In this document: positions 1 through 64,000 of the stretch, one piece after another
Numbering within the stretch: position 1 is the stretch's first letter
Layout of the letters: each line of letters opens with the position of its first letter
Origin: Leuctra nigra
Lineage: Eukaryota > Arthropoda > Insecta > Plecoptera > Leuctridae
NCBI GenBank assembly: GCA_934045905.1
Contig: OW203768.1
Location: 11,064,316 to 11,128,315 of the forward strand
Length of the DNA stretch: 64,000 nucleotides
Direction of reading: 5' to 3'
The notes under the pieces: generated by a model
Databases searched by the model: none
What the model saw: only the letters and a program-made list of their open reading frames with translations
What the model was told of the DNA's origin: nothing
Made by a program: the position numbers and the translations under genes

Positions 1-1587
1 CAAGTCCGATGTTTCCCAGACTGATTGGGAGCAGGGACCAAGCGGGCCACAAATCTAAATACAAGAACAATAATTCAATTCATAAAATCATAACAGAATT
101 AGGTCATTTCTGCTGATTCGGAAACTGTTATATGTGCTATACCCAAATGCTACCGTAATTTGACCATAAAATAAAATTCGCGCTGATTCCCTCCCCGATT
201 GGCGTCAAACCTCACAGAATGTGCGCAAATTTTCAGATTGATTGGTTATACTTTTTTTTTATCTCGGTGCAGACAATACAATACAAAACAAAAGAAACAC
301 GCACATAGATAGTCATGGATTTTCAGAATTGCCCACAATTGCTCCCCAGGACCGGCAAAATCAGGATTAATCAGTTTCACGATGCTGATTCCAAATATAC
401 TCATTTGATATTGCCTTTATTGCCTTTTTGAACGTTTTTGGGTTGACCTTTCTTGGTATTTTGGACTCATTTTGACTAAAGTGCCACACTGTTCAAACTC
501 GCCTTTCATCGCTACTCGGTACATTGGATTGTTTGGATCCCTGAGTGACAATGGTCCAGGAACTCTGTATCTCCTATGTTCGATTCATTGTATTACCAAA
601 GAACGTGTTGTCATGGCAGTGAATAGTGAATGAAAAATTACTGTTTAAATGAAAACACATTTTCATGGCATAGTTTGCATATATTTTGCCGATGATACTG
701 CCTTCTTTAACGTTGATATTGTTTATTTTGAGGATGTTTATTTTGTGCCATTTTTTACACTTCATTCTGCCTTTTTAGGGGTTCATACTTCCTGAAAATC
801 CTGACTCGAGTCATACAGTACATCCTACAAGGACCTTTCAGCGCCTGAGGGCAAATGCCAAAATACAAACGCCAATAAAATGCTGTATACACCTCAGAAA
901 TGTGGATTTTCTTTGGTCCTCTATTGTTATGAGGGGAGGAAGAGGTAGTGTCAGAAAACTAGCCAAAATTAGTGTGGAAAATAGGAATTCTAAATGGGAA
1001 ATAGATTTTTCGCTGTTACAAATTTCCTCTGTAGGTAACGTTTCGACAAACTGGTAAATCCACACTCACGGGTTATCGGTGTACTGATTGGTACAACGAA
1101 TCCCATGAAGATGACATTGAAGGTGGCATCGATCTGGTGACAAAAATAAAACACATGACCACTTACTTGAGCAAGCGAAGCGAGCGTTTCCGTTTGCCTC
1201 TTTGAATCGGACCTTTTTCTTGCACCATTTGTTATCGCTAGACAGGTCACTCCGTTTCACCGACAAAATGTTGTCTTGATGACTTTGAAAATTTAAACTC
1301 TATCAAAACATCATAGGATTTTGTTCAAAACTCTAAATCATACCGGAGTGGTATTCCAAAAGAGTAAAACCAAAAGAGTTACCAAAACCAAAAGAGTACC
1401 AATAAGAGTTTTAACCAAAAGAGTAAAATAAAGAAGCTCGCTTCGCTCATATTTTTGCCCACTGCATGTCCACTTGATTTGGTGACTTTTCTCTTACCAG
1501 TATACAGACGCCGATGATGGTGACACCAGTCCTTAATCTAAAGCTTCCACAGCAGCAAGTGCCTTCGACTTTAAATGGAGGTGCCAT
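1..1587 (-). CDS. T1: tetraspan membrane protein of the tandem family, 5' part only
   Basis: Exons on the minus strand: E1 1498-1587 (ATG at 1587, 30 codons), E2 1070-1133, E3 1-54 and onward off the left edge. Splice sites are GTAAGAG after E1, CACCAG/GTGAGT around E2 and TTTAG before E3. Phases 0 and 1 match all the paralogues. E1 encodes a Cys cluster (GTCCCGSFRLRTGV) directly before the first hydrophobic helix, which continues into E2. E3 begins with the family motif HLWPAW and the start of helix 2 (LGNIGL). The Cys cluster plus R-T-G before helix 1 recalls the N-terminus of LAPTM4-type lysosomal tetraspan proteins; this is a family resemblance from memory, not a search result. Exons 4 and 5 are outside the window. 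The exon structure is solid; the function is unknown. Confidence 0.78.
1356..1426. repeat. Irregular CCAAAAGAGT decanucleotide repeat
   Basis: About five copies of CCAAAAGAGT or close variants (AACCAAAAGAGT, ACCAATAAGAGT) lie in T1 intron 1, with one- to four-base linkers. No coding meaning is seen. Confidence 0.6.
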
Positions 1588-1940
1588 TGTGCCGGGTCAC
1601 TCGTAAAAGTAACAACTTATTTAGTCTCATTGTAGGATGAAGTTTCATTGAAAGAGATACTTGGTGTGATAGCTGACATAAAATGAACAGTGAATTTTGT
1701 TTTGGATTTGTACCTGGACGAAGTCAAATGACATTTTGTTACCTACCAACGGGATAATGTTTAAATCTTTCATTATGTATAATAATTAAAATATAAATGT
1801 TATTATAATTATTATTACTTTATTTTCTTAACAATACCTACATTCTGAACTTCTGCAGCGGAAGGACAGAAAGAATAAGAGATAAAATGCAAAGAGTTTT
1901 AATGCGGTTAAAATCCATTATTTCACAATAACAACATTTG

Positions 1941-2227
1941 TTGGTAAATCACACTATTTCACACTTAAAAGCGTAAATTTTTATTCATAAATATGAAATT
2001 CAAAATCAGTGTAAATTTTGGCGGGAAAACGCCATCCCGGCCAGTGATGTCATTTACATCAACCAACAATGATGTTGCCATGGTTACAATAAAATAAAAA
2101 ATAAAATAAAATAATAAAATCACTCGCCGGGATGGCGTTTTCCCACCAAAAATTACACTGCTTTTCAATTTCATATTTATGAATGAAAATTTACACTTTT
2201 TAGTGTGAAAATAGTGTGATTTACCAA
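1941..2227. mobile_element. TIR element (MITE) between T1 and T2
   Basis: Long inverted arms: the left arm starts TTGGTAAATCACACTATTTC and the right arm ends with its near reverse complement. The similarity extends inward for over 100 bases through GGCGGGAAAACGCCATCCCGG. The centre is an A/T-rich AAATAAAATAAA tract. No transposase is encoded, so it is non-autonomous. A minus-strand ORF through it (1965-2231) is a by-product of the palindrome. Confidence 0.75.
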
Positions 2228-2430
2228 CCAATATGTTGTTATTTTGAATAATAGCTTTTTAAGAAATTCATGCATATTCCCTATTGGTCTATGCTAAAAG
2301 AGCGAAAAGGAGACGGTCGCTTCGCTCGCTCAATAAATCTGTGTTAGTGTTTTTGTAGTACGTGTATTTGCATTGAATGGATTGAAGTAGACATTGCTGA
2401 TGACTTGCTTGAACTGAAGAGAAGAAATGT

Positions 2431-5400
2431 TCACGGCTGCTGCCTTGTACTCGTGCTCACGTCAATGCTTTGCATTCGGACTTTCTTGTAGTACCGATAC
2501 ACAACACAGGCGAAGCGTAAGTAGAAACCTGCAATGAGAGGAACGCATCTCTTCACAGTGTCTTGCTTTTGTCGCAACAAATGAACAAAACCAGCCACAA
2601 ACAAAATACCAGCCAAGTCTACTCAAATAAAAAAAGATATAATAATTCAGCCATGGATAGTAGATATCAAAAATGGGCCAATTCAACACTTTAATTTACA
2701 AATTTTAGAATACTTGACTTCGTGTTTTAGTAGGCAACTCGGCAAAACATAAAACGGTATGTGATTTATTATTATTATTTATTGTGCTATTAGTTGCCGG
2801 AGGCAGGATGGCTAGTGTAGGGCTACATAGGTATACCCTCTTAATCTGAATAAATATGAATCTGCACTGGTAGTGATGTATTTTGGCAAACGATCCATAT
2901 TATTATCAATGAAATGAGTGCTCATCTACTAGAGCTAGATGCCAAGTTAATAGTCTACTTCTGATAGTGCAATCAAATCATTTTAAGACAATCCGTGAAT
3001 ACTTCAAATACCGTTTTATGTTTTGTCCAGTGTAGCTATAGACATATTTTATTTGTCAGGGTATTGCGCCCGCCGAGTATTTTTTGATTAAAAAATTAAC
3101 GTGCTGACGGACTATTTTGTAAAAGCACTATACTTTCCAGTAGTGAATTCAAAACGTCCAGATTTCCCTATTCTTTAACATTGTCACGTGACAAACTGGC
3201 CGCGACCTTGAGGATCACAAAGCCCAGGCTTTTGAGTTGGTGCATATCGGGCACGTTTCTTGACGCGGCAAGTTTGATTTAACCCGTAAATCCTATGGTG
3301 ACGTCACACGCCCAACTCGCCCCATTGTGGAAAGCACCCATTGTGAACTCACCACTTACTGCGACACTGACTACGAGTTGTATCGCGTCGATGAGTTTAA
3401 GGTCCCCCGGCTTCTTTAAGCTAACATATACATTAGCTGTCGTCCACAATACGCCCTGCAGTATTGCGTAGGGCACGATGTAGAACATGAAGCAGAGTAG
3501 ACCCAGAGGCCAGGCTTCGTAGATGTCGGAGACCTGTTGCGAACAACGTCAAGGCAATGTTAGTGAAGCATTCATGGATGTCTAAAATACATGGTTGATC
3601 ATTGATAGGGCTAGGATGTTTAGGATATTATCATTTTTAATTTTTGTTCAGGCACGTCTAAAAATGATACATAATACATAATGTATCGAGAGTTTCTGAT
3701 TTTAAAAAAAATTATTTTATTTTGCCTGAAAATCCCTTTCATTTTTTTTTTATGAATTCAGTCCATTTTCTTTATATTTTAAGGTCTTTTTGTCATTTTT
3801 AAATTATTGAGAAAATAATATCAATATTTGTTTCAAAGTTACAAATAAAATAATTGTTGTCTTCACAGAATTTCCATCCTCCACTTGGATGACCAACAAC
3901 GATATTTGACACATTGACATATTCATATAATATAATTTAAGTTAATTTTTAAAATTTAAAATCTGACTCCAAATTCAACTCCAATCTAATAAATCGAATA
4001 ATATGATGACGAATATAACAAGGCCTAACATTTCATTGGTACTTTTTCGGGATTTTGTGGTCCTTTTTTAATAGTTTTAACTGGTACTATTTATTTGCCT
4101 GCTTTTTTGGACTTTTCATAGGTTCTAAGCATCCTAGTCCTAATCATTGAGGTCCAGGTTACTAACTAATAAAAAATATTGAATAGAGATAGTAATTCTA
4201 GAATGTTTGAAGTTAAAAAACATAATTTTGGATTTTTGCGATGAGATTTTCAAAAAGTGATTTTAGCTTGTTTTTAGCACATATTACTTTTGTGTTTCCA
4301 GTAAAATGTTGTTCAAGTTCTAACTTGAAGGTATGAAGATACAAGATAAATGGGAATCCTGGGGTTTTAAGACCCCATGTGACTTAATGAAGTATCTTTC
4401 AGTTTAGGGTGTAAATATTAGATTGAACTTACATAATAGGTTACACTGACAGCCAGCATGCTCGCTACAACTGCCACAAGTATGTTACCCACACACAGAG
4501 GAATAGAGGCCCATCGGGGATAGTATTCTAAAGGCAAGAAGAAAAGCGTTACATAATACTTCTCATTGAGCGAGCAAAGCGAACGTCTCTTTAGCTTATT
4601 TTATACGTATGTATTGGTACCTACTTTTTTTTCGATAACGAAGACCTCTTTATCAACCAGAAGTCTACGTTCTATGATAGTTTTCTATCATCCCATCTGA
4701 AGTTACAGAAACCCTTATTTTTTCTTATAATTCAACATTCTATACTCACGGGGAAAGAATGACAATCCTCCAAAGAATAAGATGCACACGATGGAAATGA
4801 TCTGTTGACAAATATTAAGAACATTTTTACTTTGTTGAGCGAGCGACGAGATCTTTTTTGGTTTTTTGTACAGTTGTTGGCGTGATACAGATAATCTGTT
4901 TCTCCAACAGAGATAACATTTTAATTTTACCGACGTAAATACAACCTTGAAGTGTCAAAATTTAAGAAATTAAATACTCTGATTGCCGATCGACACTCAT
5001 TTATCTTGACAAATTAATCTTATGGTGTAATGGGCAAGATGATCATTCATTACCTACTTCTAGGCCAGCAATTTTTAGGATTCTTTTGCGCTTAGAGTCT
5101 GTAATGCCTCGTTTAATCAGGGGTGCAGTCCTAGTAAAATAAGTGCAAGGGCGCCGAAAATGAAGAAAATCCGTAGTGTTCACGACCCTCAGGGGGTTTG
5201 GGGGGCAAGACCCCTAATTTGGCCCCGGTAATTTTTTTTTGAAAAATGAACTCATTTAGTGATGATTTTACGCATTTGGGACCGAGATAGATTCGTAAAT
5301 TCTTATCAGTGATATCAGTAAATAAGGTAGTAGTTATCCTATGATTCAGTGTTGCAAGTATCGGTGCTCTATAATCGTTGCATAGTTGCAGATCCTTTAT

Positions 5401-6047
5401 ACGCATTTAAATAGTACACAAAATTGAGTTAAATTAATGACTTGACGGGAAGAAAAATATTTGAAGGTCATCTTCTTAAGCCTGAATTACACGGTTAAAG
5501 TTTCCTTGAAGGGGTTGAATTCAACCCTTGATTTCAAGGAAACTTGAAAGAGAATTTAGACGATTTAATGTTTATTGTTGATTGAAGTTGCGGTAAAATT
5601 AACTATTGGTTGAAGTATTTCAAGACTTGAAGGAAAATAGGACATGTTCTAATTGAAAACGATGAAGAGATGTCCTGAATTCAAGACTTGGACGCGTGTT
5701 AAATGCTTCAATGTTTTGATTTAGACGATCCAAGTCTTGAATTCAACCCCCTTGAAAGGGGTGAATTCAAGGAAACTTGTATCGTGTAATTCAGCCTTTA
5801 CGATGAATGGATTTTATACGTTCATTTGTTTACATCAGTCAAATTGCAATTGTTGGTGGTGATCATTACAAAAGTGTCCAACGCAAATCAAGACACTCGA
5901 CTTCCGCCCTTCTACTTCTGACGTACAGATTTCATGTAGCTAATTCGTTCCTACCAGTACACAAATGCCGATTACGCCGACACCGGATCTCAGGTCGAAC
6001 ATTCCACAGAAGCAGGTGCCATCTTCTCGAAATCTGTATCGAAGCAT
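2431..6047 (-). CDS. T2: four-helix membrane protein, five exons, 172 aa
   Basis: Minus-strand exons: E1 5955-6047 (ATG at 6047), E2 4750-4801, E3 4433-4527, E4 3353-3533, E5 2431-2528 (stop TGA at 2431). They total 519 nt, so 172 residues in one continuous frame. Phases are 0, 1, 0, 1 and all sites are GT-AG. The N-terminus has GTCFCG then RSGVGVIG leading into helix 1 (about residues 22-47). Helix 2 lies in E3 (about 58-80), helix 3 in E4 (GLLCFMFYIV, about 90-115), and helix 4 spans the E4/E5 junction (about 130-150). It is followed by VVYRYYKKVRMQS and a polar tail ending RQQP. The YRYYKKVR motif after helix 4 matches the YRYYxSIRP motif of T6-T9. Likely an endomembrane or lysosomal tetraspan protein, by analogy with LAPTM4; function unproven. 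No clear AATAAA signal was seen just after the stop. Confidence 0.82.
5120..5410. other. Repeat-like unit in T2 intron 1, unclassified
   Basis: A G-rich block (AGGGGGTTTGGGGGGCAAGA) followed by ordinary AT-rich DNA. A 91-codon minus-strand ORF crosses it without any recognisable domain. It has the look of the flank of a decayed transposon, but no ends could be fixed. Confidence 0.25.
5481..5795. mobile_element. TIR element (MITE) in T2 intron 1
   Basis: Left end CCTGAATTACACGGTTAAAG and right end ATCGTGTAATTCAGCC are inverted copies. Internal inverted blocks (TTTCCTTGAAGGGGTTGAATTC and its complement) also pair. The length is about 315 bp and there is no coding capacity. The target duplication is unclear. 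Confidence 0.68.
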
Positions 6048-6602
6048 TGTGCTTGATACGACGCGAAGTTATCCTACAAAAGTAGAATTTGAATCTGGAC
6101 TAATTCACACATTTGTGTACATTTGGTGTTAATTAGCAACGTCTCATTATGATTCTTTTCGCACGTAACACTCAAAATAATTAATTAAAATAGCAATAAT
6201 TATCCTGAACTATTGTTAACAAAGTTGTTCAACAATGAAGGAATCGATGCAATATTGACCTTAGAAGGAGATGATGATGAATGTATCATAATTAATTCCA
6301 TCCAAATCGTTTGTTTATGTACCTAAGTTTGTTGCCTTGTAACTGCGCATTATAGGACATTCACTTTATACATAAATAATAGTCAAACGATGAATTGTTA
6401 TTCAACAAATAAAAGCACCAAATGAATTACAATATTAAATCTAAATTCTCAGTTGCGCTCTTCAATAAGAATGAGAGTCGTAACTGGGCACAGTTCAGTA
6501 AGTAAGTTCGCATACTTCAATAATATTGGCAAACATTTAATGACTGTTGAAGAGTAAGTAGTAACAGTATTTGCAACACAACACATGTCCTCGTCCTACA
6601 AT

Positions 6603-9600
6603 CTACAGATCGTAGGACGAATCCTGGCCTCGCACGTATTTGTAATACCTATAGATGATGTAAAGCAGGCTCATCTGGATAGCTGGAACAAAGAGATGAA
6701 GTATTGGATACTACAAGACAGCCATGACGTCACATCAGTTTGTAGACGCAGCTCGAGAGTAGCCGCTGCATGATGTGAAACAATCCAGGAACATTAAATA
6801 GCCCAAAAGGGAGAAGTATTTTTATTTTTACAAAATGGTGCATTTTTTCACAACAATTTGTTTTACCCCTTAACACAGTAATTAAATACTGGGAATATTT
6901 GTATTCACATACAACAAAATGAAATCCTGTTTTGATGAGTTTATTCCTGATATTTTATTTGAAGGTAGGGAAAGAACGCTATAAGTCAATTTTTTTAAGA
7001 AAAAAAGAGCTTAGGTAAAATCTTGCAGTGATTTTTATGAGCTTTCAGGATATACCTTCGGTTTTTAGAAAATATTGCCACAAAGTCTTGAAAAACGCAA
7101 TTGAAATATCGATGTGTATGGAAGATAGATACAAGTTTCAACAAATAACTTCAATTATCTCAGTTTCATCCGAATATGACTTTAGCGTTCTTTCCTTGAG
7201 TCCTTCATTTTTAAATTCCCCTTAACTCGTATCCCCATTCTAAAGACTCCATAAAGTCTACTCACCATATAATATGATAGGTATTGTGATCTTAAATACG
7301 TTGTCAACGAGATTCGTGTGCGATTTGTCATCTTTATGCCTCTTCTTTGACATATAATTCAGGTCATCCGCAGCGAATGCCACCAGCAATATGGCCTCGA
7401 CCGTGACGAAGGTGAAGAAGTAGACGATGGTGCCACGCAGACATTGCTTTGATGCTTCCGAGACTGCGGATTGCTGTGTGCATGCGAACGTTGTTTATTG
7501 TGGTGCGTTGAGGAGCGAGCACCGATACGTGCAACACCGCGAACCGAGATTCCGTAATGCAAAGAAAACATGTCGAATTGAAAACAAAACGCGAACACTC
7601 CATCATTGATTTTAATGGAAATTGGAAATTACCATCTATCTAGTGGAGCGGTCGTTCCACCCAGCCAAGTCGTACCGTACAATCACAGTCACTCAACATA
7701 CCGTAAATGCCTAATAAACTGAGGAGCAGACCAAACACTTTTACTGTAAGCAACAACATAGCATTTTCGGCCTACTGGATCTCAAAATTGAAAAATCTCA
7801 CATTGTTGCGAAATATCTTAATTTCGAGCTATGGCCCACCCCACCCCATATAACAAATTTGGGAACAACAGGTTATGCCATTTGCGAGCTAGAGGGCCGT
7901 GAAAACAGTGAAATTACACCCCTTTTAAAACCTATCTGATGATATCACGAAACACCGCTATCACCGCCACAGCCTAAACGGCTAAACCGATTGACTTGAA
8001 ATTTTTACCACATGTGCACTTTTGGCGTCTGAGGTGCCTTTTTATAAAACCAACCGGAAGCCGCCATTTTGAAACCGGAAGTGACGTCATATCTCGAAAA
8101 CGGCTACACCGATCGGAATAAAACTATCGCCAAATGATTCAGACGGTCATCTTTAAGGAATATCAATAGTCAAAATATACATTTACTATTACCGAAACCG
8201 GAAATGACGTCATAAAAATGAAGAATCAGACTTGAATCACCTCTTACTACAATAACTTCATATTCAGAAAGCTTATAATGATACTTAACATTTATAAAAA
8301 TAAATTCTAGGTGGCAGTAATTTCAGCCGCCATTTTTAAAAAAGGAAGTGATGCCATAGCTCGAAAACGGTTGGACCTATTGGAACGATGCTTTCGCAAT
8401 TCTTCATGGAAAATCATTTTAAGCTTATATTTAGTACCAAACACAATTTTTCGTAGTACCCAATTCGGAAATTGCCTATTTTTTTAAAGGAATAAGTCAC
8501 AAGTTAGGAACAAGTTGTGTAAATAAACTAAAAAAATTATTGATATCCCCATAAAAAACACTCCGTGTAAAAATACCAGCCAAGTCTCTTAACTATAAAA
8601 AAAATAGAAGAAATCTAAAAATTCAGCACTGAAAAGTAGTGATATCAAAAAAAGGGCCAAGTCAAAACTTCATTTTAAAAACCAAAATATACTTGGCGCA
8701 TCGTTTTTAAGGGCATTATAGGTATAGGCACATTTAATTTCTGGCATATACTATACTACTATATACACGATGCGCCAAGTATATTTTGGTTTTTAAAATG
8801 AAGTTTTGACTTGGCCCTTTTTTTGATATCACTACTTTTCAGTGCTGAATTTTTAGATTTCTTCTATTTTTTTATAGTTAAGAGACTTGGCTGGTATTTT
8901 TACACGGAGTGTTTTTTATGGGGTATAATATAGAGCAAAAATCAGACAAGATCAATTTGCAGTGAATTTATATATTCATCACTTATTCACTTCAGAAAAT
9001 AATTTCAAATTATCTGTAAGTTCTAGACTGATTTATCATAAAAAATAGGAGATAATTTTGGAATGTTAATTAGAAACATTTAGATTTTTCAACAGAGCAT
9101 GATTTTTAAATTTCAGGATTTCGATAAAACTTGGCACTGCAAACGTGTGGTGCGAAATTTCAGCTCAATCGGATTCCAAATCGAAACCGCATGCGAAAAA
9201 GTTTGTCTATGCGAAATCAAGTAAAACCTTTTGTTTTATCAATGTTTATGAATGTTTATCATTTCCCCAAGGCGAACATTTTCAACAAACTCGAAAATAT
9301 GCACATTATGAAATGCAGATCTAGGCAGAAGATAGTGGAATACTCACATCAATATGTATAGCGGCGTTCAGGAAGGAAGCTGCAACAATCAGACCGATGT
9401 TCCCCAGGAAACAAAGTATATCCACCCACGTGGGCCAAGTTTCTAGAAGCAAGAAACATAATATACGTAATTCAGAATTAAAACTTCATGTAGATGTGGT
9501 GTCACCACACAGCAAAGCTCAGACAATATGGTGCTCCAAACTATTGTTACCTAACAGTCAACGTGACATTTTCAACATACTGCGAATGAAACCCGCTCAC

Positions 9601-10549
9601 TATGGTGTGAAATATCTTAATTCGGACCAATGTTCAACACTAACTTGCCAACATATGGGTTTTGTCGTTTACGAAATCTAGATGTCCATATTGTATGTCA
9701 TTTGTCGCACAATCATACTTGCATGATGCATCCACAGAATGCTAACTGATATCAATAATTGGCTGCCATGCCACAGTGTTTATTAGTAGAGCATAAGCAA
9801 GGAAGTATGTACAGTGTGATGCGACAGCTAAGATAGATTCATCAACATTCTGACGTCATCAGAAAGAAAGATATTTCCACACTCACCATGGTGATACTCG
9901 TAGCCGAAGTACGTCACAATCATGATGGGTAAGATCTGTGGACAAGGGAAGATTTTAACGTGGATGCGATACGTGTTTAATAATGAAACCTAAAGATGCA
10001 TGATGAAAGGAAAGTCTTCCAGGATTGTCAATGCTTCCAGGTCACAGAAAATAAGGGATGATCAAAAATCCAGAATCGGGAGCGAACGGGTTGAGGTTGG
10101 GAAGGGACTATAGTTTCGCTGTTGACCTTGAAGTGTTGGGAACAGGAATCAAAGACGATATTTTCCATCATTATTCAGAGCTATATTGCGGAGAAACGAA
10201 TGTGCATCAAATATTGCCAATAAATTGCAAAAACTGCAACTTGAAAGGCGACAAGACCATGTCAGGTGTGTTCCTACTGTCACGTGACCATGTCTATTGA
10301 TAGATTCATTGATCAACAGTGAAAATTCTATAAAATTTAATCGCAGAATTTTCGTTATGTTTCACTTTCAACGTCCTTGTTTTCCACTGGGATTGCACTT
10401 TTCACCACACTAGTGCAGAGCATGACGCCACAGAGCAATTCTCTGCACTCATTCAGTGAAATGTGTGAAACATTACTAGTTCTTACCAGCAGAACAATGG
10501 CAGACACTTTCACACCATTCTTCATCCACCTACTCAGAGGAGGCGGCAT
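6603..10549 (-). CDS. T3: divergent four-helix membrane protein, five exons, 164 aa
   Basis: Minus-strand exons: E1 10487-10549 (ATG at 10549), E2 9887-9935, E3 9348-9442, E4 7266-7473, E5 6603-6682 (stop TAG at 6603). They total 495 nt and are in frame, with phases 0, 1, 0, 1. E1 is the shortest of the family (21 codons, MPPPLSRWMKNGVKV) and lacks the Cys cluster. E3 has the family core TWPTW then LGNIGLIVAAS. E4 carries helix 3 (FFTFVTVEAILLVAF) and a charged loop (MSKKRHKDDKSH). E5 ends helix 4 and gives YIIYRYYKYVRGQ before a short acidic tail. The E4 acceptor at 7474 (CACAG) has a poor pyrimidine tract; an AG nine bases downstream would break the phase. Composite element A sits in intron 3. 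Confidence 0.8.
7638..8923. mobile_element. Composite hairpin-CRE-palindrome element, copy A (T3 intron 3)
   Basis: Left end ATCTAGTGGAGCGGTCGTTCCAC is a hairpin (GTGGAGCG/CGYTCCAC). The body holds monomers with ACCGGAAGTGACGTCAT (8074-8090) and the variant ACCGGAAATGACGTCAT. The right end is a near-perfect palindrome: arms 8547-8703 and 8768-8923 (about 156 bp each), starting CCCCATAAAAAACACTCCGTG. Copies B (39201) and C (53377) have the same order of parts, which is why I treat the three parts as one element. It has no ORF of note, so it is non-autonomous. The left-end hairpin next to CTAG is faintly Helitron-like, but the right end is not. Confidence 0.7.
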
Positions 10550-10715
10550 TGTGCTTGTATTTCACTTGAATGTCTTTCTCTCAGTGGTTCATTGACAAAG
10601 AAGTTGGTCGTGCACAGAAGTAAGAGTGAAATGTTACCCGGTTATCCACACAAGATCATTGCTTTTGTGTACAAATGTAACCTAGTGACAGCTACATTTG
10701 CTGTATAACATGCTT

Positions 10716-10796
10716 AATGAGTGAAATACGATTTTTTATTCTTGTGTTTATCATTGTCTTGACAAACACAAGAATAAAACATCGTTTTCACTCATT
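10716..10796. repeat. Stem-loop, arms of about 33 bp
   Basis: AATGAGTGAAAWACGATTTT and the following TTATTCTTGTGTTT pair with the inverted copy AAACACAAGAATAAAACATC...CACTCATT, leaving a short loop. It is probably a small palindromic element remnant. Confidence 0.6.
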
Positions 10797-10963
10797 ATCA
10801 TTATCTTGACAATGATATACAATAATGAAAGAAAATAGGTATTCATAGTATGCACGAACTTATTTTGTTTTACATCAACAAAGCAAAAGTTTGTGTTTTC
10901 TTTTGGAGGTCATTCTGTGGTCCATCTTCTAAGTGGAGCTTATAGTCGTAAAAAGTGTGAATT

Positions 10964-10965
<2 letters not shown>

Positions 10966-11011
<46 letters not shown>
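10966..11011. repeat. (TA)n microsatellite
   Basis: About 22 uninterrupted TA dinucleotides between T3 and T4. Confidence 0.95.
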
Positions 11012-11014
<3 letters not shown>

Positions 11015-11204
11015 GGTTATTTCGCAACGTATTATTGTGTGTATTATAAACAACTAACATCAATTAATATAAGTATCTCTCTTGTTTCAGGTAAGGAGAC
11101 CTATTTCTTTGATATTCCTTGCTCAAGGCCGAATAAGGTAAGGTAGAGACATTATTAAATGTCACCATGCTACTCAAAATAATAGCCATCTTCTTCTTAT
11201 CAGA

Positions 11205-11210
11205 TTTATT
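11205..11210 (-). promoter_or_regulatory. T4 poly(A) signal AATAAA
   Basis: TTTATT on the plus strand reads AATAAA in the direction of T4, about 70 bases past its stop codon. Confidence 0.5.
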
Positions 11211-11276
11211 TGTGCTGAGGAAGCGACACATAACATTTCACTGAACATTTCCACTCTCTCTGTGGCGGCTCCGTAA

Positions 11277-14200
11277 CTATCTTCGCCACAGGCCTGAGAA
11301 AACCGTTCTTGGTCGTATGCTGTCATAGTACTGGTAGACGGGGACAGTGCAGGCTAAACAGCTAGCTGCAACAGAATGACGTGTAAAGCGTCTTAGTTTC
11401 TTGCATTTCATATCTCGATATAATATTCCTTCTTATGTCCGTTATACAACTTATTTTTATTCAATCACGCTCGTTTATTCATTCCTTGTATTACTATAAT
11501 CATTCCTCGAGTTATGAGTAATCTCATACTCCTTTACACAAATTCCATGTGTGTTTTTTATAATTTATAGTGTATTTTTTACTTGTTGATTTAAATATCT
11601 AATCTGCCCTTATCATTTTTTAATGACTGATATAAACATGTTCATCATGACTACCATGAAAAATAACAAATGAAAATGTTCTGACAGGATCAGAAAATAT
11701 CAGATTTTCAACCAATAAGACGATTTTGTAATTTTAAATACCTAATAAGAGGATTTAGATGAACATTTGTAAAATATAATGAAATGCTGGTCTTGTTAAC
11801 ATTGATAAATTTCAACTTTATCACGACGTGTAAATTTTTCAAACCATAAGACGATTTAAAAAAAATACGGTTTTGTTCAAAATCTGCATGCTACTGCAAA
11901 GCGTATAGGCACAATTTCAGCTCAATCGGAGGAACAGTGTGATTTCTATCATGCCAATATCATAAAAAACATACAAAGAAGCCGCATTCTCAATTCTGAT
12001 TTGGATGCAACAGAAAATGCGTACAATGAGATGAATCCACGTACCATATATAACGATTGACATTACTATCTCTGAGATGCCAGTTGTACCAGAATAATCA
12101 TTTGCCCCGCGCTCTCGCTTGTCAGTCAGAAAAACGACGCCGGCTGCAAACAGCAGTAGACAGTGGACAGTGGACCACGGCACATGGTAGATCATGAAGC
12201 CCAGAACACATGGGCGAGACTTGGCAGCATCTTCTGATCCCTAGTGAACACATCGCTTGTCAGTCATTAGAGCGACGCCGGCTGCAAACAGCAGTAGACA
12301 GTGGACAGTGGACCACGGCACATGGTAGATCATGAAGCCCAGAACACATGGGCGAGACTTGGCAGCATCTTCTGATCCCTAGTGAACACATCGCTTGTCA
12401 GTCATTAGAGCGACGCCGGCTGCAAACAGCAGTAGACAGTGGACAGTGGACCACGGCACATGGTAGATCATGAAGCCCAGAACACATGGGCGAGACTTGG
12501 CAGCATCTTCTGATCCCTAGTGAACACATCGCTTGTCAGTCATTAGAGCGACGCCGGCTGCGAACAGCAGTAGACAGTGGACAGTGGACCACGGCACATG
12601 GTAGATCATGAAGCCCAGAACACATGGGCGAGACTTCGCAGCATCTTCTGATCCCTAGTGAACACATCGCTTGTCAGTCATTAGAGCGACGCCGGCTGCA
12701 AACAGCAGTAGACAGTGGACAGTGGACCACGGCACATGGTAGATCATGAAGCCCAGAACACATGGGCGAGACTTCGCAGCATCTTCTGATCCCTAGTGAA
12801 CACATCGCTTGTCAGTCATTAGAGCAACGCCGGCTGCAAACAGCGGTAGACAGTGGACAGTGGACCACGGCACATGGTAGATCATGAAGCCCAGAACACA
12901 TGGGCGAGACTTCGCAGCATCTTCTGATCCCTAGTGAACACATCGCTTGTCAGTCATTAGAGCGACGCCGGCTGCAAACAGCAGTAGACAGTGGACAGTG
13001 GACCACGGCACATGGTAGATCATGAAGCCCAGAACACATGGGCGAGACTTGGCAGCATCTTCTGATCCCTAGTGAACACATCGCTTGTCAGTCATTAGAG
13101 CGACGCCGGCTGCAAACAGCAGTAGACAGTGGACAGTGGACCACGGCACATGGTAGATCATGAAGCCCAGAACACATGGGCGAGACTTCGCAGCATCTTC
13201 TGATCCCTAGTGAACACATCGCTTGTCAGTCATTAGAGCGACGCCGGCTGCAAACAGCAGTAGACAGTGGACAGTGGACCACGGCACATGGTAGATCATG
13301 AAGCCCAGAACACATGGGCGAGACTTCGCAGCATCTTCTGATCCCTAGTGAACACATCGCTTGTCAGTCATTAGAGCGACGCCGGCTGCAAACAGCAGTA
13401 GACAGTGGACAGTGGACCACGGCACATGGTAGATCATGAAGCCCAGAACACATGGGCGAGACTTGGCAGCATCTTCTAATCCCTAGTGAACACATCGCTT
13501 GTCAGTCATTAGAGCAACGCCGGCTGCAAACAGCAGTAGACAGTGGACAGTGGACCACGGCACATGGTAGATCATGAAGCCCAGAACACATGGGCGAGAC
13601 TTGGCAGCATCTTCTGATCCCTAGTGAACACATCGCTTGTCAGTCATTAGAGCAACGCCGGCTGCAAACAGCAGTAGACAGTGGATAGTGGACCACGGCA
13701 CATGGTAGATCATGAAGCCCAGAACACATGGGCGAGACTTAGCAGCATCTTCTGATCCCTAGTGAACACATCGCTTGTCAGTCATTAGAGCGACGCCGGC
13801 TGCAAACAGCAGTAGACAGTGGACAGTGGACCACGGCACATGGTAGATCATGAAGCCCAGAACACATGGGCGAGACTTGGCAGCATCTTCTGATCCCTAG
13901 TGAACACATCGCGAGTCAGTCATTAGAGCAACGCCGGCTGCAAACAGCAGTAGACAGTGGACAGTGGACCACGGCACATGGTAGATCATGAAGCCCAGAA
14001 CACATGGGCGAGACTTGGCAGCATCTTCTAATCCCTAGTGAACACATCGCTTGTCAGTCATTAGAGCAACGCCGGCTGCAAACAGCAGTAGACAGTGGAC
14101 AGTGGACCACGGCACATGGTAGATCATGAAGCCCAGAACACATGGGCGAGACTTGGCAGCATCTTCTGATCCCTAGTGAACACATCGCTTGTCAGTCATT

Positions 14201-17200
14201 AGAGCGACGCCGGCTGCGAACAGCAGTAGACAGTGGACAGTGGACCACGGCACATGGTAGATCATGAAGCCCAGAACACATGGGCGAGACTTGGCAGCAT
14301 TTTCTGATCCCTAGTGAACACATCGCTTGTCAGTCATTAGAGCAACGCCGGCTGCAAACAGCGGTAGACAGTGGACAGTGGACCACGGCACATGGTAGAT
14401 CATGAAGCCCAGAACACATGGGCGAGACTTTGCAGCATCTTCTGATCCCTAGTGAACACATCGCTTGTCAGTCATTAGAGCGACGCCGGCTGCAAACAGC
14501 AGTAGACAGTGGACAGTGGACCACGGCACATGGTAGATCATGAAGCCCAGAACACATGGGCGAGACTTGGCAGCATCTTCTGATCCCTAGTGAACACATC
14601 GCGAGTCAGTCATTAGAGCAACGCCGGCTGCAAACAGCAGTAGACAGTGGACAGTGGACCACGGCACATGGTAGATCATGAAGCCCAGAACACATGGGCG
14701 AGACTTGGCAGCATCTTCTAATCCCTAGTGAACACATCGCTTGTCAGTCATTAGAGCAACGCCGGCTGCAAACAGCAGTAGACAGTGGACAGTGGACCAC
14801 GGCACATGGTAGATCATGAAGCCCAGAACACATGGGCGAGACTTGGCAGCATCTTCTGATCCCTAGTGAACACATCGCTTGTCAGTCATTAGAGCGACGC
14901 CGGCTGCAAACAGCAGTAGACAGTGGACAGTGGACCACGGCACATGGTAGATCATGAAGCCCAGAACACATGGGCGAGACTTCGCAGCATCTTCTGATCC
15001 CTAGTGAACACATCGCTTGTCAGTCATTAGAGCGACGCCGGCTGCAAACAGCAGTAGACAGTGGACAGTGGACCACGGCACATGGTAGATCATGAAGCCC
15101 AGAACACATGGGCGAGACTTCGCAGCATCTTCTGATCCCTAGTGAACACATCGCTTGTCAGTCATTAGAGCAACGCCGGCTGCAAACAGCAGTAGACAGT
15201 GGACAGTGGACCACGGCACATGGTAGATCATGAAGCCCAGAACACATAGGCGAGACTTCGCAGCATCTTCTGATCCCTAGTGAACACATCGCTTGTCAGT
15301 CATTAGAGCGACGCCGGCTGCAAACAGCAGTAGACAGTGGACAGTGGACCACGGCACATGGTAGATCATGAAGCCCAGAACACATAGGCGAGACTTCGCA
15401 GCATCTTCTGATCCCTAGTGAACACATCGCTTGTCAGTCATTAGAGCAACGCCGGCTGCAAACAGCAGTAGACAGTGGACAGTGGACCACGGCACATGGT
15501 AGATCATGAAGCCCAGAACACATGGGCGAGACTTCGCAGCATCTTCTGATCCCTAGTGAACACATCGCTTGTCAGTCATTAGAGCGACGCCGGCTGCAAA
15601 CAGCAGTAGACAGTGGACAGTGGACCACGGCACATGGTAGATCATGAAGCCCAGAACACATGGGCGAGACTTGGCAGCATCTTCTGATCCCTAGTGAACA
15701 CATCGCTTGTCAGTCATTAGAGCAACGCCGGCTGCAAACAGCAGTAGACAGTAGACAGTGGACCACGGCACATGGTAGATCATGAAGCCCAGAACACATG
15801 GGCGAGACTTGGCAGCATCTTCTGATCCCTAGTGAACACATCGCTTGTCAGTCATTAGAGCAACGCCGGCTGCAAACAGCAGAAGACAGTGGACAGTGGA
15901 CCACGGCACATGGAAGATCATGAAGCCCAGAACACATGGGCGAGACTTCGCAGCATCTTCTGATCCCTAGTGAACACATCGCGAGTCAGTCATTAGAGCA
16001 ACGCCGGCTGCAAACAGCAGTAGACAGTGGACAGTGGACCACGGCACATGGTAGATCATGAAGCCCAGAACACATGGGCGAGACTTCGCAGCATCTTCTG
16101 ATCCCTAGTGAACACATCGCTTGTCAGTCATTAGAGCGACGCCGGCTGCAAACAGCAGTAGACAGTGGACAGTGGACCACGGCACATGGTAGATCATGAA
16201 GCCCAGAACACATGGGCGAGACTTGGCAGCATCTTCTGATCCCTAGTGAACACATCGCTTGTCAGTCATTAGAGCAACGCCGGCTGCAAACAGCAGTAGA
16301 CAGTGGACAGTGGACCACGGCACATGGTAGATCATGAAGCCCAGAACACATGGGCGAGACTTGGCAGCATCTTCTGATCCCTAGTGAACACATCGCGAGT
16401 CAGTCATTAGAGCAACGCCGGCTGCAAACAGCAGTAGACAGTGGACAGTGGACCACGGCACATGGTAGATCATGAAGCCCAGAACACATGGGCGAGACTT
16501 GGCAGCATCTTCTGATCCCTAGTGAACACATCGCTTGTCAATCATTAGAGCGACGCCGGCTGCAAACAGCAGTAGACAGTGGACAGTGGACCACGGCACA
16601 TGGTAGATCATGAAGCCCAGAACACATGGGCGAGACTTCGCAGCATCTTCTGATCCCTAGTGAACACATCGCTTGTCAGTCATTAGAGCAACGCCGGCTG
16701 CGAACAGCAGTAGACAGTGGACAGTGGACCACGGCACATGGTAGATCATGAAGCCCAGAACACATGGGCGAGACTTGGCAGCATCTTCTGATCCCTAGTG
16801 AACACATCGCTTGTCAGTCATTAGAGCGACGCCGGCTGCAAACAGCAGTAGACAGTGGACAGTGGACCACGGCACATGGTAGATCATGAAGCCCAGAACA
16901 CATGGGCGAGACTTGGCAGCATCTTCTGATCCCTAGTGAACACATCGCTTGTCAGTCATTAGAGCGACGCCGGCTGCAAACAGCAGTAGACAGTGGACAG
17001 TGGACCACGGCACATGGTAGATCATGAAGCCCAGAACACATGGGCGAGACTTGGCAGCATCTTCTGATCCCTAGTGAACACATCGCTTGTCAGTCATTAG
17101 AGCGACGCCGGCTGCAAACAGCAGTAGACAGTGGACAGTGGACCACGGCACATGGTAGATCATGAAGCCCAGAACACATGGGCGAGACTTCGCAGCATCT

Positions 17201-20200
17201 TCTGATCCCTAGTGAACACATCGCTTGTCAGTCATTAGAGCGACGCCGGCTGCAAACAGCAGTAGACAGTGGACAGTGGACCACGGCACATGGTAGATCA
17301 TGAAGCCAGAACACATGGGCGAGACTTCGCAGCATCTTCTGATCCCTAGTGAACACATCGCTTGTCAGTCATTAGAGCGACGCCGGCTGCAAACAGCAGT
17401 AGACAGTGGACAGTGGACCACGGCACATGGTAGATCATGAAGCCCAGAACACATGGGCGAGACTTGGCAGCATCTTCTAATCCCTAGTGAACACATCGCT
17501 TGTCAGTCATTAGAGCAACGCCGGCTGCAAACAGCAGTAGACAGTGGACAGTGGACCACGGCACATGGTAGATCATGAAGCCCAGAACACATGGGCGAGA
17601 CTTGGCAGCATCTTCTGATCCCTAGTGAACACATCGCTTGTCAGTCATTAGAGCAACGCCGGCTGCAAACAGCAGTAGACAGTGGATAGTGGACCACGGC
17701 ACATGGTAGATCATGAAGCCCAGAACACATGGGCGAGACTTGGCAGCATCTTCTGATCCCTAGTGAACACATCGCTTGTCAGTCATTAGAGCGACGCCGG
17801 CTGCAAACAGCAGTAGACAGTGGACAGTGGACCACGGCACATGGTAGATCATGAAGCCCAGAACACATGGGCGAGACTTGGCAGCATCTTCTGATCCCTA
17901 GTGAACACATCGCGAGTCAGTCATTAGAGCAACGCCGGCTGCAAACAGCAGTAGACAGTGGACAGTGGACCACGGCACATGGTAGATCATGAAGCCCAGA
18001 ACACATGGGCGAGACTTGGCAGCATCTTCTAATCCCTAGTGAACACATCGCTTGTCAGTCATTAGAGCAACGCCGGCTGCAAACAGCAGTAGACAGTGGA
18101 CAGTGGACCACGGCACATGGTAGATCATGAAGCCCAGAACACATGGGCGAGACTTGGCAGCATCTTCTGATCCCTAGTGAACACATCGCTTGTCAGTCAT
18201 TAGAGCGACGCCGGCTGCGAACAGCAGTAGACAGTGGACAGTGGACCACGGCACATGGTAGATCATGAAGCCCAGAACACATGGGCGAGACTTGGCAGCA
18301 TCTTCTGATCCCTAGTGAACACATCGCTTGTCAGTCATTAGAGCAACGCCGGCTGCAAACAGCAGTAGACAGTGGACAGTGGACCACGGCACATGGTAGA
18401 TTATGAAGCCCAGAACACATGGGCGAGACTTGGCAGCATCTTCTGATCCCTAGTGAACACATCGCGAGTCAGTCATTAGAGCAACGCCGGCTGCAAACAG
18501 CAGAAGACAGTGGACAGTGGACCACGGCACATGGTAGATCATGAAGCCCAGAACACATGGGCGAGACTTGGCAGCATCTTCTGATCCCTAGTGAACACAT
18601 CGCTTGTCAGTCATTAGAGCAACGCCGGCTGCGAACAGCAGTAGACAGTGGACAGTGGACCACGGCACATGGTAGATCATGAAGCCCAGAACACATGGGC
18701 GAGACTTTGCAGCATCTTCTGATCCCTAGTGAACACATCGCTTGTCAGTCATTAGAGCGACGCCGGCTGCAAACAGCAGTAGACAGTGGACAGTGGACCA
18801 CGGCACATGGTAGATCATGAAGCCCAGAACACATGGGCGAGACTTGGCAGCATCTTCTGATCCCTAGTGAACACATCGCGAGTCAGTCATTAGAGCAACG
18901 CCGGCTGCAAACAGCAGTAGACAGTGGACAGTGGACCACGGCACATGGTAGATCATGAAGCCCAGAACACATGGGCGAGACTTGGCAGCATCTTCTAATC
19001 CCTAGTGAACACATCGCTTGTCAGTCATTAGAGCAACGCCGGCTGCAAACAGCAGTAGACAGTGGACAGTGGACCACGGCACATGGTAGATCATGAAGCC
19101 CAGAACACATGGGCGAGACTTGGCAGCATCTTCTGATCCCTAGTGAACACATCGCTTGTCAGTCATTAGAGCGACGCCGGCTGCGAACAGCAGTAGACAG
19201 TGGACAGTGGACCACGGCACATGGTAGATCATGAAGCCCAGAACACATGGGCGAGACTTGGCAGCATCTTCTGATCCCTAGTGAACACATCGCTTGTCAG
19301 TCATTAGAGCAACGCCGGCTGCGAACAGCAGTAGACAGTGGACAGTGGACCACGGCACATGGTAGATCATGAAGCCCAGAACACATGGGCGAGACTTTGC
19401 AGCATCTTCTGATCCCTAGTGAACACATCGCTTGTCAGTCATTAGAGCGACGCCGGCTGCAAACAGCAGTAGACAGTGGACAGTGGACCACGGCACATGG
19501 TAGATCATGAAGCCCAGAACACATGGGCGAGACTTGGCAGCATCTTCTGATCCCTAGTGAACACATCGCTTGTCAGTCATTAGAGCGACGCCGGCTGCAA
19601 ACAGCAGTAGACAGTGGACAGTGGACCACGGCACATGGTAGATCATGAAGCCCAGAACACATGGGCGAGACTTCGCAGCATCTTCTGATCCCTAGTGAAC
19701 ACATCGCTTGTCAGTCATTAGAGCAACGCCGGCTGCAAACAGCAGTAGACAGTGGACAGTGGACCACGGCACATGGTAGATCATGAAGCCCAGAACACAT
19801 AGGCGAGACTTGGCAGCATCTTCTGATCCCTAGTGAACACATCGCTTGTCAGTCATTAGAGCGACGCCGGCTGCAAACAGCAGTAGACAGTGGACAGTGG
19901 ACCACGGCACATGGTAGATCATGAAGCCCAGAACACATGGGCGAGACTTGGCAGCATCTTCTGATCCCTAGTGAACACATCGCTTGTCAGTCATTAGAGC
20001 GACGCCGGCTGCAAACAGCAGTAGACAGTGGACAGTGGACCACGGCACATGGTAGATCATGAAGCCCAGAACACATGGGCGAGACTTCGCAGCATCTTCT
20101 GATCCCTAGTGAACACATCGCTTGTCAGTCATTAGAGCGACGCCGGCTGCAAACAGCAGTAGACAGTGGACAGTGGACCACGGCACATGGTAGATCATGA

Positions 20201-23200
20201 AGCCCAGAACACATGGGCGAGACTTGGCAGCATCTTCTGATCCCTAGTGAACACATCGCTTGTCAGTCATTAGAGCAACGCCGGCTGCAAACAGCAGTAG
20301 ACAGTGGACAGTGGACCACGGCACATGGTAGATCATGAAGCCCAGAACACATGGGCGAGACTTGGCAGCATCTTCTGATCCCTAGTGAACACATCGCTTG
20401 TCAGTCATTAGAGCAACGCCGGCTGCAAACAGCAGTAGACAGTGGACAGTGGACCACGGCACATGGTAGATCATGAAGCCCAGAACACATGGGCGAGACT
20501 TGGCAGCATCTTCTGATCCCTAGTGAACACATCGCTTGTCAGTCATTAGAGCGACGCCGGCTGCAAACAGCAGTAGACAGTGGACAGTGGACCACGGCAC
20601 ATGGTAGATCATGAAGCCCAGAACACATGGGCGAGACTTGGCAGCATCTTCTGATCCCTAGTGAACACATCGCTTGTCAGTCATTAGAGCGACGCCGGCT
20701 GCAAACAGCAGTAGACAGTGGACAGTGGACCACGGCACATGGTAGATCATGAAGCCCAGAACACATGGGCGAGACTTCGCAGCATCTTCTGATCCCTAGT
20801 GAACACATCGCTTGTCAGTCATTAGAGCGACGCCGGCTGCAAACAGCAGTAGACAGTGGACAGTGGACCACGGCACATGGTAGATCATGAAGCCCAGAAC
20901 ACATGGGCGAGACTTCGCAGCATCTTCTGATCCCTAGTGAACACATCGCTTGTCAGTCATTAGAGCGACGCCGGCTGCAAACAGCAGTAGACAGTGGACA
21001 GTGGACCACGGCACATGGTAGATCATGAAGCCCAGAACACATGGGCGAGACTTGGCAGCATCTTATAATCCCTAGTGAACACATCGCTTGTCAGTCATTA
21101 GAGCAACGCCGGCTGCAAACAGCAGTAGACAGTGGACAGTGGACCACGGCACATGGTAGATCATGAAGCCCAGAACACATGGGCGAGACTTGGCAGCATC
21201 TTCTGATCCCTAGTGAACACATCGCTTGTCAGTCATTAGAGCAACGCCGGCTGCAAACAGCAGTAGACAGTGGATAGTGGACCACGGCACATGGTAGATC
21301 ATGAAGCCCAGAACACATGGGCGAGACTTGGCAGCATCTTCTGATCCCTAGTGAACACATCGCTTGTCAGTCATTAGAGCGACGCCGGCTGCAAACAGCA
21401 GTAGACAGTGGACAGTGGACCACGGCACATGGTAGATCATGAAGCCCAGAACACATGGGCGAGACTTGGCAGCATCTTCTGATCCCTAGTGAACACATCG
21501 CGAGTCAGTCATTAGAGCAACGCCGGCTGCAAACAGCAGTAGACAGTGGACAGTGGACCACGGCACATGGTAGATCATGAAGCCCAGAACACATGGGCGA
21601 GACTTGGCAGCATCTTCTAATCCCTAGTGAACACATCGCTTGTCAGTCATTAGAGCAACGCCGGCTGCAAACAGCAGTAGACAGTGGACAGTGGACCACG
21701 GCACATGGTAGATCATGAAGCCCAGAACACATGGGCGAGACTTGGCAGCATCTTCTGATCCCTAGTGAACACATCGCTTGTCAGTCATTAGAGCGACGCC
21801 GGCTGCGAACAGCAGTAGACAGTGGACAGTGGACCACGGCACATGGTAGATCATGAAGCCCAGAACACATGGGCGAGACTTGGCAGCATTTTCTGATCCC
21901 TAGTGAACACATCGCTTGTCAGTCATTAGAGCAACGCCGGCTGCAAACAGCGGTAGACAGTGGACAGTGGACCACGGCACATGGTAGATCATGAAGCCCA
22001 GAACACATGGGCGAGACTTGGCAGCATCTTCTGATCCCTAGTGAACACATCGCTTGTCAGTCATTAGAGCAACGCCGGCTGCAAACAGCAGTAGACAGTG
22101 GACAGTGGACCACGGCACATGGTAGATTATGAAGCCCAGAACACATGGGCGAGACTTGGCAGCATCTTCTGATCCCTAGTGAACACATCGCGAGTCAGTC
22201 ATTAGAGCAACGCCGGCTGCAAACAGCAGAAGACAGTGGACAGTGGACCACGGCACATGGTAGATCATGAAGCCCAGAACACATGGGCGAGACTTGGCAG
22301 CATCTTCTGATCCCTAGTGAACACATCGCTTGTCAGTCATTAGAGCAACGCCGGCTGCGAACAGCAGTAGACAGTGGACAGTGGACCACGGCACATGGTA
22401 GATCATGAAGCCCAGAACACATGGGCGAGACTTTGCAGCATCTTCTGATCCCTAGTGAACACATCGCTTGTCAGTCATTAGAGCGACGCCGGCTGCAAAC
22501 AGCAGTAGACAGTGGACAGTGGACCACGGCACATGGTAGATCATGAAGCCCAGAACACATGGGCGAGACTTGGCAGCATCTTCTGATCCCTAGTGAACAC
22601 ATCGCGAGTCAGTCATTAGAGCAACGCCGGCTGCAAACAGCAGTAGACAGTGGACAGTGGACCACGGCACATGGTAGATCATGAAGCCCTGAACACATGG
22701 GCGAGACTTGGCAGCATCTTCTAATCCCTAGTGAACACATCGCTTGTCAGTCATTAGAGCAACGCCGGCTGCAAACAGCAGTAGACAGTGGACAGTGGAC
22801 CACGGCACATGGTAGATCATGAAGCCCAGAACACATGGGCGAGACTTGGCAGCATCTTCTGATCCCTAGTGAACACATCGCTTGTCAGTCATTAGAGCGA
22901 CGCCGGCTGCGAACAGCAGTAGACAGTGGACAGTGGACCACGGCACATGGTAGATCATGAAGCCCAGAACACATGGGCGAGACTTGGCAGCATCTTCTGA
23001 TCCCTAGTGAACACATCGCTTGTCAGTCATTAGAGCAACGCCGGCTGCGAACAGCAGTAGACAGTGGACAGTGGACCACGGCACATGGTAGATCATGAAG
23101 CCCAGAACACATGGGCGAGACTTTGCAGCATCTTCTGATCCCTAGTGAACACATCGCTTGTCAGTCATTAGAGCGACGCCGGCTGCAAACAGCAGTAGAC

Positions 23201-26200
23201 AGTGGACAGTGGACCACGGCACATGGTAGATCATGAAGCCCAGAACACATGGGCGAGACTTGGCAGCATCTTCTGATCCCTAGTGAACACATCGCTTGTC
23301 AGTCATTAGAGCGACGCCGGCTGCAAACAGCAGTAGACAGTGGACAGTGGACCACGGCACATGGTAGATCATGAAGCCCAGAACACATGGGCGAGACTTC
23401 GCAGCATCTTCTGATCCCTAGTGAACACATCGCTTGTCAGTCATTAGAGCGACGCCGGCTGCAAACAGCAGTAGACAGTGGACAGTGGACCACGGCACAT
23501 GGTAGATCATGAAGCCCAGAACACATGGGCGAGACTTGGCAGCATCTTCTGATCCCTAGTGAACACATCGCTTGTCAGTCATTAGAGCGACGCCGGCTGC
23601 AAACAGCAGTAGACAGTGGACAGTGGACCACGGCACATGGTAGATCATGAAGCCCAGAACACATGGGCGAGACTTGGCAGCATCTTCTGATCCCTAGTGA
23701 ACACATCGCTTGTCAGTCATTAGAGCGACGCCGGCTGCAAACAGCAGTAGACAGTGGACAGTGGACCACGGCACATGGTAGATCATGAAGCCCAGAACAC
23801 ATGGGCGAGACTTCGCAGCATCTTCTGATCCCTAGTGAACACATCGCTTGTCAGTCATTAGAGCGACGCCGGCTGCAAACAGCAGTAGACAGTGGACAGT
23901 GGACCACGGCACATGGTAGATCATGAAGCCCAGAACACATGGGCGAGACTTCGCAGCATCTTCTGATCCCTAGTGAACACATCGCTTGTCAGTCATTAGA
24001 GCGACGCCGGCTGCAAACAGCAGTAGACAGTGGACAGTGGACCACGGCACATGGTAGATCATGAAGCCCAGAACACATGGGCGAGACTTGGCAGCATCTT
24101 CTAATCCCTAGTGAACACATCGCTTGTCAGTCATTAGAGCAACGCCGGCTGCAAACAGCAGTAGACAGTGGACAGTGGACCACGGCACATGGTAGATCAT
24201 GAAGCCCAGAACACATGGGCGAGACTTGGCAGCATCTTCTGATCCCTAGTGAACACATCGCTTGTCAGTCATTAGAGCAACGCCGGCTGCAAACAGCAGT
24301 AGACAGTGGATAGTGGACCACGGCACATGGTAGATCATGAAGCCCAGAACACATGGGCGAGACTTGGCAGCATCTTCTGATCCCTAGTGAACACATCGCT
24401 TGTCAGTCATTAGAGCGACGCCGGCTGCAAACAGCAGTAGACAGTGGACAGTGGACCACGGCACATGGTAGATCATGAAGCCCAGAACACATGGGCGAGA
24501 CTTGGCAGCATCTTCTGATCCCTAGTGAACACATCGCGAGTCAGTCATTAGAGCAACGCCGGCTGCAAACAGCAGTAGACAGTGGACAGTGGACCACGGC
24601 ACATGGTAGATCATGAAGCCCAGAACACATGGGCGAGACTTGGCAGCATCTTCTAATCCCTAGTGAACACATCGCTTGTCAGTCATTAGAGCAACGCCGG
24701 CTGCAAACAGCAGTAGACAGTGGACAGTGGACCACGGCACATGGTAGATCATGAAGCCCAGAACACATGGGCGAGACTTGGCAGCATCTTCTGATCCCTA
24801 GTGAACACATCGCTTGTCAGTCATTAGAGCGACGCCGGCTGCGAACAGCAGTAGACAGTGGACAGTGGACCACGGCACATGGTAGATCATGAAGCCCAGA
24901 ACACATGGGCGAGACTTGGCAGCATTTTCTGATCCCTAGTGAACACATCGCTTGTCAGTCATTAGAGCAACGCCGGCTGCAAACAGCGGTAGACAGTGGA
25001 CAGTGGACCACGGCACATGGTAGATCATGAAGCCCAGAACACATGGGCGAGACTTGGCAGCATCTTCTGATCCCTAGTGAACACATCGCTTGTCAGTCAT
25101 TAGAGCAACGCCGGCTGCAAACAGCAGTAGACAGTGGACAGTGGACCACGGCACATGGTAGATTATGAAGCCCAGAACACATGGGCGAGACTTGGCAGCA
25201 TCTTCTGATCCCTAGTGAACACATCGCGAGTCAGTCATTAGAGCAACGCCGGCTGCAAACAGCAGAAGACAGTGGACAGTGGACCACGGCACATGGTAGA
25301 TCATGAAGCCCAGAACACATGGGCGAGACTTGGCAGCATCTTCTGATCCCTAGTTAACACATCGCTTGTCAGTCATTAGAGCAACGCCGGCTGCGAACAG
25401 CAGTAGAGAGTGGACAGTGGACCACGGCACATGGTAGATCATGAAGCCCAGAACACATGGGCGAGACTTTGCAGCATCTTCTGATCCCTAGTGAACACAT
25501 CGCTTGTCAGTCATTAGAGCGACGCCGGCTGCAAACAGCAGTAGACAGTGGACAGTGGACCACGGCACATGGTAGATCATGAAGCCCAGAACACATGGGC
25601 GAGACTTGGCAGCATCTTCTGATCCCTAGTGAACACATCGCGAGTCAGTCATTAGAGCAACGCCGGCTGCAAACAGCAGTAGACAGTGGACAGTGGACCA
25701 CGGCACATGGTAGATCATGAAGCCCAGAACACATGGGCGAGACTTGGCAGCATCTTCTGATCCCTAGTGAACACATCGCTTGTCAGTCATTAGAGCGACG
25801 CCGGCTGCGAACAGCAGTAGACAGTGGACAGTGGACCACGGCACATGGTAGATCATGAAGCCCAGAACACATGGGCGAGACTTGGCAGCATCTTCTGATC
25901 CCTAGTGAACACATCGCTTGTCAGTCATTAGAGCAACGCCGGCTGCGAACAGCAGTAGACAGTGGACAGTGGACCACGGCACATGGTAGATCATGAAGCC
26001 CAGAACACATGGGCGAGACTTTGCAGCATCTTCTGATCCCTAGTGAACACATCGCTTGTCAGTCATTAGAGCGACGCCGGCTGCAAACAGCAGTAGACAG
26101 TGGACAGTGGACCACGGCACATGGTAGATCATGAAGCCCAGAACACATGGGCGAGACTTGGCAGCATCTTCTGATCCCTAGTGAACACATCGCTTGTCAG

Positions 26201-29200
26201 TCATTAGAGCGACGCCGGCTGCAAACAGCAGTAGACAGTGGACAGTGGACCACGGCACATGGTAGATCATGAAGCCCAGAACACATGGGCGAGACTTCGC
26301 AGCATCTTCTGATCCCTAGTGAACACATCGCTTGTCAGTCATTAGAGCAACGCCGGCTGCAAACAGCAGTAGACAGTGGACAGTGGACCACGGCACATGG
26401 TAGATCATGAAGCCCAGAACACATAGGCGAGACTTGGCAGCATCTTCTGATCCCTAGTGAACACATCGCTTGTCAGTCATTAGAGCGACGCCGGCTGCAA
26501 ACAGCAGTAGACAGTGGACAGTGGACCACGGCACATGGTAGATCATGAAGCCCAGAACACATGGGCGAGACTTGGCAGCATCTTCTGATCCCTAGTGAAC
26601 ACATCGCTTGTCAGTCATTAGAGCGACGCCGGCTGCAAACAGCAGTAGACAGTGGACAGTGGACCACGGCACATGGTAGATCATGAAGCCCAGAACACAT
26701 GGGCGAGACTTCGCAGCATCTTCTGATCCCTAGTGAACACATCGCTTGTCAGTCATTAGAGCGACGCCGGCTGCAAACAGCAGTAGACAGTGGACAGTGG
26801 ACCACGGCACATGGTAGATCATGAAGCCCAGAACACATGGGCGAGACTTGGCAGCATCTTCTGATCCCTAGTGAACACATCGCTTGTCAGTCATTAGAGC
26901 AACGCCGGCTGCAAACAGCAGTAGACAGTGGACAGTGGACCACGGCACATGGTAGATCATGAAGCCCAGAACACATGGGCGAGACTTGGCAGCATCTTCT
27001 GATCCCTAGTGAACACATCGCTTGTCAGTCATTAGAGCAACGCCGGCTGCAAACAGCAGTAGACAGTGGACAGTGGACCACGGCACATGGTAGATCATGA
27101 AGCCCAGAACACATGGGCGAGACTTGGCAGCATCTTCTGATCCCTAGTGAACACATCGCTTGTCAGTCATTAGAGCGACGCCGGCTGCAAACAGCAGTAG
27201 ACAGTGGACAGTGGACCACGGCACATGGTAGATCATGAAGCCCAGAACACATGGGCGAGACTTGGCAGCATCTTCTGATCCCTAGTGAACACATCGCTTG
27301 TCAGTCATTAGAGCGACGCCGGCTGCAAACAGCAGTAGACAGTGGACAGTGGACCACGGCACATGGTAGATCATGAAGCCCAGAACACATGGGCGAGACT
27401 TGGCAGCATCTTCTGATCCCTAGTGACCACATCGCTTGTCAGTCATTAGAGCAACGCCGGCTGCAAACAGCAGTAGACAGTGGACAGTGGACCACGGCAC
27501 ATGGTAGATCATGAAGCCCAGAACACATGGGCGAGACTTGGCAGCATCTTCTGATCCCTAGTGAACACATCGCTTGTCAGTCATTAGAGCGACGCCGGCT
27601 GCAAACAGCAGTAGACAGTGGACAGTGGACCACGGCACATGGTAGATCATGAAGCCCAGAACACATGGGCGAGACTTGGCAGCATCTTCTGATCCCTAGT
27701 GAACACATCGCTTGTCAGTCATTAGAGCAACGCCGGCTGCAAACAGCAGTAGACAGTGGACAGTGGACCACGGCACATGGTAGATCATGAAGCCCAGAAC
27801 ACATGGGCGAGACTTGGCAGCATCTTCAGATCCCTGCAGTGAACAACATCGTCATTCGCTTTTAAAGCACCGATACGCGCAACATTCCAGCCGAACACAA
27901 TTCACTCAATAAAAGATAGCTATCTACAAACGATATGAAAATTTCAATAATTGACCCCAGGGGCAATTTCTGGCGAGTTGGAAGGAGGAAGAGGGAATGG
28001 TTAAATCCCTCCTCAATTCAATTCCCCTCCCTATTATTTTATCTACTTACATCAATATAAAACTTTCTCTCAAATAAGAAATGTTCAAATTGCATATAGA
28101 TACGCAACAAATTCATTCCTGAAATTCATTCTTTTCCATAGCTATTCAAAACCTGCGAAATACGGGGCTGCCTCTCCCCTATAGTCTTTAAGCAATCGTA
28201 TTTCCCGTCATTGTTATTTCAAATTGTATCCCCCTCTGGCCCTTCTTTTAAATTTAATTCCTACATGCCTGGGAAGTTAGGGCTTCTGATACAAGTGTTT
28301 TCTTACTAGATACAGAATGTATTCCTGAGCAATTGTTAGAAATATTATCGTGTAATACATACGGGCCCGTTGACAGCTGCAATCAAGATGGCGGCTGCTA
28401 CAGCCAGACCGATGCATCCCAAGCATAGAAGAAGAGCCATCCACGTGGCAGAAATGTCTAATGGCGAGAAAAATAACTATCAGTATTGGAATAACTCAAA
28501 ATGCAATTCAAAGATAACACTCGCATTTGCTGATTTGGGGATTGCTACATTGTATGTTATGATGACGGCCGGGTCCGAAAGACTAATAATAGCACTGGAG
28601 CAGGGACTCCAGAAACGAACCGGTATATTTTGGAATCGGAACCGGAACACATTAATTAATATTTTCGGTGGAACCTGAACCTCTAGTACCACAACAACCG
28701 CCAGAGTGCAATCGTGTTCCTTGTATTCACGAATACTTACGCGAGTACGTGTCTCCTACCAAGTCAGCTGCCACCAACCCCCACAAGATCGCGTATACAA
28801 CGGAGAGGATCTGTTCAAAACGAGCATAAAATGTTAGCAGTCAATAACTCTTGAAAATTCTTGACAGATTGGTATTAAAATTGGCTGAAAAGACTGTAAT
28901 ATTAGTCCGAATGATCATGCCAAGCAAAATTATACGTTAATCGGTTAAATGGTTCCATTTTCAATTTTCTACAAATACATGATTATACTCGTACAATACC
29001 TGCGGGACAGAGATAAGTGTGTGTGTGTGGAACATTTCAGATCGATTGGTTGTAACAGAGGCAAAGAACCCTTACTTCTTAACTGTAGAACAAAGTTGAT
29101 TATGGTGACACTCATGTCCTCCATTGACCCACACTTACCAGTAGCCAATGCCTATGATGGTGACACCAGATTGACACACACTTACCAGTAGAACACTGCC

Positions 29201-29645
29201 TATGATGGTGACACCAGATTGACACACACTTACCAGTAGAACAATGCCTATGATGGTGACACAAAATTGACACAACTTACCAGTAGAACAATGCCTATAA
29301 TAGTGACACCAGATTGGCACAACTTACCAGTAGAACAATGCCTATAATAGTGACACCAGATTGGCACAACTTACCAGTAAAACAATGCCTATGATGGTGA
29401 CACAAAATTGACACACACTTCTTACCAGGAGAACAATGCCTAGGCTATGATGGTGACACCAAGTTGACACACACTTACCAGTAGAACAATGCCTATGATG
29501 GTGACACCAGATTGACACACACTTACCAGTAGAAAAACAATGCCTATAATAGTGACACCAGATTGACACAACTTACCAGTAGAACACTGCCAATGATGGT
29601 GACACCAGTCTTCAATTGACACGCACCCCAGCAACATGTAGGCAT
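11277..29645 (-). CDS. T4: four-helix membrane protein with two exon-edge arrays, 172 aa if the distal exon 4 is used
   Basis: Minus-strand exons: E1 29577-29645 (ATG at 29645), E2 28741-28810, E3 28363-28457, E4 12045-12240, E5 11277-11365 (stop TAG at 11277). They total 519 nt and are in frame, with the family phases 0, 1, 0, 1. The N-terminus is MPTCCWGACQLKTGV, then helix 1. E3 gives helix 2 (LGCIGLAVAAAILIAA), E4 gives helix 3 (WSTVHCLLLFAAGV) and the start of helix 4. E5 gives PVYQYYDSIRP and ends GLWRR. The nearest relative is T5, which has the same N-terminus and GLWRR/ALWRR end. Intron 3 (12241-28362) consists almost wholly of 113 extra copies of the E4 acceptor region. Using any copy other than the last (12240) gives an early in-frame TAG. 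Intron 1 carries extra copies of the E1 donor region. Whether the full-length product is made depends on splice choice. Confidence 0.75.
12115..27833 (-). repeat. 138-bp satellite made from the T4 intron 3/exon 4 boundary (114 copies)
   Basis: Read on the minus strand, each unit is the last 12 bases of intron 3 (TGTGTTCACTAG) plus the first 126 bases of exon 4 (GGATCAGAAGATG... to ...GACAAGCGA). The copy at 12115-12240 continues into the intact exon. From 12241 to 27833 there are 15593 bp = 113 x 138 - 1; the missing base is a C near 17307. The rightmost copy has a longer, better acceptor (GTTGTTCACTGCAG). Units differ only at a few recurrent sites (AGCGACG/AGCAACG, CGCTTGTC/CGCGAGTC, CTTGG/CTTCG/CTTTG, CTGATCC/CTAATCC, GGACAG/GGATAG), so the array is highly homogenised. 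Translated in the gene frame, each unit carries helix 3 and ends RCVH then TAG. Confidence 0.97.
29132..29624 (-). repeat. Tandem copies of the T4 exon 1 donor edge (about 10 copies, 47-53 bp)
   Basis: On the minus strand each unit contains GGTGTCACCATCATAGGC, then ATTGTTCTACTG and a GTAAGT- or GTAAG-type donor, then TGTGTGTCAA. Donors lie near 29134, 29181, 29229, 29276, 29323, 29370, 29421, 29474, 29522 and 29572; the last belongs to the true exon 1, which alone has the ATG and Cys cluster. Variants include ATAATAGGC for ATCATAGGC and a 4-base insertion (copy at 29421). The overlapping 61-109 codon ORFs here are by-products. Confidence 0.92.
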
Positions 29646-30249
29646 TGTGCTTTAACTTTAATCTAGAATTACAACCCTCTCCTTGCCTTGACAGTATAAT
29701 CCAAGGAAATTGAGGCTTATTTTGTTGGATTCCACAGAAATAACCGCGAATTTTGATTAAGGTTTGCACGTGGATTAAATTAAAAAATACGTATTAACAT
29801 ATTTCAAGAACTGTTACCTAGTAACTTAATTTCACAGAATGACGAACTGTTATTCTATAATTACAAAATATTTTACAATTAAATTCAATTTGCCAGTGAT
29901 AAAACCAGTCTTGCAAATCATCCCTGTATACAAATATCAAACTTTATCTAGGCAACTAATACTACATTTGTGTACGACTGGAAGACTGGGTAATTTATAT
30001 CAGGATTTTCCGCGGTGACTGTATACACCCCTGACTCAAATATTAGGTAAACCCTTGCAGTTATATTACCTTCTAGATAGGTTTACGAGCAATTGCCAAA
30101 ATACTTTCAGACCATCTAATGTAGGGAGATCTTTTATTGGTTATTATAATATTTGCAGCGATTTAGATTGAGGAACACATTTTACTCTTGCTGTTATAAT
30201 AATATTGTTTCACTGAACATTTCCACTCTCTATGTGGCGGCCCAGTAGC
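29646..30249. other. T4-T5 intergenic DNA, includes conserved 5' flank of T4
   Basis: The segment 29800-29880 (TGTTACCTAGTAACTTAAT...) matches the segment upstream of T5 (32985-33050, TGTTACCTGGTAACGTAGT...), so the T4/T5 duplication included upstream DNA. No further gene is seen. Confidence 0.55.
30133..30138 (-). promoter_or_regulatory. T5 poly(A) signal AATAAA
   Basis: AATAAA on the minus strand, about 110 bases past the T5 stop. Confidence 0.45.
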
Positions 30250-32933
30250 TTATCTCCTCCAAAGGGCTGAAAAAACCATCGTTGGTCGCATGCTGTCATA
30301 GTACTGGAAGACAGGCACAGTGCAGCCTAAGCAGCTAGCTGCAACAAAAGGTGTGACACATTTTAGTTTATCAGTGTTTTAGTTACTCGTTAATTCATGA
30401 ATATTCCTTCTTATGTCCAATAAAAAACCTTATTATTATTATTAGGTCGTTTATCAATGAGACGTAATTTTTTTAAATTTTAGATAATCAGAGGATTTGG
30501 ATGAAAATTTGTAATGTAAATGTATAATGAAATGTTGGTGGAAAATTTTAACGTCATCGGGACGTTTTAAATTTTCCACCCATGAGACGATTTAAAAAAA
30601 CAATATGAGGATTTTGTTGAAAATCTATACTACAAAGCGTATCGGTACGCAAAATTTCAGCTCTATCGGAGGAACGGTGTGATTTTCATCGCGAGAAACC
30701 AAAAACACTGTGAGGAGACGCTCGCTCGATTCTGATTTTGATGCAATGGAAACTATACGGAAAACATGCCTTCATCACTTACCATATATTACGATTGACA
30801 TTATTATCGCCCAGGTGCCAGTTATACCAGAATCATCGGGTGTCCCTTTAGCTCTCGAGTCAGTCAATAAAGCTACACCAACTATCAACAGCAGTATGCA
30901 GTGGGCAGTGGCCCAGAACACGTGGTAGATCATAAAGACCAGAAGACATCCGCGAGACTGATCAGCATCTATGGACCCCTGTCCCTAGAAACGACAGGCA
31001 ATGCTAGAATCTCGAATTTATTGGCATTTTAAATTAGTGTTTTCGTAATTATTGCTTTTTAGAAATACGAGAGCTGTTTAGAGTAATGAAGTATATCGTT
31101 CAAATTGCACATGGTGATAAAGTAACTATTTCTCTATACAACGGTATAACAAGTCAAAGGGTGTATGTCACATGGATGGATGGGCAAGCATTGACCGGCC
31201 TAATCTGCCGAACGTCTGTGTTATTGTCAAACAGCATTGGCTGATATTGCCCGAATATTATTGGAGACAATATTGGGTCATGGTGGTGCAATTTGCAGAG
31301 AGGAAAATTGTGTTTCATTTGGTAGTGAGGTGTTACTTTGATAGGATTTTCATATGTTCAGTCTGATTGTATATTAGTAGCACTTTTTAATTTTTGCTTC
31401 GTGCTTTGTCAATTAAGCTCCGGTTATTCAACAAAACCGCGCAAAACTATGAAATTTCCGATACGATTAGAGACCAAACCCGTTAACCAATTGATATGAA
31501 GTTTTAATCATGATTAGATAAAAGACAAACTAAGGGTTATCACTTATCACTTGGGGCATTTTTTAAATTAAATTTCATACGGCAGCCAGCGAGAAAAGAA
31601 AATAAAAAAAAATTTCACCAATAATCAACTAATTACCAATTAACAAAGCAAAAAATTAAAAATGTACCAAGTAATAACCCTAATTTTGTCTTTCATCTAA
31701 TCATGATTAAAATTTAAAATTATTTCGTCAACCCATTTTGCTTCCAATTGTATCAAAAAAAAAAAGTGCCTGCAACACCTAGCAAAGTTATGCCCAAAGT
31801 TGCAATACTTTCGGTACATCTCTCTTAATATTGTGTAATACACACAGGCCCGGTAGCAGCTGCAATCAAGATGGCGGCTGCAACAGCCAGCCCGATGCAT
31901 CCCACAGATATAAGATGAGGCAGATAAGAAGAAGCAGTTATTCCTAAAGGCGAGAAAAATGACTACACTATAACTCAAAATTCAATTCAAAGAAAACAAT
32001 CACTTTTACTGATTTGAAAATTGCTACTTGAATGTTATGACGATTCTAGGTCAGAAAAGTACACTATTTCAAACCCTCAAACATCCCAGTCTCTCTGGCT
32101 CAACGGCAGCCCTAAGCGTCAGTCCGCCTTAGCTTATATACTGCCGTGTTATGGATAAGAAACGTATCGAACAGATATTTGAGAAAAAAATATTCCGAGA
32201 TATCGGCACAAACGCGTTTTAGTATGACGCAACTTTATTTTTGAACTTTGAGAAATTTATAAAAGTATTTTAGATACACGTTGTATTACGATTAACAGTG
32301 TGTTTTAATTCAGTTTTACAGGTCGATACATTGCTTGGTACAGTTGCTTGGTGCTTGGGTTGATACAGTGCTGTTTATCACTTTTCTTGACTGCACAAAT
32401 AGCTATTACGTTGTTATAGCTTTAACACTGGCTGATACGTTTTTTTTCTTTACAGTTTCTCAAATTTCCTTGTAGGTACATTCACAAATCAAATGTTGAA
32501 TTACGTGCTTTTTGGGAGATTCTAGCCCACTGCATTTGAAAGAGCAAAAATTAGTCTTGAAAACCCCGAAAATGTGCAAAAATTGCTTTTACGTTTCTTA
32601 TGCGCAACACGGCAGTATAGGACTCTTGTAGAGGCTGTCAACAGTCTGTCAACAGAGGCTGTCAATAGCCGACAGGGTTTAATAATGTTATCCTTGCTTT
32701 CTCGAATACTTACGAGTGTTCGGCATTCCTACCAAGTCAGCTGCCTCCAACCCCCAGAAGATCGCGTACGGCACGGATAGGATCTGTGTTCAAAACGATC
32801 ATCAAAATGTTAGCATCTTACCAATTACCAATAGAAGTAGCAAGTACCAATAAATACTTATTACCAGTAGAACAATGCCTATTATGGTGACACAAGTCTT
32901 CACTTGACACGCACCGAAGCAACAAGTAGGCAT
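30250..32933 (-). CDS. T5: four-helix membrane protein, five exons, 173 aa
   Basis: Minus-strand exons: E1 32865-32933 (ATG at 32933), E2 32714-32783, E3 31846-31943, E4 30783-30978, E5 30250-30338 (stop TAA at 30250). They total 522 nt and are in frame, with phases 0, 1, 0, 1. The E3 donor is GTGTGT and the E1 donor is GTAATAAG, both weaker than usual. The N-terminus MPTCCFGACQVKTCV precedes helix 1. E3 holds helix 2 (CIGLAVAAAILIAAA), E4 holds helix 3 (FWATAHCILLLIVGV) and most of helix 4. E5 reads PVFQYYDSMRP and ends ALWRR. It is the sister of T4: the same exon lengths except E3, and homologous intron 4 (30450-30690 against 11640-11950). T5 has single-copy exon edges, so it shows the state before the T4 expansions. 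Confidence 0.84.
31335..31754. mobile_element. TIR element in T5 intron 3 (mate at 49298-49715)
   Basis: The inner ends GATACGATTAGAGACCAAAC and its inverted partner at 31735-31754 bracket AT-rich DNA with the inverted block AGACAAACTAAGGGTTATCAC. The flank 31335-31459 has an inverted homologue beside the copy in T7 intron 2, so the mobile unit is larger than the palindrome. Confidence 0.65.
32141..32615. mobile_element. TIR element (MITE) with TATA target duplication, T5 intron 2
   Basis: Ends CTGCCGTGTTATGGATAAGA and TTCTTATGCGCAACACGGCAG are inverted copies, flanked on both sides by TATA (32137-32140 and 32616-32619). The length is 475 bp. No transposase is seen. Confidence 0.75.
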
Positions 32934-34147
32934 TGAACTTTAATTTCAAAATAAAATTAAAACATACTACACAATCACATATTTGAATAATTGTTACCTG
33001 GTAACGTAGTATCTCATAAATGACAAACTTTTGTTCTAAAATTATATTGTAAACATTTCATGTTTACATAACATTTTACATTTCATGTAAAATTTTATGA
33101 AATATTTGACAATGAAATAAAATATTAAAAGTAGATGACAACCTCACAAAGAAATACACTATTTTTACAGCCTTATTGTTTATTACGATATAATTAATTG
33201 TTTGTGAATTAATGGGTCCCTATAGATTCAATTTAAGATATTTGCTAACAACGTGAGATTTTTCCATTTTTGTGATCCGGCAGCGATAAAATACTATTGG
33301 CTATTCAAGCTACTTGCTTGAATATTTTGATGAAAATGTCTATATATTGTCTGCTATTTAGTGGTCTTTTGAGTGAAAGAACTATACTCATACCATTGAT
33401 TATGTCAGCGTGACAGATTGTCAATGAAGAGATAACTCCACGCTATCTACCGGTTGGGCGAACTACTAAATATCAGAGAAAAAGAGCTTTTCAGAACAAG
33501 ATCTAAGCATTAAAACAATGGCTTGAAATATTACAATAGTAAATGATGGCTAGTTCCGCACGTTAATGGCCGCCTTTGCCCAATCACAATCCAGAAATCT
33601 AAGAGAGAACTCCTTGATTAGTCAAAGACGGTCATATTGCATTTTTTCCCGCAAAAACGTCGTAATTTCACCCTTGAAAGAGGTTTTCTAAAACCTTGAT
33701 AAAACATAAAATTACCACAAATTTGGAATATCGATATGAAACTCAGCTCTAAGGTAATCGGAGTGAAATCCCAAGGTCAGTGAACAGTGCGACGTTAAAC
33801 CCCAATTAAAAAAGATATTGTACTCAAATAATTAACAGTTACCTACATAGTCTGATTTGTGTAAGTATTAACCCTTCGTTCATTTGAATTTTTGGATTCC
33901 AGATTCGATCTCATGAAAACCAAAACTATATTTTATAATTAACCTCTATACCAACATGATGGTCATCATCAGAATTGAAGGTCAATGGCCTTCTCTAACG
34001 CACACGATCATATTAAAATATGTGGGTAAATAACTGATTACTTATAGGTTTGATTAATCTTGTTTATTATAATCTGAGAGTTACCTAACAAAACATATTT
34101 TAAATCCATATTAGTATTTGCAATGATTTGGACTGAGGATGACACTT
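32934..34147. other. T5-T6 intergenic DNA
   Basis: AT-rich sequence. The first 130 bases are related to the upstream flank of T4. The last 150 bases resemble the 3' flanks of T7-T9. I see no gene in between. Confidence 0.55.
34063..34068 (-). promoter_or_regulatory. T6 poly(A) signal AATAAA
   Basis: AATAAA on the minus strand about 80 bases past the T6 stop. T7 and T8 have it at nearly the same spacing. Confidence 0.55.
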
Positions 34148-37100
34148 TTACGCATCCTGAGGTGTTCTTGGTCTCTGTTGTTGAGGGCTGGCAAATTGGC
34201 CAGGATAAACTGCCATTGGTTGAATACTGTCATAGTAGCGGTAGACCGGTACAGTGGAACCTAACAAAAAACCTGAAATAAGAAAAGTACAAGATATTTA
34301 AATATGTATTAATATGTATTTGAGAATTGGGAGGTCGGGAACATGAACGAGTCAAATCAAATAAGCCGGGTTGAGTTTTCCTTTCCTATTTTACACTTTC
34401 GCTAGTAATCTCGGTGTCATATATTTGTTAAGTTTATTTTTTCTCATTTTCCGGTGAAACCACGGGACCGATCTTGCTAGAAATCAGTTGGTAAACGAAA
34501 AGGACAGTAATTATTCTTTTTGACAAAAAATTGTATGATCCGTTACTTTGTTTGACATTGTGTAAAGCAAAATGAGCATACACAAACCAAAATCCAGTGT
34601 TTCAAAATAAGACTAAAGATAAAAGGAAAACGCTCAGTGTAACGCGTTGATGAGCGAGCCTTCGTACTGCATCCTATTTGATATGCGTTTGCAAGTATCA
34701 GCTGCTCCACATGACTGACAATAACTTTTGAAAAAAAAGACAGATTATTCTTCAAATTGGCAAAAATATCTAAAATGTTGGTCCCAATGACCATGCGAAG
34801 TTTTAAGGTGATCGGTCAATCGGTTCTAGTTCAAATTTCAAAAATCACAGGAAAATATGGTCTTAAATTTTAACCAATGGGAGGATTTGGCTGAAACTTT
34901 GTAAGTTTGGGGAAAATGTTGGTTGCAATGACTTTGCAAAATTTCAAATTGATCGGACCAACCAATCGATTTCTTTTGTAAATTTGAACCAATCACAAGA
35001 TCCCGATCAAAAACGATCCCCAGGGACCGCATAGATTACATTGGTATGTTTGCAAAATTTCAGATCGATTGGTAGTGCGTTTTAACCTGGGCTGGGCAGG
35101 CAAAAAAAAAATAGAAAGATACATTTGCCATAAGAGTACCGTGGGGACGCTCGCTATGCTCGCTCAATAAATATGGATGCAATACTGAAAGTAGTCTTGG
35201 TACCAAATAAGCCTACTCACAATATATAAAGAAGCTTATTACGAGCCAGACGACGCCGCTGGTGAGACGACGATTGTAATAACGTTTCCGGTAATCTCTG
35301 GATCTTTTCAATATTTCGTTGTCAGCCAGATACAATGCCAAGGCAACGACAGCGACCACAAGCTGGCACGTGGAGAATAGCACGTTGTAGATGATGAAGC
35401 AGAGCATACAGCCGGGCGATGCTTCCATACCGCGTGGTTTCTGTAGTACATATCAACAACTTTAGTATAACGCGTTGATGAGCGAGCACGGATACGCGCA
35501 ACACCTCGAACTGAAATTCTGTCTATCGAAAATGTCTTTAAAAGCCAATGATTCTTAAATTTTTCACAGACTTGTATGAAAATCTATATAGATAATATAG
35601 ATAATGTTGGTCACAATTAGTCAATGACCATGAAAAGTTTTAAGTTGATCGTTCAAACGGTTCTTGTTTAAATTTCAAAAAACACAGGAAAAATGGTTTT
35701 AAATTTTAACCAATAAGAGGATTTGGCTGAAACTTTGTAAGAGTGGGTAAAATGTAGGTCGTAATGACTTGCCAAAATTTCAAATTGATCTGAGCAACCA
35801 ATCGAAAGATTTTTTTTAAATTTGACCCAATCACAGGACCCCGTTTAAAAACAATCCCAGAGACCGCATAGATTACGTTAGTATGTGTGCAAAATTTCAG
35901 ATCGATTGGTTGTGCGGTTTGACCTGGCCAGTGCAGGCAAAAAAACACACACAAACACACAGAGAAAGTGCCATAAGAGTACCGTGGTGACTGGTGACGC
36001 TGGTTACTCTCGCTCAAAAATGTCCATATTTGGCTAACGGCTATGAATATCGAAAAAAACCAAGTACGTCATGACATGTATTGAACTTTTATCTACATTT
36101 TCATCGCTTACTGTTATAACTATGTTCTTACTATGTGGTCAGCATTTGTCGGTCACGAAAACGCTCCGTCGCTCATCCGAGGAGCGATGAACATAACATT
36201 GTTGTTATGTTCTAAACCATAATGTCCGAAATATGTACCCCTAAGGGATGATCACTGGTGTATCGCTTATGGGTAGAAAGTAAAGGTTATTCTTTCACCT
36301 TTTAGCAGGTAGATTGTCGCTATACCTATACTTCGGCAAATGCTGTGCCCAGGCAAATATGTAGAAGCGAAAATCTATATACTATATAGCATATTATTTC
36401 AGGACATAGAAGCACCTGCATTATGTTGAACTTCTTCCCTAATTAATACCCTGTTCACACTTAGAATTCGATCATAATCCAGTTCAATTTCAATCGAAAT
36501 CAAAATGGAGGCAAGATTCAAGTTAAACTTTTATAATGCTTGTTAGAGCATGCATTTGTAAGTTTTCGTTTTTAAAATTCATGATTTCTTTTGTTTGACC
36601 TTGAGTTCGATCATGATTCAGGTTTCGATCGCGTTCTTACAACTCAATCAAGATTTGGATCATGATCGAGTTCGATTGAGTTCAGTTCACACACATTTTC
36701 GATTGCAATCGAGATTTTGGATCATGATCGAATCCTCAGTGTGAACAGGATACCCTCCATTTTTGTTTTAATGGTAGTAATATCTTCCTTTTGTATACAT
36801 TTCTACAGAGTACTATCCTCTTTATCACTTAGTTGAGCGAGCGTAGCGAGCGTCACCACGGTACTCTTACGGCACTTTCTCTGTGTGTGTTTTTTTTTTT
36901 TTTTTTTTTTTTTGTGTTCACTGCCCAGGTCAAACGGCACAACCAATCGATCTGAAATTTTGCACATATACTAACGTAATCTATGCGGTCCCTGGGATCG
37001 TTTTTGAACGGGCTCATGTGATTGGTTCAAATTTTAAAAAAAATATCTTTTGATTGGTAGTTCCGATCAATTTGAAATTTTGACAAGTCATGGCGACCAA

Positions 37101-40100
37101 CATTGTACCCAATCTTACAATGTTTCAGCCAAATCCTCCCATTGGTTAAAATTTAAAAAAATCTTTTATGTCATTTTTTAAATTTAAACTTGAACCGTAT
37201 GACTGATCAACTTAAAACTTTGCATGGTCATTGGGACTAACATTATCTGCATTTTTGACAATTTTCAGACTAATCTATGTTTAAATCCAAAAGTTATTGA
37301 CGTTTTACGGACATTTTGCGTGTTGGCTGTCAAATATCTCGAAAATGTTGATCACGGCTACTTCGACTCTTTATAGTTCCAAGGTAGTTAGAGTAGAAAC
37401 TTTCAAACGTATGAAACTGATATTCAACCATTCAACAGATCGATCTAATATTGTGTAAGTACACACACTTTTATCATATGAGTGGTCCCAGGTCTATTTT
37501 TTTTAAGAGATCCTGTGATTTTTGAATATTAACGAGGAACAGTTCAATCAGAAAGGTTCAAAATGTTCAAGCTTTGCATGGTTATTGGGACTAATGTTTT
37601 AGGACAATTTTGAGATTTTTATACTTGAGTCTGACGAAATTCAAGAATTATTGGCTTTTAATGATATTTTCGATAGACATAATTTCGGTTCGAGGTGTTG
37701 CGCCTGTCCGTGCTCGCTCATCAACGCGTTACACAGAGCGTTTTCCTAGTGAATAATTTTATTCGTTGGTTTCCCTTCCCTACCCTAAACTACCCTCGAC
37801 TACCCTTATTTCTACCCTCGTCTACCTTTACGTCATAAATCGAAAACGGATATACCGATTGCAATTAAATTATGTAATTATGTAGGAATAATGAATTAAA
37901 GACGACATTATTTTCGACCACCATTGTTAAAACCGGAAGTGACGTCATATATCGAAAACGGCTGTACCGATTGCAACTGAATAATGTAATTCCGTAGGAC
38001 TTATAATGAATTCAGGACAACATTATTTCTGGCCGCCATTTTTAAAACCGGAAGTGACGTCATTTATCGAAAACAGATGTACCGATTGCAACTAAATAAT
38101 GTAATTATGTTGCCCTTATATTTATGAATTCAATAGGGAATTCTCCTCAGTTTTTATTAAATTTTTAATAGATCCTCAGCTTCTAAAGAAATACAACAGT
38201 ATTTTTTAAATATTTTTAGATCTACTTGTTATCGAGTTATGTTAGTTCAAACTTTTGCTGTCTGAATGGAGATTTGAAACGACCATGCGCCATCTTTCCC
38301 AGCTGTGACGTCAGAACCTAGATAGCCAAGTGTCCTGCATGCAGTTCTCATTCGGTTCTAATGAATTTGATGCATGGATCTGATGGATCTAATGCATTTG
38401 AAGTGAACACAAACTTGATAAACACAGGGAAATTCCTCGTTTAGCCCTATCTTGGATGGTCTCACTGCCTATCATCTAGGTTCTGACGTCATCCAATCAC
38501 AGATCGCTGGGAGGCATTCAGAGCCCGCCAAATAAAATCATACTTTCAAGCCTCAATAACTATTGAAATACATTTATTTCAGAGACCTGTTATATACTGT
38601 TGGTCTTCCTGTAATATCTAGTATTGTATTTAATTAATTAAAAGTAAATTAAAATTTGAGGAGAATTCCCTATTGTTGACATTATTTTCGGCAGCAATTT
38701 CAAAACCGAAAGTGACGTCATAATATCGAAAAAGGCTGAACTGATTACAACCAAATTATGCAATTGTGTAGGACTTATAATTATGAATTCAAGACGACAT
38801 TTTTTTCGGCCGTTATTTCAAAACCGGAAGGGACGTCATATATCGAAAACAGCTGTACCAATTGTAACCAAATTATGCAATTAAGTAGGACTTACAATTA
38901 TGAATTCAAGACGACATTATTTTTTACCGCAATTTCAAAACCGGAAGTGACGTCATATATCGAAAACGGCTGCAGATATTGCAGCTTATTTATGCAATTA
39001 TGTTGCACTTATAATAATGAAATCAAGGCGGAAGTATTATCGGGCGCCATTTTTTAAACCGGAAGTGACGTCAGATATCGAAATGGCTGGACCGATTGTA
39101 ACGAAACTTAGGCAATTCTTCTTGGATAATCATTTTAAGCTTATACCAAATGCAACTTTTCTTAGCAACCAAATCGGTTAAGGCGTATTTTTTTAAAGTA
39201 ATCTAGTGGAGCGGTCGCTCCACGCCAGCCAAGTCGTACGGCGCGCGCACACTCTCATTTAAAAAGGCTGGAGCAACCCACTTTTACTGTAAGCATCAAA
39301 GTGGCATTTTCGGCCTACTGGATCTTAAAATTGGGAAATGTCACATTGTTGCGAAATATCTTAATTTCGAGCTATGGCCCACCCTACAACATATACCAAA
39401 TTTGGGAACAATAGGTTACGCCCTTTGCGCGCTAGAGGGCCGTGAAAACAGTGTTTTAGGGCGGTTTTCATAATAATAATAATAATAATCTCAGTAGTAG
39501 TCTCCTGGAATTCAAATCCGGTAACAAGGCCACAGCCTAAACGGCTGAACCGATTGATCTCACATTTTTACCACGTGTGCACTTTTGGCGTCTGATTTAA
39601 CCTTCACCCCATGAATTTTTTGTGCCGCCATTTTGAAACCGGAAGTGACGTCATATCTCAACAACGGCTAAACCGATTGGAGCGAAAACGATTCAGACGG
39701 TGAACTTTATGCATTATCAGTAGCAAAAGACTAAACATTTTGTTAACGAAACCGGAAATGACGTCATGAAATTTGAAATACATCGATTGGCATTTCGGCA
39801 ACAAAGGTTGATCCGATTATTTTGATATTTATGTAACGTATGCACTTCTGATATATCATTTGACTTGTTACAAAACCAACCGGAAGCCGCCATTGTTAAA
39901 CCGGAAGTGACATCATATCTTAATATTGGCTAAATAGATTTGAACGAAACCAGCGCCACACAATTTAGACGGGCAACTTTATGTTTTATCATCAGTAATA
40001 TTTGCAGTTTCTTATAGCAAAACCGGAAATGACGTTACACATTTTAAAAATCTCACAAATTTACATTTTGATACAATACATACTATTTGAGACAGCTTAT

Positions 40101-43100
40101 AATAACTTAATAAGATGTTATCATGTGTAAATTAAAATTCAAGGGGTCAGAGATTTCAGCCGCCATTTTGAAACCGGAAGTAACGTTGTATCTCGAAAAC
40201 TGGTATACCGATCAGTACGAAACTAGCGCCAAATGATTCGGAATGCCATCTTTATGGAATAGGAACAGTCAAAGTAGAATGTTTTTATTTATGAGCCCGG
40301 AAACGACGTCATTCAAATTTAAAAATTATTATATTCCCCATTCTATACAATGAATACATATTCAGAAAGCCTAAAATGATACATATTAATTGTATATATA
40401 AATTCTATGTGGCAGTGCAGTAAGTTTAGCAGCCATTTTGAAAACCGAAGTGTTATATGCCATATCTCGGAACTGGGTTGGCCGATTGGAATGAAACCTT
40501 TGCTATTCTTCACGAAAGACTATACATGAATATACAACAGATTTTCATTAGTAGTAACCAAATCGTAAATGGCGATTTTTTTAAAAGTATTTAGTAATTG
40601 TTTATTTCATATGCGTCACAAGTTGTAAATAATAAACTAAAAAAAGGAGTGATATCCCCATAAAAAACACTTCGTGTAAAAATACCAGCCAAGTCTCTTC
40701 AACTAAAAAAAATATATGAAATCTAAAAATTCTGCACTGAAAAGTATTGATATCAAAAAATTTGCCAAGTCAAAACTTTATTTGAAAATCAAAAAATACT
40801 TGGCGCATCGTTTTTTTAGGGCATTATAGGTATACTATGTATATGTATATTTCATGTATAATTTATAATTGGCTTATACTTCCAAGCTATTTATGTACAC
40901 GATGCGCCAAGTATTTTTTGATTTTCAAATAAAGTTTTGACTTAGCAAATTTTTTGATATCAATACTTTTCAGTGCAGAATTTTTAGATTTCATATATTT
41001 TTTTTTAGTTGAAGAGACTTGGCTGGTATTTTTACACGAAGTGTTTTTTATGGGGATTAGTCCTTCTTCCTCCGACATGTTTTACATGCTTTATGAATAA
41101 ACCAACAAAAGAAGTTATATCCCAGAAAAAAACACTCCGTGTAAAAAAGGCAGCCAAGTCAATTTAACAGTGCTATTCACCATATTAACAGTGCTATAAG
41201 AATATATATGAGCCCCCTACCTTGATATTTAATTCTGCCACCATATTACTATCTATAACAACATGAAATCTTTCTTCTATCGCCATTGACAAAACTAAAA
41301 TAGCAATTACTAAAAGTAGCTTGATTCATAGATACTGGCTCTAATAGAAAGAGGAAAATGTACCTACTTGTAAATTTCTGTCCACTTTTAGGATAGAATG
41401 ATGTCTTTAAAAAAACGATGCGCCAAGTCCTTTTGTAAAGTATTTCTCGGTGTTCATACTTTTATTTCAAAGATACGATTATTAAGATACGATTTTTGAT
41501 ATCACTCCTTTTCAGTCTTGATTTTTTTTAAAGTAAATAGACTTGGCTGCCTTTTTTACACGGAGTGTTTTTTTCTGGGTACGAGATACTGGCTGAGAAA
41601 TGTACATGTTGGGCAATACTTACTGCCCATGACACGGCATATACCAGGATGGAGGCTGCTATAGCCAGACCGATGTTCTCCACGAAAAAGGAAGCACTCG
41701 CCCATTGGTAAAAGGGCCAAAAAACTAAAAACGAAGAGAGAAATGTACATTTTAATAATTTCAATTTCAATTCTATGAGAATGCACTTAATTCTGGTTTG
41801 GAATTTGGTAAGGAGTTACAGGCTATATGGATTGTCAACTTCTGCACTTCTGCAATGCAATATACCTGGTTACTATAGGTAACATATCTCTATGTTGTTT
41901 ATTTCACTGATTCACAAACATTTTTTTATTTTTTTATTTGTCACACAAGAAATACAAACATATACATAAATGCAACATAAAGAATTCCTACAAGCTCCAG
42001 AGGAGCTTATCTGTAGGGTGAACAAAAGAAATTGCATCAATTACAAATTGCATCCGAGAGAATAATAGGTACATAAACAATAAACAATAAACAATAAGTA
42101 ATAACTATACATGTCAAAAACCAGGTCAAAACAGTTGCGATCAAACATTACATAATAATACACAATTTTGTTATGGGAGAAATATAAATACAAAAATATT
42201 ACAATGGATGAAATTTCAATAGAAATTTGATAATAGAATTTATTTTAAATGAAATTATATCAAGAAATATAAGATTACTGAGATTTAGGCCAGCTCTGAC
42301 GTCTTATACAGTTTCCCTATAGGATCAGAGTGCCTATTCGAGACATGCGGAATTGCGCCACTGCACAAAGGATTCAGATGAATTAACTTGAAGAAACGAA
42401 AGATTTTACACGACTTTGCATTGTCCAAAATGTTCGCATTCGATCGTCGAAATGTTTCGATCGGGATGTGCGTTTTTAATTCGCCGTTTCCTTCTTAACA
42501 CCATCCTAAGAGAGTGATAACTGAATCTTCCATCAACATTGCCATACTTACTACGGAATTCATTATATGAAATATTCTTATCGGCCACCAACAGCATTAA
42601 AACACCGCATGAGAGCGTGATGTTAACGCCAATGCCCTGTTAAGAAAAGTGAAAACATTCTTATATTATATTGAAACAGTGATGAGTGGTCGTGGACTAT
42701 TTAAAAGGTTTCGGTAGGGTACAGGGGATGAAATTAAAAAAATCACAGGAAATATGGTTCCAAATTTTAACCAATGATGTGGCTGAAATTTGTAAGATTG
42801 AGGATAATGTTGATCGTAATGATATGTCAAAAATTTAAATTGATCGGAACAACCAATCGAAAGATTTTTTTTATAATTGGAACAAATCAAAAGATTTCAA
42901 GAAAATGTGCGTCTGCAACGTCCAGAAATGTTCCGTACATGTGTTCAAAATTTCAGCTCGATCGAAGAAAAACTCTGACCTGTATACCCCAAAAGAACCA
43001 AGAGGAGTCGTTCGCTTCCCTCGCTAAATAATTGATGGGGTTTGGATTGATTGAACAACTAAAAATCTGATCAGGTAAACGAAGGAAAATTAAACATCGG

Positions 43101-43343
43101 TGTGATCTTCTTTCATTTACCGTGGTTGGGATTCTATAAATGCAAAGCGATGAGATGTTGCCATAAGCTTTATACAGATTGCCATTCCTCAATCGTAGTT
43201 AGTTGTAGAATCGCAACCCTGATCAGATATTTAGTCACGCGGTCCACAATTCCCACTTGGTTTCTTGATCTTACCACAAGAAGAAAGCCGATTTTGGCGG
43301 CAGTGAACTTAGGACCAACACCATATCGAGTGGGAGCTTGCAT
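34148..43343 (-). CDS. T6: four-helix membrane protein, five exons, 199 aa
   Basis: Minus-strand exons: E1 43275-43343 (ATG at 43343), E2 42552-42636, E3 41624-41724, E4 35221-35440, E5 34148-34272 (stop TAA at 34148). They total 600 nt and are in frame, with phases 0, 1, 0, 1. E1 (MQAPTRYGVGPKFTAAKIG) lacks Cys. E2 carries the end of helix 1 and a 15-residue loop. E3 has FWPFYQWAS then ENIGLAIAASILV (helix 2). E4 begins KPRGMEASPG, the subgroup signature, then helix 3 (QLVVAVVALALYLAD) and helix 4. E5 gives STVPVYRYYDSIQP and a proline/glutamine tail ending RPRTPQDA. E5 has a short insert (GQFASPQ) that T7-T9 lack. Intron 3 is 6.2 kb and packed with repeats. Confidence 0.84.
34625..35170. 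repeat. Dispersed GAGCGAGC-end repeat, copy R1 (T6 intron 4)
   Basis: Begins near GTAACGCGTTGATGAGCGAGC and ends GTGGGGACGCTCGCTATGCT. The interior has repeated phrases such as CAAAATTTCAAATTGATCGG and ATGGGAGGATTTGGCTGAAA. Related copies: 35465-36015, 36834-37750 (inverted), 54727-55318 and 63130-63765 (inverted). Confidence 0.65.
35465..36015. repeat. Dispersed GAGCGAGC-end repeat, copy R2 (T6 intron 3)
   Basis: Same family and orientation as R1. It contains CAACACCTCGAACTGAAATT near its start and CATAAGAGTACCGTGGTGAC near its end. The 103-codon ORF inside has no recognisable domain. Confidence 0.65.
36450..36749. mobile_element. TIR element (MITE), 300 bp, ATAC target duplication
   Basis: Ends CCTGTTCACACTTAGAATTCG and ATCGAATCCTCAGTGTGAACAGG are inverted copies. 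ATAC flanks both sides (36446-36449 and 36750-36753). The interior has several GATCATGATC-type inverted words. It lies in T6 intron 3. Confidence 0.8.
36834..37750. repeat. Dispersed GAGCGAGC-end repeat, copy R3, inverted, with poly(T)
   Basis: The reverse orientation of R1/R2: it starts GAGCGAGCGTAGCGAGCGTC and ends CTCATCAACGCGTTACACAG. A T-tract of over 20 bases (about 36890-36913) follows CTCTGTGTGTG. With R2 it forms a long inverted pair in the same intron. Confidence 0.65.
37830..39180. repeat. Tandem 115-118 bp monomers with an ETS/CRE-like motif
   Basis: Monomers carry ACCGGAAGTGACGTCAT followed by ATATCGAAAACGGCTG. Motif starts at 37932, 38047, 38705 (variant), 38823 (variant), 38940 and 39058 give spacings of 115, 118, 117 and 118 bp. 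A TIR element (38132-38674) interrupts the array. The 99-codon ORF at 38758-39057 simply reads through three monomers and shows an internally repeated peptide; I do not treat it as a gene. Confidence 0.75.
38132..38674. mobile_element. TIR element inserted in the CRE-monomer array
   Basis: Ends AATAGGGAATTCTCCTCA and TGAGGAGAATTCCCTATT are perfect 18-base inverted copies. The broken monomer resumes on the right side with GTTGACATTATTTTCGG, which shows that the element came after the array. It encodes no protein that I can see. Confidence 0.78.
39201..41055. mobile_element. Composite hairpin-CRE-palindrome element, copy B (T6 intron 3)
   Basis: Left end ATCTAGTGGAGCGGTCGCTC (hairpin). The body has several ETS/CRE monomers (for example 39638-39654). 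The right palindrome has arms 40656-40810 and 40900-41055, starting CCCCATAAAAAACACTTCG. It is longer than copies A and C because its body holds more monomers. The central spacer has the same orientation as in copy A. A minus-strand 63-codon ORF at the right end is palindrome-derived. Confidence 0.7.
41121..41579. mobile_element. Related foldback element, copy D
   Basis: Ends CCCAGAAAAAAACACTCCG and CGGAGTGTTTTTTTCTGGG are inverted. It shares the GATGCGCCAAGT and CAGCCAAGTC words with the composite element's palindrome, but its left arm has diverged and it lacks the CRE body. It sits 65 bases from copy B and just before T6 exon 3. Confidence 0.65.
41925..42330. other. AT-rich block with CTCCAGAGGAGCTTATCTGT, possible retroelement 3' end
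   Basis: A T-rich start, then ACAAGCTCCAGAGGAGCTTA and repeats of AAACAATAAACAATAAACAA. It resembles the 3' tail of a short retroelement, but I cannot place it. No protein is seen. It lies in T6 intron 2. Confidence 0.3.
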
Positions 43344-43474
43344 TGAATAAACAGAGAATTTTGATTCGGGATTTAGTCCTGGACAAATCCCAAATATATG
43401 TGTGAGTGAAAATTGTTGCCTTGTATACGACGCCTTTTTCACATGTTTTATGATCAAAATAAAAATTGTTACTA

Positions 43475-44081
43475 AGGTCCTAGGGGGGAATAAGGCCCAG
43501 TGGGGAACAAGGCCCACTCTAAATATCTCAGGAGTCTGAAATCTGGGGCACAATTTATGAATCCTCGTTTGTAAAGTACCACTAGTTTGGTGTGTTAGCG
43601 AAGTTTTGTGTCGATAGTCCAAACCGTTTTGAAACCAGACTAAGAAAAATGAGAAAAATGATGAAGATGGTGATTTCTTTGTCTAAATTCTGTCACCGAG
43701 TCGTGGCTGTGCGATATGCGGAAATGAACTGTTATGAAAGCATATGAATGTGCATAGATTGTCATATTTGCTATCATTATGAATGTGTGGGCTTGAAGAC
43801 AGATGATGGGGATGATTGTATATGGGCTCAACATTCTGATTAGTGGTTTACTATAGGAGGGCCTTGTTCCCCACACATGAGGGGAACAAGGCCCACAGGT
43901 AAACTTTTTTTCAAGGTCAATTTTTATACTATTAGAATAATTATGTTTGGTCAAATTCAATATCAACTTGACCACAATAGATCAATGGTCAATATTAACT
44001 TGTGTTTGCACATTATTTGTGCGTCCATTCCAAAATATCTATCAAAACAATTAAGGTGGGCCTTATTCCCCCCTAGGACCT
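43475..44081. mobile_element. TIR element (MITE) with TA target duplication upstream of T6
   Basis: Ends AGGTCCTAGGGGGGAATAAG and CTTATTCCCCCCTAGGACCT are perfect inverted copies, flanked by TA on both sides as in Tc1/mariner-type elements. The interior has another inverted pair (GGCCTTGTTCCCC/GGGGAACAAGGCC). ORFs of 111 and 150 codons cross it; they are palindrome-driven and carry no domain I recognise. Confidence 0.78.
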
Positions 44082-44082
44082 T

Positions 44083-45690
44083 ATAATTTGTTCTTATTTT
44101 CATTACAATAAAATAAAATAATGAAAGAAAATATTAACAATTGAATTGGAGTGCTATATTGACGAGGAAATATTCCCTTAATTGAACCACCATTGGTTAC
44201 TGGGCTACACCTACATTTATGTCATAAGTTATGATGTGACGAAATAATACTAACATGGTGGGAGATAGGACAAACCTCTTTATGATATCATAACTTGGAG
44301 TTATGACGTGATAACTATTTCAAGAATAGGCCCACAGGATGTCTATCTATTCTAGAACGATTTTCCAATTCCATTCTGGTGGAATTCAGTCACGGCCATA
44401 AGGATTAACATTGCATGGAATTGAATTCTAGTGGAATAGAGGGTCCCGTCATGTATAACATGACCAATGCGCACCAGTGAGGTATGCATAAATATTAAAT
44501 ATAAAAAGACAGCAATATTTGTCAGCAGATTGTGCGTCGTTAATACACACGTTACGTAATTAACAGACCAAATGCCCAACAAAATACGTAAATGAGGTAC
44601 GAAGGAAGGCAATTTAATCATACCTATTATGGTAAATCAATTACATAAGTCTTCAAATGTAAACCATGACCATGAGTATTATTAGTAAGAAAATTAAGAA
44701 AATGTATAGTGTCATAATGCGCCGTTAAAATATAGGTGAAGTTGATATCGTGACCCGATACACACAACACATTCTTTATTTGTGATACCAATTCATAGTT
44801 TGCACGTGACATCATCTCATTGTTGAGAGGCCATATTGGTGTAACGTGTCAGAACGGCTGTCAATCTGTGTTTCGGTATTGTGGTGATATAATGGTTACC
44901 TGGCAATAAACTGCAGAAGAAATTCTTATGGGTATAAAACCACCTCATATACCAAATATCTTTGATTAACCGCTTATAATTAGCATTAATCGACTTGACA
45001 TCTGTAAAATGGTTGAAATTTACTTTTTTACATTGTTGATGAAAAACAAATGAAGCTCGTGCAAACTATGAATGCATGGTGAGCTTCATTATAACCGTTT
45101 CTCTGAGGTCAGAGGTAGGTATAAGAGCGGAAGGTCATATGTTTTTGATTTCTCAGTGCACACTTTTGGAATGGTAATCAAGCTCTATAAGTACCTACCA
45201 TTGGACTGATGTTAACAAATACAGTTATATTGAAGTATAGGTACCCTTACAGAAGGCCCCTGTCACCATTACAAATATGATTGGATGAAGAATTCAGCTC
45301 AGAATTACTGGTTATTGAGATCACTTTAAGAATCATTAAAATTGACTTCCGCCCATCTGCCTCTAAGGTACCTATCAGTATGCAATGTAAAAATTAAGCA
45401 TTGATGTTTAAAACATTACCAACAGTAACTTGACGTCGTTTACATGACTCAATACACACCACTCTTAGTAAATAAGAAACGAAGGAAAATTATTTCCCAA
45501 GAAAATGTATAATATAACTCCATCGACTTAGGTTTGATCATGTTCACGGCCTACGAAATTCAGAGCAAGAGAAAATAAGAAAAATAACATTTGAAGTTTC
45601 TTGCCGAGATGACGTTTTTAATGTCATGTGCTGGTTTAGACAGTATTAGTATCTTATTATGAATTTATTATAATTACAAAAGGATAAGGT
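44083..45690. other. T6-T7 intergenic DNA without recognisable genes
   Basis: Short ORFs only (up to 89 codons), with no domain, no family exon and no conserved splice pattern. A small inverted repeat with TAAGTTATGATGTGACG and its partner occurs at about 44220-44315. Confidence 0.5.
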
Positions 45691-45696
45691 GCTCGT

Positions 45697-46210
45697 CTTA
45701 GGTGAGTTTCGGTTATTAATTTATTCATAAAAGGCAGAAGATGTAATTTTAGACATGATGGCAATAAAACGCCTCCATCTTAGTTATAGTTTTCAATAAA
45801 TATCAATGTCAAATCGAAGCGCGCAACCGTTCCTGACAGACAGACAGACAGACAGACAGACACACAGACAGAACTGGGTAACTATAAGTAAGATTGGAAA
45901 TTTAAAAGTTCTAGAATAGGACCCCAGGGGGGTTATTCATAATTCTCTTGTCGTCTCGTATCAATTGATACGGCGTCACTACCGTGTTAAATAGATAGCA
46001 CTCCAGTGTGCAGTGAGCCCATATCACGTGAAACGAGACGACAAGGGAATTTAGAATCGCCCTCCAGGACTGTCTGTCTGATCGTCAGGAAAGCCGGCGC
46101 GCGCATTCGCTCATTTGAATTCAATGTGGACGCTTTTATTGCCAATCATATCTAAAATTACGTCTTCTGTTGTCAGTGAATAATAAAATAATTCAAACTC
46201 ACCTAAGACT
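45697..46210. repeat. Inverted repeat bracketing a MITE, with (GACA)n
   Basis: TCTTAGGTGAGTTT... at 45697 and on to CCTGACAGACAGACAG pairs with its reverse complement ending GTTTGAATTATTTTATTATT near 46200. Both arms include GAAGAYGTAATTTTAGA and GGCAATAAAA. The spacer holds the CAGA microsatellite (45834-45872) and a MITE. The right arm is the 3' flank shared with T8 and T9; the left arm is an extra inverted copy. Confidence 0.65.
45927..46065. mobile_element. Short TIR element (139 bp)
   Basis: GGGGGGTTATTCATAATTCT followed by CTTGTCGTCTCG is inverted at the right end (CGAGACGACAAGGGAATT...CGCCCTCC). No coding capacity. Confidence 0.65.
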
Positions 46211-46450
46211 CACTCAATATCAATTTGTGTTTGTAACAAATCTATGATAACAATCTAACGCCATTGCCAACAAATTTCAAACGTTAAATATCATAACTAT
46301 TTCCTGCTCGAACTTGAAAACATCCGACAGATTTCTTATCAATGGCAATTTAATTACTTCAAAATTACTTCTTAATTACTTCAAAATTACGTGACACGAT
46401 CATAATAAATCTGTAATTAAACTGAATAAATCTAGCTTTGAATAATTTTG

Positions 46451-46456
46451 TTTATT
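46451..46456 (-). promoter_or_regulatory. T7 poly(A) signal AATAAA
   Basis: AATAAA on the minus strand, 85 bases past the T7 stop, within a 3' flank that is shared with T8 and T9. Confidence 0.55.
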
Positions 46457-46540
46457 AGAATCATAGAGCTACATAGCTAAACATGTGTAAATCCCTGTAT
46501 ACAATAATATTTGTAATGATTTGGACTGAGGATGACACTT

Positions 46541-49500
46541 TCACGCATCCTGAGGCGTTCTTGGTCTTTCTTGTTGACGATAAACTGCCATTGGTCGAAA
46601 ACTGTTATAGTACAGATAGACAGGTGCAGTGCAACCTAACAAACAACCTGCAACAATAAGAACAAGATATTTTATACCAGTGTGTTGAAGTAGTCACCGC
46701 AAATTAGTTCCTACAATATTTGGGATTTATTATGTAGTATTTGATAACTGAGAGCTGGAACAAGAACGAGTCAAATCATCAAAACTCTTTTTTTATATTC
46801 AAGGTCGAAGTGGGTCAAGCATTTGAAACACTTTAGAGTCACTTTGAATCACCTCTTGGACCAAGAGATCGAGCATGCTAAAAATGAAAAGTTAAACCAT
46901 AGTTAAACTCGAGGTTAAACTAACAGGATAGTAATGAATCTCTTTAATTCATTCAAAACTAAAATTGGGGTGATCCGTTATTTCGATTGACCTGGAAGGC
47001 AAAAAGAGCATACACAAAACAACATCTTTCAAAATAAGTCTAGCTTAATTAATATGGATGCAATACATACTGAAAGTTAAGACAATGACTTACAGTATAT
47101 AATGAGACTAATTACGAGCCAGCAGATGCCACTGTAGAGGCGATTCAAGTAACTATGCCTATCATTCATTATGTCGACTGTATGCTGAATGCCGTATGCC
47201 CTATTTGGCATTTCATTGTAATACAGGTGCGATGCCATGGCGAAGACAGCGACCAGACACTGGGAGGTGGAGCTGAACACGTTGTAGATGACGAAGTAGA
47301 ACAGACCTTGGGGTGACGCTTCCACGCCGTCGGGTTTCTGTAACATAAACAACGACAGAGCAGTGACTGGAACCCGACGTCTATACAATATTCTCTTCTG
47401 GAACCGGAGCCGGTACCGGAAGCGGAAAGATCCTTTTTTTTTATAGGAACCGGAACCGGAACACATATTATTTTTTTAGGTGGAACCGGAACCCTTAGTT
47501 ACATTTAACTTTATTTGATTGGAAGGGTTCTAATCAGTTCCATCAAATTCAGACAATAATTCTTTTTTTTAATCGATTTTTAGGAACTTACATGCTCTGA
47601 AATTTCTAGCATTTATTTGACTCGGTGATCATTTATTTGAGAAACTGTAAATGGTAGTAAATAATTTCATATTTGAACGGCAATGAAGTACAAATTCGAT
47701 GAAATTAAGAACCCTTATGGAACCGTTATGGAACCCGAACCGGAATGGGAACCGCTATTTTATTATTTCCAGAAACCGGAACAGATATTTTTAAAAACTT
47801 GGAACCGGTACCGGAACCGGAATCGATATTCATTTGGGTTCCAGTTCCTGCCATAGTGTCATCACTTTAGTCCAGAGTCTAAATGGTTTGATCCAAGGTG
47901 TTTATACAAGTGGTTGACAAGGTGGACCAGTGACAGGAGTTTGGCGCTGTAAAGTGTTTCTGGCTGTGACGTCATTCTTAGACCGAGCGAGAGCAGCAGG
48001 CAGCTTGGAGCCGCGCAAAACAGGAGCCGTATTCGAATAACCAAGTTTAGTCACCATCCGTCTGCACATCCATTTGCTCGTTGTAATCCACATGACATAT
48101 AGATAACCATTACTAAAACCCGAAAAAACTGAGTGCGAAGGCACACGAAAAAATAAAATATGTGATGAAAAACCAACACAAGAAATCTTTAGTTTCTAAT
48201 AAACTTCGCGTTATTTCCGAAATTAATTGAAATCAAAATTTAAAAAAGGTTGCTAATTACATAATAAACACAATGCAGATGAGATTGTCAAAAATTATTT
48301 TGATAATATTTTACGTGAGTTGACCGAGAGTGATGTGATCGGAACAAAACTAGTGCCAAACGATTCGGACGGTCTTTATAAAATATCAATAGTCGACATA
48401 GAAATGTACTATTACCGAAACCGGAAATTTCGTCATAAAATTGCCAAATCTGACTAAAATCATCTGGTCCACAAAATCTCCGCTTCAACTAGCGCAGCTC
48501 CATAGGCTGTTCTCCGCTATAGGAGAAGATTTAGTGGACCTTGAGAAGGATTCAGAAGGTTTATTTCATTTATAGATACACATTTTAGGTGGCAGTGACG
48601 GAGTTCACTCTCTGTGGGCTTCTTACAGTCTGTTTTTTTACTGTATGAACTCTCACCAGATGGAGCCACAGTCAGTTGTTCTGCTAGGCCGAGAAAGACT
48701 TCATTGCGCGCTCACCTTGCAATGTTGTCTTTCTCGGCCTTACAGAACAACTGACGGTGTCTCGGTCTGTAGAGAGTTCAAACATAGGAAAAACGAACTG
48801 TATCATGTGTAATTGGAAAATTACAAATAAAAAAACTGTGTGAAAAGACACGGTCACAATCACATAATGCCGGATAACATTTTAGTAGTCATGTGTTGCG
48901 CAATACTTACTGCGCAATACACGGCTGAGACCAGGATGGAGGCTGCGATAATCAGACCGATGTTATCCAGAAGAAAAGCAATAGTCGCCCAATCGGGAAA
49001 GGGCCATAAATCTAGTGGCAAAGAGAAAAATGTACACTATAGTAATTTCAATTTCAATTCTATAAGAATGTATGTATACCTATCTGGTTATTTGAAAGTT
49101 ATATCGCGGGTCAAAGATTGGTACGGAGTGCAGATGTCAAAGTCTGCTTAATTCATACTTCCACGGCCACGAAGACTTGTATGACCCATGGGCAATACAT
49201 GACATGAAACGGATGTATGTCATGTAGCAAACGGAAGAGAGTAGGGCGAATGCTGCAAGAGCGAGCGATTTTGGTGCTTTTTGTAGACACTTTTTGCGAT
49301 ACGATTGGAGACGAAATGGGTAGACCAAATTATTTGACATTTTAATCGTGATAAGATGAAAGACAAACTTAGGGTTATCCCTTGGTACATTTTTAATTTT
49401 TTGTTTCGTTAATTAGTAATAATTAAAGATTTTGGGTGAAAAATTAACTATTTTCTTGTCTCCCTGTGCGCAGTATAAAATTAACTTTCAAAAATGTGCC

Positions 49501-51135
49501 AAGTGATAACCTTAAGTTTGTCTTTCATCTAATCATGATTAAAATTTGAGATCAATTGATTAACGGGTTTGGTCTCCAATCGTATCGCAAATATCATAGT
49601 TTTGCGCGGTTTTGTTGAATAACCGGCGCCTAATTAACGATGCAATAAGCAAAAATGAATAAGTGCTACTAATATACAATCAGACTGATCATGTGAACAT
49701 CCTGTAAAAGTTACACTCAACTTATGAAACAATGTATCTCTCTCAATTTTCTAAAACGGCCGAGCGCTAGTATCACCTTAAAATAAACCCTGATCTAAGA
49801 GAAAATTCTGGTCCTCCAAGTTGGGCCAGCAGCCCAAAATTAAAAGAACAATCAGTTAGTACGCCATGAATCTCGATCATTTATAAACAGTTGTGATCAA
49901 ATAATTTTATTTTTATCTAGATGAAGATAAAGATACCCTGCCAAAATTGTATCTATAGATAAGATAATAGATACATTTCCAAGAATCATCTATAGAATTA
50001 AATATAAAAAATTAATTATCTATATAATTGAAACTAGATAATTACCATATACTACTGTTCACTGTAATTATTTTCGCTTCCTAAATTCGGAACTTGAGTT
50101 TTAAAACAGGTCAACTAATGCTGCAATTAACGCAGATGATTTTCCTGTTTCGTACCATCTGACATTTGAAGTTTGTGCATGTTCATACACACAAATGCAA
50201 TTAGAATTTTATATTTTTTATCTAGATAATTGCCAATAGATAACAATATATTTTTTTTAGATGAAGATAAAGATAACCAATTATTTAATTATCTAGATAA
50301 GATAATAGATAAAAAAAACTTTCTAGTTAATTATTTAGATAATTTTATCTAGCCTCGTAATCAGGGCGGATCTAGAGCGATGAGGATGAGCGATTTTATT
50401 ATTCACTAAATTTTTTAAGAATTCCATTTCCATACTTACTTTGAAACAGTGAGTAGAAGCTGAAGTCATATGTCCATATAGACGGATCCGTTTGAGCCGC
50501 AACCATCGTGGCAATCATTCCCATTAAAATTGCGCAAGAGATCGTGAAGAAGATGCCAACGAACTGTTAAGAAAAGTGAAAACATTCTGATAACGCATAA
50601 CAGTGTTGAGTGCAGTGTTGTGACAGATAACCTATTACGTTATCTAGATCAAGATAACTTGATAAAGATAATGACTTAAAAACTTATCTAGAAAAGATAA
50701 TAGATAAAAAAATCTATATAAAGATACCTAACTCGAAAAATTATCTAGATAAATAATTAAGTTAGATAAGTTAAAAAAGGAAATGTTAAGAAGGGCTGAA
50801 AAAATATATTTTGTTTTTGAAAGGAAACCAATTGCTTATTGGGGAATTATAATTATGTTCACGCATATTTTAAATTGTCTATTTATATAATGCAATAAGA
50901 AATGATGCGCCAAGAATATTTTGTTTTTTTTAAATTAAGTTTTGACTTAGCCCATTTTTTGATATCACTACTTTTCAGTCCTGAATTTTTAGATTTCAAT
51001 TACACTTGAGGACATCTCGTAAAAATTACAATTTGTTCTTACCAGTAGAAGAACGCTGAGTACTCTGACAGAAGTCCGCAGTCCCTGACGTTTATCTCCT
51101 CCGGGAGGTCCTGGAGGTCCTGGAGGTCCAGGCAT
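46541..51135 (-). CDS. T7: four-helix membrane protein with a PGPP-repeat N-terminus, 222 aa
   Basis: Minus-strand exons: E1 51043-51135 (ATG at 51135), E2 50440-50563, E3 48911-49011, E4 47094-47337, E5 46541-46647 (stop TGA at 46541). They total 669 nt and are in frame, with phases 0, 1, 0, 1. E1 encodes MPGPPGPPGPPGGDKRQG, a collagen-like triplet tract, before helix 1. E2 is long (41 codons): it ends helix 1 and adds a 20-residue polar loop (TDPSIWTYDFSF). E3 has LWPFPDWA then DNIGLIIAASILV (helix 2). E4 begins KPDGVEASPQG, then helix 3 and an extended loop (ratio of 81 codons against 73 in T6), then helix 4. E5 gives APVYLYYNSFRP and ends RPRTPQDA. It is closest to T8. Confidence 0.85.
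47390..47850. repeat. Degenerate GGAACCGGAACC repeat blocks
   Basis: Clusters of GAACCGGAACCGGAA lie at about 47395-47485 and 47710-47840, around AT-rich DNA; a related cluster is at 28610-28680. They probably belong to one dispersed repeat, in T7 intron 3. No protein is inferred. Confidence 0.55.
48646..48780. mobile_element. TIR element (135 bp) in T7 intron 3
   Basis: TGAACTCTCACCAGA and TCTGTAGAGAGTTCA are the ends. Inner arms CAGTTGTTCTGCTAGGCCGA and its inverted copy at 48732-48751 pair around a short loop. Confidence 0.6.
49298..49715. mobile_element. TIR element in T7 intron 2 (mate at 31335-31754, inverted)
   Basis: GATACGATTGGAGACGAAAT and CCAATCGTATC ends flank TTAGGGTTATCCCTTGG and its inverted partner. 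The flank to 49715 (TTGCGCGGTTTTGTTGAATA) is the inverted homologue of 31335-31459. Confidence 0.65.
49900..50770. repeat. TATCTAGATAA-rich low-complexity repeat
   Basis: Dozens of imperfect ATCTAGATAA, AGATAAAGATAA and GATAATAGATA words lie on both sides of T7 exon 2 (50440-50563), at 49900-50350 and 50625-50770. The words are self-complementary. Confidence 0.6.
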
Positions 51136-51139
51136 TTCA

Positions 51140-51475
51140 CCTACTTAATTCCACTCGAAATAGTTATTTAGTCTCATTGAGTGGTATAAGAGATGTACCA
51201 AGAATGTCATATTGGGTGTGAGCTTGCATTGAATTAACGGGGAATTTTGATTCGGGATTAAGACATGGGACAAAGCCTCAGAACTAGTGTGTGTAAATTG
51301 TTGCCTTGTAAACGAGGACTCTTCACATTTGTTGTTAGAATGTTTATAATCAACAGACGAATTGTTACCATGAATTTTTATAATTTTCATTACAATAAAA
51401 ACCAAACAATGAACAACCAAATGTTACTATCATTGATTTTGATGCAGGAAATTATTCCCTTATTTGAACCACATG
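51140..51475 (-). promoter_or_regulatory. Conserved 5' flank of T7 (candidate promoter)
   Basis: Over about 330 bases this is nearly identical to the flank of T8 (59212-59545) and partly to those of T6 (43330-43440) and T1 (1600-1760). Shared words are TTTAGTCTCATT, GTGAGCTTGCATTGAAT and TTGTTGCCTTGTAAACGA. Conservation right up to the ATG suggests promoter plus 5' UTR, but recent duplication alone could explain it. Confidence 0.4.
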
Positions 51476-52469
51476 CTACATTATTATTTAAGCGAGCGGA
51501 GCGAGCGTCTCTACTTGACTCTTGCGGCACTTTCTCTGTGTGTGTGTTTTTTTTTGTCGCTTCAACCCAGGTCGCACCGGTCAACGTATCGATCTGAAAT
51601 TTTGCACACACCTTCATCTCATACTAACTTAGACCTGTATAGTTTTTCAGAAAGATCCGTCCATAAATAAAAAAAATCGTGTTTTTCCATATAAATAGCA
51701 TTGTAGGTTCGAGGAGTCCATTGCGGCCGCCCGATGCACCCCATTCAAAACAAACTCGGAAGCAGTCAGCTGTCTATAGATTATTGTTAGAATACGCTTT
51801 ACGGTTAAATAGGTATAGTTATAGCAATACCTGCGAGGTTATAGGTTTTATTTTATTTTAACCGATAGTATAGGTATTTATTGTTTATAAAAGTTTTAAC
51901 ATGCAGTCTTACTTTCAATCCTTTCAAATGCTAAGCAAATTATTTGTAGACCGGCGAAATGTCTGCTTGATTGTAGAAATAGATTGGTTGGTTGGTTGAT
52001 AAATGAAATTACGTTTATGAATTATTTTATTTATTCAGTCAATATGTTATATTTATAGTTACAATACAATGTGTTGGGTAATAGGAAATTGCTCTATTGT
52101 ACGGAACGGCAAGTAACTGTTTGAATACATTTTCTTAAATTATGTCATGTTGCCTATTTTGTGAGTTTCAATCTCTGTATTTATCTGTATTGTTTAATTA
52201 TCTGTTTTGTTTCTGTAATTATTATTTGGAATAAATCCCTTTGATACACACCTAAATACTCCAACAAATACACATGAGTGTGTGTCTGTTACTAACTTGC
52301 AATAAGACACAAATGCAGTTATTTTTTATATAATTTAGTGAATCATGCTTCTAGCCTTCAGTATATTATTGCCGTGTTTTAAGGAATTATGGTTCGGGGT
52401 GTCGCACGTATCCGTGCTCGCTTATCAACGCGTTACACAGAGCGTTATTATTAGACATCACATACCACT

Positions 52470-52470
<1 letters not shown>
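51476..52470. other. T7-T8 intergenic DNA with fragments of the GAGCGAGC-end repeat
   Basis: 51489-51610 (AGCGAGCGGAGCGAGCGTCT...) and 52395-52450 (TGCTCGCTTATCAACGCGTT) look like the two ends of an inverted copy of the R family with an unrelated interior. No gene is seen. Confidence 0.45.

Positions 52471-52523
<53 letters not shown>
52471..52523. repeat. (CTGT)n microsatellite
   Basis: About 13 CTGT units. The paralogous position in the T9 flank (59581-59595) has about three. It creates a spurious SVCL-repeat ORF. Confidence 0.95.
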
Positions 52524-52793
52524 AATAATGAACTAACCTTAGACTCACTTCACTCATTAACCATTTTGTGTTTGTAACAGATCTATTATCAGTCACTAAC
52601 TAACGACATTGCCAACAAATTTCAAACGTTTACTATCATAATTATTTTCTGCTGGAACTTAAAAACAAATCCGTCAGATTTCTTAGCATTGGCAATTTCA
52701 TTACTTCCTTATTACTTCAAAATTACTTCAAAATTACATGACACTATCACAATCAGCGTAAAACTGAATAACATCTAGCTTTGAATAATTTTG

Positions 52794-52799
52794 TTTATT
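52794..52799 (-). promoter_or_regulatory. T8 poly(A) signal AATAAA
   Basis: AATAAA on the minus strand, 82 bases past the T8 stop. Confidence 0.55.
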
Positions 52800-52880
52800 A
52801 GAATCATAAAGTTACATAACTAAACATGTTTAAATCCCATACAATAATATTTGTAATGATGTGGATTGAGGATGACACTT

Positions 52881-55800
52881 TTACGCATCCTGAGGCGTTC
52901 TTGGTCTTTCTTGTTGAGGATAAACTGCCGTTGGTCGAATACTGTTATAGTACAGATAGACAGGTGCAGTGCAACCTAACAAACAACCTAAAACAATAAA
53001 TAACAAGATATTCTAATGGCGTTTTCTACTGATTGCACTGGGGCTGCACTGAAATGACGTCACCATACAAAACTCAATGCAAATTTCAAACGGAGTGCAG
53101 CACCAGTGCAGTCCAGTGCGGCCAGTGAAAAACGCCATAAGTGTGTTGCAGTCGTCACATCTAATTAATTCCTACATTTGGAATTTATTGATAATACGTA
53201 GTATTTGATAATTGAGAGCTCGGGAACAAGAACGAGTCAAATCAGTAAAACTGTTTTTGAAATATTCAAGTTTGAATATTGAATCGTTTGAATAACTTTT
53301 GAAAAGCAATTTGAAAAATTTGATCAAACTTGATAAACTGTTCTGCAATATCATGAATATTGAAGCTAAATGCACTATCTAGTGGAGCGGTCGCTCCACC
53401 CAGCCAAGTCGTACCGTACACTCACACACACTCAACATACCGTTAATGCATAATAAACTGAGGAGCAGACCAAACACTTTTACTGTAAGCAACAACATAG
53501 CATTTTCGGCCTACTGGATCTCAAAAATGGGAAATATCACATTGTTGAGAAATATTTTAATTTGGAGCTATGGCCCACACTACCAAATATTCCAAATGAG
53601 CCAACAATAGGTTATACCATTTGCGAACTAGAGGGCCGTGAAAACCGTGAAATTACATCACTTTCATCTTCTTCTTCTTCTTCTTCTTCTTCAGATGATG
53701 ATGATGATGATGATATCAGGAAACACTGCTATCACCGCCACAGCCTAAACGGCTGAACCGATCGATCTGAAATTTTTACCACATGTGCAATTTTGGCGTC
53801 TGAGGTGCATTTTTATAAAACCAACCGGTAGTCGCCATTTTGAAACCGGAAGTGATGTCATATCTCGAACCCGGCTAAACCGATCTGAACGACACTAGCG
53901 TCAAACGATTCAGACGGGCTTATATATGAAAATGCAATAGTCAAAAAATAAATGTACTATTACCGAAACCGGAAATGACGTTATAACATGAGGAATCAGT
54001 CTTGAATCACCTCTTACTCCAATAACTACATATTCAGAAGGCTTATACTGATACAAAATATTTATATAAATACATTCTAGGTGCCAGTGATTTCAGCCGC
54101 CATTTTGCTAACCGGAAGTGATGCCATATCTAAAACGGCTGGACCGATTTGAACGAATCTTTCGCTTTTCTACATGGAATATTACTTTAAGCATATTTTG
54201 TTACCAAACGCAACTTTTCTTAGTAACCAAATTGGAAATGGCTTATTTTTTTAAAGGAATTAAACATTATTTCTTCGATATGTGTTACAAGCTGTTTAAA
54301 TAAACTAAAAAAGTTGTGATATCCCCATAAAAAACACTCCGTGTAAAAATACCAGCCAAGTCTCTTCAACTATAAAAAAAAGATGAAATCTAAAAAATCA
54401 GCACTGAAAAGTAGTGATATCAAAAAATGGGCCAAGTCAAAACTTTATTTGAAAATTAAAAAATACTTGGCGCATCGTGTATATAAATAGCTTAGAAGTA
54501 TAGGCTAGATATAAATACATATACTTATAGTACCTATACCTACAATGCCCTAAAAAAACGATGCGCCAAGTATTTTTTAATTTTCAAATAAAGTTTTGAC
54601 TTGGCTCATTTTTTGATATCACTACGTTTCAGTGCAGAATTTTTAGATTTCATAATTATTTTTTTTAGTTGAAGAGACTTGGCTGTTTTTTTACACGGAG
54701 TGTTTTTTTATATCAATATACTAGGAAGATTCTCTGTGTACCGCGTTGATAAGCGAGCCTTCGTATTGTATGAGATTTTATATGCGTTTGTAAGTCTTTG
54801 CTCTTCAGGCCCTGGACCTGAAGTATCAAGATAGTACTTACATAATACTTGCAATTATTGGCATAAATTGCAAATATTTCAAGATTATAGAACAAAATGT
54901 CCTTAAAATGACAAGAACTTTTGAAGATAACGACAGATTAGACCAAAAATATTTCAAATGTTGGTCCAATGCCCACGCAAAGTTTTAAGTTGATCGGTCA
55001 AACGGTTCTATTTGAAATTTTAAAAATCACAAGATAGATGGTTTTAAAGTTGAACCAATGGGAGGATTTGGCTGAAACTTTGTAAGATTGGGTACAATGT
55101 TGGTTGCACTTGCAACGACGTTGCAAAATTTCAAATTGATCGGACCAACCAATCGAAAGATAATATTTTTAAAATTTGAACCAATCACAGGATCCCGTTC
55201 AAAAACGATCCTTGAGACCGCTTCGATTACTTTAGTATGTGTGCAAAAAGTTCAGATCGATTGGTTGTGCGGTAACACAGAGAAAGTGCCATAAGAGTAC
55301 CGTGGTGAAGCCAAGAGACCGATCTTGCTACCAGAACCGGCCTACTCACAACGGCGTGTCTATTCGCACGGTAGGCGACGAGGTGGGCACTATTGATACG
55401 CTATACGCGAGTGTTTATTTATGAAGGATGAACGCCGGCCGGGGTGCGAGAATTGAATTGCAATTAGGTTCGTAAATGGAGTTATTTTTCAGCCAAGGAG
55501 TAAGGGTGGTAAAACGTCACTCACAATCATGACGTCGATCTAACTCAGCAGATCAGCTGTTATGAAATGTTATTGTCTTCGCTCAGCTGTTTAATTTGAT
55601 TAATGAAATGTCATTGCCTTCCCTGTCAATTTTCTTTCAGTTGATGTTATATGAAGATATGTATATTTAAATAATGGAAATGGAGTTAAGCAAAAGAGAA
55701 ATAAGTGACCTAGAGGTGTGAAAGCATTTTATGTTTAATTAAGTATGATAGCGGTCGACTGCACTCGTTTCTCATTGGTTAATTTTTAACCCCATTTACG

Positions 55801-58800
55801 AACCTATCTGCAATTCAATTCTCGCGACCGGCGACACACATTTTTTATTTTCACAAGTTCGAATTTGTCTACCCATGGAGAGTTTTTTCCTTGGGCTGCC
55901 CAGTAAACACAGTTAATATGGTGTCAATAGATTTTGAACCCCTTTGCGTGCACGACCACCGTGCCAATATAACCGGCCTACTCACAATATATAATGAGGC
56001 TTATTATGAGCCAGCAGATGCCACTGATGAGACCAGGATAGTAAAACTGCGTCCGGAATTCTGGGACTGGTGTATTCCATGCTTCATTGTAACGCAGGTG
56101 AATTCCCAAGGCGACGACAGCAACCAGAAACTGGCACGACGAGCTGAACACGTTGTAAATGCTGAAGCAGAGCAGGCCGCTGGGCGACGCTTCCATGTCG
56201 TGGGGTTTCTGTAACATAAACTACAGAGTCATCACTAGGAAAATACATGGCTTCAACCATACGAGACGGTCTTATGCTGTTTACACTACTCTACTTAATC
56301 CCCGGCTCAAACAGGGGTTAACGCCCCGAGTCTGTACCCAGGGTTTGACATGGGTCCAAAAATGGAATGTGTTTACACTACGATGTATTTACAGCTTTTG
56401 TCATTGAACAAAACCAATCAAGAAGTTTCTTTTTTCTTTTTAAAACGTCAAATACCTCTGTCAAAATCAAAATGTAGCAATGATCGGCATAGTTTTTTGA
56501 AGCATTGGTAAATAAAGGTAATAATTTAATAAGTTAGTTCATTTATTAATGATAAATCATGCAATCATTTCAATTATTTTGTGTTTCAAGTAATATGATA
56601 AGATTACAGAGCTCACGTGGATTAAAATGTAACTAGTTTCGCCTCGAGTCAAACTCGCCCCGAGTTGAAACCCTGGGATGGACTGGGGTTTTAGTTTCCG
56701 AGGGCTTTACCCGGGGAGATGAGGTGTAAACACGTTTTATTTCTTGACTCGGGTCGGACTGAGGTTTCAACCCGGGGGAAATAGTGTATAGTGTGAAAGC
56801 AGCTTTAGATTGAGAGTAGTTATGGAAGATACAACCATTCAATTGGGAGAAATCCGATGTGTGAATTGTAATTGAGCGAGCGAAAAGAGTGACTCCTTTT
56901 GACTCGTTTGACACGGAATTTTTGGTCTGTTTTCTGGGCATAGGTTTCACAGATCGATCTGAAATTTTGCACAAGTTCGCGTGGATGTGATAAGGTGCAA
57001 ACTTTTGTATTATACCTACGTGAATAATTATCCGTGTGAAAGTATCTGTTCTATAAAGGCCTCAAATTAGCTGGTTATAGGCTGCCTTATCAAATGTATC
57101 AAATAAATATTGCTATTCCCGATTAAATAAATCTGTCAAAATATTTGTCAATCGGTTTGTCAATAAAAAGTTTTTAATCGGTTTGTCTGAAAATTATCAA
57201 ATCATCGTTACAATAGCTCCCAAAGGTCATTTAATTTTTTAATTTGATAACACAAATTGATTTTGTACCTTTCTACCAATCAAGGATTTTGCTAAAAAAA
57301 AACTCTGCCGATGTACTCTGGTATGACAAACGAGTTTGCATTATTGTGATCTTTTGTTGCACCATTGTTCTGTAGGAACACTTTATATTTTTAACCAATA
57401 AATTATCTGTTTTAATATTCTATGTTAATTGATCTGTATAACTTCATAACTGTCTGCAATAAATTATGTATCAATCAAAAATTCTCGTGACGTTATTGAT
57501 ATTTAAATATATTTTATTAACTTAAAATCAGCCCACAGACGGAGTTCAATCTGTGTTGGGCGTCCTATCATGCTTAATATAATAATCAAATGAAAACTAC
57601 AAATAAAAAACTTTATGAAAAGACACGGTCACAATCACATAATGGCGGATAACATTTTAGTTCTCATGTTGCACAATACTTACTGCGCAATACAAGGCTG
57701 ATATCAGGATGGAGACTGCGACAATAAGTCCGATGTTATCCAAGAAAAAAGCAATAGTCGCCCATAAGGGAAAGGGCCATATTTCTAGAGGCAAAGAGAA
57801 AAATATTAACTATTGTAATTTCAGTTTCAATTCTATAAGAATGCATATCTAGTTAGTGGTTATTTGGAAGTTATATCGCGCGCCAAAGATTGGTACAGAG
57901 TGCAGATTGCCAACGTCTGCATAGCAAATTCCTAATTCCACGGCACGACGGTCATTGTATTTAAATACATCTTGCACCGGTGTGCATTTTCGTGACGTCA
58001 TACCATGTGTAGTGCCTTTGTTTAACTTGTAACAGTTTACATTTGGTACTATATATTTAAATAGATGTGTTGACTTTATATTATAAATGAAAGATTGAAG
58101 TTAATGGTGGTGTATTGGGATTTTCTAAAGTATGTTACGTTTATAAATTACCAGCAGTGAAAGTAATTCCCCATGTTATTGTGCATAAACCCGAATACAC
58201 CGGATATGGGTAGGGGGCGTGGCACTCTATAGTAAGATGATCATATATGATGTCAGAGTTGACCAAAATCTCACTGGTGCTCAGATGATTTCAGTATATA
58301 AATAATATGTAACCAATATCTTCATTGATAAAATGACCTTATTTTATTTGGTACAATTTCAGTCTTTCATTTTAATATCTACCTTACTGAACTATGTTTA
58401 AAATAGATAAAACTATTGAAAAATTGCCTTTGAACCAGTGAAATAAAAAAGATTGAGGTATGTTACCTAGCAACCAGGTCCATTGCAGTTACTCTATTGG
58501 GATAAGCGTTTTTATTATTAACTTATACATTTTCAATTACCTCAATTCCATACTTACGACTGAACTGTATACGGTTCTCTGACTGATACATTCCCCTTTG
58601 CTCGAAGTCAATTCTCCTTGGACCCGTTACTTTAGCATTCTCGATGGCAACCATTGCCAGGAAAATGCCGCAAGAGATCGTGAAGAAGATACCGAGGATC
58701 TGTGAAAACATCCTAATGACGCATTTTATAGGAGCGTTGAGTGGAACTTTTAACTGAAGATACTTTGGATATTTAAGGGGTCGCGCGCGTTTTGTTTTTA

Positions 58801-59203
58801 GTTTTGACTTCAGACGAGTAAGGTTAACCTAAGTTTAGCACATCTTATAAAGTACATATTCAGTAAAACGTTTTTATTAAAATATTTGAAACTTATTAGT
58901 TAACGAAAATGTTCATTGAAGAGAGGGAGAGTTTGCCCATTGTGAAGAATAATTTTATTCTTATCTATTTGGGTAATAATTGTTGTGGAGTGAAATCTGC
59001 ACGGCTAGAAATGTGATCAGGTAAACGAAGGAAAATTAAACTTCTGTTACTACCTATGTGATATTCCTACAATTACCTAATTATTTTAATTACTTGAGGA
59101 CATATCGTTCAAAAATTACCCTTTGTTCTTACTAGTAGAAGAACGCTGAGTACTTTGACAGTGTCCGCAGTAGTCCACTATGCGGTCCAGTAGGTCCTGG
59201 CAT
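52881..59203 (-). CDS. T8: four-helix membrane protein, exon 1 frameshifted
   Basis: Minus-strand exons: E1 59133-59203 (ATG at 59203), E2 58558-58699, E3 57684-57784, E4 55986-56208, E5 52881-52987 (stop TAA at 52881). E2-E5 are intact and in frame with each other (phases 1, 0, 1). E1 is 71 nt, not a multiple of three; against T7 one base is missing at GGACACTGTCAAAG (T7: GGACTTCTGTCAGAG). As assembled, the reading frame starting MPGPTGPHSG stops at the E1/E2 junction after 23 codons. Corrected, the protein would be about 214 residues. E2 is the longest of the family (47 codons), with a loop of about 30 residues (NAKVTGPRRIDFEQRG). E3 has IWPFPLWA and DNIGLIVAVSILI. E5 ends RPRTPQDA. This is either a young pseudogene or an assembly error. 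Confidence 0.68.
53017..53137. mobile_element. TIR element (121 bp) with TAA target duplication
   Basis: TGGCGTTTTCTACTG and CCAGTGAAAAACGCCA ends are inverted and flanked by TAA on both sides, as in PIF/Harbinger-type MITEs. The interior contains CACTGGGGCTGCACTG words. It lies just inside T8 intron 4. Confidence 0.75.
53377..54716. mobile_element. Composite hairpin-CRE-palindrome element, copy C (T8 intron 4)
   Basis: Left hairpin ATCTAGTGGAGCGGTCGCTC. The body has a TTC/GAT microsatellite (53665-53715) and ETS/CRE-like monomers (ACCGGAAGTGATGTCAT near 53844). The right palindrome has arms 54323-54477 and 54559-54710. The terminal GGGG is lost at the right end (TTTTTTTATATCA). The central spacer runs in the opposite direction to copies A and B. 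Confidence 0.7.
54727..55318. repeat. Dispersed GAGCGAGC-end repeat, copy R4 (T8 intron 4)
   Basis: Starts CTGTGTACCGCGTTGATAAG and ends CATAAGAGTACCGTGGTGA, in the same orientation as R1. It lies directly after composite element copy C. Confidence 0.6.
55433..55833. mobile_element. TIR element (401 bp) in T8 intron 4
   Basis: CGCCGGCCGGGGTGCGAGAA at the left pairs with CTCGCGACCGGCG at the right; the inner part (TTGAATTGCAATTAGGTTCG) is also inverted. The target duplication is not clear. Confidence 0.7.
56271..56807. mobile_element. TIR element (about 540 bp) in T8 intron 3
   Basis: CTTATGCTGTTTACACTACT at the left is the imperfect complement of AGTGTGAAAGCAGCTTTAG at the right. The interior has many GACTCGGG/CCCCGAGT inverted words. 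A 113-codon ORF across it has no domain. Confidence 0.6.
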
Positions 59204-59211
59204 TTTACCTA

Positions 59212-59545
59212 CTTAATTCCACTCGAAATAGTTACAGCTTATTTAGTCTCATTGTCTGATAAGAAATGTATCAAGAATGTCATATTGGGTGTGAGCTTGC
59301 ATTGAATTAACGGAGGATTTTGATTTGGTATTTAGACATGGGACAAAGCCCCAGAATTAGTGTATGTAAATTGTTGCCTTGTAAACGAAGACTCTTTCAC
59401 ATTCGTTGTTAGCATGTTTATAATCAACAGACGAACTGTTTCCAGAATTTTTATAATTTTCATTACAATAAAAACGAAACAATGATCTACCAAATGTTAG
59501 TTATTGATTATGATGCGCGAAATTATTTACTTATTTGAACCGCAG
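59212..59545 (-). promoter_or_regulatory. Conserved 5' flank of T8 (candidate promoter)
   Basis: Nearly identical to 51140-51475 upstream of T7. See that entry for the shared words. Confidence 0.4.
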
Positions 59546-59609
59546 GTTGCATTATAATTATTAGACATCACATACCACTTCTGTCTGTCTGTCTATTATC
59601 TGTCAGGGA

Positions 59610-60379
59610 CAGTGGCGTCGGAACCGGGGGGGCAGCAGGGGCACGTGCCCCCCCTAGACGTCTGAAGGGGGGGGCAAGAGTATCAATCTGCCCCCCCTGG
59701 TAACGCATTATATCTTTAAAAAATTACTCGATAAGGGCTGAATTTCAAAAAAATTCGCTGCGCGGCATTGTTAGGCATTGTCATATGAAAGTCTTCTGAC
59801 GGAATTCAATTGATTTTGTTATTTTACACCAAAATCATTCACTGCCTAGAGTACCTATTAAAATTTGAGTAAATCGCTGCGGGGCTTATTTATATGAACA
59901 TTCCTTATGAGTGAATGATTAACCTTTGTTTTCTTACAATTAAAATAAAATGCACCATAATCATTCGAAATTCAAAAAAATCGGCTGCGCGGCATTTTAA
60001 TGTGTAATGTCTAAAATGTCTATGTCTATGTCTAAAAATGTCTGAAATTCATAATGCATTTCAAATTGGACCTATTGTGAATGTGAATAAATGCGGAGAT
60101 ATCATCTAAAACTAATCACTTTTCAAGTGCATATAATTTAGATAAAGATAGGTTTAAAAAGTGTGAAATCATGTAGAAACGCTCCAAATTCATTCCTGAA
60201 ATTCAAAATTTTTCCGGAGCTATGCGCCCCAGACCCCCCATTGTTTCTCTTCGCAATCGTGTTTCCCACACACATCGTCATTTACTGAATTATGTTCTCC
60301 CTTACAATTTAGTTCCTAACCTACCTAGATCCCAAGCAAAATGTGCCCCCCCTAAGAAAATAGACTTCCGACGCCACTG
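59610..60379. mobile_element. hAT-type MITE (770 bp) with 8-bp target duplication
   Basis: Ends CAGTGGCGTCGGAA and TTCCGACGCCACTG are perfect inverted copies, flanked on both sides by GTCAGGGA (59602-59609 and 60380-60387). An 8-bp duplication and a CAGTGGCG end fit the hAT superfamily. The interior has CCCCCCCTAGACGTC and three SGCTGCGCGGCATT phrases but no transposase. The matching site in the T7 flank (about 46084) is empty. Confidence 0.85.
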
Positions 60380-60482
60380 GTCAGGGAAGCCAGCGCGCGC
60401 ATATGGTCATTTGAATTCAAGATGGAAGCTTTTATTACTGCGATCATCTCTTAAAATTACGTATTCTGCTTTCGTTGAATAA

Positions 60483-60637
60483 GGCCCGGTATTACCAAAG
60501 CTAAATTGTGCTGGGTTACTAACTTTTGGATTAAATTCAACTGTTTCAATCATTTTGAGGTATCTGATTGCCTGTGCCGCCAATTTAGTCCAGTATTTAG
60601 ATTGTCCGGCTCAGATTAACTTTGGTAATATTTGCCC
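60483..60637. mobile_element. TIR element (155 bp) with TAA target duplication
   Basis: GGCCCGGTATTACCAAAG and CTTTGGTAATATTTGCCC ends are inverted, with TAA on both sides (60480-60482 and 60638-60640). It sits in the 3' flank of T9. Confidence 0.75.
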
Positions 60638-60886
60638 TAATGAACTCACCTAAGACTCACTCATTATCCATTTTGTGTTTGTAACAAATCTATTATAAAA
60701 AAACTAACGCCATTACCAACAAATTTCAAACGTTCACTATCATAATTATTTTCTGCTTTAACTTAAAAACAAATCCGACAGATTTCTTAGCATTGCAATT
60801 TCATTACTTCAAAGTTACTTCAAAATACGTGACTCGATCATAATTAGCCTAAAACTGAATAACGTCTATAGGTACGATTAATTTTG

Positions 60887-60892
60887 TTTAAT
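60887..60892 (-). promoter_or_regulatory. T9 poly(A) signal variant ATTAAA
   Basis: At the site where T7 and T8 have AATAAA, T9 reads ATTAAA, the common second-best signal, 85 bases past its stop. Confidence 0.45.
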
Positions 60893-60976
60893 AGAATCAT
60901 AGAGTTGCATAACTAAACATATTTAAATCCCTGTTTACAATAATATTTGCAATGATTTGGACTGAGGATGACACTT

Positions 60977-63893
60977 TTACGCATCCTGAGGCGTTATTGG
61001 TCTCCCTTGTTGAGGATAAACTGCCATTGGCCGAATACTCTCATAGTAGCGGTAGACAGGTAGAGTGCAGCCTAACAAAGCACCTGAAACAATAAAGAAC
61101 AAGACATGTATTAGTTTCAATCAGTTGCTACATCAAATTAATTCGTACAATATTTGGAATTTATTAAATATGTAGTATTTCATAATTATTGAGAGGTCGG
61201 GAACAAGACCGAGACAAATCAATGACACTTGTTTTTGAAACTAAGTGCACTATAGTGCGCGGTGGCGACATAAACCGGTCAAGTCGATTTGTCATGTTCA
61301 TGCTACCTCCTCCCCCTCACCAACAATTGCACTTTTCCTTCTTTTTTACGCTCTCGTTTTAGTAATCTCGATGTCATATTTCGTTATTTTATATTTTCTC
61401 ATTTTCCGGTGAAACCAAGAGGATCTTGCTAAAAATCAATATGTAAACAAACACGATAGCAATGTATCTTTTTGAAGAAAAAAGTTCCGCTTCTTCGTTT
61501 GACTAGAAATTCAAAAATAGCATAAACAAAACAAAATATTTTAAAAGAAGCCTACCTAATAGCTTAATTATCTTCTTCTTCTTCTTCTTCTATCCTGGAT
61601 TAGGCATAAATGCCTGTTCCGGTTCCAAATGTTATGTCACCATCGTTTTCTGGGCCGCCCTACATCTCTTCTTCCTCCTGGCTGGTAACGGAGAATGCTT
61701 CGAGGAATTCTCGCAGGTGGCATTCGACCAAGATGCTGCTTCCAATTTGCTTTGCCCATTTCAATTTTGTCGAGCACGGAATAAATACCAAGTTCCTGTC
61801 TTATATCTTCATTGCGTATTCTATCCTCTCTGGTGCATCCCTTCACTGATCGTAAAAATCTCATCTCTGTGGCCTGTATTCTGCTCAAATCTTTTGTTGT
61901 TGTCACCCAGTTTCCGAGCCATAAAGAAGAGTAGGGACTGCCATCACCTTATAAAATTTAAGTTGTGTGTCTCTCCTAGTCTTACTTCTAAGAGTTCTTC
62001 CGATGGTTCCACACATGTATTGATATTTGTTCAACTTGTTACGAACGTCGATGTCATAATCATACGTAATGCTGCAACCTAAGTATGTGAAATGTGATAC
62101 TTGCTCTAGGGTGTAGTCATTTATTAAAATTTTTGTACGTACTGGGTCCTTTCCTTTAAAAGCCATTGTTTTCGTCTTCTTCAAAGAGATCGTCAAATTA
62201 TATAAATTACTGAGTCTGTGCAAGTTAAACATAGATCTTTGGAGTTCATCCTCTGTTTCCTGAACAATTACTTGATCATCCGCAAATAACATGGTATTCA
62301 AAGACATGTGTTGGTTGACCTGAATTCCAGGATGTACATTGTCTTTCCATCTTCTAACCAGGTCATCCAAATATATATTAAATAGTGAAGGTGACATACT
62401 ACATCCCTGTCTCACTCCCTGATTTATAATAATATCTTTGGAAAGAGTTTTTCCCGAGTCTACGACAATCTTGGTTTGATGATATAGACTTCTTATAACT
62501 TGAATTAAATGTCTGGGAAAGCTTTCTGGGAAAGCTTATAATTAAGCTTAATTATAAATGGATGAAATACTGAAAGTTGAAAGTCAAGAAAGCGAATAAA
62601 ACTCACAATATATCAGGAAGCTTATTACGATCCAGACGATGCCGACGATGAGTCGAGTATCGTAATAATGTCTCCGGTAAATCTTGTCCTCTTTCTTCCA
62701 TCTTTCGTTAAGAAACAGATAAAATGCCAAGGCAGCGAGAGCGACGATGAGCTGGACCGTGGAACAGGAGACGTTGTAGATGGTGAAGCAGAGCAAGAAG
62801 CCGGGTGATGCTTCCATGTTGCGGGGCCTCTGTACGTGGCAAGTGAAAAGACGCGGTCACATAATGGCGGATAACTTGTTTTATTTTATTTATTTATTTC
62901 TCAGCCATTTGGTCACATCATTTTTTAGAATTTAATGTGTAAATGTTATCAATAAAATTAATAACAGGTCAAAAAGTATTTAAATTAATAATGCACCACA
63001 AAAACGCTAAAAGCTTAGTAAAAACAAGGTTAGAATTCATGAATCCGTCAGTCGAATAAAATTATTTTTCTAGCAGCATGATTGTAAGTTCACTTTTAAA
63101 AACATCACTTGTCTTGGAGTTTTTTTTTATTGTTTCTGGGATTTTGTTATATTGGGATGTTTTGTTGGGATTTCTCCTTTTGGTTCTTTTGGCACGGACA
63201 TCTGTTTTTTTCTGTTACTGCCGGTATACAGGTCACAGTTTTTCTTCGATCGAGCTGAAATTTTGCATACATGTTCGGACCATCTCTGGGCGTTGCAGGC
63301 CCTATTTTTTTTTTGAAATCCGCTTATTGGTTCAAAATTAAAAATCAAATATTTCGATAAGTTGATCCCATCAATTTGAAATTTTGTCAAATCATTGCTA
63401 CCAACAATGTCTCAAATCCTACAAAGTTTCAGCCAAATCCTCCAATGTGTTAAAATTTAAATAATATCTTCCGATTGATCGAAAAGGAAACAACATTATC
63501 TTTACTTTTGCACATTTTAAGCCCAATCAGTAAAAGTGTTTACTGTAATTTTAGGAGGTTAGTATGGGTTGTCAAAAGAGATTTTTGGAAAAAGTACATA
63601 ATAGGTAGGAAAGTCACGACACAATGGATCTGTTATTCAGCCAGAGATATGGAGATTGGAAAGTTGCAAAGAGAACGTTTTGTGTCGTATCGTGTATCGT
63701 GTATGGCTGGGGATGTTGCACATTTCTGTGCTCGCTCATCAACGCGTTACTGAGCGTTTTCCTAGTTAGTACTCATGTTGCGCAATACTTACTGCGCAAG
63801 TCACGGCTGAGATCAGGATGGAGGCTGCTACAATCAGGCCGATATTCTTACCCATAAAGAAAAGAGTCGCCCAGTCCAAAAAGGGCCATATAT
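60977..63893 (-). CDS. T9: four-helix membrane protein, 3' part (exons 3-5)
   Basis: Minus-strand exons: E3 63793-63893, E4 62607-62829, E5 60977-61083 (stop TAA at 60977); E1 and E2 lie beyond the right edge. All three are in frame with phases 0 and 1. E3 reads IWPFLDWATLFF then GKNIGLIVAASILI (helix 2). E4 begins RPRNMEASPG, then helix 3 (QLIVALAALAFYLFL), a charged loop (NERWKKEDKIYRRHYYD) and helix 4. E5 gives LPVYRYYESIRPMAVYP and ends RPITPQDA. The AVYP after the Arg-Pro recalls the AVYP in the LAPTM4 tail (remembered, not searched). A LINE fragment lies in intron 4 on the same strand. Confidence 0.82.
61571..62520 (-). pseudogene. Decayed non-LTR retrotransposon (LINE) reverse transcriptase fragment
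   Basis: Minus strand. The frame at 62415-61903 reads GVRQGCSMSPSLFNIYLDDL, then LFADDQVIV with the catalytic F-A-D-D box, then LKKTKTM and YLGCSI, and ends YGSETG followed by TGA. The frame at 61906-61637 continues WVTTTKDLSRIQATEMRFLR and on to GRPRKRW. A 1-bp loss joins the two frames at about 61905, so the element is dead. Upstream coding traces (VIRSLYHQTKIVV) reach about 62520, where it is truncated. The 3' end is a short (GAA)n tail (61571-61591). The palm/thumb order and the R-P-R-K-R-W end are typical of insect LINEs; the clade is not fixed. It lies in T9 intron 4. Confidence 0.88.
62876..63075. other. AT-rich block with (TTTA)n, possible retroelement tail
   Basis: TTTTATTTTATTTATTTATT followed by CAGCCATTTGGTCACATCA. 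It resembles a short retroelement 3' end, but no other copy in the window confirms this. Confidence 0.25.
63130..63765. repeat. Dispersed GAGCGAGC-end repeat, copy R6, inverted (T9 intron 3)
   Basis: Contains CGATCGAGCTGAAATTTTGC, TCAAATCCTACAAAGTTTCA and, at its right end, GCTCGCTCATCAACGCGTTA. Same orientation as R3. The left end is truncated. Confidence 0.55.
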
Positions 63894-64000
63894 CTAGAGG
63901 CAAAGAGAAAAATGTACACTATAGTAATTTCACTTATGCACTTATACTTCTAGTTTTAGGTAGTGAAATATCACTATTAAGATCAAGATCAGGTTGGTAA

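Follow-up and report, generated by a model that had tools for sequence, protein, structure and literature searches.

Exon 4 of the Leuctra nigra gene T4 carries a tandem array of 114 units, in which the splice acceptor and the first 126 nt of the exon are repeated head-to-tail. The array is of a known kind, the mirage of amphioxus, in a new animal branch and at a new scale. We consider it likely that it is a giant mirage, that is, a boundary array that has grown to satellite size and whose surplus is removed together with intron 3. The window (the whole stretch of DNA analyzed, 64,000 nucleotides) contains only the letters A, C, G and T and hence is gap-free. It lies on contig C7 of an assembly of 536 Mb in 144 contigs. 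The T4 family forms a minus-strand tandem cluster in the window and beyond, and the features used below are as follows.

11277..11365, minus: T4 exon 5 with the stop codon
12045..12240, minus: complete T4 exon 4, made of the last array copy plus 70 nt; donor GTACGT
27833 down to 12104, minus: 138-bp array of 114 units, from a copy-by-copy walk
28363..28457, minus: T4 exon 3; donor GTATGT
28741..28810, minus: T4 exon 2
29123..29608, minus: second T4 array, 47 bp x ~10, of the exon 1 3′ end and its GTAAGT donor, running into intron 1
29577..29645, minus: T4 exon 1 (ATG); donor GTAAGT; 3′ end overlapped by copy 1 of the 47-bp array
30250..32933, minus: T5 paralogue, five exons; exon 4 (30783-30978) single and unexpanded

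A satellite-scale array derived from a splice-acceptor/exon boundary had been proposed in the first-pass annotation, and it was borne out by TRF (period 138, 114 copies, 98% matches, span 12115-27851) and by the copy walk. With 114 copies at 98%, chance is no issue. The number of extra copies, given as 113, was reproduced exactly (27833 - 12240 = 15593 = 113 x 138 - 1), where 112 units are exactly 138 bp and copy 77 is one base short (137 bp). The two ends were also as described. Copy 1 at 27833 has the acceptor CTGCAG, and only the last unit (1/114), which begins at 12240, runs into unique exon sequence and a donor. The acceptor of copies 2-114 is CACTAG (once AACTAG). As for the make-up of the unit, the first 126 nt of exon 4 were confirmed, whereas the intron part is not an exact piece of intron 3: the intron-derived unit tail TGTGTTCACTAG and the intron 3 end TTGTTCACTGCAG are separated by small indels, and CACTAG stands against CTGCAG.

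The 114 copies fall into 33 types in an irregular order, and the mean pairwise difference of 113 copies (last excluded) is 1.66%. Identical ordered blocks were detected (copies 5-15 = 53-63; copies 19-27 = 41-49), and the longest identical run comprises 11 copies, as compared with at most 6 in 200 shuffles. Since the copy types are not in random order, the array probably grew by the copying of many-unit blocks. In the single assembly covered, such blocks would be at most an indirect sign of length instability between haplotypes or in soma. The last copy deviates at unit positions 107, 109, 111 and 112, at which 112/112 full-length inner copies agree, and a T at unit position 6 occurs only in copy 1. 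Thus, the inner copies evolve in concert and the edge copies are excluded. Furthermore, the repeats cross the intron-exon boundary, and the one complete, authentic exon lies at a margin of the cluster, as it does in the other arrays read. At unit positions 121-122, TC was found in 13/112 full-length copies and also in T5, and the others have AA; this TC represents either old variation or conversion from T5.

In a genome-wide search for the 138-bp unit, the unit junction gave 113 matches in the 536-Mb assembly with at most two mismatches, on one strand only. About 100 junction places were among the matches listed, and every one of them was within the T4 array. Since the number of matches equals that of the junctions in the T4 array, the repeat is confined to a single locus, and a dispersed or centromeric satellite was thereby ruled out.

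When T4 was joined through the last copy, five exons with GT-AG borders and an open frame of 172 aa were obtained, in agreement with the initial reading of the gene as intact. The protein possesses four hydrophobic stretches. Exon 3 was joined to each acceptor and read to the exon 4 donor, and the frame was open in 1/114 cases, that of the last copy. Joining of exon 3 to copy 1 gives a truncated protein of 123 aa. A stop occurs at the unit junction itself (CAC TAG), all six frames of the 138-bp unit are closed, and no frame supports a new exon within the array. A single long coding repeat was likewise ruled out, because no frame holds 150 aa of open sequence. The variants among the inner copies comprise 7 synonymous and 14 non-synonymous changes (expected 25.9% synonymous, p=0.46); thus, there is no sign of coding constraint on the inner copies. 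With an approximate donor-frequency matrix, the top GT of the unit scores -3.24 and the eight T4/T5 donors score -1.11 to 6.54, so that the weakest true donor is only 2 bits above the top GT of the unit. The last copy has a TAG acceptor, which looks weaker. By frame and splice-site logic, the 113 surplus copies are most likely spliced out along with intron 3.

The word CTAAT is present at unit positions 109-113 of the inner copies, 26 nt before the AG, and is absent in the last copy and in T5. In a 132-bp cyclase unit (listed below), CTAAT likewise stands about 25 nt before the AG. It is a branch-point-like word and may be a chance match.

The acceptors might instead serve as splicing decoys: many of them would be used, and truncated or stop-bearing transcripts would lower or tune T4 output, as in IFI6. 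In IFI6 (6-16), splice donors are repeated within a minisatellite (Turri et al. 1995, as cited in PMC4526556), whose units act as donor sites and feed several mRNA forms (PMC4526556). The T4 array shares with IFI6 a splice site carried by a tandem repeat inside a gene, and an AG and an in-frame stop are kept at every T4 junction, as decoys would predict. However, IFI6 concerns the donor side and alternative donors, whereas the main T4 array lies on the acceptor side and repeats whole exon-start pieces. The T4 unit is without a good donor by the approximate matrix, and arrays of like build in unrelated genes, with 2 to 168 copies, look mutational and not like tuning. In amphioxus, Adh3 data and globin RT-PCR suggest that mirages leave regular splicing undisturbed (PMC3087553). 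Decoys are therefore an unlikely explanation.

The first-pass annotation had regarded such satellites as unusual. Within this genome they are not, since 16 further boundary arrays were found. The total is 17, with 12 on the acceptor side and 5 on the donor side, and with 2 to 168 copies. Those outside T4 are as follows.

Alkaline phosphatase, acceptor side: 100 bp, 168 matches, ~16.8 kb
Alkaline phosphatase, acceptor side: 92 bp x 2.7
Alkaline phosphatase, acceptor side: 158 bp x 10, contig C10
Alkaline phosphatase, acceptor side: 148 bp x 2.9, contig C10
Alkaline phosphatase, acceptor side: 137 bp x 2.0, contig C9
Adenylate cyclase, acceptor side: 132 bp x 4.4
Cyclase, acceptor side: 124 bp x 4, contig C7
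Cyclase, acceptor side: 120 bp, at least 17 copies, contig C3
Four-helix paralogue of T4, exon 4, acceptor side: 68 bp x 40
Another gene, family not assigned, acceptor side: 116 bp x 39
Cuticle protein, acceptor side: 155 bp, six partial rows, contig C2 (HMM rows only)
Alkaline phosphatase, donor side: 170 bp x 7.9, contig C10
Alkaline phosphatase, donor side: 148 bp x 1.9, contig C10
Adenylate cyclase, donor side: 102 bp x 9
Cuticle protein, donor side: 98 bp, a complete row then 13 partial, contig C2 (HMM rows only)

PF00245 matches of array-bearing exons reached 9.4e-10 and 3.7e-12. The exon of the 124-bp array matched solved adenylate cyclases at 4.9e-17, and that of the 132-bp array matched AC_N at 0.017, below the cut-off. 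In the 155-bp cuticle array, the complete row lies 930 bp (6 x 155) past the partial rows, and the intervening stretch is not among the matches listed.

In the 324 kb around the window, 27 arrays with a period of at least 40 were detected. By our own reading, 7 of the 11 arrays with at least four copies sit on a splice boundary, and these seven hold 39,777 of the 47,892 array bases. The chance of 7/11 is 5e-8, 8e-5 or 0.002 at 4, 12 or 20% per array, rates that are assumptions, as the exons of the region are not annotated. One of the 11, at 104509-105388 to the right of the window, repeats the donor-side array of adenylate cyclase at a displaced position, and its flank resembles the 3′ flank of the original array in inverted orientation. 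To the left of the window (-110681..-108680), a 135 bp x 14.9 array might touch an exon. Repeats of about 115-120 bp with GACGTCATATATCGAAAACGG (37830-38107, 38678-39117 and, left of the window, ~-27892..-27239) form a family dispersed in this genome and apparently do not derive from exons. A reverse transcriptase fragment (RVT_1, 1e-18) lies on the minus strand at 61903-62535.

In the adenylate cyclase 132-bp array, 4/4 non-terminal copies are frame-shifted (an insertion of two bases is common to three of them, and the first lacks ten bases) and the terminal copy is in frame. Across eight arrays, 8/319 inner copies have an exon part that is broken by a stop or frame shift, 4/8 of them from adenylate cyclase. 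In the remaining seven arrays, 4/315 inner copies are broken there. Since inner copies elsewhere are so seldom broken, the case for selection on the terminal copy only comes mainly from the cyclase array, and the inner copies of the other arrays are simply young.

T5 shows the unexpanded state, with a single exon 4, as first noted. Neither T4 nor T5 gave a Pfam match above the cut-offs, and no T4 relative was found in the protein database at E<=10 among 517 candidates. The comparison of T4 with T5 gave dN 0.21 and dS 0.37 (exon 4 only, dN 0.28 and dS 0.41), and the ratio of ~0.57 indicates only weak constraint on T4. In the second T4 array, the 47-bp copies are 87% alike and the complete exon is the first copy; the 47-bp units are closer to T5 exon 1 (TAGGCATTG) than to T4 exon 1 (TTGGCAGTG). 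The ratio and the presence of two arrays in one gene are what would be expected if T4 were dying and the array were tolerated since the gene no longer matters. We nevertheless regard this as unlikely, as all five exons of T4 read open and keep their splice sites, and other array-bearing exons are also open. Among ten acceptor arrays examined, the last copy was open to a good donor in eight; that of the 92-bp alkaline phosphatase array (ALP-92) stayed open as far as the sequence was read, and that of the 68-bp four-helix array (T-68), reread by hand, gave 184 nt, open, then GTGAGT. An assembly artefact, in which collapsed or looped reads produced the array, is very improbable: identical block repeats could stem from mis-joined reads and one globin mirage was mis-assembled in the amphioxus draft (PMC3087553), but the 33 copy types are in irregular order, and boundary arrays of many lengths, every one built from a different unit, are spread over several contigs.

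We surveyed four gene families, and an array was found at 11/318 exon loci (9/318 by HMM rows only). Alkaline phosphatase gave 85 rows and 68 loci. Seven of these loci have an array, and 2/7 come from TRF and are absent in the HMM rows. PF00211 (cyclases) gave 82 rows and 63 loci, 2 with an array (150/215 candidates scored), PF00379 (cuticle RR domain) 149 rows and 130 loci, 2 with an array (150/168 candidates scored), and CCT (PF00118) 57 rows and 57 loci, none with an array. Tandem match rows were merged by hand into loci, and the counts are floors, since short partial copies miss the HMM threshold. The families were hand-picked, two of them for arrays already seen there. A contrast between housekeeping and other genes appeared for alkaline phosphatase against CCT (7/68 vs 0/57, p=0.015). 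With cyclases added, it became 9/131 vs 0/57 (p=0.06), and cuticle proteins gave 2/130; therefore, no housekeeping difference is claimed.

In amphioxus, mirages are described for Adh3 and the globins BflGb6 and BflGb9 (PMC3087553) and are also named for TnC and PGBD5 (PMC3902484). The BflGb6 mirage consists of the intron 3′ end and the exon 5′ part, with 6 copies in one haplotype and 3 in the other; globin mirage units are 150-160 bp, and a donor-side globin mirage exists too (PMC3087553). The present arrays are like these in that the units cross an acceptor or donor boundary (PMC3087553, PMC3902484), the authentic exon stands at the cluster edge, and inner copies are homogenised whereas edge copies are not. 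They differ in host, an arthropod and not a cephalochordate, in that several families are affected, and in size: two of them have 114 and 168 copies over 15.7 and ~16.8 kb, as compared with the 6 and 3 copies of the BflGb6 haplotypes. An amphioxus origin of the genome itself was considered and rejected on the strength of its 149 matches to PF00379, a domain that marks arthropods; the 14 controls of that search are prokaryotes and do not bear on this specificity. In the literature covered, which was partial and included few subscription papers, no arthropod mirage and none of such size was found. Intron gain by tandem duplication is also known (review PMC3443670; Drosophila PMC2891723). The seed event would be the same: in potato, the intron-exon piece that was duplicated brought along a branch site, a pyrimidine tract and the 3′ splice site. 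However, intron gain involves one or few copies and a new intron, whereas T4 has copies on the scale of hundreds and shows no evident new exon or intron.

For the giant mirage, the seed would be a tandem duplication of small size that spans a splice boundary and involves short microhomology, and growth would occur via unequal exchange and duplication of multi-unit blocks. Short shared words were seen by eye at some seeds: ACTCTTC (116-bp array), ATTCC (158-bp) and CGA (T4). One alkaline phosphatase exon (profile ~37-97) is expanded in three paralogues that differ in unit and side (158 and 148 bp at the acceptor, 170 bp at the donor), and two paralogues of the four-helix family have an expanded exon 4 (138 and 68 bp). 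This recurrence and the shared words suggest repeated duplications of a microhomology type. Intron-side copies would always leave one copy attached to the remainder of the exon, the last in acceptor arrays and the first in donor arrays, and growth would therefore be barely visible to selection. Copies with a single splice site would not be defined as exons, and for this reason the array would be excised with intron 3. The array itself would need no function. More tentatively, an arthropod lineage may possess, independently of amphioxus, a genome-wide mutational process that copies splice boundaries again and again; mirages would then occupy a few percent of the exons of certain gene families, and some would have grown to satellites of more than 15 kb.

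In the literature covered, mirages have so far been discussed as a cephalochordate peculiarity and as an intron-gain model; somatic instability is cited for them and intron gain proposed (PMC3087553). Here, one genome shows every stage, from seed duplication through small array to satellite (2 to 168 copies). The cause of splice-boundary copying, the choice of the right acceptor among 114 and the birth of introns from arrays thus become testable. There is also a practical warning: at mirage exons, neither gene prediction nor assembly from short reads will succeed. If genome-wide boundary copying is true, it would provide a lasting source of new introns and of intron expansion.
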